A stretch of DNA of 64,000 bases from Leisingera thetidis (GTDB lineage: Bacteria; Pseudomonadota; Alphaproteobacteria; Rhodobacterales; Rhodobacteraceae). The translations under genes were made by a program, and so were the position numbers. The notes beneath the pieces are model-generated. The model was not told where the DNA came from. It did not search any database and saw only the letters and a list, made by a program, of their open reading frames with translations. Shown here piece by piece: positions 1 through 64,000 of the stretch (position 1 is its first letter; every line of letters starts with the position of its first letter). Where the stretch lies: contig NZ_CP109787.1 of NCBI RefSeq assembly GCF_025857195.1, positions 2,917,501 to 2,981,500 on the forward strand. The letters run 5' to 3'.

Positions 1-1
1 G

Positions 2-1432
2 GCCCACGACTATGCCGCGGGCACGCCTGCGGTGGTGGCCGAGGCCTGCGCCGCCGCCGAGGCCGCCTTTGCCGGCTTTGCCGCCAGCAGCCGCCAGCAG
101 CGCGCCGCGCTGCTGAACACCATTGCCGGCGAGATCGACGCCCGCGGCGCCCGGATCACCGAGATCGGCAGCTCGGAAACCGGCCTCCCCGAGGCGCGGC
201 TGGAAGGCGAGCGCGGCCGCACCACCGGCCAGCTGCGGCTGTTTGCCCAGCATATTCTGGACGGCGCTCACCTGGACCGCCGCCACGACGCCGCCCTGCC
301 CGGCCGCCAGCCGCTGCCGCGCCCGGATCTGCGCATGGTGCAGCGCCCCATCGGCCCGGTGGCGGTTTTCGGCGCGTCGAACTTCCCGCTGGCGTTTTCC
401 ACCGCAGGCGGCGACACCGCCGCGGCGCTGGCGGCCGGCTGCCCGGTGGTGGTCAAGGGGCATGGCGCCCACCCCGGCACCAGCGAGATTGTCGGCGACG
501 CCATCGTTGCCGCGCTGGACAAGCTGGGCATGGATGCGGGCATCTTCAGCCTGGTGCAGGGTGGCAGCCGCGCCGTCGGCGCTGCGCTGGTGACCGATCC
601 GCGGATCAAGGCGGTCGGCTTCACCGGCAGCCTTGGCGGCGGCCGCGCCCTGTTCGATCTCTGCGCCGCACGCCCCGAACCGATCCCGTTTTTCGGCGAG
701 CTGGGCAGCGTCAACCCGATGTTCGTCCTGCCCGCCGCCGCCGCATCCCGCGCGGCGGAGCTGGGCGCCGGCTGGGCCGCCAGCCTGACCATGGGCGCAG
801 GCCAGTTCTGCACCAATCCGGGCATTGCCATTGTTCTGGACGGACCCGATGCCGATGCCTTTGTGCAATCGGCCGCCGCCGCGCTTGCCGATACGGGTCC
901 GCAGACCATGCTGACCGGCGCCATGGCCGAGGCCTACCGCAGCGGCGCGCGGCGGATGGCGGAGGGCGCCGGCGTGAACACCCTGCTGCCGCCGCCCTGC
1001 GACGGCCGCGCCGCCACGCCGCAGCTGTTCGAGGTTTCCGCTGAAAACTGGCTGTCGAACGAAGATCTGGCCGAGGAAGTCTTTGGCCCGCTTGGTCTGG
1101 TGATCCGCGCCGAAACCCCGGAGCAGCTGGTGACGCTCGGGCGCAGCTTCAAGGGCCAGCTGACCGCAACCCTGCAGATGGACGACAGCGATCTGGCCCT
1201 GGCGCAAGAGCTGCTGCCGGTGCTGGAGCGCATGGCCGGCCGGGTGCTGGCCAACGGCTTTCCAACCGGGGTCGAGGTCTGCGATGCGATGGTCCACGGC
1301 GGCCCCTACCCCGCCAGCACCAACTTTGGCGCGACATCCGTCGGCACCCTGTCGATCCGCCGCTTCCTGCGCCCGGTCTGCTACCAGAACCTGCCTGAGG
1401 CACTGCTGCCGGCCGATCTCGCCGCTGTCTGA
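2..1432 (+). CDS. Aldehyde dehydrogenase, probable 2,5-dioxovalerate (ketoglutarate semialdehyde) dehydrogenase, 5' end outside window
   Basis: NAD(P)-dependent oxidation of an aldehyde to an acid; the closest subfamily I recognise is alpha-ketoglutarate semialdehyde dehydrogenase, the last step of several sugar-acid and hydroxyproline pathways. The frame is open from base 2, so about 30-50 N-terminal residues are missing from the roughly 510-residue family length. Visible are the cofactor-binding stretch GPVAVFGASNFPLAFS, the general-base region FFGELGSVNP, the catalytic cysteine in GQFCTNPG (codon at 809-811) and the C-terminal EVFGPLGLV. It lies upstream of, and co-oriented with, a tricarboxylate-type transporter, which suggests uptake and oxidation of an organic or sugar acid. 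The family is secure; the exact substrate is inferred. Confidence 0.85.
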   Translation, partial: AHDYAAGTPAVVAEACAAAEAAFAGFAASSRQQRAALLNTIAGEIDARGARITEIGSSETGLPEARLEGERGRTTGQLRLFAQHILDGAHLDRRHDAALPGRQPLPRPDLRMVQRPIGPVAVFGASNFPLAFSTAGGDTAAALAAGCPVVVKGHGAHPGTSEIVGDAIVAALDKLGMDAGIFSLVQGGSRAVGAALVTDPRIKAVGFTGSLGGGRALFDLCAARPEPIPFFGELGSVNPMFVLPAAAASRAAELGAGWAASLTMGAGQFCTNPGIAIVLDGPDADAFVQSAAAALADTGPQTMLTGAMAEAYRSGARRMAEGAGVNTLLPPPCDGRAATPQLFEVSAENWLSNEDLAEEVFGPLGLVIRAETPEQLVTLGRSFKGQLTATLQMDDSDLALAQELLPVLERMAGRVLANGFPTGVEVCDAMVHGGPYPASTNFGATSVGTLSIRRFLRPVCYQNLPEALLPADLAAV

Positions 1433-1444
1433 GGCGCAGCCCTC

Positions 1445-1468
1445 CGGCCCGCCGCCAAAGGCGGGCCG
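1445..1468 (+). terminator. Hairpin after the aldehyde dehydrogenase gene
   Basis: CGGCCCGCC and GGCGGGCCG form a 9-bp perfect stem with a 6-base loop, starting 13 bases after the stop codon. There is no clear U-tract, so it may stop transcription or only protect the 3' end. Confidence 0.55.
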
Positions 1469-1940
1469 CCCGCCCAGACCCTGCATCGGGCATCCCCTGC
1501 CAGCATTACAGATTCTATCAACTCCGCAAAAAATCACCGCACCAACTGCGCGAGCTGACGCAACCTGTAGTCAAACTTTACAAATTAGGCACTTTTGGAC
1601 GCAAAATCCCGCCTAATTGGTAATTTTTAGCGTTGATTTGTAAAATTCAACTCAGTACAGTGAACCATGGCTCGCAGCGCACGCAGCACGTCGCCCCAGG
1701 CCAAGACCAGACAGCATATGGGAGGATGTTAACGGTCGCATCTCAAGCGCGGGCTTGTCCCGCCCCGAAAGGCGCTTCAGCCGGGCAGCACCCGCAGCCG
1801 GACGCGCATCTTCTGCCAATCGACACAAAAGATCACCACCGACCCTCGGCGGCCGGGCATCCAGCCGGATCCCGCCGCCCGGACCCCGCAATTTGCGGAA
1901 CTTATCTGGACGACAACATCTGTGAAGGAGGAACAGGTCT
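1469..1940. promoter_or_regulatory. AT-rich leader region upstream of tctC with nested inverted repeats
   Basis: This 470-base stretch has no convincing gene. Its middle is much more AT-rich than the surroundings and holds two inverted repeats: TTTACAAAT at 1577-1585 with ATTTGTAAA at 1636-1644, and ATTAGGC at 1584-1590 with GCCTAAT at 1611-1617. They are candidate operators for the GntR-type regulator encoded at 5260-5961, and the promoter of tctCBA probably lies here. No start site can be fixed from sequence alone. Confidence 0.4.
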
Positions 1941-2906
1941 ATGTTTTCTACGGGCTTGAAACACAAACTGGCACTAGCGCTCGGCGCCTGCATCTTCGGC
2001 ACCTCGGTTGCCGCGGCGGACTTTCCGGCCCGCGACATCCGGCTGATCGTGCCGTGGCCCGCCGGCGGCGGCGCCGATGCGATTTCGCGCAAGATCAGCA
2101 ACATTGCCGAGCAGGAACTGCCCAAATCCATCTACGTCGAAAACATCGCCGGCGCGGTCACCGCAACCGGCCTGATGCAGATGACCAATGCCCGTCCCGA
2201 CGGCCACACGGTCGGCGTGCTGACCTATGACAGCATCATCACCCTGCCCCGCGGCCAGATGGTGCCGGGCTATTCGCTGGACAACATGATCCCGATCGCC
2301 CGCATCACCAGCGAGGCCGACGCCATCGTGGTGTCCAAACACTCCGGCATCGACAGCTTTGAAGAGCTGGTCGAAACCGCCAAGGCCAACCCCGGCAAGG
2401 TGCGCCTCGGCGTCGCCCCCAAGGGCTCCGGCCCCTATCTGTCGGCCAGCCAGCTGGAAAAACTGCTGGGCGTCGATTTCAACGTGATCACCTATGCAGG
2501 CTCCTCCGCCGCGGAAGCCGAGGCACTGCTGTCGGGTGAGCTGGACGCGGCGATCTCCAGCCTGGGCGATTTCAGCGGCATCATCGAATCCGGCGACGCC
2601 AAGGGCGTGGTGGAGCTGACCTCGGTGCAGAACCTGACCTACACAGACGTGCCCACCATCGCCTCCAAGGGCTATGATTTGCAGACCGGCAGCTTCATCG
2701 TGCTCGCCGCCCCCAAGGACACCCCGGCAGAAGCAATCGGCACGCTCGAAGCCGCCTTCAAGACAGCCTACGACAGCGCCGAATTCCAGGGCTGGCTCCA
2801 GCAGGTCGGTGTCACCCCCGACTGGCTCGGCTCTGACGAGGTCACCTCCTGGAAGGACGATCTGCAGCAGAAGACCTTCTCGCTGATGGACGAGCTGGGC
2901 CTGTAA
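1941..2906 (+). CDS. tctC: Tripartite tricarboxylate transporter substrate-binding protein (TctC family)
   Basis: Periplasmic receptor of a TTT-family importer, 321 residues, the usual length. It begins with a typical signal peptide (hydrophobic LALALGACIFG, cleavage near AAA-DFP). The mature start RDIRLIVPWPAGGGADAISR is the hallmark of Bug/TctC proteins, and the carboxylate-contacting loops follow. A strong Shine-Dalgarno (GAAGGAGG) precedes the ATG. It is the first gene of tctCBA, with a hairpin separating it from tctB. The ligand is probably a carboxylic or sugar acid, given the neighbouring semialdehyde dehydrogenase; this cannot be read from sequence. Confidence 0.9.
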   Translation: MFSTGLKHKLALALGACIFGTSVAAADFPARDIRLIVPWPAGGGADAISRKISNIAEQELPKSIYVENIAGAVTATGLMQMTNARPDGHTVGVLTYDSIITLPRGQMVPGYSLDNMIPIARITSEADAIVVSKHSGIDSFEELVETAKANPGKVRLGVAPKGSGPYLSASQLEKLLGVDFNVITYAGSSAAEAEALLSGELDAAISSLGDFSGIIESGDAKGVVELTSVQNLTYTDVPTIASKGYDLQTGSFIVLAAPKDTPAEAIGTLEAAFKTAYDSAEFQGWLQQVGVTPDWLGSDEVTSWKDDLQQKTFSLMDELGL

Positions 2907-2930
2907 GGCACTGCCGCAGAGGCTCCCCCG

Positions 2931-2955
2931 TGTCCCCGGCCTGCCCCCGGGGACA
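2931..2955 (+). terminator. Intra-operon hairpin between tctC and tctB
   Basis: TGTCCCCGG and CCGGGGACA pair perfectly over 9 bp with a 7-base loop, 24 bases after the tctC stop. Such attenuating or 3'-stabilising hairpins are common between a receptor gene and its membrane partners, where the receptor is needed in excess. Confidence 0.55.
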
Positions 2956-3108
2956 TGACGCCCGGCCCGGCCCGGCGCCAGCTTGCCCCACCCAGCGGCC
3001 CGCCCTTTTGCCGAAACGGCGCGGACCGGCAGGCTGGACTGCACCCCGCCCCCCGTTCCGGCACCCGCATACCACTCACGACCCACCACCCCAGCCCGGG
3101 AGAAGACG

Positions 3109-3567
3109 ATGCTCTTAAACAGGCAACTGCTATTCTATTTTGTCACTCTTGCAGTGTCCGCCGGATACCTCATTTCGGCGCTCAGCCTGGGCTCCCCGAT
3201 GTCCGAAAGCGGCCTGACGCCCTCCTTCTTCCCGATCCTGGTGGGCGCCGCCGCGGTCCTGTTTTCCGCCATTCTGATCCTGCAGCGGCTGCGCGCCGGA
3301 CAGGCCGGGCCCGCTGCCCCCGCGGCAGAGGCACCGCACAGCTGGACCCACCTCGGCGTGGCGGCGGCGGTCTTTGTCTACATCCTCGCCTTCAAGCCGC
3401 TGGGCTATTTCCTCTCTTCCGGCCTGTTCGTTTTTGCGATCATCCTGCTGTTCTCCTCGTTTGAAAAGCTGTTGCAGAAGGCCGCCCTCTCCGCCGCGAT
3501 CACCGGCATCGCCTATGTCATGTTTCAGCAGCTGTTCGGGGTCCGCCTCCCGACGCTCTGGGGGTAA
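3109..3567 (+). CDS. tctB: Tripartite tricarboxylate transporter small membrane subunit (TctB family)
   Basis: Small inner-membrane component of the TTT importer, 152 residues with about four hydrophobic segments (LLFYFVTLAVSAGYLISAL near the N-terminus, then FFPILVGAAAVLFSAILIL and two more). I chose the ATG at 3109, preceded by GGGAGAAGACG; upstream in-frame codons would add a proline-rich stretch unlike the family. It ends three bases before tctA, so the two are translationally close. Confidence 0.85.
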   Translation: MLLNRQLLFYFVTLAVSAGYLISALSLGSPMSESGLTPSFFPILVGAAAVLFSAILILQRLRAGQAGPAAPAAEAPHSWTHLGVAAAVFVYILAFKPLGYFLSSGLFVFAIILLFSSFEKLLQKAALSAAITGIAYVMFQQLFGVRLPTLWG

Positions 3568-3570
3568 ACC

Positions 3571-5097
3571 ATGGATTTCATCTTACTTGTCCTGAGCAGC
3601 TTTTCCCTGCTCCTGGAGCCCATGAACCTGACCTATGTGGTCCTGGGCTTTGTGATCGGCACCATCTTCGCGGCCATTCCCGGCCTCACCGCCACCCTGG
3701 CGATGGCGCTGCTGCTGCCGGTGACCTACACCCTCAACGTCGAGACCGCGCTGATGGCCTGCGCCAGCATCTACATGGCCGGCATGTGCGGCGGCAGCAT
3801 CACCGCAACCACCATCAACATCCCCGGTGCGCCTTCATCGATGATGACGGCGCTGGACGGCTATCCGATGCAGCAGCAGGGCAAGGGCGCGCTGGCGCTT
3901 GGTCATGCGGCGCTGGGGTCGATGTTCGGCGGTGCCGTCGGCGCGCTGCTGCTGATCGCGGTGGCGCCCTTCGTGGCCGAACTGTCGCTGCTGGTCAAAA
4001 CCACCGGCAAATTCGCCCTGCTCGCCTTTGCCATCATCGTGGTGGTGATCGCCCAGCGCGGCCGCATCGCCCAGGCCGGGCTGGCCGCCTGCATCGGGCT
4101 GATGCTGGCCACCGTCGGGCTTGACGCAATGGAGCCGGTCACCCGCTTCACCTTTGGCAATGCCAACCTGACCGCGGGCATCGACCTGATGCCGGTGATC
4201 ATCGGCACCTTCGCCATCGCAGAAGTGCTGATGCAGGCCAGCGCCTCGCGCGATACCAGCCTGCTCACCGCCGCCGCCGAAAAGGTCAAGATCAAGCGCC
4301 GCGATTTCCTGCCGCCGCTTGCCGACATCCGCAAAATCGGGCTGGGCTGCTATCTGAAATCCTGCCTGATCGGCTATTTCGTCGGCACGCTGCCGGGGGC
4401 CGGCGGCTCGATGGGGTCCTTCCTCGCCTATACCGAGGCGGTGCGCACCTCCGACGACCCCGAGAGCTTCGGCAAGGGCAACCCCAAGGGCATCGTCGCC
4501 TCCGAAAGCGCCAACAATGCTGTCTGCGGCGGTGCCATGGTGCCGATGCTGACCTTCGGCATCCCGGGCGATCCGATTACCGCGATCATGCTGGGGGTGC
4601 TGGTCATCAACGGCATCCAGCCGGGGCCGCAGCTGATGGCCGGACAGGCCGGTCTGATCGCGCCGATGCTGGCCGCGCTGCTGTTCAGCGCCGTGGTGCT
4701 GATCCCGCTGACGCTCTACCTGATCGGCCCCTACTTCATCCGCATCGTCGCGCTGCGCAAGGATGTGCTTTATGCCGTGATCGCGCTGCTGGCGGTGGTC
4801 GGCAGCTATGTGGCCACCTATTCGACGTTCCAGATGTTCATGGCCCTGGCCTTGGGGGTGCTGGCCTTCTATCTGCGCCGCAACGGATTTCCGGTCATCA
4901 CCATGCTGTTGGGCTATATCCTCGGCCCCAATCTCGAGGAATTCCTGCGCCGCTCGCTGGCGCTGTCCAATGGTGATCCGACGACCTTCTTCACCAATCT
5001 CGACAGCCTGTTCTTCGTGCTGCTGACGCTGGTCTTCGTCTACTTCCTGGTGATCCGCAAACCGGCCGGCAAACCGGCCGCCGCCGGGGCCAGGTAG
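3571..5097 (+). CDS. tctA: Tripartite tricarboxylate transporter large permease (TctA family)
   Basis: Large 12-segment membrane subunit of the TTT importer, 508 residues, full length. It shows the family motifs near the N-terminus (GTIFAAIPGLTATLAMALLL) and in the centre (GTLPGAGGSMGSFLAY, then GIPGDPITAIMLGVL). It follows tctB by three bases and ends in a basic cytoplasmic tail. It uses an ion gradient to move substrate delivered by TctC. A strong hairpin follows at 5131-5158. Confidence 0.92.
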   Translation: MDFILLVLSSFSLLLEPMNLTYVVLGFVIGTIFAAIPGLTATLAMALLLPVTYTLNVETALMACASIYMAGMCGGSITATTINIPGAPSSMMTALDGYPMQQQGKGALALGHAALGSMFGGAVGALLLIAVAPFVAELSLLVKTTGKFALLAFAIIVVVIAQRGRIAQAGLAACIGLMLATVGLDAMEPVTRFTFGNANLTAGIDLMPVIIGTFAIAEVLMQASASRDTSLLTAAAEKVKIKRRDFLPPLADIRKIGLGCYLKSCLIGYFVGTLPGAGGSMGSFLAYTEAVRTSDDPESFGKGNPKGIVASESANNAVCGGAMVPMLTFGIPGDPITAIMLGVLVINGIQPGPQLMAGQAGLIAPMLAALLFSAVVLIPLTLYLIGPYFIRIVALRKDVLYAVIALLAVVGSYVATYSTFQMFMALALGVLAFYLRRNGFPVITMLLGYILGPNLEEFLRRSLALSNGDPTTFFTNLDSLFFVLLTLVFVYFLVIRKPAGKPAAAGAR

Positions 5098-5130
5098 CCC
5101 GCCCCCGCTCCGGCGGGGCGCCTGATCACC

Positions 5131-5158
5131 GGCCCGGCGGCACATGCACCGCCGGGCC
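5131..5158 (+). terminator. Terminator-like hairpin after tctA
   Basis: GGCCCGGCGG and CCGCCGGGCC form a 10-bp perfect stem around an 8-base loop, 34 bases after the tctA stop and about 100 bases before the regulator gene. Confidence 0.6.
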
Positions 5159-5259
5159 ATTCCAACGGCCGCGTTTGCGCCTATAAAGGAGAGAACGGTC
5201 CAGCCCGAGCGCCCGGCCCGACCCAGGAACAGGCCCGAACCGAAACAAAGGAGACCACG

Positions 5260-5961
5260 TTGGCAGAGACACGACGCCCTACGCTGGCGGATCAGGTTTA
5301 CGATCAGCTCATGGCAAAGATCCTCGACGAGGAATACCCGGTGCACAGCCGCCTGCCCGCCGAAGAGGTTCTGGCGCAGACCTTCGGCGTCTCCCGACCC
5401 ATTGTGCGCGCCGCCTTGTCGCGTCTGCGCGACGATGGCATCGTGCAATCGCGCCGCGGCTCCGGCAGCTATGTGCTGCGCCAGCCCGACCGCCAGCTGA
5501 TCAGCTTTGCGCCGCTGGAATCGATCTCCGACGTGCAGCGCTGCTATGAATTCCGCATCGACGTCGAAGGCGCCGCAGCCGCCTGGGCCGCCCGCCGCCG
5601 CGACGACGAGGATCTGGCGGCGATGGACCACGCCTATCAGGTGATGGAAGAAACCTATGAGCAAAGCGGCCTGGGCGTCGAGGCCGACCAGATGCTGCAC
5701 CTGGCGGTAGCGCGCGCCACCAAGAACCCGTTCTTTGCCTCGGTGCTGGAATCGCTGGGCGAGCAGATCGCCTTCGGGGTCAAGCTGTCGCGCTCGCTGA
5801 CGCTGCTGGACAAGCCCGCGCGCCAGGAGCTGGTGCTGGCCGAGCACCGCGCGGTGCTGCAGGCGATCCGCCTGCAGCAGCCCGAGGTCGCCGAAGCCAC
5901 CATGCGTCACCACATCACCGCCGCCAAGGACCGGATGTTCGTCGGCAGCCAGGACAGCTAG
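5260..5961 (+). CDS. GntR-family regulator with FCD ligand domain
   Basis: DNA-binding regulator of 233 residues. A winged helix covers about residues 5-75 (DQVYDQLMAKIL, then SRLPAEEVLAQTFGVSRPIV), followed by an all-helical FCD domain carrying the acidic and His residues that usually hold a metal and a carboxylate. It starts at a TTG behind a strong Shine-Dalgarno (AAAGGAG, 8 bases away). Its position just after tctCBA suggests that it controls uptake and catabolism of the same acid, probably through the inverted repeats upstream of tctC. Its last bases touch an IS481 remnant, but the protein has normal length. Confidence 0.85.
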   Translation: MAETRRPTLADQVYDQLMAKILDEEYPVHSRLPAEEVLAQTFGVSRPIVRAALSRLRDDGIVQSRRGSGSYVLRQPDRQLISFAPLESISDVQRCYEFRIDVEGAAAAWAARRRDDEDLAAMDHAYQVMEETYEQSGLGVEADQMLHLAVARATKNPFFASVLESLGEQIAFGVKLSRSLTLLDKPARQELVLAEHRAVLQAIRLQQPEVAEATMRHHITAAKDRMFVGSQDS

Positions 5962-6182
5962 ATGTCTAGCCTTGGGGCGTGGCGGCTCGGATCAGCGATG
6001 AAACGATCCGGCTCGTTTGTCGATATCTTGCAGATGTATTCGCATGGCATTTGCCCCTTTAGCGTCTGCAGACGGCGCGCATAGTTATAGGCGGCGATGA
6101 ACCCGTCGAGGCGGCCTTCCGGCGCAGCATGGGTCTCGGAGCGGTACCGCTGGACGGAGGCCTCCTTGATTGTGCGGATCAC
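5958..6182 (-). pseudogene. IS481-type transposase, C-terminal fragment
   Basis: About 70 residues matching the end of IS481-family transposases: a region like RTIKEA(S/T)V followed by FIAAYNYARRLQTLKG and P-EYICK. The catalytic DDE core is absent, so this is a relic left at the 3' edge of the GntR gene. Confidence 0.7.
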
Positions 6183-6273
6183 CGTTCAACCTGGCGGCTC
6201 GTCCAGGGATGGTTGATTATAGTCACGCGCCCCCAAAGGGGCCGCGAAAGCGCGTAGAACGCTGGCGGAGCAG

Positions 6274-6510
6274 ATGCCCGACGTGGCCACGCTGAAGGAA
6301 ATGCCGGAAAAACATCCGAAGCCTGGTTCACGGAGGCGAGCTGTGGACTGGGCCATGAGAAAGAAGAACCACAACCAGCGGCGGGCCTGGGCCCTGGCCG
6401 GCATCGATCCGCGTGTCTGCCGGCGGCAGCCGGCCCGGCCTGAGGACACCAAGTTGCGCGAGCGGCTGAAGAAATTGTCCGGTGAACGTCGGCGGATCAC
6501 CGTTCTCATT
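6274..6510 (+). pseudogene. IS3-family transposase remnant (OrfA end fused to OrfB start)
   Basis: The translation begins with the OrfA-tail-like LPDVATLKEM and passes into an OrfB-like start (RRAWALAGIDPRVCRRQPARP, followed by LRERLKKLSGERRR). It then loses similarity; no catalytic residues remain. Confidence 0.6.
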
Positions 6511-7009
6511 CAAGATCCTCGCCAAGGCGCTTGCGGCGAAGGTGTTCATTCCAAGCCGAGTGCCCGCCTCCTCTGGCCTGCGCGCCATGGCACGATTGCA
6601 TGGCGCGCAATCCAGCTTACCCGCGAGACGAGCTGGTCAGGCCTCTGCTTAAGCCAAAGCAACAAATGAGCCTGGTGTGATCGCCTCGTGTGACAAAAGC
6701 GGAAGGATATCCCGGCGCAGAAGCCGGAGCAAAGCGCGGCACCCTCGGACCTGCATGCCGATTTCAGCCGAAAGATCATAAAGGCTCCAGGCCCCGTGCA
6801 GTCTTTTCCCGGCGCGCAATGCTGAGCGCCCCCGGAAGCTGCTGACCGTCTGACACGCAATTTCCTCAGTCCGGCTTTCTGGAACTGGCTGCAGTTGGGG
6901 CACGTGAGACTGGGATCGGTCCGGAGGTGCCGGCCAGGCGTGCGTTCCATGAGCGATGGAATGACGGCGCCCTGACCGGCGATGGTGCGCTTTTTACCTC
7001 GGCCGCCGA
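6511..7009. other. 500 bases without a recognisable gene
   Basis: Open frames here give no domain I recognise. The stretch lies between IS debris and the 3' end of the TonB receptor gene and is probably decayed sequence. Confidence 0.4.
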
Positions 7010-9139
7010 TCAGAAGTCAGCTTGGACCGCAACAACAAGGCTGCGTCCAGGCTGGGCAACACGGCCGATCGGGCTCACGTCAACACCCCGGGTATAATAG
7101 TCCTCATCAAAGAGGTTGTTGATCGCTGCGGTAAGGCGGACATTCCGGTTGGAAACGCCAAGCTCCTTGGACGCCTGCAGGTTCCACACCCAGGCTGACG
7201 GCAGAGGGCCAGCCGAGCCATCGGCCGTTTCAACCTGGGTATTGGCAGCGTCACTGAAAGCAGCGCTGCGGTAATGGCCATTGAGGCCGAAAGCCCAGCT
7301 GTCCAACTCGTACTCGGCCGTCACATTGACCTGATGATCCGAGGCGTAGGGCACTTCGTTGCCCGCAAATTGCCCCGAAAGCTGCTCGGTATCGGTCAAT
7401 GTGTAATGCGCCTTCAGCGACAGGCCCGGCACCGTATAGGGCTGCCACGCCGCGGTCAGTTCCACGCCCTGGTGACGGGTTTCGCCCAGGTTCTGGAACT
7501 GCAGGCTGGCCCGGTCGAACTCGATCTGGTCGGAGAAATCGATCCGGAACAGCGCAGCGCTGAGGCTGATGTCCGATGTTGGCTCATAGCGCATCCCCAG
7601 CTCGTAGTTCCACGCCAGTTCGTTGCTGACCGGAGCGCCGCGGGTCACCTGCGCCACCTGCGGAACGCGCAGGGACTTGTTGGCATTGGCGAACAGGAAG
7701 ACGCTGTCCGCCGCCTGGAAGCCAAGCGCCAGGCCGGGCAGGAGTTCGGTGGTGCGGTTGCCCGACGCGGTATTGTTGATGCGGTCGCTGAAATCGGTCT
7801 CGACGGATTCGTAGCGCAGGCCGGGGGTGATCTCCAGCCGGTCATTCATCAGCGAAACCGTGTCACTGATGTAAGCCGCATAGGCGTCGGTTTTGAAGTA
7901 CCAGTCCCGCGCGGCCGTGGTGGTGCCGGTGGCCAGATTGGTGCGGTCGACGGCAAAATCGACCTCTTCGCGCACGTAACGGGCGCCGACCACCAGCTTG
8001 TGCGAGGCATTTGTGGTGTGGAACAGATGCGTGTAGCGGGGCTCGGTGCCGTAGACCGTGAACTCGCGCGGGCTGCTGGCCACGTCAGTTGCCGGGGTGT
8101 CCGGATCGAACGGCTGGCCGAAATCGAAGGTCCGGTCCGATTTGTGCGCGAAGTTCACCCAATGGAATTCCCCGCTGCTGCCGATCTGGCGGTCATAGGT
8201 CAGAGATGCGCGCAGGGTTTTTGCATCGAAGGCATCATGCGGGCGCGTTGATTGGCTCGGATCCTGTTCGTAGGCCTGAGGCGACAGCGCGCCGGGCAGT
8301 TCCGCGTCCACATCGTAATACTGCAGGCGGCCCTTCAGGCTGCTCTGGTCATCAATCCGCCATTCACCATCAACCATGACGTTCAGGACATCGGTTCCGG
8401 AATGCTCCCGGCCGCCGTCGCCAGTCACGGCGTTGACCTGCGCCTGCAGGCCGAAGTCGGGGGACACGAAGCCGCCCCACCGGAAGTAGGTGTCGCTCAG
8501 AAGGTTGCCCGTGCGCTCATCCACGATGAATTTCTGCTTGGCGGTGCCGGAGAGGTCTTGCGGGATCGGTTTGCTGATCAGGTCGATCACGCCGCTGACA
8601 TTGTTCGGGCCGAAACGGACAGCGCCGCCGCCGCGGACGATATCGGCCCGGGCGATCGTTTCCAGGCTGGCCGGAAACAGCGAGAGCCCGGTTCCGGTGT
8701 AAGGCGCCAGCGCCAGCGGGATGCCGTCCAGCAGCATCATGACCCGCTCGCTTCGCAGCGGGTTGAGGCCGCGGATCCCGATGTTGGGCAGCACGCCCGT
8801 GCCGGTCTCGTCTTCGACACGGACGCTGGGAACCTTGCGCAGCGCATCGTCCAGCGTCCGGTTGCCCTGCTGGTGGAGGTCCTTTTCAGACAGGACATCA
8901 CGTGCGCCCGGGTAACGCTTGACCTCTGCTTCCGTGGAATCGCCCAGCCAGCTGCCGTCAACGGATATCGCCTCCAATTCGATGACCTCGGCATCAGTCT
9001 GATTGGCGGTTTGCGCGTGCAGAGCCGCCGGCATCCCCAAACCGGCTGCTGAGAGCATCAAAAGCCCCAAGGTGCTGACTGGAAAGCCGAGAGACCGCTC
9101 TGGCCGTATGTGTGTGTTTCCTGCGTGAGTGGTTCGCAT
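7010..9139 (-). CDS. TonB-dependent outer-membrane siderophore receptor
   Basis: Outer-membrane gated channel for ferric siderophores, 709 residues from the chosen start. It has a signal peptide (LGLLMLSAAGLGMPAALHAQ), a plug domain (YPGARDVLSEKDL, then RTLDDALRKVPSVRV and IGIRGLNPLRSERVMMLLDG) and a beta-barrel ending in the C-terminal phenylalanine needed for assembly (VAVQADF). I chose the ATG at 9139 because GAGGAAC lies just upstream; the frame is open further up. It is divergent from the ABC importer at 9551-13308, which would carry the iron complex across the inner membrane. Homology of the plug is FecA-like; the ligand is unknown. Confidence 0.9.
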   Translation of the reverse strand: MRTTHAGNTHIRPERSLGFPVSTLGLLMLSAAGLGMPAALHAQTANQTDAEVIELEAISVDGSWLGDSTEAEVKRYPGARDVLSEKDLHQQGNRTLDDALRKVPSVRVEDETGTGVLPNIGIRGLNPLRSERVMMLLDGIPLALAPYTGTGLSLFPASLETIARADIVRGGGAVRFGPNNVSGVIDLISKPIPQDLSGTAKQKFIVDERTGNLLSDTYFRWGGFVSPDFGLQAQVNAVTGDGGREHSGTDVLNVMVDGEWRIDDQSSLKGRLQYYDVDAELPGALSPQAYEQDPSQSTRPHDAFDAKTLRASLTYDRQIGSSGEFHWVNFAHKSDRTFDFGQPFDPDTPATDVASSPREFTVYGTEPRYTHLFHTTNASHKLVVGARYVREEVDFAVDRTNLATGTTTAARDWYFKTDAYAAYISDTVSLMNDRLEITPGLRYESVETDFSDRINNTASGNRTTELLPGLALGFQAADSVFLFANANKSLRVPQVAQVTRGAPVSNELAWNYELGMRYEPTSDISLSAALFRIDFSDQIEFDRASLQFQNLGETRHQGVELTAAWQPYTVPGLSLKAHYTLTDTEQLSGQFAGNEVPYASDHQVNVTAEYELDSWAFGLNGHYRSAAFSDAANTQVETADGSAGPLPSAWVWNLQASKELGVSNRNVRLTAAINNLFDEDYYTRGVDVSPIGRVAQPGRSLVVAVQADF

Positions 9140-9550
9140 TTTCGTGTTCCTCGTTCCGATCGAATTTCGCATCCGGAAGAACTGCTTGCAGGAGCTGGTC
9201 AGCGCATTCTCTGCGCCGGCCGGCACCCGTGATCATCGGGCAACCGGCAGGTCTCTCTGTCTTTTGTCTGGCTGTATTCGCCGCGGTTCACATGGTCCTG
9301 ATGCAACCGGGCTTGACGGGCTGCCGCTTGGCTGGGTCCCGGCTCTCATAGGTGGCAGCCCCTACGGCGTCAATCCTGACAAAAAAACTTTTTTTGCAGG
9401 CTGTTTATGGCCGTGGGACCGCGGATAGTCTGCATGACCGCTTTTCCGACAAAAAGACTTTGACGGCGCGTGGCCTTGCCTGTAACTGCGGCAGCCATCA
9501 GCCAGCCTTCCGGCGAGCCAGGTATGCGAACAAGCTATGGTCCCGGTTAC
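9140..9550. promoter_or_regulatory. Divergent promoter region of the iron-uptake locus with paired direct repeats
   Basis: This 411-base region separates the receptor gene from the importer operon. It carries GACAAAAAAACTT at 9378-9390 and GACAAAAAGACTT at 9448-9460, exactly 70 bases apart, and a 15-base palindrome of seven A, C, seven T at 9381-9395. Iron-responsive control is expected, but I see no site I can name with confidence. Confidence 0.35.
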
Positions 9551-10462
9551 ATGCGCTGTTTCATTCTTGCCGTCGTTCTTGGTTTCGCCGCTGCCGCTGC
9601 TCAGGCGCGCGAGGTGGTTCATGCGCTTGGCACGGCGCAGGTCCCCGATGCACCGCAGCGGATCGTGGTGCTGGAATTCTCCTTTCTCGATGCCTTGGCC
9701 GCGGCTGGTCTGGTGCCGGTGGGGATTGCGGATGACAACAAGCCCGAGCGCATCCAGCCCGTGCTTCGGGACCTGATCGGGGACAATTGGACCAGCGTCG
9801 GCACCCGCAAAACCCCGAGCCTGGAAGTGATTGCCGCGCTGCAGCCTGATCTGATCATTGCAGACACCGCCCGGCATGGCACAATCCGCAGCACGCTGGA
9901 GCAGATTGCTCCGGTGATCTTCTACGACAGCCTGACTGGCGGTTACGAGGACGTGCTGTCTCAGGCTGCCCGTATCGGTGAAGCGGTGGGCCGGGATGAG
10001 GAAATGGCTGCATTTCAGACCGGTCACGCCGCACGTATGAACGCGATACGCGAGCAAATCGCGCCTGCAGCCGATGACCGCCCAGCGCAATTCGGGGTCG
10101 CCGGCAGCCGGGGCCTCTGGCTGCACAGCCCGCAATCCTATGCCGGCACATTGCTGTCCGCACTGGGTTTCGAGGCAGCCGGGCCTGTGACCGAGGGCGG
10201 CTCTTACGGTGCTCTCTACCAGCCTGTGACGCTTGAGCAGCTATCGGAAACCGATCCTGCCGTCCTGATCCTGGGCAAACCTGGCAAAGGGGATACGATT
10301 GATCAGGCTTGGGCGTCCGAAACACTTTGGCAGCAGCTTGAAGCGGTCCGGAAAGGACATGTTTTCGAGGTCTCTTCCGATCTCTGGTCCCGGTCGCGGG
10401 GCATGCTGACCGCCGAACAGTCCGCAGCAGATCTTCTGGCCATCGCAAAGTCGCTCCAGTGA
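9551..10462 (+). CDS. Iron-siderophore ABC transporter, periplasmic binding protein
   Basis: Class III periplasmic receptor (FecB/FhuD-like), 303 residues. A signal peptide (MRCFILAVVLGFAAAAAQA) is followed by QRIVVLEFSFLDALAAAGL and the typical GTRKTPSLEVIAALQPDLII. I placed the start at the ATG at 9551, which gives the cleanest signal peptide; an ATG at 9524 is also possible and neither has a strong Shine-Dalgarno. The stop overlaps the GTG start of the first permease. It captures the ferric complex released by the divergently encoded receptor. Confidence 0.85.
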   Translation: MRCFILAVVLGFAAAAAQAREVVHALGTAQVPDAPQRIVVLEFSFLDALAAAGLVPVGIADDNKPERIQPVLRDLIGDNWTSVGTRKTPSLEVIAALQPDLIIADTARHGTIRSTLEQIAPVIFYDSLTGGYEDVLSQAARIGEAVGRDEEMAAFQTGHAARMNAIREQIAPAADDRPAQFGVAGSRGLWLHSPQSYAGTLLSALGFEAAGPVTEGGSYGALYQPVTLEQLSETDPAVLILGKPGKGDTIDQAWASETLWQQLEAVRKGHVFEVSSDLWSRSRGMLTAEQSAADLLAIAKSLQ

Positions 10463-11505
10463 ACGGGTCCCGCTGTGTGATCCAGGCCGGCGAGCGGCAT
10501 ACGGCCCGTTGGGACCGGGTATTCTGGATGCTGGCCGGATGTGCAGCCATAGCGGGCGGCACCGGGCTTTCGCTGGCCACAGGCGGGCGCAGTGATGTCG
10601 GGCTAGCCGACCTGTCAGGTTTGTTCCGGGGTGCCGAGGCGACACTGGCCGAACAGACCATGCGTGATATCCGGGTGCCGCGCACCCTGTCGGCGGTGCT
10701 GCTGGGCGCCAACCTCGGGATGGCCGGGCTGCTCCTCCAGGCGGTGACACGCAACAACCTGGCTTCGCCAGGCCTGCTCGGCATCAACCAGGGGGCGGCG
10801 CTGGGGATCGTGCTGGGCGTGGCGGCGCCCGGATTTGCGGCGGTGCCTTTGCCGCTGCTGGCGACGTTCTGCGCCCTCGCTGCGGCAGCTCTGACCTTTG
10901 CCATTTCGGGGGCATTTTCCGGGCGTATCGATGCCATGCGCCTGATATTGGGCGGGATTGCCGTGGGCGCACTTGGGTTTGCCGCGGTGCGGCTCGGCTA
11001 TACGCTGGAAGACGACGTGTCGCGCCAGATCGTGCGCTGGACAGTCGGCGATGTCGCCGGAGTTCGGATGGATGCCGTGGGGCGGCTGGCTCTGGTTGCG
11101 GTGGCGGGCGGCGGCGCAGCCTTTGCCCTGGCACACCGGCTCAACCTGATGGCGCTGGGACAGGCCGCCAGCCACGGGCTGGGCGCGGACCCCCGCCGGA
11201 CGCTGGCCGCCGGCACTGCTGTGGCAGCCATCCTGACCGGGGTCAGCGTGTCCGTCGCCGGGCCGATCGCCTTTGCCGGACTGGTGGTGCCGCATCTCGC
11301 CAAAAGCCTGGCGGTGCCGGATTACCGCCGGCTGATGCCGCTGGCCGCGCTTCTCGGCGCCGGACTGCTGGCCTGGGCCGATGCGCTTTCGAAACTGTGG
11401 CCAGGCATGGCGGAGATTCCGGTAGGCGTGGTGGTGGCCCTGATCGGCGCACCCTGGCTTCTGGCGGCCGTTCTCAGCGGCAAAGGAGCAGGCAATGCGC
11501 GCTGA
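10459..11505 (+). CDS. FecCD-family iron-siderophore permease, first subunit
   Basis: Polytopic inner-membrane permease, 348 residues, about nine to ten hydrophobic helices. It has the FecCD signature IRVPRTLSAVLLGANLGMAG and NNLASPGLLGINQGAALGIV, and the ATPase-coupling loop near the C-terminal third. The GTG start overlaps the upstream stop by four bases, indicating translational coupling. It pairs with the next gene to form the channel. Confidence 0.88.
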   Translation: MNGSRCVIQAGERHTARWDRVFWMLAGCAAIAGGTGLSLATGGRSDVGLADLSGLFRGAEATLAEQTMRDIRVPRTLSAVLLGANLGMAGLLLQAVTRNNLASPGLLGINQGAALGIVLGVAAPGFAAVPLPLLATFCALAAAALTFAISGAFSGRIDAMRLILGGIAVGALGFAAVRLGYTLEDDVSRQIVRWTVGDVAGVRMDAVGRLALVAVAGGGAAFALAHRLNLMALGQAASHGLGADPRRTLAAGTAVAAILTGVSVSVAGPIAFAGLVVPHLAKSLAVPDYRRLMPLAALLGAGLLAWADALSKLWPGMAEIPVGVVVALIGAPWLLAAVLSGKGAGNAR

Positions 11506-12529
11506 TCCTTTACCCTATCACCGTTTCGGCAGCCGCCGGACTTCCTGTACCCTGATCCTTCTCTCGCTGGTTCTGACTGCTGCGGTGCTGTTCGGCCTGA
11601 CCAGCGGCGCAGTTCCCATCCCTGCCAGCGTCCTTTGGAACACGCTGCTTGGTTTTGACGGGCCCCGTCAGGATTTCATACTCCTCAACCTGCGCCTGCC
11701 CCGCACCCTTCTGGCGGCCCTTACCGGTGCCTCGCTCGCTGTCTCCGGGGCGGTGATCCAGTCGCTGCTGCGCAATCCGCTGGCAAGCCCGAAAATCGCC
11801 GGCATCAATTCCGGCGCCGCCTTTGCGGTTCTCAGTTGCACATTGATCCTGCCCGCTCACGCCAGCGGTTTGGCCCCCTATGCGGCAGCAGCGGGAGGAC
11901 TTGCGGCTGGCGGTCTGGTGTGGATCATGGCCAGCCGCGGACAGGTCGATGCCGCCCGGCTGACCCTGATCGGCGTTGCAACCGGGTTTGCACTGGATGC
12001 TGCAGTTGAATTCCTGCTGGTCACCCAGACCGGGCCTGAGTTTTCGGCGCCGATGATCTGGCTGACAGGCAGCTTGTGGGGCCGCGGCTGGACGCATCTT
12101 GCCGGCGTCGCTCCGGTCCTGTCCGTGCTGATCTTACTGGCCTTCCTGCTGAGCTTCCGGCTGGATCTGCAATATCTCGGTCCCGCCCGAGCGGCGGCGC
12201 TGGGAGCGCGCAACCGGCTGGAGCGCGGAGCCGCCTTTCTGGTGGCAGTCCTTCTGGCAGCCATTTCCGTCAGCGTGGTCGGGGTTATCGGCTTTGTCGG
12301 CCTGATGGCGCCGCATATCGCCATGCGGCTGGTCGGCGGGCGCCATTGGCCATTGCTGCCTGCCGCAGCGCTGACCGGCGCGATCTTCTGCGCAGGCGCG
12401 GATGCTGCCGGCCGCGCCATCGCACCGCCGGCCGAGATCTCCGCCGGGATTGTCACCGCGCTGCTGGGCGCGCCGTTTTTCATTTGGCTTCTCATATCAG
12501 AAAATCGCAGTCAGAGAGGCACCGGATGA
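11495..12529 (+). CDS. FecCD-family iron-siderophore permease, second subunit
   Basis: Second permease, 344 residues, starting 11 bases inside the previous gene. It carries NLRLPRTLLAALTGASLAV, RNPLASPKIAGINSGAAFAV and the C-terminal GFVGLMAPHIAMRLVGGRHW that contacts the ATPase. The two permeases are diverged paralogues, as in the fec/fhu-type systems, and probably form a heterodimer. Confidence 0.88.
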   Translation: MRADPLPYHRFGSRRTSCTLILLSLVLTAAVLFGLTSGAVPIPASVLWNTLLGFDGPRQDFILLNLRLPRTLLAALTGASLAVSGAVIQSLLRNPLASPKIAGINSGAAFAVLSCTLILPAHASGLAPYAAAAGGLAAGGLVWIMASRGQVDAARLTLIGVATGFALDAAVEFLLVTQTGPEFSAPMIWLTGSLWGRGWTHLAGVAPVLSVLILLAFLLSFRLDLQYLGPARAAALGARNRLERGAAFLVAVLLAAISVSVVGVIGFVGLMAPHIAMRLVGGRHWPLLPAAALTGAIFCAGADAAGRAIAPPAEISAGIVTALLGAPFFIWLLISENRSQRGTG

Positions 12530-13308
12530 TCGAGCTTGAGAATCTCGTGGCAGGCTACAGGTCGTTCCGCCTCCACCCTGCAACCTTGCGGTTTGACGCA
12601 GGCAAGCTGACCGCGCTGATCGGCCCGAACGGCTGCGGCAAGTCTACCCTATTCAAGGCGGTATCCGGGCAGCTTAAGGCGGAGGGCGGGCGGATCCGCG
12701 TTGGCGATGAAGATATCGCGCGCCTGTCCCCCCGCGCACTGGCCCGGCGGCTGTCCCTGCTGTCGCAGGACAATGAGGTGCCGCCCGGGGTCACCGTGGC
12801 TGATCTGGTAGGCTATGGCCGCGCACCGCATCAGAACCTGCTGGGCATCGGCAATGCCGCCGATCGGGCTGTTGTGTCCCGTGCCATTACCCGGATGGGG
12901 CTGGAGGATCTGGCCGGGCGCAAGCTGGCGGCCCTGTCCGGAGGCCAGCGCCAGCGGGCTTTCATCGCCATGGTGTTGGCCCAGAACACGCCTGCGATGC
13001 TTTTTGACGAGCCGACCAGCTGGCTGGACATCCGCCACCAGGTAGAGGTGCTGCGGCTGATGCGAAGCCTGGCCCGCGAGGGGCGGAGCTGCATCACGGT
13101 GCTGCACGATATCCCGCAGGCGGCCCGCTATGCTGATGAAATCGTGGTCATGAAAGCAGGCCGGGTGGTGGCGCATGGCGCGCCGCAGCAGGTATTGACC
13201 GTGGAACTGATCGAACAGGTCTACGGCCTGCCCGTCGAAATCCATCCCGACCCGGTAACCGGAACACCGGTCCCGGTGCCGCTGGAGACGGTCTGCCCGG
13301 TTCAGTAG
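12526..13308 (+). CDS. Iron-siderophore ABC transporter ATPase
   Basis: ABC ATPase of 260 residues with Walker A GPNGCGKST, signature LSGGQRQRAFIAM, Walker B MLFDEPTSWLD and the switch histidine in ITVLHD. The ATG at 12526 overlaps the permease stop as ATGA; longer upstream frames are read-through of the permease in another frame. It is the last gene of the four-gene importer operon. Confidence 0.92.
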   Translation: MIELENLVAGYRSFRLHPATLRFDAGKLTALIGPNGCGKSTLFKAVSGQLKAEGGRIRVGDEDIARLSPRALARRLSLLSQDNEVPPGVTVADLVGYGRAPHQNLLGIGNAADRAVVSRAITRMGLEDLAGRKLAALSGGQRQRAFIAMVLAQNTPAMLFDEPTSWLDIRHQVEVLRLMRSLAREGRSCITVLHDIPQAARYADEIVVMKAGRVVAHGAPQQVLTVELIEQVYGLPVEIHPDPVTGTPVPVPLETVCPVQ

Positions 13309-13629
13309 TTCAGCATGCAGCTAAGATTGACCTGCCAGGCAGGGACGGAATGAATCCAGCTTCCCGTGGCAATGAGCGACCTGTGTGGATTGCTCTTGCA
13401 GAGCAAGACATTTCTGATCTGGTTTCGCACTGGTCAGAAGCAGACGTGTGTCCGGCCTTTTTGCGCGGCACATGCGGCCGCTGGCCCTGATGGTTTCCGC
13501 ACGCCAAGTCCCATACGGAGTCTCGGACGACGTTGTGTCCCTGGCATTCGACGGGGTGTCTTGGCGGGCGGGCTGACTGTGCTCAAACTTCTCGAAGGTC
13601 TTGCTGTCCCGGTCCCTGTTCTCCTCAGC
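13309..13629. other. No gene recognised
   Basis: Spacer between the importer ATPase and IS debris. Apart from a short palindrome (CCTGCC-A-GGCAGG) just after the stop I see nothing in it. Confidence 0.4.
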
Positions 13630-13787
13630 TCAGGCGGGGCGTGGCCGGTAGTGATCGTTCCTGGTCAGGACAGCCCAGACAATCCGGGCAGTTTTGTTTG
13701 CCATGGCTACGGTGGCAAGGCGGGCCGGTTTGCGCGCGAGCAGATCCAATGTCCACGGATCCACACCATCAGGATGGGTTTTCATCC
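13630..13787 (-). pseudogene. IS110-type transposase, C-terminal fragment
   Basis: About 50 codons ending in LLARKPARLATVAMANKTAR and IVWAVLTRNDHYR, the typical C-terminal end of IS110-family transposases. The rest of the gene is missing; an IS3-type element end abuts it at 13788. Confidence 0.65.
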
Positions 13788-13960
13788 TGTCTGACATCAG
13801 CACCTGTGGGCCTGATTGAGGGATTTGCATACCGGAAGGTTTCTGGCTCATCTGAACCGTCAAGGAGTGAAGATGAGACGGAAAGCTGGAACCGGCGACA
13901 AACCGGCGGCTGATGGGGTCGCCAAAGACACTCGCCGCAAGACGCGCGAGCCACCGAACC
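13788..13960 (+). mobile_element. Left end of an IS3-family element related to the copy at 18097
   Basis: It begins TGTCTGACATCAGC, matching the left terminus TGTCTGACGTCAGC of the element at 18097, and reaches a matching ribosome-binding site and OrfA start (ATG at 13873; MRRKAGTGDKPAADGVAKD against MRQKPGTKQSHGEKVVKD). Similarity ends after about 30 codons. This is a truncated second copy of a related element. Confidence 0.65.
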
Positions 13961-13979
13961 GGCGCCGCCAAGTGCAGCA

Positions 13980-14101
13980 GGCCGCGTGCTGACACCGGCA
14001 CCACGGCAAGCAGTGCGTACGCCGCCGCCATCCGCCAGCTTCAGTTCGATCTCACGCAAAAGCTTCAGGATGTCCGCGTCCGAATGCCGTTTCCGAGCCA
14101 T
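13980..14101 (-). pseudogene. IS3-family OrfA N-terminal fragment (different subgroup)
   Basis: It starts MARKRHSDADILKLLREIEL, then KLADGGGV-TACRGAGVS, the conserved beginning of IS407-type OrfA proteins. Similarity stops before the end of the helix-turn-helix, where it meets the fragment at 13788-13960. Confidence 0.65.
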
Positions 14102-14139
14102 CTTCTGTCCCCCTTCCACGGCAAAAGCAGTGGCCCGGG

Positions 14140-14350
14140 TTTAGGGGGCAAAGACACCGCCATGTCCGGCTCTGGCGGCGCCTCCGGCACATCGCAGACC
14201 ACCAGCGGGGCGAAGACAGGTTCGTCCAGCTCCGCCGCTGGCAATACCAGCGTTCCCCGCTTCGCCAGCCGGCGCCAGGCCGATAGCTGGTTCGCTAAGA
14301 CCTCATACCGCGCCGCCACGCCATTCACCATCGGTGACAGACGCGTAGAT
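14140..14350 (-). pseudogene. IS66 TnpA-like fragment
   Basis: The translation contains GVAARYEVLANQLSAWRRLA, then KRGTLVLPAAELDEPVFAPL, the C-terminal half of IS66 TnpA proteins. It is unlike the intact TnpA at 47037-47438, so it comes from another IS66-family element. No tnpB or tnpC neighbour remains. Confidence 0.6.
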
Positions 14351-14736
14351 CTCACCGCCCAACGAATTGAGAAACGGATTTGCAGCGCGCATTGCGAGAC
14401 GCACTCCCCGCCGTGAGATGCGCAACATCTCGCAGCCCGGGATAAGAGCTGCAATGCGGGGCTGGGACACCGCTTGCGAACTTGGCCGCCCCCTACCTTC
14501 AGAGGCCATCGGGCCGTGGCGCAGGTATCGCTCACAAAATACAGCTTCGTATCGGCTCAAGATGCACGAAGCATGCGACAGGGTCAGCTGCGCTCGCCGA
14601 CTTACAGGGCTTCCGGACTTCTGGCGACATTTTTGAGCCAGTCCCGCTGCTGCTGAAAGTTGCATGATTCCAGAGAATTGAGCGGTCCCCAAGCGCCGCC
14701 CCGCGTCTCCTTTCGGGACCGGGGCGGCGCGGGGGA
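14351..14736. other. No gene recognised
   Basis: About 385 bases between transposase debris and the dead cupin gene, with nothing I can assign. Confidence 0.35.
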
Positions 14737-15109
14737 TCACGGCAGGAATTCGACGGTCACAAAGATCAAGGCTGTGTCGCCGGTGTTCTCCAGATCATGG
14801 ATGAAAAACGCGCCATCCGCGATCTCGTAATGCTTGGTATCGCCCGCGCTGTTGCTGACTTCGCGAATATCGCCATCGCGGTAGTGGCTGCGCGCGGCTC
14901 GGGGTGACCGCGGTCCAGAAGTAATCGCAGTCGTGCCGGTGGAAGGGCAATCTCTCCCCCGGGGCGAGGTTCAGGTGCCAGACACGGGTCTTGCCGTGTT
15001 CCGACACGATCCTGGAGCCGACCTGGCGGTTGGTCCAATTGGCCGCAATCTCGTCGCGGTGGAAATCGGACCAAGCGGCGTAGGCGGCGGGGTTCGGTAG
15101 ATCTTTCGT
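14737..15109 (-). pseudogene. Cupin-domain protein, frameshifted and lacking a start codon
   Basis: The first part reads as a small cupin (TRVWHLNLAPGERLPFHRHD, then CDYFWTAVTP), and the last part continues in another frame (YRDGDIREVSNSAG, then YEIADGAFFIHDLENTGDTA). The shift lies near 14895-14912. Behind a good Shine-Dalgarno (AGGAG) the expected start codon is ACG (15107-15109) instead of ATG. It follows the ABC ATPase and would be the last gene of the decayed sulfatase/importer operon. Confidence 0.65.
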
Positions 15110-15129
15110 GGCAAGCTCCTGTCTCCGGG

Positions 15130-15909
15130 TTACGCCACTTCGCGGGCGCAGGTGGATTCCTCGTCGAGGCTGCCGAGGATGCGTTTTTCGTATTCGACGA
15201 ACTTTGCATCCGTGACTTTGCGCGGATACGGCATGTCGATCTCGAAGACCTCCTTGATACGCGAGGGCCGGGCCGAAAACAGCGCGACACGGTCTGACAA
15301 CAGGATCGCCTCTTCCACCGAATGGGTGACGAATAACGTGGTCTTCTGCGTCGCCTTGTGGATGCGGATCAGGTCGGTGATCAAGCGCGACCGGGTCTGC
15401 GCATCCAGCGCGCCGAAGGGTTCGTCCATCAGCAGGAACTCGGGATCATAGGCCAGGGCGCGGGCAATGGCGACGCGCTGGCGCATGCCGCCCGAGAGCG
15501 TTTCGGGGTAGACGTCCTCGAACCCTTCCAGCCCGATCATCTCGACCAGTTCTCGGCACTTCGCCTCCTGCTCCGCCTTGGACGCCTTGGCGATCCGCAT
15601 GCCATAAGTGATATTGTCCTTCACCTTCATCCAGGGAAACAGCAGGTATTCCTGGAACACCATGCCGCGGTTCGCACCGGGCCCCGTGATGGGCTGGCCA
15701 TGCATGGTCAGGCTTCCGGAGGTCGGTTTCTCGAACCCGCCCACCATGTAGAGAAAGGTGGATTTGCCGCATCCCGAGGGCCCGAGCAGCGAAATGAACT
15801 CGCCCTGCTTGACCTCGAGATCGATGCCGCCAAGCGCGATAACCTCCTTGTCGGTTCCAGGGTTGAAGCGCTTGCCCACATCGCGGGCGGAAATTACCGT
15901 ATCGGTCAT
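15130..15909 (-). CDS. ABC transporter ATPase of the nitrate/taurine/sulfonate family
   Basis: 259 residues with Walker A GPSGCGKST, the family-typical QEYLLFPWMKV after the Q-loop, signature LSGGMRQRVAIARAL, Walker B LLMDEPFGALD and switch histidine in TLFVTHSVEEA. It is the only intact reading frame in this minus-strand operon: the permease, binding protein, sulfatase and cupin around it are all damaged, so it probably has no working partner here. The start is the ATG at 15909 behind GGAGAGACGTC. Confidence 0.85.
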   Translation of the reverse strand: MTDTVISARDVGKRFNPGTDKEVIALGGIDLEVKQGEFISLLGPSGCGKSTFLYMVGGFEKPTSGSLTMHGQPITGPGANRGMVFQEYLLFPWMKVKDNITYGMRIAKASKAEQEAKCRELVEMIGLEGFEDVYPETLSGGMRQRVAIARALAYDPEFLLMDEPFGALDAQTRSRLITDLIRIHKATQKTTLFVTHSVEEAILLSDRVALFSARPSRIKEVFEIDMPYPRKVTDAKFVEYEKRILGSLDEESTCAREVA

Positions 15910-15920
15910 GACGTCTCTCC

Positions 15921-16806
15921 TCAGATGCGTTTCTTGGTGGACAGGCCCCAGCGCTCCACCGTGCGCCGCTCGATGAAGCCGAACATGATGCGCTCCAGCG
16001 AGACACCGATCACGCCGACGACGATCAGCCCTGCGAACATGGCTTCGGTGTCGAGGAAAGTGCGCGCATCGTAGATCATGAAACCGACGCCGTATTTGGT
16101 GGCGGCAAAGATCTCGCCCGCGATCACTGCGCGCCAAGCCCGGCCCAACGCCAGTTTGTGACCGGCGATCAGATAGGGCATGGTCGCGCCCAGCAGCACC
16201 GAGCGCAGGATCTGCCAGCGCGAGGCCCCTGCGGTCGCGCAGCCCAGATCATCCGGGTCGGCACGTTCTGCACGCCCGCAGCCGCGGTATAGATGATCGG
16301 GAAACAGGACCCGGTGATGACCACGACGATCACCGTTTCGATTCCCAGCCCCATCCAGAGCACGAGCACCGGCACGAAGGCGATGTTCGGGATCACCATG
16401 AACATGGAGATGATCGGGTTCAGCCAGGCGTAGACTGTGGAATTCATCCCCATGGTCAGGCCGATGGCGGACGAGACCACCGCCGCCCCCAGGAACCCCG
16501 CCAGCAGCGCAAACAGCGTCACGCCGATATGGCGCAGCATCAGGACATCGGGGGTGGCGCCTTCGCCGGGCCCCATCATGTCCCAGAGCCGCAAGAGCAC
16601 CAGCGAGGGAGGCGGCATCATCACCATGTTGACGCCGCCGAGGCGCACCATGGCCTCCCAGAGCAGGCCGAAGCCGAGAATGGCAAAGAACGGCGTCAGC
16701 CGGTTGCCGGAAAAGATGCCCTTCAATGTGTCGTAGGGCGACGGGATCAGCGGGCAGCGGACATGGAGGGGGCTCCTTTCGCTGTGGCAAGGGATGTCTT
16801 GGTCAT
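15921..16806 (-). pseudogene. ABC transporter permease (nitrate/taurine/sulfonate type), two frameshifts
   Basis: The gene starts at the ATG at 16806, overlapping the sulfatase stop as ATGA, and reads MTKTSLATAKGAPSMSAAR before hitting a stop near 16750. Similarity resumes one frame over (LIPSPYDTLKGIFSGNRLTP, then VPVLVLWMGLGIETVIVVVI). It shifts again near 16235-16241, ending with ASRWQILRSVLLGATMPYLI and RAWRAVIAGEIFAATKYGVG. All parts of a SsuC/TauC-like permease are present, but not in one frame. Confidence 0.75.
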
Positions 16807-17669
16807 GATTGCATCTCCAGTGCCGGGGCGGGAGTCGCAGCAGGCGAAAGATATTCCGCCACGGCCTGCCACCCGCCGAGTTTCTTGATCAGCTGCCCCT
16901 GGTCACGCTTGGCGCCTGCATCGGCCTCTTCGGGCGGGACGATATCGCGCAATTGCCGTTCGAATTCGGCCAAAAGGCCGCTGTAGGCCGGATCAAGCGC
17001 GAGGTTCTTCAGCTCATCCGCGTCAGTTTCCAGATCGTAAAGCTCGGGTGCAAAACCGGCATAGTGGATGTATTTGCAACGTCCGCGCCGGATCATGAAT
17101 TCGTCCGACTTGGCGGCGGTGGCGTGGTATTCGCTGAACACCGGCCGGCCGGTGTCTTAGGGCAGCCATTGGCAGGCGGTGTCGCGGATGGCCCTGTCGT
17201 ATTCAATATATTCTGTTTCGCCCGGCCCGATCTTTTCGGCAAAGCTCTGGCAATGCGGGCGGCGCAGCGGGTCGCGGATCAGCCCGTGGGTGTCGCCATG
17301 GTTCAGCAGCCGCATCGGCAGCTGTTCCCGGTCAAAGCCAAGCTGGCCCGGCTTCTGAAGGTAGTGCAGCTTGCCGATCCAATCGGTGCGCAGCCCGGCG
17401 TCCTGCAATTCATGGCCCCTGCTGCGGACCTTGCCGTCATAGGCAATGCAATTGTCCCAACAGCCGGTCTTGTGCGGGTATTCACCGGTGACCAAGGCGG
17501 CGCGCGCCGGCACGCAGATCGGCGAGTTGGTATAGGCATCGCGGAACCGCGTGCCGCGCGCCGCCAGGCGGTCGAGGTTGGGCGTCTTGACGAAAGGATG
17601 TCCGGCACAGCCCAGAGCATTGCCGCTGTGTTCATCATCCATGATGATGAGAAGGTTGGTATCCGTCAT
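16803..17669 (-). pseudogene. Sulfatase with its middle deleted
   Basis: The N-terminal part (LLIIMDDEHSGNALGCAGHP, then the formylglycine motif CVPARAALVTG) runs about 170 codons and stops at 17157. The C-terminal part (FSEYHATAAKSDEFMIRRGR, then KYIHYAGFAPELYDLETDAD) resumes at once in another frame. Family members are about 450-500 residues, so roughly 200 central residues are gone. It sits between a binding-protein gene and a permease gene, suggesting a former sulfate-ester uptake and hydrolysis cassette. Confidence 0.75.
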
Positions 17670-17753
17670 GTTCTTTCTTCCGGACAAAGAGGGAGTGTTC
17701 GCACCCCGGTACCCACCGGGGCACGTGAGGCGGGTCGAGCCATTTCAGGGGGG

Positions 17754-18096
17754 TCAGCTCCCGGCGGGCTGAACGGTCTTGGCGGCTTCTTCGAAGAACC
17801 GCGGGTTCATGAAGTCCATGTATTCGGGCTTGTCGCCGCGCAGTTTGCCTTCGGCGGCCAGGCTGTCGAAGACCTCGCCCAGCGCCTCGGAGATTTCCTG
17901 GCCGTCCATCTTCGGTGTGAAGTCGAAATCGTCCAGGCCCGGCCGCAGAACCTCGGCGGTCAGGTCCCGGCCCCGGCGCTGCATCGCGGTTTCCAGCAAT
18001 TCTGCGGCGCGGTCCGGGTCTTCGACCAGGATGTTCTGTGCCTCGATGGCGGCAGACATGAAGCGGGTCACGATATCCGCGTTCTCTTCTGCATAA
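17754..18096 (-). pseudogene. ABC transporter substrate-binding protein (NMT1/SsuA type), 5' end removed by IS
   Basis: The last 114 codons of a periplasmic binding protein are present (ENADIVTRFMSAAIEAQNIL, then DPDRAAELLETAMQRRG and the C-terminal MDFMNPRFFEEAAKTVQ). The reading frame is cut at 18096 by the terminal repeat of the IS3 element. The N-terminal part is not found on the other side of the element, so an adjacent deletion probably accompanied or followed insertion. Confidence 0.75.
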
Positions 18097-18181
18097 TGTC
18101 TGACGTCAGCGCCAATGGGACAGTTTAGGGTGATTTGATAAGAGAGAGTTTCTGACACATCGTAACCACCAAGGAGTGGAG

Positions 18182-18556
18182 ATGAGACAGAAACCCGGAA
18201 CCAAGCAGAGCCACGGCGAGAAGGTCGTCAAGGACATCCGTCGCGCCACCCGCAAGCAGTACTCAGCTGAGGAGAAGATCAGGATCGTCTTGGACGGCCT
18301 GAAGGGCGAAGACAGCATTGCAGAGCTGTGTCGCCGCGAGGGCATTGCGCAGAGCTTGTATTACAGCCGGTCCAAGGAATTCCTCGAAGCCGGGAAGAAA
18401 CGCTTGGCGGGCGATACGGCGCGTGCGGCGACGTCGAGCGAGGTAAAAGACCTTCGCCGTGAAGCCCGAGATCTAAAGGAGGTTGTCGCTGAGCAGGCCC
18501 TGGAGTTGCGGCTGCTCAAAAAAAGCATGATCGCGGATGGGGGCGACGGCGAATGA
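18182..18556 (+). CDS. IS3-family transposase OrfA
   Basis: 124 residues, with a helix-turn-helix (KQYSAEEKIRIVLDGLKGED, then SIAELCRREGIAQSLYY) and a leucine-zipper-like coil (DLRREARDLKEVVAEQALEL). It binds the element ends. The stop overlaps the OrfB start as ATGA. The ATG at 18182 follows AAGGAG. Confidence 0.85.
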   Translation: MRQKPGTKQSHGEKVVKDIRRATRKQYSAEEKIRIVLDGLKGEDSIAELCRREGIAQSLYYSRSKEFLEAGKKRLAGDTARAATSSEVKDLRREARDLKEVVAEQALELRLLKKSMIADGGDGE

Positions 18557-19573
18557 GGTATCCCGCATCTGAGAAGCTGGAGATCATCCGGCTGGTGGAA
18601 GGGGCGCACCTGCCGACCAGGCGCACGCTGGACAAGCTCGGCATCCCCAGAACGACCTTCTACCGCTGGTATGATCGGTATTTGTCGGGCGGCCCTGAGG
18701 CGCTGGAAGATCGCAGTCCCAGGCCGTCGCGGGTCTGGAACCGCATCCCTGAGCCGGTGCGCGAGAAGATCAAGGACTTGGCCCTGCAGGAAAGCGATCT
18801 GTCGCCGCGCGAGTTGACCGTGCAATTCACTGACACGGAAAAGTATCCTCGCCCATTGTCTCTCGGACCAATGGCGTTCCAATGGCTCGATGTCAGAGGC
18901 TTCGGTCTATCGCATCCTCAAGGCCTACGACCTGATCACCAGCCCGGCCTATGTGGTTCTGTCCGCCTCTGACAAGTTCCGTGACAAGACGACCCGACCG
19001 AACCAGCTTTGGCAGACCGACTTTACCTACCTGAAGGTCATCGGCTGGGGCTGGTTCTACCTGTCCACGATCCTCGACGATTACAGCCGCTACATCATCG
19101 CCTGGAAACTTTGCACGACGATGAAGTCAGGCGATGTGACCGACACGCTCGACCTGGCGCTGCAGGCTTCGGGTTGTGATCAGGCGAAGGGCCTGCACAA
19201 GCCCCGCCTGCTCAGTGACAACGGGTCGAGTTACATCTCGGGCGAGTTGGCCGATTGGCTGGAAGATCGGCAGATGGATCATGTCCGCGGTGCCCCATAT
19301 CACCCGCAAACCCAGGGCAAGATCGAGCGCTGGCACCAGACCCTGAAGAACCGCATCCTGCTGGAGAACTACTTCCTGCCCGGCGATCTCAGGCAGAAGA
19401 TCGACGCCTTCGTCGAGCATTACAACCACCGACGATACCACGAGAGCCTGCAGAACCTCACCCCGGCCGATGTCTACTTCGGGCGCGGCCAGACCATCCT
19501 GAAACAACGAGAAAGGATCAAACGAAAGACTATCGAAACCCGGCGCTTGCTTCACCGAAGATCCGCCGCATAA
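18553..19573 (+). pseudogene. IS3-family transposase OrfB, broken by an insertion of about 40 bases
   Basis: The first 100 codons (SEKLEIIRLVEGAHLPTRRT, ending DLSPRELTVQFTDTEKY) are followed by a stretch near 18852-18890 that does not fit the family and changes frame. The integrase core then continues: SEASVYRILKAYDLI, DFTYLKVIGWGWFYLSTILD, SDNGSSYI and HPQTQGKIERWHQ, retaining the D, D and E residues. The second part alone encodes about 227 residues. Transposition by this copy is doubtful. Confidence 0.75.
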
Positions 19574-19678
19574 TCAAACCAACCAGATGAGCCAGACCCT
19601 CTCTTCGCTCAGGCTGCCAACTGGCCCAAAATCTCTGACGACAGACATCTCCGGATACTCCGCAATCTCCTGCCGGCC

Positions 19679-19927
19679 TCAGTTGAGCGTCATGCTGATC
19701 TGCCGCGCCCGCCCGATCAATTCTGCAATTTGTTCAGAGTCTCCGGCGCTGGCGTTTATCCTGCCGGCATCCTCCGCCCAATTCCTGATCTCGGCCGCGG
19801 CACTATCCAGCAACCGTCCTCCGGCGCTGTCAGTCTGCCGGGTGCGGATCCGCTCGCCTTGGCGTTCTGAGAGCCGTGCGCAAAGTTCGGCGTGCATCTG
19901 TTCCAATTTGGGATTGGGGATTGGCAT
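19679..19927 (-). CDS. Small hypothetical protein, 82 residues
   Basis: Unrecognised small, probably helical, soluble protein (PIPNPKLEQMHAELCARLSE at the N-terminus, QIAELIGRARQISM at the C-terminus). I accept it as a gene because an ideal Shine-Dalgarno (AAGGAG, 6 bases from the ATG at 19927) precedes it. It is divergent from the PRC-barrel gene, with an inverted repeat between them, and might share its regulation. Confidence 0.55.
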   Translation of the reverse strand: MPIPNPKLEQMHAELCARLSERQGERIRTRQTDSAGGRLLDSAAAEIRNWAEDAGRINASAGDSEQIAELIGRARQISMTLN

Positions 19928-19971
19928 GGCCGTCTCCTTCGTTGCTGTCACTGTAGCAACTCACAAGGGCA

Positions 19972-20003
19972 CTGCTTTGTTCCCGGCCTGCTTTGTTCCC
20001 GGC
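19972..20003. repeat. Two tandem copies of a 16-base unit
   Basis: CTGCTTTGTTCCCGGC occurs twice in direct succession (19972-19987 and 19988-20003), in the divergent promoter region. Confidence 0.8.
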
Positions 20004-20016
20004 CTGCAGACACAGC

Positions 20017-20059
20017 GCCTTGATAGGCGGTTTCCGGCCGGGGATGCGCCTATCAAGGC
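20017..20059. promoter_or_regulatory. 13-bp inverted repeat in a divergent promoter region
   Basis: GCCTTGATAGGCG (20017-20029) and CGCCTATCAAGGC (20047-20059) are perfect reverse complements separated by 17 bases. The repeat lies between the small gene at 19679-19927 and the PRC-barrel gene at 20156. It could be a regulator site or an RNA hairpin in the leader of the latter. Confidence 0.5.
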
Positions 20060-20155
20060 GGCCCGGGGAACTGGGAATTACGGAAATGCGTTTTATCGGT
20101 ACCGGCTTGGTCCAATCCGGCACAAGGCGGCGACCAGAAGAAATGGAGAAAAGAT

Positions 20156-20713
20156 ATGCGTAGCACTCTCGAAAGAATTGCGCTTGTGTCTGTCCTCGCA
20201 AGCGTCCCGGCAATCGCCTATTCGCAAGCTGCTGATCCAGCGGAGGACCCCGCGGCAGGTGCCGATCCGGCTCCTGCCGGACAAACCGCGCCCGCAACGG
20301 GCGGAACCGAGGCGTCCATTGCTCCTGTCGAGGGCCAGATCATCCTGCAAAGCGAGGATACGATCCTGGCCAAGGATATGATCGGCCTGACCGTTTTCTC
20401 GCACGAAGGAGACCCTGTGGGCGACATCAACAACCTGATTGTCAACCTTGACGGGGCCGTCGAAGGCGTTGTTATCGGCGTCGGCGGCTTCCTTGGCATC
20501 GGCGAGAAAGAGGTGGCAATCGAGCTGAACAAGATCAAGCTGGTGACCCCCGAAGGCGGCGGCATGAAGCTTGTGCTCAACGCGACCCGCGAGGACCTGG
20601 ACGCAGCACCTGTCTTCAAGACGGCCCGCGCTCAGAAACTGGAGCTTGACGCCGCAGGGGCCGTGCAACCGTCCGGCGAGGGGCTTGCGCCGGCAGTTGA
20701 GCCGGCCGAATAA
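20156..20713 (+). CDS. Secreted PRC-barrel domain protein
   Basis: 185 residues with a signal peptide (IALVSVLASVPAIAYSQA), a Pro/Ala-rich linker and a PRC-barrel domain at about residues 65-135 (AKDMIGLTVFSHEGDPVGDI, then LGIGEKEVAIELNKIKLV). Proteins of this type in alphaproteobacteria are periplasmic and often stress-induced; the precise job is unknown. The ATG at 20156 follows GGAG. A strong terminator hairpin follows. Confidence 0.8.
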   Translation: MRSTLERIALVSVLASVPAIAYSQAADPAEDPAAGADPAPAGQTAPATGGTEASIAPVEGQIILQSEDTILAKDMIGLTVFSHEGDPVGDINNLIVNLDGAVEGVVIGVGGFLGIGEKEVAIELNKIKLVTPEGGGMKLVLNATREDLDAAPVFKTARAQKLELDAAGAVQPSGEGLAPAVEPAE

Positions 20714-20757
20714 GGAATGCCCCCGCAACTGTGTGAATGGCGGCCGTCCCCGCAATC

Positions 20758-20789
20758 GCACCGGCAGGCGTGCCGCCGCCTGCCGGTGC
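20758..20789 (+). terminator. Strong hairpin after the PRC-barrel gene
   Basis: GCACCGGCAGGCG and CGCCTGCCGGTGC form a 13-bp perfect stem with a 6-base loop, 45 bases after the stop. Confidence 0.65.
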
Positions 20790-21279
20790 GGCCGGTGACT
20801 TCGAAGCCGCGGTTATCAAACAGTTCGGCGAGCCCCGTATCGGTGCAACCCGGTGAACAAGGGTCGCGTGGAGGCATCGAGAACCTTTGGCTCCGTCTCC
20901 TGCGCATGTTCAATTGCCGTGTCCGGCAGAGATGCCGTCATTGGCAAAATCCTCCCTCCCGCCGGGACCGCGGCAGGCGCCCCTCCGAGACGGGCGGGAA
21001 ACCCTGCCGGCACACCGCTTTTCAAGAGCTTCCCTGCCGATGCCTTGCGGAATTTCCGGTCCGCCGATTTCGCGGCATCGCCTGTCGCGCGCCAGACCTG
21101 GTCTGCGGAAGCAGTTTCCCGCGGGCTTTGCGACTTCAGAGGCTTGACGGGAGGGCCGGTTCCCGCACGGAGGCCAGGTCACGCAAGCGGCCATCTGATG
21201 CCACTACTGCCAAAAGTGCCGATGCTTCGGCACGGCCGGCCACGACATTCGATACGGGTCTAGAGCGACGGACACTGGC
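20790..21279. other. No gene recognised
   Basis: About 490 GC-rich bases between the terminator hairpin and the TetR promoter. Open frames exist on both strands, but none has a convincing start or domain. Confidence 0.35.
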
Positions 21280-21309
21280 TTGACATAAATACCGACTGGT
21301 TGGTATTAA
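21280..21309 (+). promoter_or_regulatory. Promoter and overlapping operator of the TetR gene
   Basis: TTGACA (21280-21285) and TATTAA (21304-21309) are separated by 18 bases. A 20-base imperfect palindrome, AATACCGACTGGTTGGTATT (21288-21307), fills the spacer and enters the -10 box, as expected for TetR autorepression. The start codon lies only 6 bases after the -10 box, so the transcript is probably leaderless. Confidence 0.65.
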
Positions 21310-21314
21310 TTCGC

Positions 21315-21953
21315 ATGCCCAGACCAACCAAACAGAATCCCGAGCGCGGCGATGCACGAAAGAGGCTGCTGGAAGCCGCCCGGGATGTCATTCGAACGCA
21401 AGGCTTCGCAGCGACCACGGTCGACGATCTCTGCAAGGCGGCCGGCGTCACCAAAGGCGCCTTCTTCCATCATTTCGAGAACAAGCAGGCGTTGGGCGTG
21501 GCAGCGGCTGCTTACTGGGCTGAGACGACTTCCGCCTTTTTTGCGGACGCTCCTTATCACCAGCACGACGATCCGTTTGACCGGGTGATCGGCTATGCCG
21601 AGTTCCGCAAGGATATCATCGCGGGCGATCTCGCCGAATTCACCTGCCTCGCCGGCACAATGACGCAGGAGATCTACGGCACTCATCCGGCGATCCGCGA
21701 GGCCTGCGCCGCCAGCATCTTCGGTCATGCGGCGACGCTGGAGCCGGACATCGAGGCGGCCATGAAAGAGCGCGGGATCAAGGCCGATTGGACATCGGCC
21801 AGCCTCGCCGCCCACACCCAGGCGGTACTGCAGGGCGCCTTCATCCTCGCCAAGGCAACAGGCGACCGCGCCATCGCGCGCGAGAGCGTCGATCACTTGA
21901 AACGCTACATCGAAATGCTGTTCGCCCCGTCCGGTGAAAGAGAAGGACCATGA
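21315..21953 (+). CDS. TetR-family transcriptional regulator
   Basis: 212 residues. The N-terminal helix-turn-helix spans about residues 12-58 (ARKRLLEAARDVIRTQGFAA, then TTVDDLCKAAGVTKGAFFHH), followed by the helical ligand domain. It starts at the ATG at 21315; no Shine-Dalgarno is visible, in keeping with a leaderless message. It heads a run of small co-directional genes (glyoxalase-like, hydrolase, GFA, AHSA1-like), which it may control. The stop overlaps the start of a GST remnant. Confidence 0.85.
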   Translation: MPRPTKQNPERGDARKRLLEAARDVIRTQGFAATTVDDLCKAAGVTKGAFFHHFENKQALGVAAAAYWAETTSAFFADAPYHQHDDPFDRVIGYAEFRKDIIAGDLAEFTCLAGTMTQEIYGTHPAIREACAASIFGHAATLEPDIEAAMKERGIKADWTSASLAAHTQAVLQGAFILAKATGDRAIARESVDHLKRYIEMLFAPSGEREGP

Positions 21954-22087
21954 TGGCTTCCCCAAGCAAACCCACCATCACCGTCTTCGAACGTTCGCCT
22001 GATGGCGGGCGCGGCCTGGCGCGCTTTCGATGCACAAAAGAAATTCTTCAACGCCGCGGCGGCGATGCGAGCAATGGCAGGCGTTGA
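21950..22087 (+). pseudogene. Glutathione S-transferase-like remnant, interior deleted
   Basis: The first codons read PTITVFERSPDGGRGLAR, the conserved N-terminus of a GST subfamily normally about 200 residues long. A few bases later another frame reads RAFDAQKKFFNAA, resembling the extreme C-terminus of such proteins. The ORF itself ends after 45 codons. It overlaps the TetR stop (ATGA) with AAGGA upstream, so it was once the second gene of the operon. Confidence 0.55.
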
Positions 22088-22123
22088 CACAACAACATTT
22101 CAACTGAAAGGGAGAAAACAGAA

Positions 22124-22546
22124 ATGGAACCAACAATCTATTTGTTCTTCAAGGGCAACTGCCTTGAGGCGATGAGCCATTACGCCGATGTTCTCGGCGG
22201 CAAGATCAGCGGTGTTTTCCGCAATGGCGATGCGCCGGATCCGGAAAGCCGCATGCCGGGCGGCGATGATATGATCATGAACATGGCCATGTCGCTGGGC
22301 AGCGCCATTGTCATGGCTTCCGACAGCACCGAAGAGATGTATGACAAGCCGCAGGGTTTCCGGGTCTCGATCGCACCGGCATCGCGCGAGGAATTCGACC
22401 GCATCTACGGCGCGCTGGCGAAGGATGCGGAGGCCGTCGAAATGGTGCCTGATGAAACCTTCTGGGCCGAGCGCTTCGCCATGTTCACCGACAAATACGG
22501 CACGCCCTGGATGCTCAACTACGAGGGCAGCAAGGGGTCCGCCTGA
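22124..22546 (+). CDS. VOC/PhnB-like glyoxalase-fold protein
   Basis: 140 residues of the PhnB-like VOC family (IYLFFKGNCLEAMSHYADVL, then FAMFTDKYGTPWMLNYEG). The fold usually binds a metal and handles small electrophiles or acts as a resistance protein, but the activity here is unknown. A good Shine-Dalgarno (AAGGGAG) precedes the ATG. It is part of the gene run starting with the TetR regulator. Confidence 0.8.
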   Translation: MEPTIYLFFKGNCLEAMSHYADVLGGKISGVFRNGDAPDPESRMPGGDDMIMNMAMSLGSAIVMASDSTEEMYDKPQGFRVSIAPASREEFDRIYGALAKDAEAVEMVPDETFWAERFAMFTDKYGTPWMLNYEGSKGSA

Positions 22547-22578
22547 ACCGAACCCGCCTCAGGAAAGGAGACGCAATC

Positions 22579-23442
22579 ATGTTTCGAGCTGTCCTTGTGG
22601 CCGCAATGCTCGCGGCAACCGGTCCGGCTTTGGCCGAAGATACGCCGGCGGGCGGCCGTGTCGAGGTCAACGGCATGCAGATGTATTACGAGGTTTCCGG
22701 GAGCGGCGACCCGCTGATCGTCCTGCACGGCGCCTACATGAACATCCCGTCGATGGGCCGGATCATCCCGATGCTGGCGGAATCCCACCAGGTATATGCT
22801 CTGGAATTCCAGGGCCACGGCCGCACGACCGATATTGACCGGCCGATCACCTACCCGAACCTTGCGGGCGATGTCGCCGCCTTCATGGAGACGGTCGGGA
22901 TCGATAAGGCCGACGTCTTCGGCTATTCGATGGGGGCCGCCGCCGGGCTCAGGCTTGCCATCGACGCCCCCGAGAAGGTCGGTCGGCTCGTTGCAGCCTC
23001 GGCTGCGTACGATTTCGAGGGTTGGCAGCCGGCCTTCAAGGAGTTCATCCCGCAGATGAACGTCGAGATGTTCCTGGAGATGCCGTTCGCCGCGGAATAC
23101 CGCGAACTGGCCGCTGATCCGGACGGGTTTCCGGCCCTGGTCGAGAAATTGATTGCGCTCGAACACGAGCCAATGGCGTGGGGCGAGGAAATGAAAGCTT
23201 TGGACATCCCGGTGCTGATCATCACCGGCGACGCTGACGTCGCGACGCTTGAGCATTCGGTCTCGATGTTCCGCCTGCTTGGCGGCGGGATGATGGGCGA
23301 CATGGGTCAACCGCTGCCGGCGTCCCGTCTCGCCGTGATGCCGGCAACGTCGCACACCGCGGTCATCAATCAGCCCGGCCTACTGCATGCCTTCATCGAG
23401 CCCTTCCTTCAGGGCGAGACGCCGAAGGGCTTCTTTGAATAG
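22579..23442 (+). CDS. Alpha/beta hydrolase with signal peptide
   Basis: 287 residues. The N-terminal signal peptide (FRAVLVAAMLAATGPALA) predicts export. The fold is clear: oxyanion region LIVLHGAYMN, nucleophile elbow GYSMGAAAG (Ser), a late Asp in IITGDADVATLEH and the catalytic His in PATSHTAV. The substrate is unknown. It is spaced 32 bases behind the VOC gene, with its own AAGGAG site. Confidence 0.85.
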   Translation: MFRAVLVAAMLAATGPALAEDTPAGGRVEVNGMQMYYEVSGSGDPLIVLHGAYMNIPSMGRIIPMLAESHQVYALEFQGHGRTTDIDRPITYPNLAGDVAAFMETVGIDKADVFGYSMGAAAGLRLAIDAPEKVGRLVAASAAYDFEGWQPAFKEFIPQMNVEMFLEMPFAAEYRELAADPDGFPALVEKLIALEHEPMAWGEEMKALDIPVLIITGDADVATLEHSVSMFRLLGGGMMGDMGQPLPASRLAVMPATSHTAVINQPGLLHAFIEPFLQGETPKGFFE

Positions 23443-23505
23443 CACTGCATCGGACCATATTCCGGCGCGAGGGCTCAGGCCGCAACAGATACCAGGAGAA
23501 AACTC

Positions 23506-23988
23506 ATGACAGGCCTCGTCACCTGCCTGTGGTTCGACCACGGCGAAGCCAGGAAAGCGGCAGAGTTCTATGCCGCGACCTTTCCCGACAGCCATGTGGA
23601 CCGGGTGAACGCCGCGGCCTCCGGGTATCCCGGCGGCAAGGAAGGCGACGAACTGACCGTCGAGTTCACCGTGCTCGGTCGCAAATTCGTCGGTCTGAAC
23701 GGCGGTCCGGCCTTCACGCCGAACGAGGCCGTCAGCTTGATGGTCGTGACCGAGGACCAGGAAGAGACCGACCGCTACTGGAATGCGATTATCGAAAATG
23801 GCGGACAGGAAAGCGCCTGCGGCTGGTGCAAGGACCAGTGGGGGCACTCGTGGCAGATCACGCCAAGACTGCTGCTCGATCTGACCACGGGGGCCGACCG
23901 CGGCATGGCCAAACGCGCCTTCGAGGCAATGATGACCATGCAAAAAATCGACATCGCCGCGCTGGAGGCGGCGGCAAAAGGAGATTGA
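23506..23988 (+). CDS. VOC/PhnB-like protein (3-demethylubiquinone-type domain)
   Basis: 160 residues, starting [20 protein letters not shown], with [20 protein letters not shown] and [20 protein letters not shown], all typical of the family named after a 3-demethylubiquinone methyltransferase-like domain. No methyltransferase motif is present; it is a VOC-fold protein of unknown ligand. The ATG follows CAGGAG. Confidence 0.82.
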
Positions 23989-23992
23989 ACCG

Positions 23993-24346
23993 ATGCAAAA
24001 ACACTACAAGGGCGGCTGCCAATGCGGGGCTGTGTCATTTGAGGCCGACCTGGACCTCGATCAGTCGATCACCTGCAATTGCTCGCGGTGCCAGCCGCTC
24101 GGCGTTGTCCTGGCCTTTGCACCGCGAGACAAGTTCGTACTTCATTCCGGCGCGGAGAACCTGACGGAATACCGCTTCAACAAGCGCGAGATCGCGCATC
24201 TCTTCTGCAAAACCTGCGGCATTCAGAGCTTTTCCTACGGCCGGATGCCGGACGGCAGCGAGATTGCCGCAATCAATGTCAATACGCTCGAAGGGGTCGA
24301 TCCCCGGGCGCTGTCCGCGACGCCTGTCGACGGGCGTTCGATGTAA
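23993..24346 (+). CDS. GFA-family zinc protein (glutathione-dependent formaldehyde-activating fold)
   Basis: 117 residues with the zinc-binding cysteines of the family: GGCQCGAVSFEA, CNCSRCQ and FCKTCGIQSFSYG. Members include the glutathione/formaldehyde adduct-forming enzyme, but most are uncharacterised. It starts 5 bases after the previous stop with AAGGAG inside that gene's end, so it is co-transcribed. Confidence 0.85.
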   Translation: MQKHYKGGCQCGAVSFEADLDLDQSITCNCSRCQPLGVVLAFAPRDKFVLHSGAENLTEYRFNKREIAHLFCKTCGIQSFSYGRMPDGSEIAAINVNTLEGVDPRALSATPVDGRSM

Positions 24347-24370
24347 AAGAAATCCGAACCGGTGGAAAAG

Positions 24371-24483
24371 ATGCCGTGCATGGATGGCTTCGTGACCGCT
24401 GTGCCCACGGCAAACGGCTGATCCATGGCGGCTTCGCACCGGTCGTCGAGGTAAAAAGCAGTATGCAAGCTGAGGAGACTTAA
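24371..24483 (+). pseudogene. DUF1428 (YbaA-like) remnant, interior deleted
   Basis: The first 15 codons read MDGFVTAVPTAN, the start of DUF1428 proteins (about 115-120 residues). After a few bases a second frame reads GKRLIHGGFAPVVEV, the family's C-terminal end, and closes at 24481-24483. About 80 central codons are missing, and the two ends are out of frame. Confidence 0.65.
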
Positions 24484-24485
24484 CC

Positions 24486-24914
24486 ATGAACAAGCAGCAG
24501 ATCACCATAGGCACCACAATCGACGCACCCATTGATCGTGTCTGGCAAGCCTATACAACACCGGCCGACATCACCCGGTGGAATTTTGCCTCCGACGACT
24601 GGTGCTGTCCAAGCGCCGAGGCGGATCTGAAACTGGGCGGCAAATACAAGGCCCGCATGGAAGCCAAAGACGGCAGCTTTGGTTTCGAATTCGAGGCCGT
24701 CTACGAGGAGCTCGCCCCCAACAAGGCGCTCACACTGGCCATGACGGACGGGCGCAAGGCCCGAACGACGTTCGCATCCGCTGGCGGCAAGACAAAAGTC
24801 GCGACCACCTTCGACGCGGAAGAGCAAAACCCCTTGGAAATGCAGCGCGACGGCTGGCAGGCGATCCTGAACAATTTCCGGGCCTATCTGGAGGACGGGT
24901 CAAGAAAAGCCTGA
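24486..24914 (+). CDS. AHSA1/SRPBCC-type START-like protein
   Basis: 142 residues of the helix-grip SRPBCC fold: ITIGTTIDAPIDRVWQAYTT at the start, and WQAILNNFRAYLE in the long C-terminal helix. Such proteins bind hydrophobic ligands; many sit beside ArsR or glyoxalase-like genes, as here. It follows the dead DUF1428 gene by 2 bases, with GAGGAG upstream of the ATG. Confidence 0.85.
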   Translation: MNKQQITIGTTIDAPIDRVWQAYTTPADITRWNFASDDWCCPSAEADLKLGGKYKARMEAKDGSFGFEFEAVYEELAPNKALTLAMTDGRKARTTFASAGGKTKVATTFDAEEQNPLEMQRDGWQAILNNFRAYLEDGSRKA

Positions 24915-25299
24915 GGTTGAGCCACCCGTGGAGCGGCGCTCGATCTCATCCTGTATTCAATCGATCAATGAAGGGGCATGGGGGTTGCAAGACTACCACC
25001 AGGAATTAGGTGTGGAATTTCAGGCTTGATCTGACGGGCACCTCAGCACTCTGTGCTGAGAATGGGCCGCCCGATGGTCCGGAAGCCGTGATCGTCTTGC
25101 CGCTGGCAACCTGGCTCCAGACGTTTGCCATGGCTACGGAGCCCTATGCGAAACCATTCAAAATACCCCATGCGAAACCATTCAAAATCCGGGAAATTAC
25201 TGGAGTGCACGCAAGACCAACACCCATCGCCCTCCGTACAGGGGCGTTCCGGATTTTCGCCGAGCGCTCGCTCAAAGCCCTTCGCCGCAATATATCTAA
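24915..25299. other. No gene recognised; contains a short direct repeat
   Basis: A 385-base gap. The 19-base unit ATGCGAAACCATTCAAAAT occurs at 25146-25164 and again at 25170-25188. Nothing else stands out. Confidence 0.45.
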
Positions 25300-25830
25300 A
25301 TGGTCGAACTTGCGTCGTTTCGTGTAGCGGTTAATGAGCCGGATAGCGTGTTGGCCTACCATAGTGCAGTAAACTCGTTGCAGTTACCAAGCCCCAAGAA
25401 CGGAACACGCAGAACGATTGCTTACGTCACTGTCGGCGCTGATGACATCGCGCGCGCAGAACGGTTTTTTTCTGCGTTCCTGCCAGCCTTTGATTACGGG
25501 CTGCAGGAGGGTCCTGAGGGTCTCAGCTGCACGCTGTCCGAGCAACCGGGTCAGGCTGCTGCTCTGCCGGATTTCTGCGTCAGACCAACCTTCGATGGAC
25601 GTCCGGCCTCGGCTGGAAACGGTGCTATGATCGCTTTTGAGGCTCGCAGTCAAAAGCAGGTTCGCGACCTTCACTCCGCTGCGCTTGCCGCCGGCGGCTT
25701 TGACGAGGGCCAGCCCGGTTTCCGTGTCTCGTATGGACCTCATTTTTATGTTGGCGGCCTGCGCGATCCTGAAGGCAACAAGATCGCACTGTACTCCAAC
25801 GATCCGGGCGAACCCGGACGAGAGGGATAG
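25300..25830 (+). CDS. VOC-family glyoxalase-like protein, N-terminus uncertain
   Basis: The recognisable domain starts at IAYVTVGADDIARAERFFSA and ends FYVGGLRDPEGNKIALY, a single VOC unit of about 125 residues. The frame reaches an ATG at 25300, adding about 40 residues unlike the family, and no Shine-Dalgarno is visible there. The true start may have been lost when upstream sequence was rearranged. Confidence 0.6.
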   Translation: MVELASFRVAVNEPDSVLAYHSAVNSLQLPSPKNGTRRTIAYVTVGADDIARAERFFSAFLPAFDYGLQEGPEGLSCTLSEQPGQAAALPDFCVRPTFDGRPASAGNGAMIAFEARSQKQVRDLHSAALAAGGFDEGQPGFRVSYGPHFYVGGLRDPEGNKIALYSNDPGEPGREG

Positions 25831-26057
25831 CGCGGGCTGCACGGGAGGCGACGCTGCTCAATGCCTTTCCAGATATGGGAACGAGCCCAAGTTCGTGTGC
25901 CATTTTCTCCCTGACAAGGAGCGTTCCAGATCTTGGTTGAGCGCGTACTCTGAGCCCTTCAACGACATTCGTGACCGGACTCCGGCAACCCGGAAAACCG
26001 TCGAAGCTGAACGTAACCACCCGAGAAACAACCGGGTGGCACCACCAATCCAATGAC

Positions 26058-26396
26058 TCACGCCATCTGCTCTTTGCGCAACAGGATCACCGTTCCGGCC
26101 GGATCCGATGTCCAATGTCCGGTCACATTGGTCAGCGGCTCCAGTTCGTCCCGGCGGGGGCTGCCAAGTCGCGAGAGGGCGGCGTCGGGGTCGTCGTCGA
26201 ACAGCTCGATCCACACATCCGTCTGGCTTTGCTGCGGGACGCGGTCTATCCACAGGGTCAGGCTGCCGAAGTTGAACCCCGTGCTATTGTCCAGCTCACG
26301 GGTGACTGCCAGGCCTACCTTGTCGCGGTAGAAGGCCACCGTGTCCTCCCAGAGATGCAGGGGGACTTTGATGGCGATGTTTTTTCCCGGCTCCAT
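26058..26396 (-). CDS. VOC-family glyoxalase-like protein
   Basis: 112 residues: IAIKVPLHLWEDTVAFYRDK, then WIDRVPQQSQTDVWIELF and GHWTSDPAGTVILLRKE. It is a single VOC unit of unknown ligand. It lies 30 bases behind the AHSA1-like gene on the same strand, so the two are probably one transcript facing the ArsR gene. Confidence 0.75.
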   Translation of the reverse strand: MEPGKNIAIKVPLHLWEDTVAFYRDKVGLAVTRELDNSTGFNFGSLTLWIDRVPQQSQTDVWIELFDDDPDAALSRLGSPRRDELEPLTNVTGHWTSDPAGTVILLRKEQMA

Positions 26397-26426
26397 ATTA
26401 CGCTTTCCTTCTCTGGAACTGCAGGG

Positions 26427-26873
26427 TCATTTGTAGAAACCGGCGCGCAGGTTGATCCCGTGCTCCAGCCAGGCCTTCATGGCGCAGAGCATCCCCGTCC
26501 AGCCTTCGCAATTGAGAAAACACGAATTCAAACCTGCCGCTGTTTCCGGCCAGCCAAACTCGCTGATCCGCACCAGCGTGCGGCCGTCGTCCAGCGGGCT
26601 GAATTCCATGGTCACGGTCGTCCAAGTGGCGCTTTTCTCGTCCGCCTCCCACTGCAGCACAATTTTTCTGTTCGGGATCACCTCCTGTACCAAAACGGGG
26701 AAGGCGCCCGGGAAGTCTTGAAAATCCCATGTCACCTCGACCCCGGATTGCAACCGCCCACTGGCCCCGCCGGTGGTGAAGTATTGCGACAGGCAGTCAG
26801 GAGAGACCACGGCTTCAAAGACCTCCTCGACCGGCTTGGATATGCGCCCCGCCACTGTGAATTTCAGCTCCAT
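26427..26873 (-). CDS. AHSA1/SRPBCC-type START-like protein
   Basis: 148 residues: KFTVAGRISKPVEEVFEAVV at the start, and CEGWTGMLCAMKAWLEHGIN in the C-terminal helix. It is divergent from the ArsR-family regulator, with only 48 bases between the start codons and a palindrome in that space. This is the common arrangement in which the regulator represses an SRPBCC gene. Confidence 0.82.
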   Translation of the reverse strand: MELKFTVAGRISKPVEEVFEAVVSPDCLSQYFTTGGASGRLQSGVEVTWDFQDFPGAFPVLVQEVIPNRKIVLQWEADEKSATWTTVTMEFSPLDDGRTLVRISEFGWPETAAGLNSCFLNCEGWTGMLCAMKAWLEHGINLRAGFYK

Positions 26874-26903
26874 GATGCGAATCCTATGTTCCTTCCCTTC
26901 ATA

Positions 26904-26923
26904 ATGTTATAAAAACATAACAT
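26904..26923. promoter_or_regulatory. Candidate ArsR-type operator between divergent genes
   Basis: ATGTTAT (26904-26910) and ATAACAT (26917-26923) are a perfect 7-bp inverted repeat with a 6-base AT-rich spacer. It covers the ArsR start codon and lies in the only 48 bases available for both promoters. Confidence 0.6.
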
Positions 26924-27284
26924 GTCAAACGAAGAAAAACACGACGCGCTGTTCAAGGCGCTTGGCCACCGGGCGCGCAGGCGGATACTCGACCTGATCA
27001 AGGATGGCCCGAAGACGACGGGCGCCCTGTGCGACACGCTGGCGGATCTTGACCGCTGCACCGTGATGCAGCACCTGTCGGTTCTGGAAAAAGCCGGGCT
27101 GCTGGTGGTCGAACGGCGCGGGCGAGAACGCTGGAACCACTTGGATGCGCTACCGATCCACGACCTGCAAACCAGATGGATCGGACCTTACGCCGCGTAT
27201 GCGATCGCGATGCTCGGGGATATGGAGAAATTGGCGGAAACCGACGCATTGCCGACGAGCACTGACGGCACGAGCAATGTCTGA
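26922..27284 (+). CDS. ArsR-family winged-helix regulator
   Basis: 120 residues, with the helix-turn-helix FKALGHRARRRILDLIKDGP and LDRCTVMQHLSVLEKAGLLV, then VERRGRERWNHLDALP. The metal-binding cysteine motif of ArsR proper is absent; it belongs to the group paired with SRPBCC genes. The start codon lies inside a palindrome (26904-26923), so autorepression is likely. Confidence 0.85.
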   Translation: MSNEEKHDALFKALGHRARRRILDLIKDGPKTTGALCDTLADLDRCTVMQHLSVLEKAGLLVVERRGRERWNHLDALPIHDLQTRWIGPYAAYAIAMLGDMEKLAETDALPTSTDGTSNV

Positions 27285-27629
27285 AACGCACGAGAAGAGC
27301 CAAACAGAATGGCGGGTCTGCTTTGTTGCGCACAGTGTGAGATTGCGGCCGGCGTGGCGAAGGGAAGCTATAGCGCGCCTGGCATTTTCCGTTTGACCGG
27401 TCCGCCTGCCATCCGGACGCAGTCCGGGCTGCGCCCACCCTGCTTTGCCCTCAGGAAGACACCAGGTCTTCCGAAGTGAAAATCAGGAAGGCTTCGCCAC
27501 TGGCGGAACAGGAGGCGCGGGCGGGGTCCCGGAGACACGAAAAGGGAGAGGTTCTGCCGCAAATGGCAAAACTATGTGCCGCCTGGCAGCCACGGAAAAC
27601 CATTCTGCCCCGGGCAACCGCTTGCCACG
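27285..27629. other. No gene recognised
   Basis: About 345 bases between the ArsR gene and the GNAT remnant, with no supported feature. Confidence 0.35.
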
Positions 27630-27935
27630 CTACTCAAACTCGAAAAGGTTCATGATCACTCCTGGCTGCTCGGACCCGCCCGCCGCGGCATAAATGCGGC
27701 GCGCGGCCCTGTTGTCTTCTTCCGTCAGCACCCAGGCTGCACAGCAGCCCTGGCCGCGGGCGTGGTCAAGCAAGGCAGTGACAAGCCGCTTGCCCAAGCC
27801 CCGGTTGCGCCATTCATCGGCAACCCCCACTTCGATAATGAAGAGTTCCGGCGCCTTGTCGGGGTGAACATAGCCGAACCCGGTCGCCATGCCGTGAGCC
27901 CCCTTTGCAGGCAGCCCGGGGCGGCGGAGGCTGCG
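27630..27935 (-). pseudogene. GNAT acetyltransferase, N-terminal part missing
   Basis: The last 85 or so codons read GFGYVHPDKAPELFIIEVGV, then RNRGLGKRLVTALLDHA (acetyl-CoA loop) and AWVLTEEDNRAARRIYAAAG. This resembles aminoglycoside 3-N-acetyltransferase type I-like GNAT proteins of about 150 residues. The first third is missing; the frame upstream lacks a family-like start and runs into the DUF1330 gene. Confidence 0.6.
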
Positions 27936-27937
27936 TA

Positions 27938-28258
27938 TCACCGCAGCACATCCGTTGCCTTGTGATCCGCATCGACACCTTCGAGGAGGAACACCTCGCC
28001 TTCGGAATGCTCCGTGCGCCGGGGCAGCAGCGCCTGATAGGCCGGCGAATGGTACCAGGCTTCGGCACACTGACGGTCCGGGAAGGCAATCACGATCAGA
28101 TCCCCCTGAAACTGCCCCTCCAGCATCTGCTTTTCGCCGCCGAGAATGATAAAGCGTCTCTGGAAAGGGGCGAGCGTGGCGTCGATCCCTTCAACATAGG
28201 CAATGATCCCCGAGCCCATTTCGACCTGGCGCAGATGGCCAATGGCATAGCAGGTCAT
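27938..28258 (-). CDS. DUF1330-family protein
   Basis: 106 residues of the dimeric ferredoxin-like DUF1330 family: YAIGHLRQVEMGSGIIAYVE, then QFQGDLIVIAFPDRQCAEAW and HSPAYQALLPRR. The function is unknown. The ATG at 28258 follows AAGGAG; an upstream in-frame ATG gives only extra basic residues. Confidence 0.8.
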   Translation of the reverse strand: MTCYAIGHLRQVEMGSGIIAYVEGIDATLAPFQRRFIILGGEKQMLEGQFQGDLIVIAFPDRQCAEAWYHSPAYQALLPRRTEHSEGEVFLLEGVDADHKATDVLR

Positions 28259-28282
28259 GGCTTGTCTCCTTTTGCTGGCCAT

Positions 28283-28671
28283 TCACACTGCGGCGGGGCG
28301 ATGCTGTGCTGCGCGCCATTCCAGCCCGGCCAGCAGCGCAACCGCAGCGGCTTGGATCAGAACGAAGGACCAGCCCAGCCCATTGGGCGCGATCAGTCCG
28401 GCCAGCGGCAGTGCGAGGCTGGCCAGCACCCAAAGCGCATTGCCCGCCACGACCACCTTGGCCGCCCAGACGGGAACGTGGTCTGCCCTGGCGCAGGCCG
28501 CCATGAAGCCTGCCACAGGAATGAGCAGAAGGCCCGCCCAGAACAGTAGCGGCGCGCTGATCTGCGTCAGCTGCGCAACGGGGCCGGAGCCAGGAATAAG
28601 CATGCCGCGCAGGCGGCGGCGTCGAGTTTCAGGATGGATTGGAGCCGAAATTGCGTACCGGAATTGGTCAT
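28283..28671 (-). pseudogene. Small integral membrane protein, frameshifted
   Basis: From the ATG at 28671 (AAGGAA upstream) the frame reads MTNSGTQFRLQSILKLDAAA. Near 28600 similarity to a membrane protein continues one frame over: PLLFWAGLLLIPVAGFMAAC, VVVAGNALWVLASLALPLAG and a last helix. Together they would make a four-helix protein of about 125 residues with no known function. Confidence 0.5.
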
Positions 28672-28803
28672 GAACTTGTTCCTTTGCTCTGAGTTTCCCG
28701 CCAGGATGTCCGGGCGATAGGCTGATCATTGCGGAGGAATGTTCTGGGGTCGATTACGCCGGAGGTAATTGCCGGGTAAAAAATGACCGGATAGGTTGCA
28801 GCT

Positions 28804-29610
28804 ATGAATGTGATACAGGACACCGCCGGGCAGCTGCTGCGCCAGTGGCGCCAGCGGCGCCGGATGAGCCAGCTTGAACTGTCCGCAGAGGCCGGGATTT
28901 CCCAGCGCCACCTGAGTTTTGTGGAATCCGGCCGCGCCCGCCCCAGCCGCGATATGGTCATTCATTTGAGCGAGGAGCTTGAGGTTCCCTTGCGCGAGCG
29001 CAACGCCATTCTGGTGGCCGCGGGCCACGCGCCGCATTACCCGCAGCGCCCGCTCGACGCGCCGGAACTTTCCGCGGCAAATGCGACCATCCGGCAGCTC
29101 CTGGACGGGTACATGCCGCATCCGGCACTGGCAGTAAACCGGCATTGGGAGCTTCTGGCGGCCAATGCCGCGGTGTATGCCCTGCTTGATGGCGCCGCCC
29201 CTCAACTACTGGAGGGCACGGTGAATGTGCTGCGCCTGAGCCTGCATCCCGAAGGGCTGGCACCCCGCATCCTCAACCTGGCGGAGTGGCGCAGCCACAT
29301 TCTGGCCCGGCTCGCCCGTGAAATTGATCATTCGGCCGACCCGAAACTTGTGGCCTTGCACAGAGAACTCGCAGCATTCCCCGTGCCTGCCGCCCCTGCG
29401 CCCCGCCGGTCCGGTGTGGCGGGAGAGAGCCGGATAGCCGTTCCCTTGCGGCTGAAAGGCGACACGGGGCCGCTGGCCTTCCTGAGCACAACAACGGTAT
29501 TTGGCACCGCCGTGGATGTGACCCTCTCCGAAGTTACCATCGAAGCTCTCTTTCCAGCGGACCGTGAAACCGCCGCGATGATGGCGTCGATGGCAGAGAA
29601 AGGCTCTTGA
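28804..29610 (+). CDS. XRE-type regulator with MmyB-like ligand domain
   Basis: 268 residues. An N-terminal helix-turn-helix (LLRQWRQRRRMSQLELSAEA, then GISQRHLSFVESGRARPS) is followed by the MmyB-like PAS-type domain (LLDGYMPHPALAVNRHWELL, then FGTAVDVTLSEVTIEALFPA). The binding domain often senses fatty acids or similar small molecules. The VOC gene begins directly after its stop (TGAATG), suggesting that it is co-expressed or regulated. Confidence 0.85.
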   Translation: MNVIQDTAGQLLRQWRQRRRMSQLELSAEAGISQRHLSFVESGRARPSRDMVIHLSEELEVPLRERNAILVAAGHAPHYPQRPLDAPELSAANATIRQLLDGYMPHPALAVNRHWELLAANAAVYALLDGAAPQLLEGTVNVLRLSLHPEGLAPRILNLAEWRSHILARLAREIDHSADPKLVALHRELAAFPVPAAPAPRRSGVAGESRIAVPLRLKGDTGPLAFLSTTTVFGTAVDVTLSEVTIEALFPADRETAAMMASMAEKGS

Positions 29611-29964
29611 ATGACGGTCAAGCGCATTGTTGCAAACCTGCCCGCTGCTGAGGTGTGCGAGGTGCAGGATTTCTACACCCGGCTGTTTGATCTGGATATC
29701 GTCATGGACCACGGCTGGATCGTGACGCTCGCATCGGGAACCGCCGCCTCCGTCCAGATCAGCATCGCAAGCCATGGCGGATCTGGTACCCCGGTGCCCG
29801 ACCTGTCGATTGAAGTTGATGACGTGGATACGGTTTTCGCACGGGCGGAAAGTCTCGGTATTGATATCGTCTACGGTCCTGCGGACGAACCCTGGGGCGT
29901 GCGCCGCTTCTACGTCCGCGACCCGGCCGGGAAACTGCTGAACGTTCTGGCCCACACTAGCTGA
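29611..29964 (+). CDS. VOC-family glyoxalase-like protein
   Basis: 117 residues: VKRIVANLPAAEVCEVQDFY at the start, and EPWGVRRFYVRDPAGKLLNV at the end with the usual metal-site layout. It starts immediately after the XRE regulator stop, so translation is coupled. The ligand is unknown. Confidence 0.8.
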   Translation: MTVKRIVANLPAAEVCEVQDFYTRLFDLDIVMDHGWIVTLASGTAASVQISIASHGGSGTPVPDLSIEVDDVDTVFARAESLGIDIVYGPADEPWGVRRFYVRDPAGKLLNVLAHTS

Positions 29965-29989
29965 GGAGGGCATTCCCGCCGTGGTGTTA

Positions 29990-30833
29990 TCAGGAGACCG
30001 GGACCCAGATCTCCACGCTGCCGCGCCCGGTCTCAGGGTCAAACCGCTTGTCGTAAAGCTCGAAAACCGGCGCTTCAGCTGGCTCCAGACCGGCATCCGG
30101 CAGCGATTTGTTCCAGATCGTGTAAACCGTTTTGGGCAGGCCCGCGATATGGCCGCGGTGCGTGAAAACCGCGTAACGGTTCGCCGGGATCTCCACGAAA
30201 TCCATGCCGGGCGTCCCTTGCACGGCTTCAAGGCCCGCCAGGTATTTGAACCGGCCCGCCTCGTCGGCATTGCAGCAGACACCATAGGCCGCTCCGGAGA
30301 CTGCGTTCAGCACGTCTTCTTCCCGTGCGTTAAACGATTGCCAGAGTGCCGGGATTGCACTGGTATCTTCAAGTGAGCATTCGACGCTCAAGCCAACCAC
30401 CCGGAAGGCCGCCCGCTCGCGGATTTCGTGTTCCGGGACTGTGACGATCATGTCCTTTTTCATTTGCAATAGCTCCATCGTTGACCGGGACGAGAGTGAC
30501 CGAGACTCGCGGATCTTGTTGAGCGGGTCCCCGGAACATGCTGCGAAGGTACGGGTGAACGCTTCGCGGGAGAGCCCTAAACAGCCTCGAGCGCGACCGC
30601 CAGAATGGCCGTGTCCTGCCATGCAAGCACTTTGGCCGCTTCAGACAGCCTGCGTTTGCGCAGATAGGAATTGGAGACAGGCCAGTGGCCAGCCTGAACA
30701 CGCGGCTCATGTGATAAGGGCTGCCCCCGCATAGCCCGGCCAACCCTTCGAGGGAAATATCATCCTTCAGCCGTGTCTCAATCTGCCAGATAAGCTTATC
30801 ACCGACCTGCAATTTATCGCTCCCGGAGTTCAC
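29990..30833 (-). pseudogene. AraC-family regulator with GyrI-like domain, two frameshifts
   Basis: The first part encodes an AraC helix-turn-helix (SLEGLAGLCGGSPYHMSRVF, then RLATGLS). It continues in a second frame after about 30680 (NSYLRKRRLSEAAKVLAWQD) and in a third after about 30585 (LSREAFTRTFAACSGDPLNK). A complete GyrI-like effector domain follows (ERAAFRVVGLSVECS to VEIWVPVS). The last segment alone, from an ATG at 30478, could still make a GyrI-like protein of about 162 residues. Confidence 0.65.
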
Positions 30834-31028
30834 CAGAGGACTATGGACCGATGTGCGGCTGCCCGCTTGATCGGGATTGCTGAACTGTGGGCCCTGCGAG
30901 GCGGCCAACTTGCCTTCCCTCTGTCACGCCGCAACCAAGATGAACCTTAGCCTAAGACGCAAATATTGGAACAACCAAAGTCGCAGCCAAGCTCGCCGCC
31001 CAGGCGAAAAGACCGGGCGGCGGCGAGA

Positions 31029-31760
31029 TCAGTTCTTGTGAGCCGAAACCAATAGCATCATCGGCCGCTCCAGCTCTTCAGCCAGCTCCGGGATCTCTGC
31101 AATCTGTTCTGGTGCGGGCGCGAACTCTTCCACCCGGCGCAGCTCGAACCCCGCGCCGATCAGCGTGTTGATGGTAGTGGCCAAAGTCCGATGGTGTTTC
31201 AATACACCCTTGGCGAACCAATCTGTGCGGCGTCCACCCTCAATAGAATAGCCATTGACCGGCCAGGTCTTGCGGCCGTCTTCGTCCAGCGTCCACTGCG
31301 GACGGGCGGCCGCCATGAAGATCGGGTGCTCAATGGTGAAGACCAGATCCCCGCCGGGCGCCAGCGCTGCGTGTATCATGCGGATCAGCCGGTCGAAATC
31401 CTGCACATAGTGGAAGGCCAGGGCGCTGTAGAAAAGTTCGAACGCCGCCTCGGGCAGTTCGAGCGTTTCCAGATCGGCTATGCGGTATTCGATTCCGGAC
31501 ACCTCGGTGTCGGTTCTTGCACGTTCGATCATGTTCTGTGACAGATCAAAGCCAAGAATAGAAGCCGCCCCCTGGTCGCGAAACCAGCGTGAAGCCCAGC
31601 CGAAGCCGCAGCCCAAGTCAGCCACGCGCTTGCCGGTCAGCTCAGGCAGCATGGCTTGGATTGCGGGCCATTCCGGCGCACCACTCAGCCCGTGAACCTG
31701 TCGGGGTAGCTGGCTGTAGCCAGCGAAGAAATCGGGATTGTCGTAGATATTCTGTGCCAT
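31029..31760 (-). CDS. Class I SAM-dependent methyltransferase
   Basis: 243 residues of the UbiE/BioC-like fold. The SAM-binding motif is KRVADLGCGFGWASRWF, then ASILGFDLSQNMIERA and FELFYSALAFHYVQDFDRLI. The substrate is unknown. The ATG at 31760 has GGAG upstream; the longer frame lacks a site. Confidence 0.82.
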   Translation of the reverse strand: MAQNIYDNPDFFAGYSQLPRQVHGLSGAPEWPAIQAMLPELTGKRVADLGCGFGWASRWFRDQGAASILGFDLSQNMIERARTDTEVSGIEYRIADLETLELPEAAFELFYSALAFHYVQDFDRLIRMIHAALAPGGDLVFTIEHPIFMAAARPQWTLDEDGRKTWPVNGYSIEGGRRTDWFAKGVLKHHRTLATTINTLIGAGFELRRVEEFAPAPEQIAEIPELAEELERPMMLLVSAHKN

Positions 31761-32363
31761 GTTTGTCTCCAGGAAAAAGGGAGGACGAGGCACGTTATCC
31801 ACGCCTGACAACCTCGTCCGAAAGGGCGAGGCCGAGGCTGGCAATCAGCGTGGTCAGTTTGCGTGATTGGCATCCCGGCATCCCGCCAACGGGCTACCGG
31901 CCAACCGGGCGACAATGTGGATGTCCTTCTCAACCATGCAGGCTATATCGGTCAGGGGACTGAAAATGTCAATTCTAGCGCCCATTCGAGGGCGCACTGT
32001 CAGCACATCGCGTGAACTGGTGCCAGGGGCAGCGAAGTATTGAAAACCCTGGATCTGCCGTTCATCCGGCGCGCGGTGAAGCCGGGTCCGAGCCCGACCT
32101 GCAGAATGCTGCGCGAGACACGATCTGGTATGGTACGCACACAGCTGCCATTGTCTGAAGCAGTGCCGACCCACTCCTGCCGTTGTCTATCCTCAGAGTT
32201 GCTGCACTGCTGCTTCCCCAAACCGGCCGTTTAACCAACGTGCAGCAACTAAGTTGCATCTTCCGATGCGGCAGTACACACACTTGATCCGCAAGAGTTT
32301 CAGCTGACCACTATTCACAGTTTAGCAGGCAGGCGCACAGGAACAGGAAGCGTTCTCTTTCCT
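31761..32363. other. 600 bases without a supported gene
   Basis: Several short open frames exist on both strands, but none has a domain or a good start. The region is less GC-rich near 32180-32340. Confidence 0.4.
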
Positions 32364-32399
32364 TTGCTGGGCATCCATCCGCAGTGCGGCAAGAAGATC

Positions 32400-32663
32400 A
32401 TGAAAGCGGTCGCCTTGAACAAGCACATGGTCGCGCATTGCCTTGTCAGCGGCTGCGCCGAACTGATGCGGAAAGGCGGCGAAGCTTCCCGGATCGCCGT
32501 GGCAGAACAGGCGCTTGCCGCCTATGGCGAGCTGGATGATGAAGGCAGGGCGCGTTTCTTCCGGATGTTTTGGGAAGAGTACAGCGCAGTACCTGCGGCG
32601 GTGCGGGCCACCTATTGCCACGAAAGGCACGAGCGTGACCGTCAATTCGAAAATGCTGCGTGA
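32400..32663 (+). pseudogene. Fragment resembling the N-terminal helical domain of malonyl-CoA decarboxylase
   Basis: 87 codons reading CAELMRKGGEASRIAVAEQA, then LAAYGELDDEGRARFFRMFW, a pattern I associate with the four-helix N-terminal domain of malonyl-CoA decarboxylase. The catalytic domain does not follow. It may instead be a small protein of its own; no strong Shine-Dalgarno is seen. Confidence 0.35.
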
Positions 32664-32983
32664 GGGAATTGGCTGCCGGTATTTCACCAGGGTTCGTGTC
32701 CAGTCTGATGCGGTCAGCCGGGCCTCTTCCTGCCTCGGTCCGGTCACACCGGAAGGGTGTGCCGCGCCGGTTGCCCTGCCCGTGACGGGCAAGTGTCCTG
32801 GCGGGACCCGCGCTTGCCGCGCGGTCGAGGCGGATCCGGAATTCTGCATGTCAGTTTGGACGCTGCCGTCTTGGCTGCCCGTGCCACCCGGCATGTTCTG
32901 CTGACCGGGCTGTTGGCCCCGTGCATCGTACGAGTCGGACGAAAGCGGCATAGGCGATGTCTAACCCGCTGCGATTGAGTATG
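32664..32983. other. No gene recognised
   Basis: A 320-base spacer, with nothing supported. Confidence 0.35.
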
Positions 32984-33226
32984 TCACCCCGGCGGCCTCC
33001 GAACGGAGTTACCACCGGCAATGATCCGGTTGATGAGAACCGCCACGGCCCGATGCGCCTCTGCCTCGCCATCAGCAACAGCTGCGTTTTCATGTGTCTT
33101 TGCGGCATCGCGCAGGATACCCACGATCTCGCGTTCGGGCAGGATCTTGTGATCGTTCATCGCCAGCAGCATCGACTCGCAGATTGAGAGGGCAGCCATT
33201 CCTGAGAAGTCCTTCTTGCTACGCAT
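32984..33226 (-). CDS. Small conserved protein, module copy A
   Basis: 80 residues: MRSKKDFSGMAALSICESML, then LLAMNDHKILPEREIVGILR. The family is unknown to me, but it has a diverged, shorter copy at 37004-37144 in the same position relative to a second Crp/Fnr gene. It is divergent from the Crp/Fnr gene at 33382, separated by 155 bases. Confidence 0.6.
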   Translation of the reverse strand: MRSKKDFSGMAALSICESMLLAMNDHKILPEREIVGILRDAAKTHENAAVADGEAEAHRAVAVLINRIIAGGNSVRRPPG

Positions 33227-33297
33227 TTTAGGGCTTCCTTCCAGGCAGTGGTAAAACAACGCGCGGCCGGGCGGCCTCGCTTATCCCAAGCATATTC

Positions 33298-33335
33298 GCA
33301 GAAAAAATGGTATGCTGGGCTGATCGAAAGCAGTC
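33298..33335. promoter_or_regulatory. Conserved promoter block, module copy A
   Basis: A 38-base block containing GTATGCTGGGCTGATCGAAA matches 32 of 38 positions of the block at 37212-37249, in the same place between the same two divergent genes. TATGCT could serve as a -10 element. It is conserved beyond what unconstrained intergenic DNA would show, so it is probably a shared promoter or operator. Confidence 0.5.
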
Positions 33336-33381
33336 TCCGCGCGATTGCTTCGGGAGTATTTGACCGGCTTACGAGGAGCCG

Positions 33382-34116
33382 ATGGCAGACATTCAAGAAA
33401 GCCCGCTTACACGGAAGCTCCAAGTTTTCGTCGCCTTGTCTGAAGATGAATTGGACGTTTTGAAGCGTTTGCATCTGCGCCGCCGGTCCTTCACGGCGGG
33501 GCGTGATCTCGTGCATCAGGGGCAGTCGGATCAGGCCGCTTACATTCTGGCCGCCGGCTGGGTGTGTTCCTACAAGCTTCAGCCGGACGGAACCCGCCAG
33601 ATCGTGGATTTCCAGATACCGGGGGATTTTCTTGGATTGCGCAGCGTGCTGCTGCGCACGTCCGACCACAGCTTCGAGCCGGTCACGGATATTCAGGCGG
33701 CGGAAGTCTTCGCGGACGACCTTCTGGAAGCCTTCGAGAGGACGCCCCGCCTGGCAGCAGCAATCCTCTGGGCGGCATCACGGGACGAAGCCATGGTGGT
33801 CGAGCATCTTGTTGGAGTTGGCCGGCGCGCCGCGGAGGCGCGCATGGCGCATTTCCTTCTGGAGCTGGGGGCGAGGCTGATGCTGGTCGGATTGGGAAGC
33901 AAGCGCGGATACGCCTGCCCTTTGACACAGTATCATCTTGCTGATGCACTCGGCTTAAGCTCCGTTCATGTGAACCGTGTCTTGCGGCAGCTTCGCGAAA
34001 GCGGCCTGCTGACCTTTCGGGACGGCCGCGTAACGTTCGACAACTATGACGGGCTGGTGGACTTTTCGGGGTTCGATCCGGCGTATCTGGATCAGACCGG
34101 CCCGCTCTTGAAATGA
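33382..34116 (+). CDS. Crp/Fnr-family regulator, module copy A
   Basis: 244 residues. A cyclic-nucleotide-binding-type sensor domain (LVHQGQSDQAAYILAAGWVC, then RQIVDFQIPGDFLGLRSVLL) precedes a Crp-type winged helix (YHLADALGLSSVHVNRVLRQ). It has no N-terminal cysteine cluster, so it does not carry an FNR-type Fe-S centre; the recognition helix has V-H-V-N-R where FNR has V-E-T-I-S-R. It starts after GAGGAG. A diverged paralogue is at 37294-38028. Confidence 0.85.
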   Translation: MADIQESPLTRKLQVFVALSEDELDVLKRLHLRRRSFTAGRDLVHQGQSDQAAYILAAGWVCSYKLQPDGTRQIVDFQIPGDFLGLRSVLLRTSDHSFEPVTDIQAAEVFADDLLEAFERTPRLAAAILWAASRDEAMVVEHLVGVGRRAAEARMAHFLLELGARLMLVGLGSKRGYACPLTQYHLADALGLSSVHVNRVLRQLRESGLLTFRDGRVTFDNYDGLVDFSGFDPAYLDQTGPLLK

Positions 34117-34179
34117 AAGAGGCCGCCCCCCCCCGGAATAACTTGGGGCGACCCAATCTTCATTTAAAACAAAGGAGTA

Positions 34180-34368
34180 TCACGAAAGCGCTTTTTCAGC
34201 CGCGTCAAGTTCCTTGTTCGTTTCGGCGTGGTTCTTCGCCGCGTGCGCCTTCTCGGCCGCCTGATAGTGCTTCACAGCCCGGTCTTTTTTGGGGCCGGCG
34301 ATTGCCTTGTCACAGGCAGCTTTGACCGAGGTCATCTTCTCGGCAGCATTGGTCTGTTCAGGTGTCAT
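34180..34368 (-). CDS. 62-residue charged helical protein, module copy A
   Basis: MTPEQTNAAEKMTSVKAACD, then HYQAAEKAHAAKNHAETNKE, ending ELDAAEKALS. It is probably an all-helical soluble protein of unknown function. Its equal-length paralogue is at 38086-38274. Both have AAAGGACA before the ATG and lie tail-to-tail with a Crp/Fnr gene. Confidence 0.65.
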   Translation of the reverse strand: MTPEQTNAAEKMTSVKAACDKAIAGPKKDRAVKHYQAAEKAHAAKNHAETNKELDAAEKALS

Positions 34369-34634
34369 GAGAGTGTCCTTTCCTGGACATTCCGAGAATA
34401 AGAAGCGCAGGGCAACGCAGACCGTTTGAGGAACTGCACGCTTCCTGCGCTTCTCTGCTGTTCGGAAATGAGCACCGCCGGAGATTCGGCGGGCACGATG
34501 CCATATATCCATGTTCTTTGCTCCGCAGCACTGACGCAGGTTAGCTTGGTGTGGGTCCGCGTGTTATAGCCGGTTCACATGCCGATAGGTGCGTTAAAGG
34601 TATCGCCCCAAGGTGAGGATTCATCCTGCTGGCG

Positions 34635-35021
34635 TCAGGTGGTGGGGGTTTGCTGATGTGACAGCCGCAGCCACCGGCCGTTGTCCAGCAGATATGTGGA
34701 TGCGCAGAGCGCCTCATAGATTGGCGAGCCTGTTTTTTCGGCGAATACGCGGTAGGCGAGAACCGCAACGGCCCCTTGCCTGATTTGGCTGCGGTCTTTC
34801 ATTTCCACGGTTCGCCAGCCCGTGTTTTGCTTCACATGCTCCAGGATCTGCCCGCCCTGAAGGATGCCCGGCGGATAGGGAAGTACCATCACTGCATTTT
34901 TTGCAGTCACGGTGCGGGCGCTGTCCGCGCCGCTGGTCCAGCACCGCTCCTCCAGATCCCAGAGGATCGCGTTGTCCTTACCGTCACTGCGGTCGCCGTT
35001 CTGTGCTTTGCCCAAGGTCAT
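34635..35021 (-). CDS. DUF4440/SnoaL-like protein
   Basis: 128 residues of the NTF2-like fold: ILWDLEERCWTSGADSARTV, then AVAVLAYRVFAEKTGSPIYE and STYLLDNGRWLRLSHQQTP. It starts at an ATG overlapping the upstream stop as ATGA, which fixes the start. With the next gene it is present only in module copy A. Confidence 0.75.
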   Translation of the reverse strand: MTLGKAQNGDRSDGKDNAILWDLEERCWTSGADSARTVTAKNAVMVLPYPPGILQGGQILEHVKQNTGWRTVEMKDRSQIRQGAVAVLAYRVFAEKTGSPIYEALCASTYLLDNGRWLRLSHQQTPTT

Positions 35022-35437
35022 TGGCCCGTTCCCGGAGTCCCTGCGAGCATTAACTGCAATATCAGAAAGAAGATCGTCAGTGCCGCCCAGATCAACCCGG
35101 ACAAATTTGCCGGCCCGTTTTCTGCGCTGCCAGAAACGGCCGTCAAGCGCTTGCGGCGTTCGGGGAGAAGGCGGGTCAGCTTCCGCGCGACCGATCCATA
35201 ATCCTGTTTGAGTGCGGGCACGTCTCGGAATTGCGACAGCAGCATCTCCAGTCGCGAACCCGCGTCCTCTTTCTCCAAAGCGGCAAGCCCGGCTGCCTCC
35301 TCCCAAGGTTCGAGTTCAAGTCTCGCAAGCGCCGAAAGAACCGTAACGGCATTGCCATTCCGGTCCTCGCCAACGAAGGCTTGCAAAAAGCGGTCAAACT
35401 CAGGGTTATGCGGGTAATGAATGCCAGCTGCAGGCAT
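35018..35437 (-). CDS. Hypothetical protein with C-terminal membrane anchor
   Basis: 139 residues from the ATG at 35437 (GGGAGG 8 bases upstream; an ATG two codons earlier is also possible). It has a soluble, mainly helical N-terminal region (HYPHNPEFDRFLQAFVGEDR) and one C-terminal hydrophobic helix (GLIWAALTIFFLILQLMLAG). It is translationally coupled to the DUF4440 gene. The function is unknown. Confidence 0.65.
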   Translation of the reverse strand: MPAAGIHYPHNPEFDRFLQAFVGEDRNGNAVTVLSALARLELEPWEEAAGLAALEKEDAGSRLEMLLSQFRDVPALKQDYGSVARKLTRLLPERRKRLTAVSGSAENGPANLSGLIWAALTIFFLILQLMLAGTPGTGQ

Positions 35438-35794
35438 CGGCATATCCTCCCTTTTGATGTGTCCGGATCTGGGAATGGCTGTTCCGGAAGTGCGGGGCCG
35501 CCCCTTGCCGGGTAAAAAGCTTCGGATAACTCCGATCATACCCGCATCGCCCGGAGCACGCGCTGACGCAGATCAGCCAGCGGCCTGCCTCCTGCTGTTA
35601 CACAGCACGGCAGGTCCGGGTTCGCCCGCACGAATACCATCTCCCGGGGTCTCAGCGGCGCTAACATGGGTCAGCGCACACCGCTTTGTTCTGGGATAAA
35701 TTTTGGGTGACCGCAAAGCTCGGCTGCCACTCTGCAACCGGGATGCTGCAGCCAAGGCCGCGCGGAGGACATGCAAACATCGCGGAGACCGGTG
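35438..35794. other. No gene recognised
   Basis: About 357 bases of divergent upstream region, with no supported site. Confidence 0.35.
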
Positions 35795-36062
35795 ATGGCC
35801 TTTTCGCTCAATCAGATCCACCGTGACCTTCCGGCAGTCTTTTACCCTGCCCGGATAGCCGGATGAACTGCCTGCCGGCGAATGCGAAGTGCTGGTCGAA
35901 GAGGAACTTATCGAAGGGCTGAGTTTCACGGCTTACTGCAGAACGGCGATTTGCCTGGCCATACACGGCAAAGGGGGTTTGCCGGGCCGGACAGGGTTGC
36001 GGCCAATAACCCGGGCCGACCTGGAAACTGCGCTTGGCCACGGCATTCAACTTGACACCTGA
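35795..36062 (+). pseudogene. Small ELPAGE-motif protein, module copy A, inactivated
   Basis: It matches the intact copy at 38791-39081: FRQSFTLPG, then PDELPAGECEVLVEEELIEG and LSFTAYCRTA. Between LPG and PDELPAG the expected Tyr codon is TAG (35856-35858), and the N-terminal codons are in another frame, so it cannot be expressed as a whole. It is followed, as in copy B, by the one-helix membrane protein gene. Confidence 0.7.
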
Positions 36063-36101
36063 AGATTGCGTGGCGGCGCTTGCTCCGCCGGAGGAGTTAC
36101 A

Positions 36102-36488
36102 ATGAACGCTTCCAAGTGGCTTACACCTGGCATCTGCGGCGCCGTTGCCGGTGCGGCATTGTTAGGCATCGGTGGATTTACCTGGGGCGGCTGGGTGACC
36201 GGGGCAACGGCGCACGGCAGGGCTATGGCCATGTCCCGCGACGACGTTGTTACGGCTTTGGTGCCTGTTTGCCTGAACATGGCCCGAACCGATCCGGAAC
36301 AGGCAGCTAAGCTGAAAGCAATCGAGAATGCTCCTACCTATCTCCAGAGCGATGCCCTTGTTTTGGTTGGCTGGGCAACCGTACCGGGAACAATGACGCC
36401 CGACCTGGACGTCGCGCAGGCTTGCCTTGCCTCCCTTGACATCGGCAAGGCGTCTGAGGGCCCGGAAAACAAAAGCGGCGAAGGATGA
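36102..36488 (+). CDS. Small one-helix membrane protein, module copy A
   Basis: 128 residues. An N-terminal hydrophobic helix (GICGAVAGAALLGIGGFTWG) and the GGWVTG motif are followed by a short extracytoplasmic domain (VTALVPVCLNMARTDPEQAA, then LVLVGWATVPGTMTPDLDVA). A strong Shine-Dalgarno (GGAGGAG) precedes it. The paralogue is at 39115-39468. The function is unknown. Confidence 0.75.
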   Translation: MNASKWLTPGICGAVAGAALLGIGGFTWGGWVTGATAHGRAMAMSRDDVVTALVPVCLNMARTDPEQAAKLKAIENAPTYLQSDALVLVGWATVPGTMTPDLDVAQACLASLDIGKASEGPENKSGEG

Positions 36489-36675
36489 ATTTTGTTTTGA
36501 CACCCTCTTTACCCGGGATGACAGATCTAGAACGACGCGTTCTAGTTCATGAACGGGTTGGGCTATCTGCTGCCCAAAGCGTCTGCGGCGTTTCCCCCAA
36601 AAAAAGCAACCTGACAAAGACCATTCAAACCACCAGTAAGCTGAGGTGTGAGTGCGGTGCTGATGTCTGGGTTTG

Positions 36676-36840
36676 GCGGGAGGATTCGCTGCGCCGGACC
36701 AACGTAGCGGAGAAATACCGGAAAACCGGAAATCTCAGGGCGGTTCAACTGCTGCTGGGGCATACAAAGGTTGACAGCACTGTGCGATACCTCGGTGTCG
36801 AACTTGAAGATGTTTTGAGCATCGCCGAGCAAATCGACAT
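36676..36840 (+). pseudogene. Tyrosine recombinase, C-terminal fragment
   Basis: The translation includes SLRRTNVAEKYRKTGNLRAV, then QLLLGHTKVDSTVRYLGVEL, with the conserved R, H and catalytic Y of phage-type integrases. Upstream sequence does not match, so only the last 55 or so codons survive. It lies exactly between the two module copies. Confidence 0.7.
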
Positions 36841-37003
36841 TAGAACCACGTTGGCGGGCGGCACGTGCCGTTCGCCAACCCGGACCGGACCTGCATTCGC
36901 ACCGCAGCAGTGGGTCGGATAGAGCCCAAAGTTCCGGATGCTGCGCCTGGTCTTAGCGGGAGCAATGGGCAGGAGGCGGGCTTCCGTTTTGGGGCGTTAG
37001 CTG

Positions 37004-37144
37004 TCAAGCACCTTGCCCCATGGTGGAATGACCTCCTACGGCGATTTCATGCTCCGGCATCATTTGGAGGTCATTCATGGCAAGCAGCAGAGCCTCGCAA
37101 ATTGATAGGGCGGCCATTCCAGCATTGCCGGAATGCTCAGGCAT
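37004..37144 (-). CDS. Small conserved protein, module copy B (shortened)
   Basis: 46 residues: MPEHSGNAGMAALSICEALL, then LAMNDLQMMPEHEIAVG. It matches the first half of the 80-residue copy A protein and then ends early in unrelated residues, so it may be a truncated pseudogene. It has the same divergent position relative to the Crp/Fnr gene (149-base gap). Confidence 0.45.
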   Translation of the reverse strand: MPEHSGNAGMAALSICEALLLAMNDLQMMPEHEIAVGGHSTMGQGA

Positions 37145-37211
37145 CCTGCATTTTCCTTTCTTGCATTGCAAATCAAGCCAATGTGGCAGACTGGTGATCA
37201 AGGGCATCTTT

Positions 37212-37249
37212 GCAGAAAACGGAGTATGCTGGACTGATCGAGAGCAGTC
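37212..37249. promoter_or_regulatory. Conserved promoter block, module copy B
   Basis: Counterpart of the block at 33298-33335 (32 of 38 bases identical), containing GTATGCTGGACTGATCGAGA, upstream of the second Crp/Fnr gene. Confidence 0.5.
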
Positions 37250-37293
37250 CCTGTCCTGGGGACGTTCTGAATTGCCGCGTCTGTCGGGGGGCC

Positions 37294-38028
37294 ATGAACG
37301 CCATCAAAAACAGCCCGTTTACAAGAAAGCTATCAGCTTTTGCCGTATTGTCAGAAGATGAGCTTGCCGTGCTGGAGCGTTTGCACCAGCGCCGCAGAAT
37401 TTTTGCTGCCGGGAGCGACCTTGTGCATCAGGGTCAGCCGGGACAAGCTGCCTACATTCTGTCCTCCGGCTGGGCCTGCTCCTATAAGATCCAGCAGGAG
37501 GGATCGCGCCAGATCGTTGACTTCCAGATACCGGGAGATTTCCTGGGATTGCGCAGCGTTCTGCTGCGCACCTCTGACCATAGCATTGAACCTATCGTGG
37601 AGATCGAAGCCGCCGAAGTTTTGGCGGAAGACCTTCTAGGGGCATTTGCCGATACGCCAAGGCTGGCGGCAGCCATACTTTGGGCCGCGTCCCGGGACGA
37701 AGCAATGGTGGTTGAGCATCTTGTGGGACTTGGGCGCCGTGATGCGGATGCCCGAATGGCACATTTCCTGCTGGAACTTGGTGCGAGGCTGGCTCTCGTC
37801 GGGATGGGAAGCAAAGCGGGCTACGCCTGCCCGTTAACGCAATACCACCTGGCCGACGCGCTGGGATTGACCGCAGTCCATGTGAATCGTGTCCTGCGCC
37901 AACTGCGGGAACGAGATCTGGTCACCTTCCGCGACGGTTATGTGAAGTTCGGCAGTTTCGACCGCCTGGTGGCGCTGGCGGATTTCGACCCGGCATATCT
38001 GGATCAGACTGGACCGCTTCTTACATGA
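37294..38028 (+). CDS. Crp/Fnr-family regulator, module copy B
   Basis: 244 residues, the same length as copy A and alignable throughout without gaps: RRRIFAAGSDLVHQGQPGQA, then RQIVDFQIPGDFLGLRSVLL and YHLADALGLTAVHVNRVLRQ. It has no Fe-S cysteines. The recognition helix is almost identical to that of copy A, so the two may share targets. Differences cluster in the sensor domain and C-terminal tail. Confidence 0.85.
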   Translation: MNAIKNSPFTRKLSAFAVLSEDELAVLERLHQRRRIFAAGSDLVHQGQPGQAAYILSSGWACSYKIQQEGSRQIVDFQIPGDFLGLRSVLLRTSDHSIEPIVEIEAAEVLAEDLLGAFADTPRLAAAILWAASRDEAMVVEHLVGLGRRDADARMAHFLLELGARLALVGMGSKAGYACPLTQYHLADALGLTAVHVNRVLRQLRERDLVTFRDGYVKFGSFDRLVALADFDPAYLDQTGPLLT

Positions 38029-38085
38029 AGCGGCGGCCTTCGGGCAATACTTGGGCGGCCGGGTGATCGGTTCAGGAGGGTGAAG

Positions 38086-38274
38086 TTACGCGAGCGCTTG
38101 TATTGCCGCGTCGAGTTCCCTGTACATTTCGGTGTCGTTCTCCTCACTCTGCGCCAGCTCTGCCAGCCGGTAATGCTTCCAGGCTGCAGCCTTTCGCGGC
38201 CCGGCGGGGGCTCTTTCGCAGGCAGCCCTGACCGAGGCCAGCCTCACGGATAACTCTCTTGTTTCGGGTGTCAT
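38086..38274 (-). CDS. 62-residue charged helical protein, module copy B
   Basis: MTPETRELSVRLASVRAACE, then KHYRLAELAQSEENDTEMYR, ending ELDAAIQALA. It has the same length, orientation and Shine-Dalgarno (AAAGGACA) as the copy at 34180-34368. The function is unknown. Confidence 0.65.
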   Translation of the reverse strand: MTPETRELSVRLASVRAACERAPAGPRKAAAWKHYRLAELAQSEENDTEMYRELDAAIQALA

Positions 38275-38790
38275 TCGGTTGTCCTTTCTTCGGCGGCCGA
38301 GGAGAAAAGAAGCGTAAATCACATGCAGAGCCAACTGGGGCCGGCACATCCTCTGCGCTTCTTGGCACTCGTAACACTCACGCTCGCAAATGCGCGGCCC
38401 GTCTGAAATGATTAGATGGGTCCTGATCAGTGCGCACTGACCTAGGTTAGCTAGCGGCGCCGTGTTGCGGACGCCTGTCAAAGATCAGTTTCATCCGCCA
38501 GCGAAAGGCGTGGCCAATTGGGGGCGGGCACTGCATCAACTTATGGCGTCAGAGAGCATGGTATTCTGGCACAGAATAGCGGCAGGGCAGCACCAGCCTC
38601 CTCGGTTGATCAAAACCACACATAGAACCAGCTATACTAGAAAAACCGTTAGGCGCTAACATCGATCAGCACGTGACCATCCCTTTCGCCTTAAAGTCTT
38701 TGATGAAGCTCAGCGTCGCCGTGATCTCGCCCTAATGGTCACCAGACGTCCCGTGGCAGCCGCTGCGAGCAATCGCCATACAGGAAATCA
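38275..38790. other. Non-coding stretch of module copy B
   Basis: About 515 bases without a supported gene. GCACTGACCTAGGTTAGCT near 38430-38450 resembles GCACTGACGCAGGTTAGCT upstream of the matching gene in copy A (near 34530-34550) and may be a conserved promoter part of the 62-residue protein genes. Confidence 0.4.
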
Positions 38791-39081
38791 ATGAGAATCA
38801 GGATGAACACACGGTCGTCCAGACTGATGGTGACGTTTTCCCATCCGTTTTCTTTGGCGGGTTACGCAGACGAACTTCCTGCCGGAGAGTACGAAGTGAT
38901 CGTGGAAGAGGAGCTTATTCAGGGGCTCAGCTTCGAAGCATACCGAACAACAGCAACTTACCTGATGGTCCACGGCAGGGGCGGCCGCGCGGGCCGGACC
39001 GAACTGCGCCTGATCACTCAGAAGGACTTGGAAATGGCGCTGAACCGCGACAGCGGATTTGACACCAAACAGCAATCATAG
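38791..39081 (+). CDS. Small ELPAGE-motif protein, module copy B
   Basis: 96 residues: MVTFSHPFSLAGYADELPAG, then EYEVIVEEELIQGLSFEAYR and RTELRLITQKDLEMALNRD. The family is common in alphaproteobacteria, without a known function to my knowledge. AGGAAA precedes the ATG at 38791. The gene for the one-helix membrane protein follows after 33 bases. Related proteins are at 35795-36062 (dead) and 42947-43357. Confidence 0.7.
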   Translation: MRIRMNTRSSRLMVTFSHPFSLAGYADELPAGEYEVIVEEELIQGLSFEAYRTTATYLMVHGRGGRAGRTELRLITQKDLEMALNRDSGFDTKQQS

Positions 39082-39114
39082 CGAGGCGGCGCTTTCTCCG
39101 CAGGAGGACCAGAA

Positions 39115-39468
39115 ATGACCTATCCCGAATGGCTGAGACCCGGCGTTTATGGTGCCTTGATCGGTGCAGTCTCTATTACAATCGTCGGTTTTTCCTGGGG
39201 CGGCTGGGTGACTGGAGGTCAAGCGGAATCAATGGCTAGCTCCAGGTCCCATGACGAACTGATTGCTGCGTTGGTACCGGTTTGCGTCAACATGGCTGAA
39301 ACAGATTCCGAACGGACCGCCAAGCTGGCGTCAATCCAGGAGGCGATGTCGTTCAAGCGACGGGATGCCGTTATCGCAACTGGCTGGGCAACGGTCCCAG
39401 GCTCAGAGAGCCCGAACCGTGATCTTGCACAGGCTTGTCTTGCCGGGCTGGATTTGGATGCATCGTAG
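39115..39468 (+). CDS. Small one-helix membrane protein, module copy B
   Basis: 117 residues: GVYGALIGAVSITIVGFSWG as the membrane helix, GGWVTGG, then LIAALVPVCVNMAETDSERT and VIATGWATVPGSESPNRDLA. A strong AGGAGG precedes the ATG. It is the paralogue of 36102-36488; the duplicated module ends here. Confidence 0.75.
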   Translation: MTYPEWLRPGVYGALIGAVSITIVGFSWGGWVTGGQAESMASSRSHDELIAALVPVCVNMAETDSERTAKLASIQEAMSFKRRDAVIATGWATVPGSESPNRDLAQACLAGLDLDAS

Positions 39469-39508
39469 TTTCTTTTTGCCAATGCCGCTTCTCCACGCCG
39501 GTACAGAG

Positions 39509-40213
39509 ATGTTCGACCGGCTGATCAGAATATTGAGCTTTCCCCAAGTCCTGATGACGCGGCTCGTTGTGGTGTTCAGCCTGTTGGCAGTCTTCACAGT
39601 GCCTGCATATTCGCAAGCGGCCGATTCTTCAGTGCCTGAGAACGCACACAAGAGCAGTTACGGCGATGGCTGGGAATGCGACCGGTCTTACCGGGCCGCG
39701 GACGACACCTGCATTGCTGTAGTTGTCCCGCAAAATGCGTACCCTACGCATAGAAACTACGGTTCAGGGTGGGAGTGTTTGCACGGTTTCATTGAGGTTG
39801 AGGGGTCGTCCTGTGCAAAAGTCTTTGTGCCCGAAGGCGGGTATCTCGCGCCCTCAGGAACACGGTGGAACTGTCTGCGCGGTTTTAGAAAGATTGACGA
39901 TATCTGCCAGAAAATAATTCTGCCGCCAAACGCCTATTTGACCAACAGCACACACGGGCCAAGCTGGCTTTGCGACCGCGGTTTCGAAGCTCGAGGCGAC
40001 GTCTGCGCAGCTATTGAAGTTCCTGAACACGCCTTCCTGGATGCGGCAGCTTATGGTCGTCAGTGGAAATGCGAGCGCGGCTACGCAGTGTCTGGTGACC
40101 TCTGTATCCTGATTGAGCTGCCGGAAAATGCACATCTTGCCAGGACGGGTAACCGTTGGGAGTGCAACAAGAATTTCCAGCAGAAGAAAGGCCGCTGTGT
40201 TCTGAACAACTAG
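39509..40213 (+). CDS. Secreted protein of six cysteine-containing repeats
   Basis: About 234 residues. After a signal peptide (MTRLVVVFSLLAVFTVPAYS) there are six repeats of about 31-36 residues with the pattern P-x-NA-x5-10-G-x-x-W-x-C-x-R-G-x8-C-x5-P. Each has two cysteines (12 in all), probably forming one disulphide per repeat. The last repeat ends WECNKNFQQKKGRCVLNN. The start could also be the ATG at 39554; neither has a clear Shine-Dalgarno. It follows module copy B and is probably periplasmic or surface-located. The function is unknown. Confidence 0.7.
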   Translation: MFDRLIRILSFPQVLMTRLVVVFSLLAVFTVPAYSQAADSSVPENAHKSSYGDGWECDRSYRAADDTCIAVVVPQNAYPTHRNYGSGWECLHGFIEVEGSSCAKVFVPEGGYLAPSGTRWNCLRGFRKIDDICQKIILPPNAYLTNSTHGPSWLCDRGFEARGDVCAAIEVPEHAFLDAAAYGRQWKCERGYAVSGDLCILIELPENAHLARTGNRWECNKNFQQKKGRCVLNN

Positions 40214-40226
40214 GCGTCACACCTCC

Positions 40227-40245
40227 GGCTGCCGGCTTGGCAGCC
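40227..40245 (+). terminator. Hairpin after the cysteine-repeat gene
   Basis: GGCTGCC and GGCAGCC form a 7-bp stem with a 5-base loop, 14 bases after the stop. There is no U-tract. Confidence 0.45.
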
Positions 40246-40304
40246 TCAACACCTGCATCAAGAGCACCAAAGCCCTGAGCGCGGGCCTCTCAGAAGGAAA
40301 TCCC

Positions 40305-41495
40305 ATGGAAACCGCAGTCAAAGCGGGAAGGCCGGTATGGCAAAATGCCAGCGGTCCGCAACTACGATCATCTGAACGCTCTCAGAAACCGGGCGATCCC
40401 CCTGCCGCTCGCATCCCTACCGCAATCGTGTACTGCGAAGGGAATTTCGCACGTGTCGACGGCAAGACAGCAAACGGGCTTGTCCGGCACTCACACGCCT
40501 ATCGCATACTCTCGGTGATCGACAGCCATCACGCAGGGGGCGACAGCGGGCAGATCCTTGACGGCGCCCTGAACCACATTCCAGTCTTTGGCGATCTTGA
40601 AGCGGCAGTTACTCACGAGGCAGCCATTCCTGACACGCTGATCTATGGGATGGCTCCGTCAGACGGAAAATTGTCGGCGGATGACCGCCGTGTTGTGCTG
40701 GTTGCAGTATCTTTAGGGATGAACATCGTCAGCGGGCTGCATGAATACCTTGGCGACGACCCGGAAATCGCCTCGGCTGCCAAATCGCGCAACGTCTCTC
40801 TTCGCGATATCCGCAAACCCCGGAACAGCAAGGACATGCGCCTGTTTGACGGCAGTGTAGCGAATGTGAAGGCAATCCGTATTGCTGTACTAGGGACCGA
40901 TTGTGCTATTGGAAAGCGGACGACGGCAACGCTTCTTGCCCGCGAACTGAATGCGCAAGGGATCAAGACTGTCCTGGTTGGCACCGGCCAGACCGGCCTA
41001 ATGCAGGGTGCCAAATACGGCGTAGCAATGGACGCTGTGCCGCCGCAATTCTGCTGCGGGGAACTTGAAGGGGCCATTGTTGCGGCATCCGAAGGTGAAC
41101 AGCCAGACGTCATTCTGATCGAAGGCCAGGGCGCACTCAGCCATCCGGCATTCTGCACCTCTGCATTCATTCTGCGCGGCAGCCAGCCGGACGCAGTGAT
41201 CCTTCAGCACGCACCCAAACGGGCGCACCGTTGCGACTTTCCGAACATGGCAATGCCTGATCCCGGTGACGAGATCGCTTTGATCGAGGCCTTTGCGGAC
41301 ACCAAGGTGATCGGCGTGACGCTCAATCACGAGGGGATGACCGAAGAGGAAATCACCGCCGCCATCAAGGACCATGCCGGCACTCTGGACCTTCCTGTCA
41401 GCGATGCCCTCAGCCGTCCCGCGGCGCATCTGGCTGAACTTGTACTGTCCGCATATCCCCAGTTGCGGCCGGTGAATATTGCGGCAGCGCTATGA
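40305..41495 (+). CDS. DUF1611-family P-loop protein (DgcN-like)
   Basis: 396 residues. An N-terminal Rossmann-like domain (SVIDSHHAGGDSGQILDGAL) precedes a P-loop-type C-terminal domain (IRIAVLGTDCAIGKRTTATL, then VLVGTGQTGLMQGAKYGVAM and VILIEGQGALSHPAF). DUF1611 members include DgcN, a D-glutamate N-acetyltransferase, and the family is often found next to amino-acid racemases or epimerases, as here. AAGGAAA precedes the ATG. Its stop overlaps the next start (ATGA). A role in D-amino-acid metabolism is inferred. Confidence 0.75.
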   Translation: METAVKAGRPVWQNASGPQLRSSERSQKPGDPPAARIPTAIVYCEGNFARVDGKTANGLVRHSHAYRILSVIDSHHAGGDSGQILDGALNHIPVFGDLEAAVTHEAAIPDTLIYGMAPSDGKLSADDRRVVLVAVSLGMNIVSGLHEYLGDDPEIASAAKSRNVSLRDIRKPRNSKDMRLFDGSVANVKAIRIAVLGTDCAIGKRTTATLLARELNAQGIKTVLVGTGQTGLMQGAKYGVAMDAVPPQFCCGELEGAIVAASEGEQPDVILIEGQGALSHPAFCTSAFILRGSQPDAVILQHAPKRAHRCDFPNMAMPDPGDEIALIEAFADTKVIGVTLNHEGMTEEEITAAIKDHAGTLDLPVSDALSRPAAHLAELVLSAYPQLRPVNIAAAL

Positions 41496-42613
41496 CCGCG
41501 CCGCGTATCGAAATTGACCTGGGTAAAATCCGCGACAACACACGATGGCTCGTGGAGCGCCTGAAGCCCTGCGGAATTACCGTGACCGGTGTGACAAAAG
41601 CCGTGTGCGGCCATCCTGGTGTTGCAAGGGCGATGCTTGAAGGCGGCGCGATCGGATTGGCAGATGCGCGGCTTGCAAGTGTAAGACGCATGCGCAAAGC
41701 AGGGCTGACCTGTCCGATCCTGATGATCCGGACCCCGATGCTGAGCCAGGTCGGGCATATCGTCGAAACTTGTGAAGCAAGCTTCAATACAGAGACCAGC
41801 ATTATAGCGAAGCTTGCCGCTGCGGCCCTGCGCAGAGGCACCAGCCACGAGATAATTCTGATGGTGGAAATGGGCGATCAGCGGGAGGGCATCATGCCCG
41901 AGGATCTGACTGACGCTGCCCTTCACGTCACCAGGACGCCGGGTGTGCTTCTCAAAGGTATTGGTGCAAATTTCGCCTGTCTGGCTGATGCAGCCCCCAA
42001 CTCCGCGATGATGGCGGCACTCTCATCCCTTGCTGATGACATTGAGCAGGTGTGCGGCCCCTTCGCCGAAGTGGTTTCCGGGGGCAGTTCCGCAAACCTG
42101 CCATGGGCATTCGGTGGCGCGCCCGCAGGCCGGATCAACAATTTGCGCATAGGCGAGGCTATCCTGCTGGGAACTGACCCTGTTTCGGGACACCCGATCA
42201 GCGGGCTTCATACAGATGCTTTCACACTGCTGGCTGAGGTGATCGAGACGAAAATCAAATCAAAGCCGGTACCGCTGAAATTATCCGACCCGGCCCTCTC
42301 GGCGCTGAGCCTGGTGCCAGGCAATCATTGGACAACCCGCTCGATCCTGGCCCTCGGGCTGCAAGACACCGACGCTGCAGGGCTGACCTTTCCACCGGCT
42401 GTTACCTTTGCCGGTGCAACCAGCGATCACATTGTGGTTGAGACGACCAATTGCCCCCTTCGCATCGGCAGCGAGATGCCGTTGCAAATGAGCTACAGCG
42501 CCCTTGTGCGCGCCATGGCAGCCCCTGATGTTTCGAAAGTTTTGCACAGAAATACACCATTGACAGAAGGTGCGGCCGGCAGCCGCAATTGCCGGCTTCC
42601 GGAGTTTTTTTGA
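41492..42613 (+). CDS. Alanine racemase-fold PLP enzyme
   Basis: 373 residues with the N-terminal PLP barrel: RIEIDLGKIRDNTRWLVERL, then the PLP lysine in GVTKAVCGHPGVARAM, and the phosphate-binding SGGSSANL. It resembles the ornithine-racemase/YhfX-type branch rather than housekeeping Alr. It is coupled to the DUF1611 gene by a 4-base overlap, so they form one two-gene operon, perhaps racemising and modifying one amino acid. Confidence 0.78.
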   Translation: MTAPRIEIDLGKIRDNTRWLVERLKPCGITVTGVTKAVCGHPGVARAMLEGGAIGLADARLASVRRMRKAGLTCPILMIRTPMLSQVGHIVETCEASFNTETSIIAKLAAAALRRGTSHEIILMVEMGDQREGIMPEDLTDAALHVTRTPGVLLKGIGANFACLADAAPNSAMMAALSSLADDIEQVCGPFAEVVSGGSSANLPWAFGGAPAGRINNLRIGEAILLGTDPVSGHPISGLHTDAFTLLAEVIETKIKSKPVPLKLSDPALSALSLVPGNHWTTRSILALGLQDTDAAGLTFPPAVTFAGATSDHIVVETTNCPLRIGSEMPLQMSYSALVRAMAAPDVSKVLHRNTPLTEGAAGSRNCRLPEFF

Positions 42614-42946
42614 TGCAGGCGTTTCTTTTGCAGCACGGGTCCAAACCGCGGCCAGAGACCTCCTTGTGCGGCGTTCCGTAGTAAATGGTGCTGCGAATAT
42701 CTATATTGGTGTCAGTCGCGCATCTTTCCGTGCCTCGCCTCCGGCCTGAAAATAGCTCCGGAAATCAGACGATCGGAACATCTCTCTCAAAGACCGGATG
42801 GCTCATGTGGCAGCCTTCGGGCGTCTTTCATAACCCCGGAAATGCCCAATCCTGCCGCTTGGAGGTCAAGGAAATCTTCAAGCGGCGGAGAAATTCACTC
42901 TATGGGCCGTGCAAATACAGCTCAGCAGCAGAGGAGAGATAGATCA
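42614..42946. other. No gene recognised
   Basis: A 333-base upstream region of the gene at 42947, without a supported site. Confidence 0.35.
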
Positions 42947-43357
42947 ATGGATCAGTTCAGCAGCAGGACCGTCGCAGTATTCTCCCGATCCTTCACCTTG
43001 CCGGGCTTTGATGAGGCGCTCCCTGCCGGAGAATATGATATTGAAACCGAATTATCCGCGCCTCCTGACCACCTGGATCCTCAAGCCTGGAAGGCTTCGG
43101 TTCTGGTGCATCTGCATCCCCGGAAATCACACCCTGGTCTGGTGAGGAGCCTGACCGTTTCTTTGGCGGATCTCGACAGTGCTCGGGCCAAAGACAAGCT
43201 TTCTGGAAAAGAGCTGTCGACGTTCCTTTTCGAGGAAATGCTTGCCGATCCGATGGTGCGCCTCGTTATGCAATCCGACGGTGTCTCCGAAGCTCAGATC
43301 CGGCACCTTTACTCTGGATTGGGAATATCAGAGGCGGATGGCGAACGGCATGACTAG
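42947..43357 (+). CDS. ELPAGE-motif-related small protein, longer form
   Basis: 136 residues. The N-terminal part FSRSFTLPGFDEALPAGEYD resembles the module proteins at 35795 and 38791, while the C-terminal half (LSTFLFEEMLADPMVRLVMQ, then AQIRHLYSGLGI) differs. It starts after GAGGAGAG and overlaps the zinc-ribbon gene at its end. It suggests that the small-protein family extends beyond the duplicated modules. Confidence 0.65.
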   Translation: MDQFSSRTVAVFSRSFTLPGFDEALPAGEYDIETELSAPPDHLDPQAWKASVLVHLHPRKSHPGLVRSLTVSLADLDSARAKDKLSGKELSTFLFEEMLADPMVRLVMQSDGVSEAQIRHLYSGLGISEADGERHD

Positions 43358-43589
43358 CAGTTTGTGCGCAGACCCAAAAAGAGCACCACTTAATGATGGA
43401 GGCAGGCCAATTTTGGCCAATACCGACCAAAATGAAGTATTCTTGTCTCCGGCCTGCGGAGACGTGCCGCGGGAGCGCCGATGCCTTCGCTGCAACACCG
43501 CGTTCTGGAGCGAAGGGTTCGGTGAGCGGATCTGCCGACACTGCAAAGCGTCTGACCTGCCCCCCGTGATATCCTTCACCATGTTGTAG
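43350..43589 (+). CDS. Small zinc-ribbon protein
   Basis: 79 residues with a C-terminal C-x2-C...C-x2-C ribbon (RRCLRCNTAFWSEGFGERIC, then RHCK), a small family frequent in alphaproteobacteria and often near stress or phage genes. It starts 8 bases before the stop of the previous gene, so the two are coupled. Confidence 0.65.
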   Translation: MTSSLCADPKRAPLNDGGRPILANTDQNEVFLSPACGDVPRERRCLRCNTAFWSEGFGERICRHCKASDLPPVISFTML

Positions 43590-43654
43590 TGTCTGCCCAC
43601 TCGTGCTCTGAGCCCCAACCTTGGACCGCCAGAAGCTGGATTTTTCCGGCTCGG

Positions 43655-44388
43655 TCACGATGACGGGCTGGTGACGCCATCGGGATAATGCATGGCAATC
43701 GGGACGTTGTATCCGATTGCGCTGTACGGCCTGTCCTCGTTGTAGTGCCGACGCCAATCCTCCAGCTTTTCGCGGGCCTCTGCAAGGCTCATGAACCAGT
43801 GTGCGTTCAAGCATTCCGCCCGGAGCTTGCTGTTAAACGCCTCAATGAAGCCATTGTCCGTGGGCTTTCCAGGCCGTGAGAAGTCGAGGGTAACGTCGTT
43901 GGCGTAGGCCCAGAGATCGAGGTCCCGCGAGATGAACTCGCTGCCGTTATCGACTCTGATCGTCTTGGGGTAGCCGATCTGCCCGCAGACCCGTTCGAGC
44001 GTCTGCACAACATCTTCGCCCCGATTGGTGAAGCGCGGATCGGCCGCTGGGCAGAGCCGGGAATGCGTGTCGACAACGGTCAGGATGCGCAACCTCCTAC
44101 CCAGGGCGAGCTGGTCGTGAACGAAGTCCCTTCCGGCAGATTGCGCTAGCGCAATCGCCTTTCGGGCAGTGCATCGCCCAGACACCGTTCGGCCCGACGG
44201 CTTCCTGACGGTCTTCTCTGAGCTATGCCTTCACCCGGCGCTTGGGGTGCTTATTCCTGAGCTTCAGGCCCAACCCGTTGTAAATCCTGCGTGTCTTCTT
44301 CATGTTGATCACCCAGCCCTCCCGTCTCAGAAGCACGTGGACGCGCCTGTAGCGGATATGCCGGCACGCAATCTCGGACCGGCGTCGC
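43655..44388 (-). pseudogene. IS3-family (IS407-like) OrfB, broken
   Basis: The last 165 or so codons keep the integrase core (RILTVVDTHSRLCPAADPRF, then IRVDNGSEFISRDLDLWAYA and KPTDNGFIEAFNSKLRAECL). The upstream part (HIRYRRVHVLLRREGWVINM, then LGLKLRNKHPKRRVKA) ends at an in-frame TAG. About 30-40 extra bases near 44110-44150 shift the frame. The N-terminus is missing. Confidence 0.75.
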
Positions 44389-44470
44389 AGACCAGCCACC
44401 TGCGGGCCTGCAAGCGGTTTGCCTCCTGGCTCGGGCGATCTCCGGAGACAGCCTCACCGGATGACGTGAA
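44389..44470 (+). pseudogene. Tyrosine recombinase N-terminal (SAM-like) fragment
   Basis: The translation TSHLRACKRFASWLGRSPET, then ASPDDV, matches the core-binding domain of integrases. It is joined directly to IS1182-type sequence at about 44471, and no catalytic part follows. Confidence 0.5.
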
Positions 44471-44690
44471 GCCAACCGCAAGAAGGGCATGTATGTGAAG
44501 GCCGACTTTGCCTATGACGCGGATGCGGATATCTACCGATGCCCGGCAGGTGAGACGCTGACATACCGCTACACGACCGAAGAAGGCGGCCTGGTGGTAC
44601 GGCGATACTGGACCAGCGTCTGTCAGGCCTGCCCTGTCAAGGCGCGCTGCACGACCGGCAGGGAACGTCGTATCACCCGATGGGAACACG
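44471..44690 (+). pseudogene. IS1182-type transposase, internal part (left of the IS66 insertion)
   Basis: It reads ANRKKGMYVKADFAYDADAD, then IYRCPAGETLTYRYTTEEGG and CPVKARCTTGRERRITRWEH, as in IS1182-family transposases. The frame continues without a break in 47520-47761 once the IS66 element and one copy of the 8-bp duplication are removed. The 5' half is absent. Confidence 0.78.
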
Positions 44691-44705
44691 GTAAGCGCCC
44701 GATTT

Positions 44706-45002
44706 TTACCGCAGCGGTTGATTGTTGACGCGGGCGATGATGTCGGGCTCAGCGACGAAGTCTTCGAGGAAGCTGTGCCATGCCTCAACGGACACTCGTG
44801 CTGATGCCAGCATGTCGCGCAATTCGTCGATGCCCTCGTCGGTCAGCGCCGTAATGTAGTCGTCCCGTCCGATGTGGACGCTGACGATGTTGCCGTAGGA
44901 GAGGTTGTCGTCGTTGCTGACGATGGCCTCGAGAAGTCCAGGATCCTCGCCCAGCAGGCTGGCGACATGGGCGATGGAGCAGACGTAGGTCGTCGCTGCC
45001 AT
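44706..45002 (-). CDS. IS66 accessory small protein
   Basis: 98 residues: VCSIAHVASLLGEDPGLLEA, then NLSYGNIVSVHIGRDDYITA and SVEAWHSFLEDFVAEPDIIA. Genes like this often follow tnpC in IS66 elements; the function is unknown. Its ATG overlaps the tnpC stop (ATGA), and it ends 15 bases from the element end. Confidence 0.7.
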   Translation of the reverse strand: MAATTYVCSIAHVASLLGEDPGLLEAIVSNDDNLSYGNIVSVHIGRDDYITALTDEGIDELRDMLASARVSVEAWHSFLEDFVAEPDIIARVNNQPLR

Positions 45003-46630
45003 CACGCAGCCTCGCTGCGTTTCTGATCTGCCGGCTTCCAGTTCCAAGGGAGTAATTCGGCCAGCCGGTTGACCATGTGATCGTGGATACGGTCCAAGAC
45101 ATCTGCGAGGTAGGCCTGCGGATCGAGGCCGTTCATCTTTGCCGTCTCGATGACGGTCATGGCGCGGGCGAGCGTTTCACCGCCGGTATCCGAACCCGCG
45201 AATAGCCAGTTCCGCCTGCCAACGCCAATGGGCCGCAGCGCGCGCTCGGCGGGATTGTTGTCGATGGCCACGCGCCCGTCCTCCAGAAACAGCGTGAATG
45301 AAGCCCAGCGGCTCAGCCCGTAGCGGAACGCCTTGGCCAGATCACTCTTACCGGGAATACGGGTGAGCTGCCTTTCGGCCCAGTCCCGGAACGCATCAAC
45401 CTTGGGCTTGCTTTCCTTTTGGCGCACGGCCAGCCGCAGTTCGGCAGGCTTGCCGCTGATTTCCCGTTCGATGTCGTAGAGCTTGCCGATACGGTCGAGC
45501 GCCTCGCGCGCGATTGCGGATTTCGTCGCGGTCCAGACATCGTGAAAGTCGCGGCGAAGATGCGCCCAGCACGCGGCCTCCCGGAACTGGCTCTTGCCGT
45601 CCAGGTCCGCGGCATAGAGCTTGGCATACCCCTTGTAGCCATCAGCCTGGAGAATGCCGCTGGTCTCGCTAAGATGGGCGAGGACATGCTCTTCCTTCCA
45701 GTCCGGGGCAAAGTGATAGACCGCACCCGGCGGGGCCGTGCCCGCCCATGGGCGCTGATCCCGGACATAGGCCCAGATCCGGCCTTTCTTGACGCCCTTT
45801 CCGAGCCCCTTGTCGCGGCGGCCGCGATCGAGAACCCGGATGGGCGTGTCATCTGCGTGCAGAAGATTGCTGGCCATGATCTCGGCCTCGATCTTCTCGA
45901 TCAGCGGCGCCAGCGTCTTCATTGCCCCGCCGCACCAGTCGACCAGGGTCGTGTCAGGGATGTCTGCCCCCATGCGGGCGAAGATCTCGTTCTGACGATA
46001 CAACGGCACGTGGTCGTCGAACTTCGAGGTCAGCACATAAGCCAGAAGGTTCGGGCCCGCCATGCTCCGTGGGATCGGACGGCTGGGTGCCGGGCTTTGA
46101 ACCATACGCTCGCAGCGCCGGCAGGATTTCTTGATACGCGCGATCTCGATGACCTTCAGCTGGGCTGCAATCATGTCGATCAGCTCGCTGACATCCTCCC
46201 CGACCACACGCAGATCGCCCCCGCAATCCGGGCAACTGTCGCCGGGGTCAAGCTCGCGGCGTTCGCGCGGCGTGTCCTGCGACACCTTCGGACGGCGGCG
46301 CCTCGACTCCCGCGGTTCGGCTGGTTCCGGGGTCTGGTTGTCCGTCTCCGGCTCATCATCGCCCTCCGGCGGCAGTTCATCCGCCTCGGCGAGCGCAACC
46401 TGCAGGTCCTCCAGCGCCAGTTCCAGTTGCTCGATCTCCCGCTCGATCTTTTCCGAACTGGAGCCGAATTTCTGCTTCTGCAATCTGGCAATCCGGACGC
46501 GCAGCGCCTGAACCAGCAGATCATGCGCCCGCAAACTGGCGGACATCTTTTGGTTTTCCGCCTGCAACGCGGCGATCATCGCCTTCAGAACGGCGGGATC
46601 ATTGGGGAGAGGCGTGGCTTCTACGGACAT
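45002..46630 (-). CDS. tnpC: IS66 transposase TnpC
   Basis: 542 residues. An N-terminal coiled coil (LQAENQKMSASLRAHDLLVQ, then RLQKQKFGSSSEKIEREIEQ) precedes a zinc-finger-like segment (DSCPDCGGDL with CRRCERM) and the DDE transposase core (HADDTPIRVL, ADGYKGYAKL, DNNPAERALRPI). The IS66_C tail ends NWLFAGSDTGGETLARAMTV and beyond. It appears full length. The start codon is uncertain (ATG at 46630 or 46645). Confidence 0.9.
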   Translation of the reverse strand: MSVEATPLPNDPAVLKAMIAALQAENQKMSASLRAHDLLVQALRVRIARLQKQKFGSSSEKIEREIEQLELALEDLQVALAEADELPPEGDDEPETDNQTPEPAEPRESRRRRPKVSQDTPRERRELDPGDSCPDCGGDLRVVGEDVSELIDMIAAQLKVIEIARIKKSCRRCERMVQSPAPSRPIPRSMAGPNLLAYVLTSKFDDHVPLYRQNEIFARMGADIPDTTLVDWCGGAMKTLAPLIEKIEAEIMASNLLHADDTPIRVLDRGRRDKGLGKGVKKGRIWAYVRDQRPWAGTAPPGAVYHFAPDWKEEHVLAHLSETSGILQADGYKGYAKLYAADLDGKSQFREAACWAHLRRDFHDVWTATKSAIAREALDRIGKLYDIEREISGKPAELRLAVRQKESKPKVDAFRDWAERQLTRIPGKSDLAKAFRYGLSRWASFTLFLEDGRVAIDNNPAERALRPIGVGRRNWLFAGSDTGGETLARAMTVIETAKMNGLDPQAYLADVLDRIHDHMVNRLAELLPWNWKPADQKRSEAA

Positions 46631-46692
46631 GGTGGTGGATACCATTCTCCCAGATCGGACGCCATAAAAACAAACAATTCCAGAGAGATAAA

Positions 46693-47040
46693 TCAGCCCG
46701 TCCGGGCTGGTGGCGCGCCCCAATCCGGCCTGCGCCAGTCGATCCCCTCCCAGAGCATGGCCAATTGAGCGGCGGTCAGACGCACGCTGCCATCCGTCGC
46801 CGCAGGCCATGGGAAACGACCCTTCTCCAGGACTTTGTAATACAGGCAAAAGCCCTGGCCATCCCAATACAGAAGCTTCACCCTGTCGCCGCGGCGCCCT
46901 CGAAACGCGAACACGGCACCGTTCGATGGCCGCTGCCTCAAGACATCCTGCGCGATCGCTGAAAGCCCCGCGATACCTTTGCGCATATCAGTGTGACCGC
47001 AGGCCAGGTAAACGCGAATGCCGGTGCCCGGGCCGATCAT
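46693..47040 (-). CDS. tnpB: IS66 accessory protein TnpB
   Basis: 115 residues: VYLACGHTDMRKGIAGLSAI, then FAFRGRRGDRVKLLYWDGQG and GFCLYYKVLEKGRFPWP, the signature of IS66 Orf2. Its start overlaps the tnpA stop. Confidence 0.92.
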   Translation of the reverse strand: MIGPGTGIRVYLACGHTDMRKGIAGLSAIAQDVLRQRPSNGAVFAFRGRRGDRVKLLYWDGQGFCLYYKVLEKGRFPWPAATDGSVRLTAAQLAMLWEGIDWRRPDWGAPPARTG

Positions 47041-47438
47041 GCCGCCTCCACCGCCTGGATCAAACGGGTCAGCACCGCCGCATCCACATGGGCATCGACC
47101 CGCAAGCTGCGACCATTGCGCAGAACCACCTCAATCAACGCCAAGCTCGCTTCAGGGGCGCACGCTTCCGGCGGTTCCGGCGGCGACGTAATATCGACGG
47201 GCAGGAATAGCGTCGCGTCGTCTGGCGTCAGAAGCCCCTTCCTCCTCAGCTCGTATCGCCAGGCATAGATCTGCTGCCGCCTGATCTCGTGGCGCTGTGC
47301 GACCTGCGACACGGTCGCGCCGTTCACCCCGACCGAAAGCACAATCGCCAACTTCTCGTCGTCACTCCAGCGGCGCCGACGCTCCAAGCCAAGAATTTCG
47401 CCCCGCACAGCTGCCTCCCTCCCTGTAGGAGACGTCAT
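47037..47438 (-). CDS. tnpA: IS66 accessory protein TnpA
   Basis: 133 residues. The helix-turn-helix (ERRRRWSDDEKLAIVLSVGV, then VSQVAQRHEIRRQQIYAWRY) precedes a C-terminal region with ALIEVVLRNGRSLRVDAHVD. It lies just inside the right end of the element and is translationally coupled to tnpB. Confidence 0.9.
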   Translation of the reverse strand: MTSPTGREAAVRGEILGLERRRRWSDDEKLAIVLSVGVNGATVSQVAQRHEIRRQQIYAWRYELRRKGLLTPDDATLFLPVDITSPPEPPEACAPEASLALIEVVLRNGRSLRVDAHVDAAVLTRLIQAVEAA

Positions 47439-47511
47439 TAAAGACGTCTTTATGGACGTCTCTTAGCAATCTCCAGGACACACGAGCAGGCGGTTCAAAT
47501 CGGGCGGTTAC

Positions 47512-47761
47512 GGAACACGAGCATCTGGTCGACGAGATGCGTGGCCGTTTGAGCCGAGACCCGGCCTTGATGGGCCTCCGCCGCTCAACCGTCGAGCACA
47601 CATTCGGCACAATCAAGAGCTGGATGGGAGCGACGCACTTCCGGATGCGAACGCTCAAGAACGTCCGCACCGAGATGGCCTTCCATGTCCTCGCCTATAA
47701 CACCAAGCGGATGATAGCCCTGATCGGGGTACGTGGGCTTCTTACTGCCATTCCGGCCTGA
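47512..47761 (+). pseudogene. IS1182-type transposase, C-terminal part (right of the IS66 insertion)
   Basis: Continuation of 44471-44690: EHLVDEMRGRLSRDPALMGL, then RRSTVEHTFGTIKSWMGATH and AFHVLAYNTKRMIALIG, including the catalytic-Glu region. Removing the IS66 element restores WEH-EHLVDEM in frame. Confidence 0.8.
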
Positions 47762-48612
47762 TGGGCGGCGCTCAGCTCAAATCGTACAGCAAAAAACGCC
47801 ACAAGAGCGCGGATTCAGCCCCCTCCGGCGAATAAGGCGCTAAAGTGACCCAAAATCCGGCTGCCTCTACAAAATCGACTGAAACATCCTCATCGTCGAG
47901 AAACCAGGCGAGTTTCCACACACCCTCGGCTGGCTGCCGTCATGCCTGGGAGCAACCGAGATCCGCTCTGGTCTTTCAGGGCGGTTGCCTGGTCGCCGCG
48001 GCGCCGAAAGGCGGCAGTGAGCCCAAGTTGCTCATTGGATTTTCTCGCTGCGCGCCCGCAGCACAGAAAATACGGCAACTGCGAAAATTTCGGAGCTGCC
48101 TTGCAGCGGCGAAATCTGCAGTTCATGCCGAGTGCAGAAAACCCGAAACGAAAATTCACACAGGCGCGACGCAACTGCCGATCGCCGCAATTGCTCCGAC
48201 AACCGCGCGCAGCTTCGCAAGCACTTCGGCACCTTCACCGCGGTTTACAACTTTGCGAGTAGGCTCAGGGCCCTCAACAGCCTTAAGCCTTAGCCTACGA
48301 ATACATCTGCAAAATCTGGACATCCGAGCCAGATCGATTCATCTCAAATCCGATCCGCCAGATGCAGGGGCTGAGCACCTAACCTGCTAAGTGGGTGTGA
48401 GGCTCATCCCATTTTGCTTCTGCGTCAAGCGCAACCGGCCAAAGATCTTGCCACTGGCCAAATATCAGGCGCTGCACCGCAATAAGTCCGGTTCATGTCC
48501 TTTGGGCCGATTTTCTGCGATAAAGCGCGAAACCATCACCAACCATCTTATGTCTGAGCAGACGACTCCGGAAGCAGTATACCTAGACCTCGTCGGCCGC
48601 CATTCAGGTCAG
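47762..48612. other. 850 bases without a supported gene
   Basis: Open frames on both strands are short and have no recognisable domain. Sequence of this kind (codon-like phrases such as CRFRRCKAAPKFSQLPYF) looks like a dispersed intergenic repeat in roseobacters, which I cannot confirm here. Confidence 0.35.
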
Positions 48613-49665
48613 TTATTCGTCAGCTTCATTCAGCTCTACTGCCTCTGCATCAAGCGCATCCGCCAATACCACTGCGGGCGCGCCCGGGGTGAAGACCGTC
48701 TGGGCGGTGGGGGGATTGCCGGCGGTGGTTCGGTTGACGCGCAGTTCCCGATAAGCGGTATACATCCCGCTCACCACGATCAGCACCATTCCGACGAAAG
48801 TGGTGTTGGGCGGCACCTCCCCCCATAGCAGATAGCCGAGGGCCGCAGCCAGAGGCAGATAGCTGTAGTCAAAAGGTGCGATCACACTCGCATTTGCTAT
48901 CTGATAGGCGCGGGAGACCAGGGTGTAGGCCACTGTTCCGATACTCCCTAATAAAGCGAGCATAGCGATGCCCTCCGCCTGAGGTACCGGCCAGCCCATA
49001 CGGAGGTGACTCAGTTCAGGTGTGATCTCAATCATCTGCGACACCGCGTATCCCATCGGTATGATAAGAACGCCCGAGAATGAGATGGTGTAGAGACCGA
49101 TGGTCAGAGAGGTGTCTTGCTCTCCGATCTTGCGCACAATTGTCTGACTGATTGCGTAGGTGAGAGCGCACAGAAGCGGCAGGATGGCAATCCAGTCAAA
49201 GCTGCCGCCTGCCGGGTTCATCGCAATGACAACACCTGCGAAGCCAACAAGCAGTGCTGCTGCACGGTGAAGCCCGATCTTTTCTTGCAGGAAAACGGCC
49301 GCAAGCGTCGCGGTCATCAGAGGTGCCGAAAAGAACAGTGTAGTGACCTCAGCCAGTCCCATGAAGGGAAATGCTGAATAGAACATCGCGAATCCGGAGG
49401 CAAATAGCACGGCGCGCGCCAAATACCACGGCCAGAGAGGGGTGAAGATGCGATGCGGCGCACCTAGCCAAAGGACGAGCGGCAGTAGAGTTAACAAGGC
49501 GACGATGGACCGGACAAAAATCAGCATCCACACCGGATAATGGGTCAGCATGTCTTTCATCAGAACGTCCTGCCCGACAAACAGGACCATTCCAGTGAGC
49601 ACACAGGCGATCCCTTGGGCAGTTCGGGGCAGCGGCGCTACGTCTATTTCTGAGGAGGCTGTCAT
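48613..49665 (-). CDS. DMT-superfamily (EamA) transporter
   Basis: 350 residues with ten hydrophobic helices in two EamA repeats (VLTGMVLFVGQDVLMKDMLT, then ATLAAVFLQEKIGLHRAAAL; second repeat IANASVIAPFDYSYLPLAAA, then LGYLLWGEVPP). It probably exports or imports a small metabolite. It has a longer than usual hydrophilic C-terminal tail of about 45 residues. It has no clear operon partner. Confidence 0.85.
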   Translation of the reverse strand: MTASSEIDVAPLPRTAQGIACVLTGMVLFVGQDVLMKDMLTHYPVWMLIFVRSIVALLTLLPLVLWLGAPHRIFTPLWPWYLARAVLFASGFAMFYSAFPFMGLAEVTTLFFSAPLMTATLAAVFLQEKIGLHRAAALLVGFAGVVIAMNPAGGSFDWIAILPLLCALTYAISQTIVRKIGEQDTSLTIGLYTISFSGVLIIPMGYAVSQMIEITPELSHLRMGWPVPQAEGIAMLALLGSIGTVAYTLVSRAYQIANASVIAPFDYSYLPLAAALGYLLWGEVPPNTTFVGMVLIVVSGMYTAYRELRVNRTTAGNPPTAQTVFTPGAPAVVLADALDAEAVELNEADE

Positions 49666-50007
49666 AACGGCAGCCTGCCAAATTCAACAAGTGTGTCTTG
49701 CGCTTCAGCGACCTGAATGTCGGTATCATCAGAAGGGCAATATCAGCCGAAGAGTTCTTTGCGCCTTACAGCATTTTTTCGCCATTTTGATCGTGCGACC
49801 GCATTCAACAGCAGCTTTGGCAGACCGCTTTGCGGCTTTTGGTGATTGAACCTTTGTACCGCAACCAGCCTGCAGGACTTGTGTAGGTAGCAGATCGCCC
49901 TTGGCTCCCTACAGGCCAGGCTGACCGTAATGCAGCCACAGCAACTATCGGTGCCCTGGCGCGCGCCGCCCTTACACCAGCGGCAACCGACCGAAGGTCC
50001 CCAGTTA
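49666..50007. other. Divergent upstream region, no gene
   Basis: About 340 bases between the transporter gene and the first FNR-like box. I see no gene. Confidence 0.4.
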
Positions 50008-50021
50008 TTGCCTGCCGTCAA
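50008..50021 (+). promoter_or_regulatory. FNR-like box 1
   Basis: TTGCC-TGCC-GTCAA, followed by TGAAACTTCCG. Its centre is 76 bases before the ATG at 50091. The left half-site deviates from TTGAC/T at one or two positions. It shares an extended match with box 6. Confidence 0.6.
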
Positions 50022-50090
50022 TGAAACTTCCGCTGCGATCCGCCACCGTCACGGTGCGGGAAATGATCCCGCGCTGACAAGGTGAACAGA

Positions 50091-50222
50091 ATGACTGATC
50101 CAAGATCCACACCGAAAAAACCAAAGCCGGCACCTGTCAAACCGGCATCTGCTACTGGCAAACCTTCCCAGTCTACCTCCGGCAAGCAGTCCAGGTCCGT
50201 GGCAAACACTGGGAAAACGTAA
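50091..50222 (+). CDS. 43-residue Lys/Pro/Ser-rich protein
   Basis: MTDPRSTPKKPKPAPVKPAS, then ATGKPSQSTSGKQSRSVANT. It is basic, without hydrophobic segments, and probably disordered. I accept it because of AAGGTGAA before the ATG and the FNR-like box at the right distance. The function is unknown. Confidence 0.45.
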   Translation: MTDPRSTPKKPKPAPVKPASATGKPSQSTSGKQSRSVANTGKT

Positions 50223-50277
50223 CCTGCTTCTTCGGGAGACAACCATTTACAGAGCATTCCGCACCGGTCTTCCTGCC

Positions 50278-50523
50278 GTGGTGATTTTGGCGCTTGCCGG
50301 GAAGGCAATGGCGCTTACGCTCACCAACATTCGGGCTGACCCGGTCACGGTGCGGTTCATGGCAGGTGGCGATACCCATGACATTAATCTGGGTCCCGGC
50401 GAATCCTCAGAGGAAGCATGTGATAAAGGCTGCCTGCTGACGCTGGCTGACGGCACCGAGCAAACCTTTCTTCCCGAAGATCATGTCCTGATCAACAGAG
50501 ATGGTTTTGCACTCGCCGAATGA
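50278..50523 (+). CDS. Small exported protein, start uncertain
   Basis: 81 residues from a GTG at 50278: VVILALAGKAMA forms the hydrophobic part of a signal peptide, followed by a small domain (LTNIRADPVTVRFMAGGDTH, then EEACDKGCLLTLADGTEQTF). In frame, an ATT codon 12 codons upstream at 50242, behind GGGAGA, would give a complete signal peptide with basic residues. That suggests an ATT start or a mutated ATG. It is probably co-transcribed with the 43-residue gene. Confidence 0.5.
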   Translation: MVILALAGKAMALTLTNIRADPVTVRFMAGGDTHDINLGPGESSEEACDKGCLLTLADGTEQTFLPEDHVLINRDGFALAE

Positions 50524-50596
50524 TACAGCCGAATTTTCCCAAAGCAAATGACCACACGGGCGCCGCGGAACCGGCGCCCGTTTCAATGTTTGATGA

Positions 50597-53002
50597 CTAA
50601 CTTTCTGAATTTCCAGCCGCTGCGCCCTTTCTACGCTCAGCGCGTTGCAGCGCCTTGCGCAGCGCCTCTCCGGCAGTTTCGAGCCAGATAAAATCAAGAT
50701 GCTTGCGGGTACTCTCGGGAATGTCCTCCAGATCGCGCCGGTTGCGGGCAGGCAGCATCACCCGGGTGATCCCCGCCGCAGCGGCAGCCAGCACTTTTTC
50801 CTTGATTCCGCCCACAGGCAGAACGACCCCTCGTAACGAAATCTCTCCGGTCATCGCAGTATCGCTGCGCACAGTTCGGTCCAAAAACAAGGAAACCAGC
50901 GCGGTGTAAATCGCCACCCCGGCGCTAGGGCCGTCCTTGGGCGTGGCCCCGGCGGGCACGTGGACGTGAATGTCAAGGCTGTCAAAGCTATTGGCTTCCA
51001 GCCCCAGGCTCCCGGCCTGCGCCTTCAAAAGCGACAGTGCGGTCTGGGCACTCTCCCGCATCACCGCCCCCAACTGGCCGGTGAGGATCAGCCGCCCCTT
51101 GCCCGGTGCGCGGCTAGCCTCGATAAACAGGATGTCGCCGCCGGCAGGTGTCCAGGCCAGCCCAGTGGCAACCCCCGGCGTGCTGGTGCGAGGCGCGGTC
51201 TCATTTTCAAACAGCGGCGCCCCCAGTGCGGCCTCCACCTGCTCCGCCCCAAGCTTGCTTTTGGCCGGCTTGCCTTCAGCATAGCGGACTGCGGCAGCCC
51301 GCAGGACGGCCCCGATCTGGCGCTCCAGCTGCCGCACCCCGGCTTCCCTGGTGTAGCTGCGGATCATCAGACGCAGCGCCGGCGGTGTGAACCGGAGACG
51401 CTCATACATTAGTCCGTTGGCCCTCAGCTGACGCGGCACCAGATAGCGCTTGGCGATCTCCAGCTTTTCTTCCTCGGTGTAGCCCGGCAGGCTGATTACC
51501 TCCATCCGGTCCAGGAGCGGCCGCGGAATGCCCTCCAGCATATTGGCAGTGGTCAGGAACACCACCCGCGACAGGTCAAAATCCACTCCGAGGTAATTGT
51601 CGCGGAAGGTGCTGTTCTGCTCCGGGTCCAGCACCTCCAGAAGCGCTGCAGAGGGATCGCCCTGGATGCCGTGGCCCAGCTTGTCGATTTCATCCAGCAT
51701 CAGTACGCAGTCGCGGCTGCGCGCCCGCCGCACGGCCTGAACAATGCTGCCCGGCAGCGCCCCGATATAGGTTCTCCGGTGGCCGCGGATCTCCGCCGCG
51801 TCATGCACACCGCCCAGACTGACCCGGCCAAAGGCCCGCCCCAGGGCACGCGCAATCGATTGGCCCAGGGAGGTCTTGCCAACCCCTGGCGGCCCGGCAA
51901 AGCACAGGATCGGCGCCCGGCTCTCAGGTGACAACTTGCGCACAGCCAGGAACTCAATGATCCGCGCTTTGACTTTTTCCAATCCGTAGTGGTCGGCGTT
52001 CAGAATGCCCCGCGCCTGAATCAGGCTGACCGGCTGGCTGCTTGGCACCTGCCAGGGCAATTCCACCATCCAGTCGAGCCAGTTTCTCAGAACCGCCCCC
52101 TCCCCCGCAGCGTCAGACAGGCGCGCGTAGCGGGCCAGTTCCTTGCGGGCCATTGCCTCGGCTTCCGGCGGCATTCCCGCCCGGGTGATCGCCTCGCCCA
52201 GTTGAGCAATCTCCTCCGCATTGCCGCCATCCTCGCCCAGCTCATGCTGAATTGCCGCCAGCTGCTCGCGCAGGATTGCCTCGCGGTGGCGCTCATCAAA
52301 GGCGGCACGTGTCTGTTCGCTGATCTCACGGGTGATGCGCAGCACTTCCAGCCGCCTTGCCAGGATCTTCGACACCTTGTCCAGCCGGGCAGCAATATCG
52401 ACGGTTTCAAGGATCTCTTGCCGCTCCTCAATTGGGATGTCGGTATAAGCCGCTGCCAGATCCGCCAGCGCGCCCGGCTCGGTGGCTGCATGTGCTGCCT
52501 CTTCCAAGCCAGCAGGGCTCTGCGGCAACAGCGACAGCAGCTCTGCCGCTTGACTTCTGAGATGCAAAAACCGGGCCTCGACCTGAGGCTGATGGCTGGT
52601 CACGTCCGGCAGGCTCAGCACCCGGCCAACCGGAAACGGCGGCCCCTTCAGCAATTCGATCAGTCTGAACCGGGTCACCCCCTGGCAGATTATATGATGC
52701 CCGCCGTCGGGCGAGGTCATCAGCCGAAGGATATTCGCAGTGCAGCCAATGCGGAACAGGTCCTCTGCCCCCGGATCGCTGACCGCCGGGTTGCGCTGAA
52801 GCAGCAGCCCTACAGGCCGCGACTGGCGGATCGCCTGCTGGATTGCCGCAATGGATTTGGCCCGCCCGGTAGAGACCGGGAAGACTGTTCCGGGAAAGGC
52901 GACCACCTCGCGCACCGGCAGCAGAATCAACCCGTCTTCCGGCAGCGGAACGTTCTGCATTTCCTGCAGCGGGGCCATTTCTGAAGCGCTGGCCTGATTC
53001 AT
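50597..53002 (-). CDS. lon: Lon-family ATP-dependent protease
   Basis: 801 residues, full length. The N-terminal substrate domain (ILLPVREVVAFPGTVFPVST) is followed by the AAA+ module (Walker A GPPGVGKTS, Walker B MLDEIDKLG) and the C-terminal peptidase with the Ser-Lys dyad: Ser693 in DGPSAGVAIYT and Lys736 in GGIKEKV. The ATG at 53002 overlaps the Hsp20 stop (ATGA), so chaperone and protease are made together. Downstream of FNR-like box 2 through the SPW-Hsp20 genes. The SVS-type core differs enough that this is probably a second, accessory Lon. Confidence 0.92.
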   Translation of the reverse strand: MNQASASEMAPLQEMQNVPLPEDGLILLPVREVVAFPGTVFPVSTGRAKSIAAIQQAIRQSRPVGLLLQRNPAVSDPGAEDLFRIGCTANILRLMTSPDGGHHIICQGVTRFRLIELLKGPPFPVGRVLSLPDVTSHQPQVEARFLHLRSQAAELLSLLPQSPAGLEEAAHAATEPGALADLAAAYTDIPIEERQEILETVDIAARLDKVSKILARRLEVLRITREISEQTRAAFDERHREAILREQLAAIQHELGEDGGNAEEIAQLGEAITRAGMPPEAEAMARKELARYARLSDAAGEGAVLRNWLDWMVELPWQVPSSQPVSLIQARGILNADHYGLEKVKARIIEFLAVRKLSPESRAPILCFAGPPGVGKTSLGQSIARALGRAFGRVSLGGVHDAAEIRGHRRTYIGALPGSIVQAVRRARSRDCVLMLDEIDKLGHGIQGDPSAALLEVLDPEQNSTFRDNYLGVDFDLSRVVFLTTANMLEGIPRPLLDRMEVISLPGYTEEEKLEIAKRYLVPRQLRANGLMYERLRFTPPALRLMIRSYTREAGVRQLERQIGAVLRAAAVRYAEGKPAKSKLGAEQVEAALGAPLFENETAPRTSTPGVATGLAWTPAGGDILFIEASRAPGKGRLILTGQLGAVMRESAQTALSLLKAQAGSLGLEANSFDSLDIHVHVPAGATPKDGPSAGVAIYTALVSLFLDRTVRSDTAMTGEISLRGVVLPVGGIKEKVLAAAAAGITRVMLPARNRRDLEDIPESTRKHLDFIWLETAGEALRKALQRAERRKGAAAGNSES

Positions 53003-53418
53003 GCCGTCTCTCCCTGTCCGCTCTTGGACAGCCGGATCAGCAGATGCCCCCGCACCGTCTGCCGCTTGACGGCATAGGTGCCCGGCGGGATCGGAATACG
53101 CCGCTCGAACCGGCCAAAGGGCAGCTCCAGCCGGATCACAGTGGCATGGCACAGCTCCGGCGGCGGTTCCCGCTGCCCCCGGATGATCAGTTCGTCATTT
53201 CTAATGCGCACCTCAACGTCATCGGCCTTGGCGCCTGGCAGCACCACATAAACAAGCAGCTCGCCGTTGGTTTCCAAGAGATCCACCGGCGGTTCCCAGC
53301 AAGGCTGCCCGTCTTGCAGGGAAGTGAGCAGAAACAGCTGGCGGCAGAACTTCTCTGTCGCCGCAAGCTGCGCAATCGCGTCGGAAAGCATCATGTTCTC
53401 GGGAGGCTGCTGGTCCAT
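52999..53418 (-). CDS. Hsp20/alpha-crystallin-type small heat-shock protein
   Basis: 139 residues. The alpha-crystallin domain is at about residues 45-135: PPVDLLETNGELLVYVVLPG, then VEVRIRNDELIIRGQREPP and LELPFGRFERRIPIPPGTY. The C-terminal I-x-I tail motif is not evident. The start lies 82 bases after the SPW-type gene, and the stop overlaps lon. Confidence 0.88.
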   Translation of the reverse strand: MDQQPPENMMLSDAIAQLAATEKFCRQLFLLTSLQDGQPCWEPPVDLLETNGELLVYVVLPGAKADDVEVRIRNDELIIRGQREPPPELCHATVIRLELPFGRFERRIPIPPGTYAVKRQTVRGHLLIRLSKSGQGETA

Positions 53419-53500
53419 GCTGCACCAGAAATTGTTCCTAGTATTCCTTGCCCGGAGTTTCTGCCGCAGGCCTCAGAGCATCCGCCTGCCAGGCTCTGGG

Positions 53501-53857
53501 TCAGGTTTTCCTCCGCCAGGGGCCCTGCGCGATGCACCAAGCGACCAGCACCATGATAGACCCGCCGCTTAGAGCCGCGGTCCATGCCACCGGCTCATTG
53601 TCAGTAAATCCAAGGGGCCTGGGTGAGAGGTCCCGCCAAAGACCAATTGCCGCGCAGCCCCATTCCTCCCAGTTGTTGCTGGTGTACTGGGCAGCCGCCG
53701 ACAGGACTGCGGCTGCCGATCCGGCTGCGATGAAGCTCCAACTGGCCGGGATGGCCAAGCCACCGTCGGTCGGTCCTGAATAATGAAGCCACGACGTGAC
53801 GGCGAGCCAGCAACCCAGGGCGGTGATGACCCAATTCTGCCAATGCTTGCGTCTCAA
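53501..53857 (-). CDS. SPW-repeat membrane protein
   Basis: 118 residues with two W-x-x-W-x6-G-x-W units (HWQNWVITALGCWLAVTSWL, then NWEEWGCAAIGLWRDLSPRP) and four hydrophobic helices. I start it at the TTG at 53857, preceded by GAAAGGA; the frame is open further upstream without a site. A second SPW-type protein of the same length is at 62043-62399. It is the first gene of the SPW-Hsp20-Lon transcript, behind box 2. Confidence 0.65.
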   Translation of the reverse strand: MRRKHWQNWVITALGCWLAVTSWLHYSGPTDGGLAIPASWSFIAAGSAAAVLSAAAQYTSNNWEEWGCAAIGLWRDLSPRPLGFTDNEPVAWTAALSGGSIMVLVAWCIAQGPWRRKT

Positions 53858-53927
53858 CGGCGCGTCCTTTCCCGAAATGGCAACGAACTGCCTTACCGCC
53901 AGTCTGCCGCACTGGCACAGGATTGCA

Positions 53928-53941
53928 TTGACGGCAATCAA
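53928..53941 (-). promoter_or_regulatory. FNR-like box 2
   Basis: Read on the minus strand: TTGAT-TGCC-GTCAA followed by TGC, with its centre 77 bases before the SPW start codon. Both half-sites fit the FNR/FixK consensus. Confidence 0.75.
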
Positions 53942-53959
53942 CGCCCCGGGCCGCAGGCT

Positions 53960-54331
53960 CTAGGCTGCCTGACTGCCGGCCGGTTGTTCTATCACCTTCT
54001 CACCACGGTGCCCTGTTGGCGCAGGCTGAAACCGCGGAGTTTCTGGCAATCCCTGCCAGTATCGGGCCATTCGCCCGGCTTCTTCGTGGTAATCATCCAT
54101 CATCTTCTGGACATGGCGCCACTGCACCAATTGGATCTCGTCAAGACTGATGCAGCCCAGTATGCAGTGCTGCGTTTTAACGTATTCGTCGAGGCGGGCC
54201 ATTGTGAATTTGCAGGCCTCCCCCCAGACTTCTGCACAGACCTGCATTGCCTGCGCTACTGGCAAAAGGACTGCGCGATCCGCAGCCTCGGGCGGTCGCT
54301 CCTTCTGAATTTGCTGACTGGACACCTTCAT
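53960..54331 (-). CDS. Phasin-like helical protein
   Basis: 123 residues, almost all helix: LPVAQAMQVCAEVWGEACKF, then TMARLDEYVKTQHCILGCIS and LVQWRHVQKMMDDYHEEAGR. This resembles phasin-like proteins of PHA granules found near stress genes, but the match is by pattern only. The ATG at 54331 follows GGAGGGGG. It is controlled by box 3. Confidence 0.55.
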   Translation of the reverse strand: MKVSSQQIQKERPPEAADRAVLLPVAQAMQVCAEVWGEACKFTMARLDEYVKTQHCILGCISLDEIQLVQWRHVQKMMDDYHEEAGRMARYWQGLPETPRFQPAPTGHRGEKVIEQPAGSQAA

Positions 54332-54403
54332 GACCCCCTCCGGGATTTTGCTCCGCAACAGTTTTAACAAGGCCACCCAAACCACACCCCTGCCGACGGG
54401 GCA

Positions 54404-54417
54404 TTGACAGCGGTCAT
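54404..54417 (-). promoter_or_regulatory. FNR-like box 3
   Basis: Read on the minus strand: ATGAC-CGCT-GTCAA followed by TGC, with its centre 79 bases before the phasin-like start. It has one mismatch in the first base of the left half-site. Confidence 0.7.
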
Positions 54418-54469
54418 AGGACGACCGGTTCCTGCCCTGCCCGATCGGAACCGGGCGGGTTCTGGCTGA

Positions 54470-55306
54470 TTAGGCACCGCTAATGGAAGCTTCGCCGGTG
54501 GCAGTAAGCGAGTGCTTCACCAAAGCAGAGTTATTCGACAGCGGCCCGATCGGTTCTGCCTTTCCCTCCCCTGCACCACGCTCGCCCTTGGCGATCCGCT
54601 GCAACACACCCATATTGCTTACCGCCGCCTGTTTAGGCGTCAGCATGACAATGGCCTGGTGTTGCTCCAGCTGGCTTAGCCCTCGGCACAGGGTCTCCAC
54701 CGTCATATCCAGTAATGAGGCCAGGTCGCGGCGCCGCAGGTCGAAAACCACAACGGCACCTTCGCTACAGTTGCTCAGACCAGCGCCTGCCCCCCCTGCC
54801 TCGAGCAACAGCCAGCTGGCAATCCTGCACAACGTGCCGCCGCTACGCAGCAAAACCGCCCAGTCCCACTGTGCATTCAGCTGGCGGGCGGCGGAGGCAA
54901 GCAACGCCCGGCTCAGCTTGGGTTCCTTCTGCAACAGTGCCTCCAGCGCAGGCAGCGCTATCCAGCAAATTTTGACATCGCTCGCGGCATCCCAGGCAAC
55001 GCCCGGCCGCTCCGGAAACGCCGGGCCAGCCCATTCACCCGGTTGCAGCAGCTGCAGCACATGCGCCGCGCCGGCTTCCGTGATGTTTACGATTTTCACC
55101 GTGCCTTCCACGATGATGCCGCCGTACCCAGCCTCTTCGCCCTGCGGCACAATCGTTTCTCCCGCCCGGAATCCGGCCAGATGAGCCCGACTTGAAAATG
55201 AAGCAGAGGCCTGTTCTCCCGCTGCTGCGCAAATACCCACGTGGTTGACCGGGCACCCCCGGCATCGCCCTACAGAAGCAGTGGCTGTCAATGTCCCGTA
55301 ATGCAT
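54470..55306 (-). CDS. FNR-type Fe-S oxygen-sensing regulator
   Basis: 278 residues. The N-terminal C-x2-C-x7-C (Cys15, Cys18, Cys26 in CRGCPVNHVGIC) and Cys114 (DVKICWIA) fit the four ligands of an FNR [4Fe-4S] cluster. A sensor domain (FRAGETIVPQGEEAGYGGII) and a winged helix (RRRDLASLLDMTVETLCRGL) follow. The recognition helix keeps Glu and Arg of FNR (VETxxR) but has Cys where E. coli FNR has Ser212. The ATG at 55306 follows GGAGAG. It lies in the middle of eight FNR-like boxes and is the obvious candidate to bind them. Confidence 0.85.
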   Translation of the reverse strand: MHYGTLTATASVGRCRGCPVNHVGICAAAGEQASASFSSRAHLAGFRAGETIVPQGEEAGYGGIIVEGTVKIVNITEAGAAHVLQLLQPGEWAGPAFPERPGVAWDAASDVKICWIALPALEALLQKEPKLSRALLASAARQLNAQWDWAVLLRSGGTLCRIASWLLLEAGGAGAGLSNCSEGAVVVFDLRRRDLASLLDMTVETLCRGLSQLEQHQAIVMLTPKQAAVSNMGVLQRIAKGERGAGEGKAEPIGPLSNNSALVKHSLTATGEASISGA

Positions 55307-55936
55307 TCCGGCTCTCCCCCCAGACAGGATGAACCAAGCAGGCACGGCGCGACTCAGCGGCGCAGCGCTGCCAGCGGAGTGCCAGTCTGCGCCTGCCAGC
55401 CGTTTTGAGGAATAGACTGTTTTGTAAAGAATTGTGCGCAAAGCGCTCCCAAAGCTGCGAAACTTTCAGTCCAAAATTTTATCGTGATACGCGGCTGGCA
55501 GCAGACTTCCCCCCGAACAGTCTTCTCTCCTCTCGGCCTGCCGCGGACCACTGCTGTACAAAGGAATCTTCAGACGGCACAGACCCCGATTTTCCGTTCT
55601 TCAGCCTGTGCCGTTTCCGGCTTGAAACGCGTCACAAAGAAAAATTCTTTTGCTGAACACAAGCCTCCTGGTCCTCAGCTACCCGACCAGCCTCATGCCC
55701 CAAACAACTACTACCTTACCGTCCCCACCTAGCGACACCTGTTCTGCCAGCTGAAAACCGCGTACTGTTAAACACGCCTATTCTCCTCTGCCCAATTGAT
55801 CCTTCAGCCGGGTGTCCTGGCAGGAATTCCCGGCTGAAGGAGGTTCCGCGGCAGCTGGAAAGCTCCGGCTGCATTTAGCCGTCATGGGGACAAGCTGCGT
55901 ACCACGCATATGTCGCAGATTCCCGGCTGTACGGCA
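55307..55936. other. Long non-coding divergent region with a strong hairpin
   Basis: 630 bases between the FNR gene and the box upstream of cbpA. It is AT-richer near 55420-55790. It contains CCTTCAGCCGGG (55801-55812) and CCCGGCTGAAGG (55829-55840), a perfect 12-bp inverted repeat with a 16-base loop. This could be the end of an unannotated small RNA or a regulatory site. No protein gene is supported. Confidence 0.5.
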
Positions 55937-55950
55937 TTGATGGCGGTCAA
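55937..55950 (+). promoter_or_regulatory. FNR-like box 4
   Basis: TTGAT-GGCG-GTCAA, with its centre 67 bases before the cbpA start codon. Confidence 0.75.
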
Positions 55951-56010
55951 TCGCCCCCCGGCCCCGCTGTGGCACAGTTGCGGAAAGACCGGAACAGCGG
56001 AGGCGCTGGT

Positions 56011-56943
56011 ATGGAGTTCAAGGATTATTACCAGGCGTTGGAATTGGAAAGGGACGCCGTCAGCAAAGAGATCAAGCGATCTTACCGCAGGCTGGCGCGC
56101 CAGTTTCATCCCGACATCAACGCCTCTCCCGAAGCCGAGACGCGGTTCCGGGAGATTACCGAAGCATACGAGGTGCTGAAGGACCCTGAAAGGCGCGCCG
56201 CCTATGACCGGCTCTGGAACCAGCAGCAACAATCCTCCGGCAAGGCTTTCACACCGCCGCCTGGCTGGCGGCAGGGCTTCAGCTTTACCAGCGGCGGCGC
56301 TGAAGGGGGCGAAGTCTTCAGCGACTTCTTCGAAACCCTGTTCCGGCGGCCCTCGCCCTTTACCAAGACACAGCACGAACGCAGCACCAGACAGCACGCC
56401 CGCATCCGGATCGATATCCAGGACGCCTACACTGGCGGCAGCCGGGTCCTGACGCTGCAAACACCTGTCGCAGCCGCAGATGGGACCGTGCAGCTGCAGT
56501 CCCGCGAAATCCCGGTCTACATCCCCAAGGGGATTGTGGAGGGCCAGCACATCCGCCTGCCCGGCCAAAGTCCGCCGTCTCCCGGCGGCGGTCCGCCCGG
56601 CGACCTGCTGCTGGAGGTGGTCTTTGCACCCCATCCGGTTTACCGGGCCGACGGCAGGGACCTGTATCTCGATCTGCCGGTGGCGCCTTGGGAGGCGGCG
56701 CTCGGCGGCAAAATCCGGATGCCAGCGCCAGTTGGCAGCCTCGCGGTGAAAGTGCCGCCCAACGCCCGCAATGGCCAGATGCTGCGCCTTAGGGGCAAAG
56801 GGCTGCCAGGGTCGCCCTCCGGCGACATCTACGCCACCCTCAGGATAGTCAATCCCAAGGTCACGACCGATGCCGCGCGCAGACTGTTTGAACAAATGGC
56901 CCGGGAAATCCCGTTCAACCCGCGTGCCAGCATTGGGGGATAA
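56011..56943 (+). CDS. cbpA: CbpA-type DnaJ co-chaperone
   Basis: 310 residues. A J domain at residues 1-68 with the HPD motif (RRLARQFHPDINASPEAETR) precedes a Gly/Phe-containing linker and the two C-terminal substrate-binding beta domains (ARIRIDIQDAYTGGSRVLTL, then LAVKVPPNARNGQMLRLRGK and GLPGSPSGDIYATLRI). There is no zinc finger, hence CbpA rather than DnaJ. I start it at MEFKDYYQ (GGAG upstream). It partners DnaK, and the next gene encodes its modulator. Confidence 0.9.
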   Translation: MEFKDYYQALELERDAVSKEIKRSYRRLARQFHPDINASPEAETRFREITEAYEVLKDPERRAAYDRLWNQQQQSSGKAFTPPPGWRQGFSFTSGGAEGGEVFSDFFETLFRRPSPFTKTQHERSTRQHARIRIDIQDAYTGGSRVLTLQTPVAAADGTVQLQSREIPVYIPKGIVEGQHIRLPGQSPPSPGGGPPGDLLLEVVFAPHPVYRADGRDLYLDLPVAPWEAALGGKIRMPAPVGSLAVKVPPNARNGQMLRLRGKGLPGSPSGDIYATLRIVNPKVTTDAARRLFEQMAREIPFNPRASIGG

Positions 56944-56947
56944 GCAC

Positions 56948-57247
56948 ATGAAAGCCACCGCATCGGGCAGCCAGGTTCTCGACAGTCTTAACCTGGAGGA
57001 ATTATGCCGTTTCTGCCGCACCGAAGAAAACTGGGTCGTGGAACTGGTGCAGCAGGGCGTACTGGATCCCGAAGGCACTGGAGCGGCGAGCTGGCGCTTT
57101 CGCGGCCTGTCCATCATCCGCGCCAAGAAGGCGCGGCGGCTCAGCCGCGATCTGGGTATAAATACCGCCGGCGTGGCGCTGGTGCTGGACCTTCTCGAAC
57201 AGCGGGAACATCTCCTGCGGCGGCTCGGCCGGTACGAAAAGTTCTGA
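56948..57247 (+). CDS. cbpM: CbpM-like chaperone modulator (MerR-type fold)
   Basis: 99 residues: LNLEELCRFCRTEENWVVEL, then VQQGVLDPEG and LGINTAGVALVLDLLEQREH. The layout is that of CbpM, a small helical protein that binds and inhibits the CbpA J domain. It starts 4 bases after the cbpA stop, behind GGGGGA. Confidence 0.8.
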   Translation: MKATASGSQVLDSLNLEELCRFCRTEENWVVELVQQGVLDPEGTGAASWRFRGLSIIRAKKARRLSRDLGINTAGVALVLDLLEQREHLLRRLGRYEKF

Positions 57248-57265
57248 CCGGCGGCAAGCAGGCTG

Positions 57266-57279
57266 TTGTCGGCGGTCAA
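57266..57279 (+). promoter_or_regulatory. FNR-like box 5
   Basis: TTGTC-GGCG-GTCAA followed by TGC, with its centre 60 bases before the CBS-protein start. Confidence 0.68.
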
Positions 57280-57332
57280 TGCCGTTTCGGCCTAGAAGGT
57301 TATCCTCCCAACGTTCAGCACAGGAGGCAGCC

Positions 57333-57731
57333 ATGATAGTCAGACAGGCCATGTCGCGCGCAGCTGCGGCCGCTGGGGCCAATACCCCTATCCGCAATAT
57401 CGCGCGTATCATGCAGCAGCAGAACGCGGGCGCAGTTGTCATCGGCAGCAGGGACTGCCTGCTTGGCATTCTTACTGACCGGGACATCGTGATCCGGGTA
57501 CTGGCAGCTGGCGGGGACCCCGCCACGGTGACCGCCGGCGAGGTTATGACCCGCAACCCGGTCTATTGCAGCGCCGATGAACCTTTGGATGATGCGGTCT
57601 TCCTGATGGAGATCGGGCGGTTCCGGCACATGCCGGTGCTGGACGGAAAGGGGCGGCTTTGCGGCATGCTCAGCCTCGGCGGCCAGCCACAGCAGGCGGC
57701 GCAGGACCAAGGGAGTGAAACCGCTGCATGA
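57333..57731 (+). CDS. CBS-domain protein
   Basis: 132 residues made of two CBS motifs: ARIMQQQNAGAVVIGSRDCL with ILTDRDIVIRVLA, then VMTRNPVYCSADEPLDDAVF and RFRHMPVLDGKGRLCGMLSL. Such pairs bind adenine nucleotides, and stand-alone forms are frequent in FNR/FixK-controlled stress sets. AGGAGG precedes the ATG. Confidence 0.85.
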   Translation: MIVRQAMSRAAAAAGANTPIRNIARIMQQQNAGAVVIGSRDCLLGILTDRDIVIRVLAAGGDPATVTAGEVMTRNPVYCSADEPLDDAVFLMEIGRFRHMPVLDGKGRLCGMLSLGGQPQQAAQDQGSETAA

Positions 57732-57751
57732 GCTGGCTAGTGGCGCAGGTG

Positions 57752-58438
57752 TCATACCAGGAACGGCATCAGCGCGCTGGCAAGGCTGAGGACCAGGAAA
57801 AACCCGGCCATGTCCGTGATCGTGGTCAACAGCGGCCCGCTGGCGGCTGCAGGGTCCTGATCGGCACGTTTCAGTAACAAGGGGACGATACCGCCGATTG
57901 ACACATAGGGGTGCTGACCTCGATACCGTTCGAAATCCTCGGTATCCGAAACAAACCGCAGCAAGACTTCGCCGACCCGGTCAGATTCCTGAAACGTGAA
58001 GGCCTCCGCAGCCATAAAACCGCCGGCGACGTGGCTATCGTAACTTGAAAGACGCCTGACGTCAGCTGCATCAGCCGGCGTCAAACGAGCCAGAATAGCC
58101 TCCGCATCATCAAGACCGCCGATCACATCGGCCTTGATGTTCGACCCCAGCTAATCAATGATCCCGGCCGCGGTCCCGGATTCCAACCCCACCACCAAGC
58201 TGGCAGCCAGCTCGTTCGGGGCTGCTTCTACGATTTCCGCAGCCCGTGCCGCAGGAAGCAGCGACAGCGCAAGGCTCCGGTCCTCTGGCGGAAGGTTGGT
58301 CGGCTCTCGCAGCGCTTCACTTAGTGCAAGCGGCTCTAGCACGTCTGCCAACGCCGTACCGTCCGGCTCTGCCCGCGCCCGGCTAAGCCGCTCTTCGGCC
58401 TCGTCCACGTTACCGGGATCTGTCCTGGTATCGGCCAT
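57752..58438 (-). pseudogene. MgtE magnesium channel, stop codon and central deletion
   Basis: It starts with an MgtE_N-like domain (LALSLLPAARAAEIVEAAPN, then VVGLESGTAAGIID) and reaches an in-frame TAG at 58151-58153. The same frame continues with the end of that domain and the first CBS part (LTPADAADVRRLSSYDSHVA, GGFMAAEAFTF). It then jumps to the last membrane helices (KRADQDPAAASGPLLTTITD, MAGFFLVLSLASALM). Family members have about 450 residues; here only about 228 codons remain. It is 116 bases downstream of groEL. Confidence 0.75.
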
Positions 58439-58554
58439 GCTTTTCTCACTCTGTCTGTGCGGCAGCGGAACCAACCCATCGAAAGACGGTGCCGCCCTGC
58501 TGCAACTTCACCGCAAGGCTTCAGCCCGCAGTACCGGCAAGCCGCTAGGCCGCG

Positions 58555-60186
58555 TTAGAAATCCTTACCGTCCAAGCCGCCAGGGTAACCAGAGTGTGCA
58601 GCCGCCTTGGAGTGATCCACCACCACCGCCTCGGTGGTCATCATCAGACCGGCAATCGACACAGCGTTCTGCAAGGCAATCCGCACCACCTTGGCTGGAT
58701 CCACAATCCCCGACTCAAACATGTCGGCCAAGCAATCGTTTTGCGCATCATAGCCCCAGGCGGTGTCGTTCTTCTCCAGAAGCTTGCCGACGATCAACGC
58801 TTCATCCTTGCCCGCATTCCGGACAATCCGGCGTACCGGTTCTGCCGCCGCCTTGCGGATGATGGCGATGCCCGCCCGCATATCGCCGTTTGCGGCCTCC
58901 AACCCATCCAGCGCCAGCGCAGCATAGAGCAGCGCTGCGCCGCCACCCGGCACGATCCCTTCCTCTGTTGCCGCGCGGGTGGCATGCAGCGCATCCTCGA
59001 TCCGGTCCTTGCGCTCCTTCACCTCGGCTTCGCTGGCCCCACCAACCTCGACAATCGCCACACCGCCGCTCAGCTTCGCCAGCCGCTCCTCCAGCTTTTC
59101 ACGATCATAGTCAGACTGTGTCTCTTCGATCTGCTGCCGGATCGCGTTGCAGCGCGCCTCGATCTCCGGTTTTGCACCGCCGCCGCCGACCAGCGTGGTG
59201 TCGTCCTTGGTGATTATCACCCGCACCGACTGCCCCAGCATGTCCAGCGTGACATTCTCCAGTTTCATGCCCAGATCGGCCGAAATGACCGTGGCACCGG
59301 TCAGCACAGCAATGTCCTGCAGAATCTCCTTGCGCCGATCGCCGAAACCAGGCGCCTTCACCGCGGCGCATTGCAGGCTGCCGCGCAGCTTGTTGACAAC
59401 CAGTGCCGCCAGGGCCTCCCCGTCCACATCCTCGGCAATCACCAGCACAGGCTTGCCGTGCTTGATCACCGCTTCCAGCACCGGAATGAATGGCGCAAGG
59501 TTCGAGATTTTCTTGTCAAACAGAAGGATGAATGGAGTTTCCAGCTCCACGCTGAGGATTTCCGCGCTGGTGATGAAGTAGGGCGAAAGGTAACCGCGAT
59601 CAAATTGCATGCCCTCCACCGTTTCCAGCCGTGTCTCGCGCGACTGGGACTCCTCGATGGTGATCACCCCAGTCCGCCCCACCCGCTCCATCGCCTCGGT
59701 CAGGATCTGTCCGGCTTCGCTGTCGCCATTGGAAGCGATGGTCGCAACTTGAGTGATTTGCGCGCTGGTATTCACTGGTCGCGAAAAGCCCGCCAGTGCT
59801 TCCACCATCGCAGCAGCGCCGCGGTCAATCCCGCGTTTCACGTCCATCGGGTTCATCCCCGCTGCAACCGCCTTGCAGCCCTCGCGCAGGATGCAGCGAG
59901 CCAGGACCGTGGCGGTGGTTGTGCCGTCGCCTGCCAGCTTGGCGGTACGCTCGGCCACCTCGCGGATCAGGCGGATTCCGATGTTTTCAACCGGGTCCGG
60001 CAGCTCAATCGCCTTGGCCACGGACACCCCGTCCTTGGTGGAGCGCGGCGCTCCAAAACTTTTTTCGATCAGCACATTGCGGCCGCGAGGACCCAGCGTC
60101 GCGTTCACCGCGTCAGCAAGAACATTGACACCGCCCAACATCCGGTGCCGGGCGTTCTCGGAAAAAATGATGTCTTTCGCACCCAT
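58555..60186 (-). CDS. groEL: Chaperonin GroEL (accessory copy)
   Basis: 543 residues with the ATP-binding signatures [23 protein letters not shown] and [12 protein letters not shown], and [13 protein letters not shown] near the C-terminus. The C-terminal tail lacks the usual GGM repeats and ends [13 protein letters not shown]. There is no groES beside it, so it must share one from elsewhere or work differently. I see no FNR-like box in its upstream region. Confidence 0.93.
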
Positions 60187-60318
60187 GGGACTGATCCGGC
60201 CAAAAGTTGTCTCGTACCGCGAAAATGTGCCATGCGCCTGAACTGTAAAAGCGCTTCAGTGATGATTTTTTCTCGCCTGTGTTATCGAGAATTCAAATAC
60301 ATCATATTTTCCAGTGTT

Positions 60319-61203
60319 CTACACGCCATCCGCAGGCCCATTCCGCACCCTGGTTCCGCCACCGAGGGCATACTGCCGCAAAAACTGCGCCGCCTGCCCC
60401 GCATACTCGCCGCGCTGGCCTGCACTAGTCACGGCATAGGTGGAATAGCCAAATCGCGGCGCCCCTTCTATCCGGCGCAGCCAGCCCGCCCTCAGATCCG
60501 CCGCAACCAGCCGTTTAGGAAAGTAGGCAGAGGCCGGCACGTTCCTCAGGTGTTGCAAGGCCAGCGTACCAATGTCCAGCTGCAGCCCCGGCGTGCGAAT
60601 GTCCGGCAAGACCAGCAGGTGATCGGCGCGAAATTCCGGCCCCCAGTCGACCAGCACATATTCAGTGCCGAACGGATCCGCGCTGCTATCCGGGTTGCTG
60701 CTGACCAGCACAAATTCATCCTCGAACAGCTGCTCCACCGCCAGCCCCGCCGCCGCTTGCGGCCGGTATGCGACCATCAGATCCAGTCCGCCTTGGCCGA
60801 ACAATTGGACCAGAGTGTCAGACGCCATGGCTGAGGCCCGCACTGCCAATCCCGGAAGCGCCCGCCGCAGACCCGGCAAGGCCCCGGTCAGGAACCCGTC
60901 CCACAGACTGGAGGGCGCACCGACCGCCAGCACCGCCTCCATCCCGGCAGGCAGCGCCGCATCCAGTTTGGCCTGCATCCAAGTTCGCGCCAATGTCTGC
61001 GCATGGCGCTGGAAATGCCGTCCAACCTCTGTCAGCGTTGCCCCAGTCTTGCTGCGGTCAAACAGGCTCCGCCCCAGCTGCTGTTCCAACGCCCGGATGC
61101 GCAGGCTGACGGTCGACTGAGCCACATGCACCCGCTTCGCGGCCTCCAGAAAGCTGCCGGTTTCGGCCACTGCCAGAAAGGTCCGTGCCAGCTCGATATC
61201 CAT
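60319..61203 (-). CDS. LysR-family regulator
   Basis: 294 residues. The N-terminal helix-turn-helix (FLAVAETGSFLEAAKRVHVA, then QSTVSLRIRALEQQLGRSLF) precedes the substrate-binding domain (LGTLALQHLRNVPASAYFP in its second half). It is divergent from the BON-domain gene, with 160 bases and box 6 between them. The target is unknown; it may regulate groEL or the BON gene. Confidence 0.85.
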   Translation of the reverse strand: MDIELARTFLAVAETGSFLEAAKRVHVAQSTVSLRIRALEQQLGRSLFDRSKTGATLTEVGRHFQRHAQTLARTWMQAKLDAALPAGMEAVLAVGAPSSLWDGFLTGALPGLRRALPGLAVRASAMASDTLVQLFGQGGLDLMVAYRPQAAAGLAVEQLFEDEFVLVSSNPDSSADPFGTEYVLVDWGPEFRADHLLVLPDIRTPGLQLDIGTLALQHLRNVPASAYFPKRLVAADLRAGWLRRIEGAPRFGYSTYAVTSAGQRGEYAGQAAQFLRQYALGGGTRVRNGPADGV

Positions 61204-61275
61204 GGCTCATCTCCAATGCCGGGCGGCACAGTCTAGCAGAAGCCATCCGTGTCCCGAAGCGCAGATACGCCACTC

Positions 61276-61289
61276 TTGCCCGCCGTCAA
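61276..61289 (+). promoter_or_regulatory. FNR-like box 6
   Basis: TTGCC-CGCC-GTCAA followed by TGAAACTTCCG, with its centre about 82 bases before the BON-protein start. It is identical to box 1 over 24 of 25 bases including the downstream extension. Confidence 0.62.
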
Positions 61290-61363
61290 TGAAACTTCCG
61301 GCATTTGGTTCAAACTGGTGCCACCGCGGCGAAAGGCGCTGCGGCGCGTTCGGGAAGCCAACT

Positions 61364-62014
61364 ATGAAAGACACCACACTCCGACGGGAAATCATCGAGG
61401 AACTGGACCTCGTCCCCAGCATCGACGCGGCCTCAATCGGCGTCTCGGTGGAGGATGGGATCGCGACCCTCACCGGCCATGTTCCAACCGGCGCACAGAA
61501 ACAGGCAATCGGCAAGACCGTCAAACGCGTCAGCGGCGTACGCGCTGTTGTGATGGAGATCGAAGTGCGCTCCATTGGCGAGCATCTGGACGCAGACGAT
61601 AAGATCGCCAAGCGCGCGGTAGAAGCGCTGCGCTGGAGCGACTCGGTCCCCAGGGACGCAATAAAGGTTGAGGTCGAGCACGGCGTTTTGACCCTCACCG
61701 GCCAAGCCGGTCGGAGCTATGAGAAAGCCGCCGCCGAACGGGCCGTGGAGAAGGTTTCGGGGGTAAAGCAAGTCATCAACCAGATCGGGATCACCTCTGC
61801 AGTCAGCCACACAAACGTTCGAATGCGCATTGAAACCGCCCTGCGGCGCGACGCCGCCAGGGAGGCCAAGGGGATTCTGATCAAAGTCGACGACCGCGCG
61901 GTCACATTGACCGGGCGGGTCCGCACCGAGGCTGAACGGGATGCTGCCCGCCGCGCCGCCTGGGCAGTGCCGGGCGTCAGCAGCGTGGTCGATGGTCTCA
62001 ACGTGGAACCGTGA
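61364..62014 (+). CDS. Protein with three BON domains
   Basis: 216 residues: three BON repeats at about 1-70, 75-145 and 150-216 (SIGVSVEDGIATLTGHVPTG, VEVEHGVLTLTGQAGRSYEK, IKVDDRAVTLTGRVRTEAER). BON domains bind membranes or lipids; OsmY-like proteins are stress-induced. No signal peptide is visible, so it may be cytoplasmic. It is controlled by box 6. Confidence 0.87.
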   Translation: MKDTTLRREIIEELDLVPSIDAASIGVSVEDGIATLTGHVPTGAQKQAIGKTVKRVSGVRAVVMEIEVRSIGEHLDADDKIAKRAVEALRWSDSVPRDAIKVEVEHGVLTLTGQAGRSYEKAAAERAVEKVSGVKQVINQIGITSAVSHTNVRMRIETALRRDAAREAKGILIKVDDRAVTLTGRVRTEAERDAARRAAWAVPGVSSVVDGLNVEP

Positions 62015-62042
62015 TCCCCCCGTTTCAGAAATGGTCCTGCCA

Positions 62043-62399
62043 ATGAACCGTGCCCATTGGCAGGACTGCGTGAGTTTCACCGCCGGTCTCCGGCTCCTGC
62101 TGGCGCCGCTTGCTTTCCGTATTGACTGGCCCGCCGGCCTTTACCTTACGCATATCGCCATGAACTCCTTCGCATCCGGTCTGACGGCATCGGCACTAGC
62201 TTTGCTGGAAATGCGTGTCTTCCTCAGATGTCTGGAACTGGCCATCTTGCTGCTTGGGCTTTGGATAACCTGTGCGCCCTGGATGCTTGGGTTTCACCAG
62301 ATCCCCTTCGCACGGGCCCAGTCTCTGATCTGTGGAACTGCGCTGGCGCTGATGGGAGGCCTATCGCTGCTGCACAACACTTGGAACAACATGCCCTGA
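62043..62399 (+). CDS. SPW-repeat-like membrane protein
   Basis: 118 residues, four hydrophobic segments and the paired motifs HWQDCVSFTAGLRLLLAPLA and LELAILLLGLWITCAPWMLG. It has the same length and layout as 53501-53857 but diverged sequence. It follows the BON gene by 28 bases and is probably co-transcribed. The start is probably the ATG at 62043; 62031 is possible. Confidence 0.65.
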   Translation: MNRAHWQDCVSFTAGLRLLLAPLAFRIDWPAGLYLTHIAMNSFASGLTASALALLEMRVFLRCLELAILLLGLWITCAPWMLGFHQIPFARAQSLICGTALALMGGLSLLHNTWNNMP

Positions 62400-62464
62400 C
62401 CCTTGCCGCCAGCGGGCAGCGGGCAGCGGGCAGCGGGACGCAGAAGACAACAGCCGCCTCCGCC

Positions 62465-62478
62465 TTGACAGCTGTCAA
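62465..62478 (+). promoter_or_regulatory. FNR-like box 7 (perfect palindrome)
   Basis: TTGAC-AGCT-GTCAA followed by TGC, perfectly symmetrical. Its centre is 65 bases before an ATG at 62536 and 242 bases before the GTG at 62713. Confidence 0.78.
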
Positions 62479-62712
62479 TGCACGCTTCGCAATGCCGTTC
62501 AAGATATCATTGGAGCCGCAACCAGCGAGGATGCCATGCCCGCACCAGACACGATACGTAAAGCAGCTTGCCAAATCCAGGAACCGCTTCAGAAACCTAC
62601 AGCAACCTGTTCCACACTGGTTTTCATGCCGACTCCCCGCATCGGACCAGAGAGTTTGCAGCATGGCACGACAGCCCCGGCACCGCTGAATGCACAGGTT
62701 CCGGAGCACCTC

Positions 62713-63162
62713 GTGAACCCGGACCGCCTCTGGTATGTCATCATCAATTCTCACCGTGCGCGGATCCTGCAGGGGCTGCCTAAACCCCATAGCCCCGCCG
62801 GACTGGAGATCGTGCTGCAGGCTCCGGAACAGCACGTCCGCGACATCATCGCCGGCAAACCTGGGCGCGCCTTTGCCTCCACCGGCAGCGGACGCCCTCC
62901 GGCCACGCAACCGCACCAGTCGCCGCAACGGGCCGACCAGTGCGAATTCCTGCGCGAAGTATCCGAATTCCTGAACGCAGTGCAACGTGATCAGAAATTT
63001 GACAAGCTCGTGCTGTTTGCGTCGCCGAACATTCTGGGCGTCTGGCGCGACGAGGTACCGGACAGTCTGCAGGCGAAAGTGACACGGGAATTTGCAAAGA
63101 ACCTGGTCCGCCTGCCCTACCATTCGCTGGCTAACGCAATCCGCGAGACACTCTCCTCCTGA
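62713..63162 (+). CDS. Host-attachment-family protein
   Basis: 149 residues: RLWYVIINSHRARILQGLPK, then FLREVSEFLNAVQRDQKFDK and LVLFASPNILGVWRDEVPDS, typical of the family named after a protein needed for attachment to host cells, which resembles ribosome-rescue and release-factor-like folds. I prefer the GTG at 62713 (CGGAG 8 bases upstream), which matches family length. An in-frame ATG at 62536 would add 59 unusual residues but sits at the right distance from box 7. Confidence 0.75.
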   Translation: MNPDRLWYVIINSHRARILQGLPKPHSPAGLEIVLQAPEQHVRDIIAGKPGRAFASTGSGRPPATQPHQSPQRADQCEFLREVSEFLNAVQRDQKFDKLVLFASPNILGVWRDEVPDSLQAKVTREFAKNLVRLPYHSLANAIRETLSS

Positions 63163-63187
63163 AACACTGCACCTCTCTTCACGGCCG

Positions 63188-63201
63188 TTGACGGCTGTCA
63201 A
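63188..63201 (+). promoter_or_regulatory. FNR-like box 8 (perfect palindrome, orphan)
   Basis: TTGAC-GGCT-GTCAA followed by TGC. It lies between the ends of two convergent genes with no downstream gene on the plus strand. Confidence 0.7.
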
Positions 63202-63314
63202 TGCACTTTGCAGAGCAAGCTGCCAGACTGCTGCGGCCGCCGCCCACTGCACGGGCCGCGCGGCACAGCGAATGCCCTTGCAACCCCGTTCCTAGCGATG
63301 CCACGGGCATTCCG

Positions 63315-63347
63315 GCAGGCCGGATCCGCCCCGGCTGTCCGGCCTGC
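63315..63347. terminator. Strong hairpin between box 8 and the histidine kinase gene end
   Basis: GCAGGCCGGA and TCCGGCCTGC form a 10-bp perfect stem with a 13-base loop, 3 bases from the kinase stop. It could terminate the kinase transcript (minus) and any RNA started near box 8 (plus). Confidence 0.55.
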
Positions 63348-63350
63348 GTC

Positions 63351-64000
63351 TTACCTCTCCGCCTTTCCTGCTGCCAACAGGGCTCGTCGGACCGCCCGCG
63401 CCAGCACCTGCAGCGAATAGGGCTTGGCGATCAGTTCGGCCCGCACCATCAGCCGCCGCCGCCGTGGCAACATCCGGGAGGCATAGCCCGAGGTTAGCAG
63501 AACCCCGACACCCGGGAATCTGCGGCGCAGCAGCAACGCCAAGCCATGGCCTGAAAGTCTGCCCGGCATCACAACATCGGAAAACACCAAGTCTACCGGT
63601 TCCCCCTGCTCCAGAAAAGCTAGGGCTGTCTCGCCGTCGGCGGCCTCCAGCACGGCATAGCCTAACACTTCCAGCCGCTGCAGGACCGCTTCCCGCACCA
63701 GCGGGTCGTTTTCTACGACCAGGATCAACTGACCGTCGCCAAAGGGCAGATCCGCATCCTTCCCGTCGTCCGGATCCTGCGCGACCTCAAGGGTGCGCGG
63801 CAGGTATAGACTGACCGTGGTCCCCTCCCCAGGTATGCTGTCCAGCACCAGGAAACCGCCCGCCCGGGCCACTGTCATTCCGACGCTCGTCAGCCCCAGG
63901 CCGCTGCCTGCACCGGCGGGTTTAGTGGTAAAAAACGGCTCCATCGCCTGCGTGGCAACTTCGGACGGCATTCCGCTGCCGGTGTCAGCGACGGAGATAC
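63351..64000 (-). CDS. Hybrid sensor histidine kinase/response regulator, 5' part outside window
   Basis: The last 216 codons are visible. The end of the ATPase domain has the G1 box DTGSGMP and the G2 box GSGLGLTSV. A C-terminal receiver domain follows (LILVVENDPLVREAVLQRLE, phospho-acceptor Asp in LVFSDVVMPG, Thr in GVLLTSGYA, Lys in ELIAKPYS). The layout is that of PAS-containing hybrid kinases; the sensor part is not in the window. It closes the stress island. Confidence 0.88.
   Translation of the reverse strand, partial: ISVADTGSGMPSEVATQAMEPFFTTKPAGAGSGLGLTSVGMTVARAGGFLVLDSIPGEGTTVSLYLPRTLEVAQDPDDGKDADLPFGDGQLILVVENDPLVREAVLQRLEVLGYAVLEAADGETALAFLEQGEPVDLVFSDVVMPGRLSGHGLALLLRRRFPGVGVLLTSGYASRMLPRRRRLMVRAELIAKPYSLQVLARAVRRALLAAGKAER

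Follow-up and report, generated by a model that had tools for sequence, protein, structure and literature searches.

Towards one end, the window analysed here (the whole stretch of 64,000 nucleotides of Leisingera thetidis DNA) carries genes for Lon, Hsp20, CbpA- and CbpM-type proteins, GroEL and several other proteins around a gene for an FNR-type regulator, with palindromic boxes in front of many of them (Table 1). An earlier note on this DNA had described eight FNR-like palindromes, TTGAC-N4-GTCAA, within 13 kb. All eight lie where the note placed them, but the exact form is found at only two (62465 and 63188), the other six having one mismatch, and the series continues past the end of the window: five further boxes within one mismatch lie at window-equivalent positions 64994, 66957, 67038, 67546 and 68569. 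The whole series, referred to below as the island boxes, comprises 13 boxes within one mismatch in 18.6 kb (C1:2967508-2986084).

Table 1. Genes, boxes and other features of the island within the window (distances run from box centre to start codon).
Feature	Position	Strand	Distance (bp)	Remarks
Box TTGCCTGCCGTCAA-TG	50008..50021	+	76.5	small basic protein; -10 CACCGT at about 50044-50049
Small basic protein, 43 aa	50091..50222	+		no Pfam family
Lon protease	50597..53002	-		
Hsp20	52999..53418	-		
SPW-repeat protein 1 (SPW1)	53501..53857	-		TTG start
Box TTGATTGCCGTCAA-TG	53928..53941	-	77.5	SPW1-Hsp20-Lon (putative operon); -10 CAGACT at about 53901-53906
Small 'phasin-like' protein	53960..54331	-		no Pfam or NCBIfam match
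Box ATGACCGCTGTCAA-TG	54404..54417	-	79.5	precedes phasin-like gene; YANNNT absent at the -10 offset
FNR-type regulator, 278 aa	54470..55306	-		C15-x2-C18-x7-C26, central C114, helix TVETLCR
Box TTGATGGCGGTCAA-TC	55937..55950	+	67.5	precedes CbpA-CbpM; -10 CACAGT at about 55973-55978
CbpA-type DnaJ co-chaperone	56011..56943	+		DnaJ and DnaJ_C Pfam domains; below CbpA equivalog cut-off
CbpM-type modulator	56948..57247	+		MerR_2; below CbpM equivalog cut-off
Box TTGTCGGCGGTCAA-TG	57266..57279	+	60.5	CBS protein; -10 TATCCT at 57301-57306
CBS-pair protein	57333..57731	+		
GroEL	58555..60186	-		no box within one mismatch in front
Box TTGCCCGCCGTCAA-TG	61276..61289	+	81.5	BON-SPW2; -10 CAAACT at about 61311-61316
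Triple-BON protein	61364..62014	+		
SPW-repeat protein 2 (SPW2)	62043..62399	+		
Box TTGACAGCTGTCAA-TG	62465..62478	+	64.5	host-attachment protein; -10 CAAGAT at 62500-62505
Host_attach / baeRF12 domain protein	62536..63162	+		start uncertain
Orphan box TTGACGGCTGTCAA-TG	63188..63201	+		-10 CAGACT at about 63224-63229
Candidate small RNA, 117 nt	63236..63352	+		three hairpins, MFE -59.1 kcal/mol, z -2.9

All 13 boxes, among them the eight described as intergenic before, lie outside genes according to a heuristic gene caller. Three small genes (small basic, SPW1 and phasin-like) escaped this caller, and its start for the host-attachment gene is a later one; by the coordinates of these genes the boxes are outside them too. 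Box centres precede the starts of the seven assigned window genes by 60.5-81.5 bp, in agreement with the 60-82 bases (65 for the seventh) given before. Past the window, the distances are 80.5 bp for SPW3, 85.5 for EF1, 84.5 for EF2 and, for a response regulator, 125.5 bp to the called start or 86.5 to an in-frame upstream ATG. The half GTCAATG, said to face the gene in all seven cases, does so in six; the CbpA box reads GTCAATC geneward and may be bidirectional, its reverse strand reading ATCAATG. The 61276 box lies between the divergent BON gene, to its right, and a LysR gene 79.5 bp to its left; both GTCAATG and a -10 point toward BON, and the LysR side has no -10.

The gene content was first described as chaperones and proteases. 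Hsp20-Lon and CbpA-CbpM do have boxes, but GroEL and DegP, also in the island, have none within one mismatch ahead of them, and the description is too narrow for a set that includes SPW, USP, CBS, BON, EF-hand, host-attachment and response-regulator genes. The name 'phasin-like' finds no support in Pfam or NCBIfam at E <= 0.01. The FNR gene itself has no suitably placed box within one mismatch.

The 63188 box is flanked by the ends of two genes, and no gene follows it on its strand. The folding stability of the 117 nt from 63236 is matched by 1 of 200 shuffles, the last of its three hairpins is terminator-like without a long U run, and the stretch downstream of the box is conserved in two related genomes (G295 and G306); Rfam has no match at gathering scores within 49500-64000. 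The orphan box may drive a small RNA of the regulon. The plain alternative is that 63236-63352 is a terminator between two convergent genes.

Box sequence and promoter geometry

When the 13 boxes are oriented, the gene-side half GTCAA is invariant and is followed by T in 12 and by G in 12, whereas the distal half varies (TTGAC, TTGCC, TTGTC, TTGAT, ATGAC). Position 7 of the box is G in 12 of 13 and position 8 is C in 12 of 13, with both in 11. Judged from these letters, the box is better written TTGMC-NGCN-GTCAATG. The GC centre occurs in 11/13 island boxes vs 0/16 other exact TTGAY-N4-RTCAA sites of the genome (Fisher p = 2.3e-6). The half-site is related to that of the FNR target TTGAT-N4-ATCAA, but the fifth base and the centre are different.

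The motif is largely confined to the island. In the window, TTGACNGCNGTCAA at up to two mismatches has 12 occurrences, against 2.8 in shuffles (maximum 7). The earlier note had proposed a genome scan, and in the 5.47 Mb genome TTGACNGCNGTCAATG at up to one mismatch gives 19 rows representing 14 sites, 13 of them in the island rather than evenly spread; the sole other site (C1:2955367, window 37867) is inside a CRP-type coding region, and the reversed pattern, as a control, gives a single row genome-wide. Relaxing the limit to two mismatches yields 61 rows, and the 37 among them that fall elsewhere in the genome are roughly double the 17 of the control; a few distant sites are therefore possible. 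A de novo ranking of 5-mer palindromes for each island was swamped by GC-rich words, for which reason shuffles and additional islands took its place; the TTGAC-N4 palindrome ranked 5th in its own island and 30th to 933rd in other islands.

The boxes also have a fixed relation to a promoter element. In a test that took all 32 boxes of the loci in G000 (the genome of the window), G296, G262 and G144, oriented them by rule and dropped three ties, 16 of the remaining 29 have a -10 hexamer of the form YANNNT at 31-32 bp from their centre (best offset 31.0; 3000 shuffles average 1.05 and reach at most 6). The first test, with boxes oriented by hand, found it at 31 or 32 bp in 17/27 (shuffle mean 0.93, maximum 6 of 5000), and in 600 shuffles the count stayed below 17 at every offset tried; omitted there were the G000 box at 66957 and four G296 boxes, two in coding sequence and two near FNR without GTCAATG. 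Loci that had not been used for finding the offset (G550a-c, G507, G458, G539, G452 and G239; three ties of 24 dropped) have the -10 in 10 of 21 boxes, against a mean over offsets of 0.59, and the best offset is again 31.0. The remaining 13 of the 29 rule-oriented boxes have no YANNNT at this offset.

With the hexamer at -12 to -7, the box centre would therefore be at -40.5 or -41.5, which bears out the class II position near -41.5 proposed earlier, in both sets of loci. By sequence these are class II promoters, with a site near -41.5, a -10 and a weak -35, and with predicted start sites. Given that spacing, the conserved TG would coincide with positions 2 and 3 of the -35 hexamer, and this overlap might explain why TG is present on the gene side only. 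A box that abuts the -35 position could also serve repression, the island FNR covering the -35 and releasing the genes under oxygen or another signal. The uniform -40.5/-41.5 spacing, the poor -35 (ATGM vs TTGACA) and the retained -10 form the pattern of an activator, whereas repressor sites vary more in position, and we consider repression very unlikely.

Activation from a class II position is consistent with what is conserved. Comparing G000 with G295/G306 gives 94-96% identity for the -10 region and 74-83% for the upstream flank, the spacer and the downstream sequence. The proximal half of the box is 98% and the TG 95-100% identical; these two values are in part built in, the G295 and G306 counterparts having been found as boxes, and the -10 figure is free of that. 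The alignment omitted G309 and the G295/G306 counterparts of the 66957 box. The BON box in both G295 and G306 is TTGCCCGCCATCAATG, with two core mismatches, and the small basic promoter has a counterpart in G306 and no match in G295.

The island FNR and its family

The island FNR matches the cNMP-binding domain PF00027 and the Crp-type HTH domain PF13545, both above cut-off. The complete cysteine set reported for it is present (C15, C18, C26, C114); three of them (C15, C18 and C114) have aligned cysteine counterparts in the solved FNR 8qto, and C26 is offset by two. Its best NCBIfam match, the FnrL equivalog NF045989, scores 91.7 bits against a cut-off of 300, and the FixK equivalog NF050806 scores 52.6 against 300. 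In place of the E-x2-S-R recognition helix it has E204-T-L-C207-R208. Glu209, Ser212 and Arg213 of E. coli FNR are implicated in specific binding, and the target is virtually the same for the FNR, FixK and DNR groups, according to the available part of one survey (Dufour et al., PMC2908626); cysteine at the place of Ser212 is thus a departure. The regulator is accordingly not the ordinary FNR/FixK protein of the first description. By its sequence it belongs to a separate Rhodobacteraceae subfamily, not FnrL, in which cysteine replaces Ser212 of FNR. The island box, with its GC centre and promoter-side TG, differs from the other exact FNR-type sites of the genome.

A profile search at E <= 1e-30, among the best 7998 word-sharing candidates scored, found at least 43 proteins including one fragment of the island FNR; without this fragment and with P0014 added, there are 43 other family proteins. 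Named members come from Leisingera, Roseovarius, Pseudorhodobacter, Histidinibacterium, Maritimibacter and a Rhodobacterales strain. The helix is ETLCR in 40/43 and E-[ST]-x-S-R in three; the N-terminal C-x2-C-x7/8-C is found in 37 and a central Cys-Trp in 40. Four of the six proteins without the N-terminal motif start downstream of it or within it, and P0011 and P0045 lack it. Phylogenetically the family forms a single group separate from FnrL (UFBoot 94, SH-aLRT 97, with the bootstrap not settled and the support just under the tool's star mark). A match in G276 was dropped from the family, its ETVSR helix being that of FnrL. Searches of titles and abstracts in the open-licence literature found no description of this subfamily, or of an FNR-run stress island in Leisingera or Rhodobacteraceae, and no match to 'TTGAC-N4-GTCAA' together with crp.

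Among 21 Leisingera genomes, four (that of the window being one) carry a close orthologue (>80%), and one more has a 37% relative; wider samples, which overlap, have the family in 4/394 Rhodobacteraceae at 1e-40 and 8/390 order-wide genomes at 1e-45. On plasmids the island FNR has no match at 1e-20, in a search that may omit records near its own genome. Leisingera plasmids do carry a CbpA-CbpM pair beside repABC. Gene order in the island is largely kept in G295, G306 and the covered part of G309, and in G295 and G306 DegP is on the Lon side, unlike in the island itself. In G296 the 37% FNR is accompanied by Hsp20, Lon (65%), SPW, DUF3775, CBS, Host_attach, a response regulator, BON, USP and GroEL. 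Beyond the four closest Leisingera genomes there are 11 family loci, and 8 of these have a relative of the response regulator (48-63% identical) within about 10 kb on either side.

Counting boxes to a distance of about 9.5 kb from FNR (less at contig ends) shows how far they accompany the family. Clear enrichment over shuffle means is found in 9 of 15 loci: G000 (8 boxes vs 0.25), G295 (6 vs 0.39), G306 (7 vs 0.25), G309 (4 vs 0.33), G296 (10 vs 0.49), G262 (4 vs 0.29), G144 (4 vs 0.12), G550a (12 vs 0.26) and G507 (4 vs 0.24). The other six have few or no boxes: G239 (2 vs 0.32) and G550c (2 vs 0.17) are marginal, and the single boxes of G550b (vs 0.56), G458 (0.38), G539 (0.40) and G452 (0.22) are no more than shuffle level. 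With this qualification, the comparison of related genomes that had been proposed finds boxes, FNR and genes recurring together, most clearly in G550. There, 18 of 31 rows of TTGAC-N4-GTCAATG within one mismatch, and all seven exact rows (six sites), fall in C6:64225-81992, the remaining rows being spread over other contigs, with six on C11. Of the 12 G550a boxes, all but one avoid called genes, and boxes lie 60-87 bp before USP, EF-hand, SPW, CBS, DUF2267 and cytochrome c-like genes. The G507 boxes are found 61-65 bp before BON and DUF2267 and 102-113 bp before Hsp20 and a glycine-zipper-like protein. Further matches are scattered genome-wide in G507, G458, G539, G452 and G239. Among Leisingera genomes (G310 left out), the pattern has 0-3 rows in each of 15 without the family vs 12-22 in the five with it.

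These counts bear on whether the boxes might instead be read by the genome-wide FnrL, the island FNR having another role or sharing the sites. All four Leisingera genomes with a close orthologue also encode an FnrL-like protein, 27-28% identical to the island FNR. FnrL of Rhodobacteraceae has the same CRP/FNR fold, the same C-x2-C-x7-C layout (also in Leisingera) and related TTGAY-N4-RTCAA sites, which overlap in sequence with the boxes and are known from ChIP in R. sphaeroides, according to the part of that report at hand (PMC2908626); usp genes are activated by FnrL of D. shibae in the available part of another (PMC5398030). Two FnrL control regions also hold three one-mismatch core boxes each (0.09 and 0.12 expected); the bare core is therefore not specific, and cross-reading by FnrL is possible, but a -10 accompanies 0 of their 5 oriented matches. 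However, FnrL (28% identity) has the helix ETVSR rather than ETLCR, and the GC-centred, extended box, with targets within one island only, sets the island FNR apart, the GC centre being absent from all 16 sites elsewhere. Box clusters track the family FNR, not FnrL, although family-free genomes may simply lack the targets. Among 30 SPW loci, of which at least seven are poor comparators inside frames of more than 600 aa, two carry a box of one mismatch or fewer in the preceding 400 bp, namely those of G144 (with a family FNR) and G272; the other 28 comprise 27 without a box and one with a weak FNR-like match. The G272 boxes lie beside another C-x2-C-x7-C regulator, with ESISR, and box type and Cys207 are therefore not strictly coupled. 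Taken together, a reading of the island boxes by FnrL appears improbable.

A proposed proteostasis regulon and related systems

We consider it probable that the embedded FNR runs a self-contained proteostasis regulon induced by low oxygen or a redox change. Of the self-contained island around its own FNR envisaged in the earlier note, the box cluster confined to the surroundings of a four-cysteine FNR stands, and the gene scope and the class of regulator are revised. The island FNR would form an Fe-S-dependent dimer at low oxygen or upon redox change and bind TTGMC-NGCN-GTCAATG in boxes centred near -41.5. The gene-side end of the box would run into an imperfect -35 (A-TG-M from the last box base), 16-17 bp from the -10, and from this geometry the regulator is predicted to recruit sigma70 polymerase as a class II activator. 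Its targets would be the SPW, Hsp20-Lon, CbpA-CbpM, CBS, BON, host-attachment, USP, EF-hand and response-regulator genes, with the candidate small RNA as an additional one, and their induction presumably aids survival.

The signal could instead be NO, peroxide or another redox signal, not oxygen itself. Fe-S FNR proteins react with NO too, and the stress-gene content is compatible with several signals. The C-x2-C-x7-C layout is, however, that of FnrL of the same genome, and the FnrL cluster of D. shibae is oxygen-labile in the available part of that report (PMC5398030); we regard a signal other than oxygen as rather unlikely. For the proposed low-oxygen or redox-induced regulon, a wider reading can be offered tentatively, with somewhat less than even confidence: an undescribed Rhodobacteraceae FNR subfamily, with altered helix and box, may run a transferable and insulated module for low-oxygen proteostasis and dormancy, whose regulator, promoters, chaperones, proteases and small RNA travel together, apart from the FnrL network of the host.

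The mechanism is ordinary; the dedication and specificity are unusual. The island would tie an FNR-type sensor directly to genes of protein quality control and stress, not to respiration, and to these alone as far as the box search reaches. A cell that has two FNR-type regulators whose boxes can be told apart offers a natural case for studying specificity, the Ser-to-Cys change and insulation, and one promoter type across genera provides a comparative handle on the poorly understood SPW, BON, Host_attach, DUF2267 and EF-hand proteins.

Parts of this arrangement have precedents. In Rhizobium, an FNR-type box TTGA-N6-TCAA, centred at -87.5 from the start codon, drives Hsp20 through FnrN under microaerobiosis; the available part of that report concerns a single sHSP gene, governed by a general microaerobic regulator, and describes no regulator dedicated to a stress island (PMC11784457). 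The lxa locus of Burkholderia cenocepacia is likewise large and contiguous (BCAM0275-0323), is linked to low-oxygen persistence and includes BCAM0276, listed as a universal stress protein; organism and gene content differ, and the portions of the reports at hand mention no embedded FNR with its own box (PMC6127331, PMC3759415). The class II promoter of H. seropedicae fnr1 has a site at -42 overlapping the -35, as described in the part of the report at hand (PMC5934665), whereas the island repeats one architecture across a single locus, and its box is extended by TG on one side. Hsp20 and CBS proteins are also listed in predicted alphaproteobacterial regulon tables, in the part of that survey drawn on here (PMC2908626).

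The interval between FNR and CbpA

The gap between the island FNR gene and CbpA is about 300 bp longer in Leisingera JC1 and ANG59 (extracted loci L029 and L058/L059) than in the window, and the extra stretch, as read from the alignment, is apparently an Hsp20-like frame. This frame is absent between the two genes in the alignment of the source genome (G000) and the close Leisingera genome G295, where the gap seems to retain a 3'-terminal remnant of the frame. In ANG59, the gene orthologous to the island FNR contains an in-frame TAG, located downstream of the DNA-binding domain and about 26 codons short of the end.

Additional boxes and neighboring genes

A further box, also present in G295 and JC1, sits 81 bp upstream of the box of EF1, an EF-hand gene beyond the window end. 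Its TTGACGCCCGTCAATG reading points away from EF1, and it is perhaps a divergent promoter. JC1 has three island-type boxes on a second contig as well, next to BON/SPW2 copies, apparently a partial duplication. No island box was found before the GroEL gene, and no groES was apparent next to it. We take three minus-strand ORFs to the left of the island to resemble an IS66-type element; another segment presumably resembles a disrupted mgtE-like gene, split over two frames.

Features in and around the island and at related loci
Feature	Position	Strand	Location
Three ORFs	window 45002-47438	minus	left of island
FNR-CbpA interval	window 55306-56010
mgtE-like segment	window 57752-58438
GroEL gene	window 58555-60186
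Further box	L002:2957-2970 (window-equivalent 66957)
ANG59 FNR orthologue	L029:3102-3938
JC1 boxes	L126 (G306:C97:40806-41003)
Further SPW grouping	G000:C1:624569-633668 (SPW gene, 626862)

Related groupings and plasmid copies

Elsewhere on the source chromosome, a region of about 9 kb brings together a further SPW gene, a TTGACCCGGGTCAA site and a CRP/FNR paralogue. Another genome (L124, G272:C489) has an island of SPW, BON, USP and Host_attach genes with similar boxes; its CRP/FNR pair, with helices ESISR and ESLSR, differs from the island FNR. On the L. aquaemixtae plasmid NZ_CP081050.1 (L141), a CbpA-CbpM pair lies directly downstream of repABC, and comparable DnaJ matches occur on ten further Leisingera plasmids of 60-153 kb.
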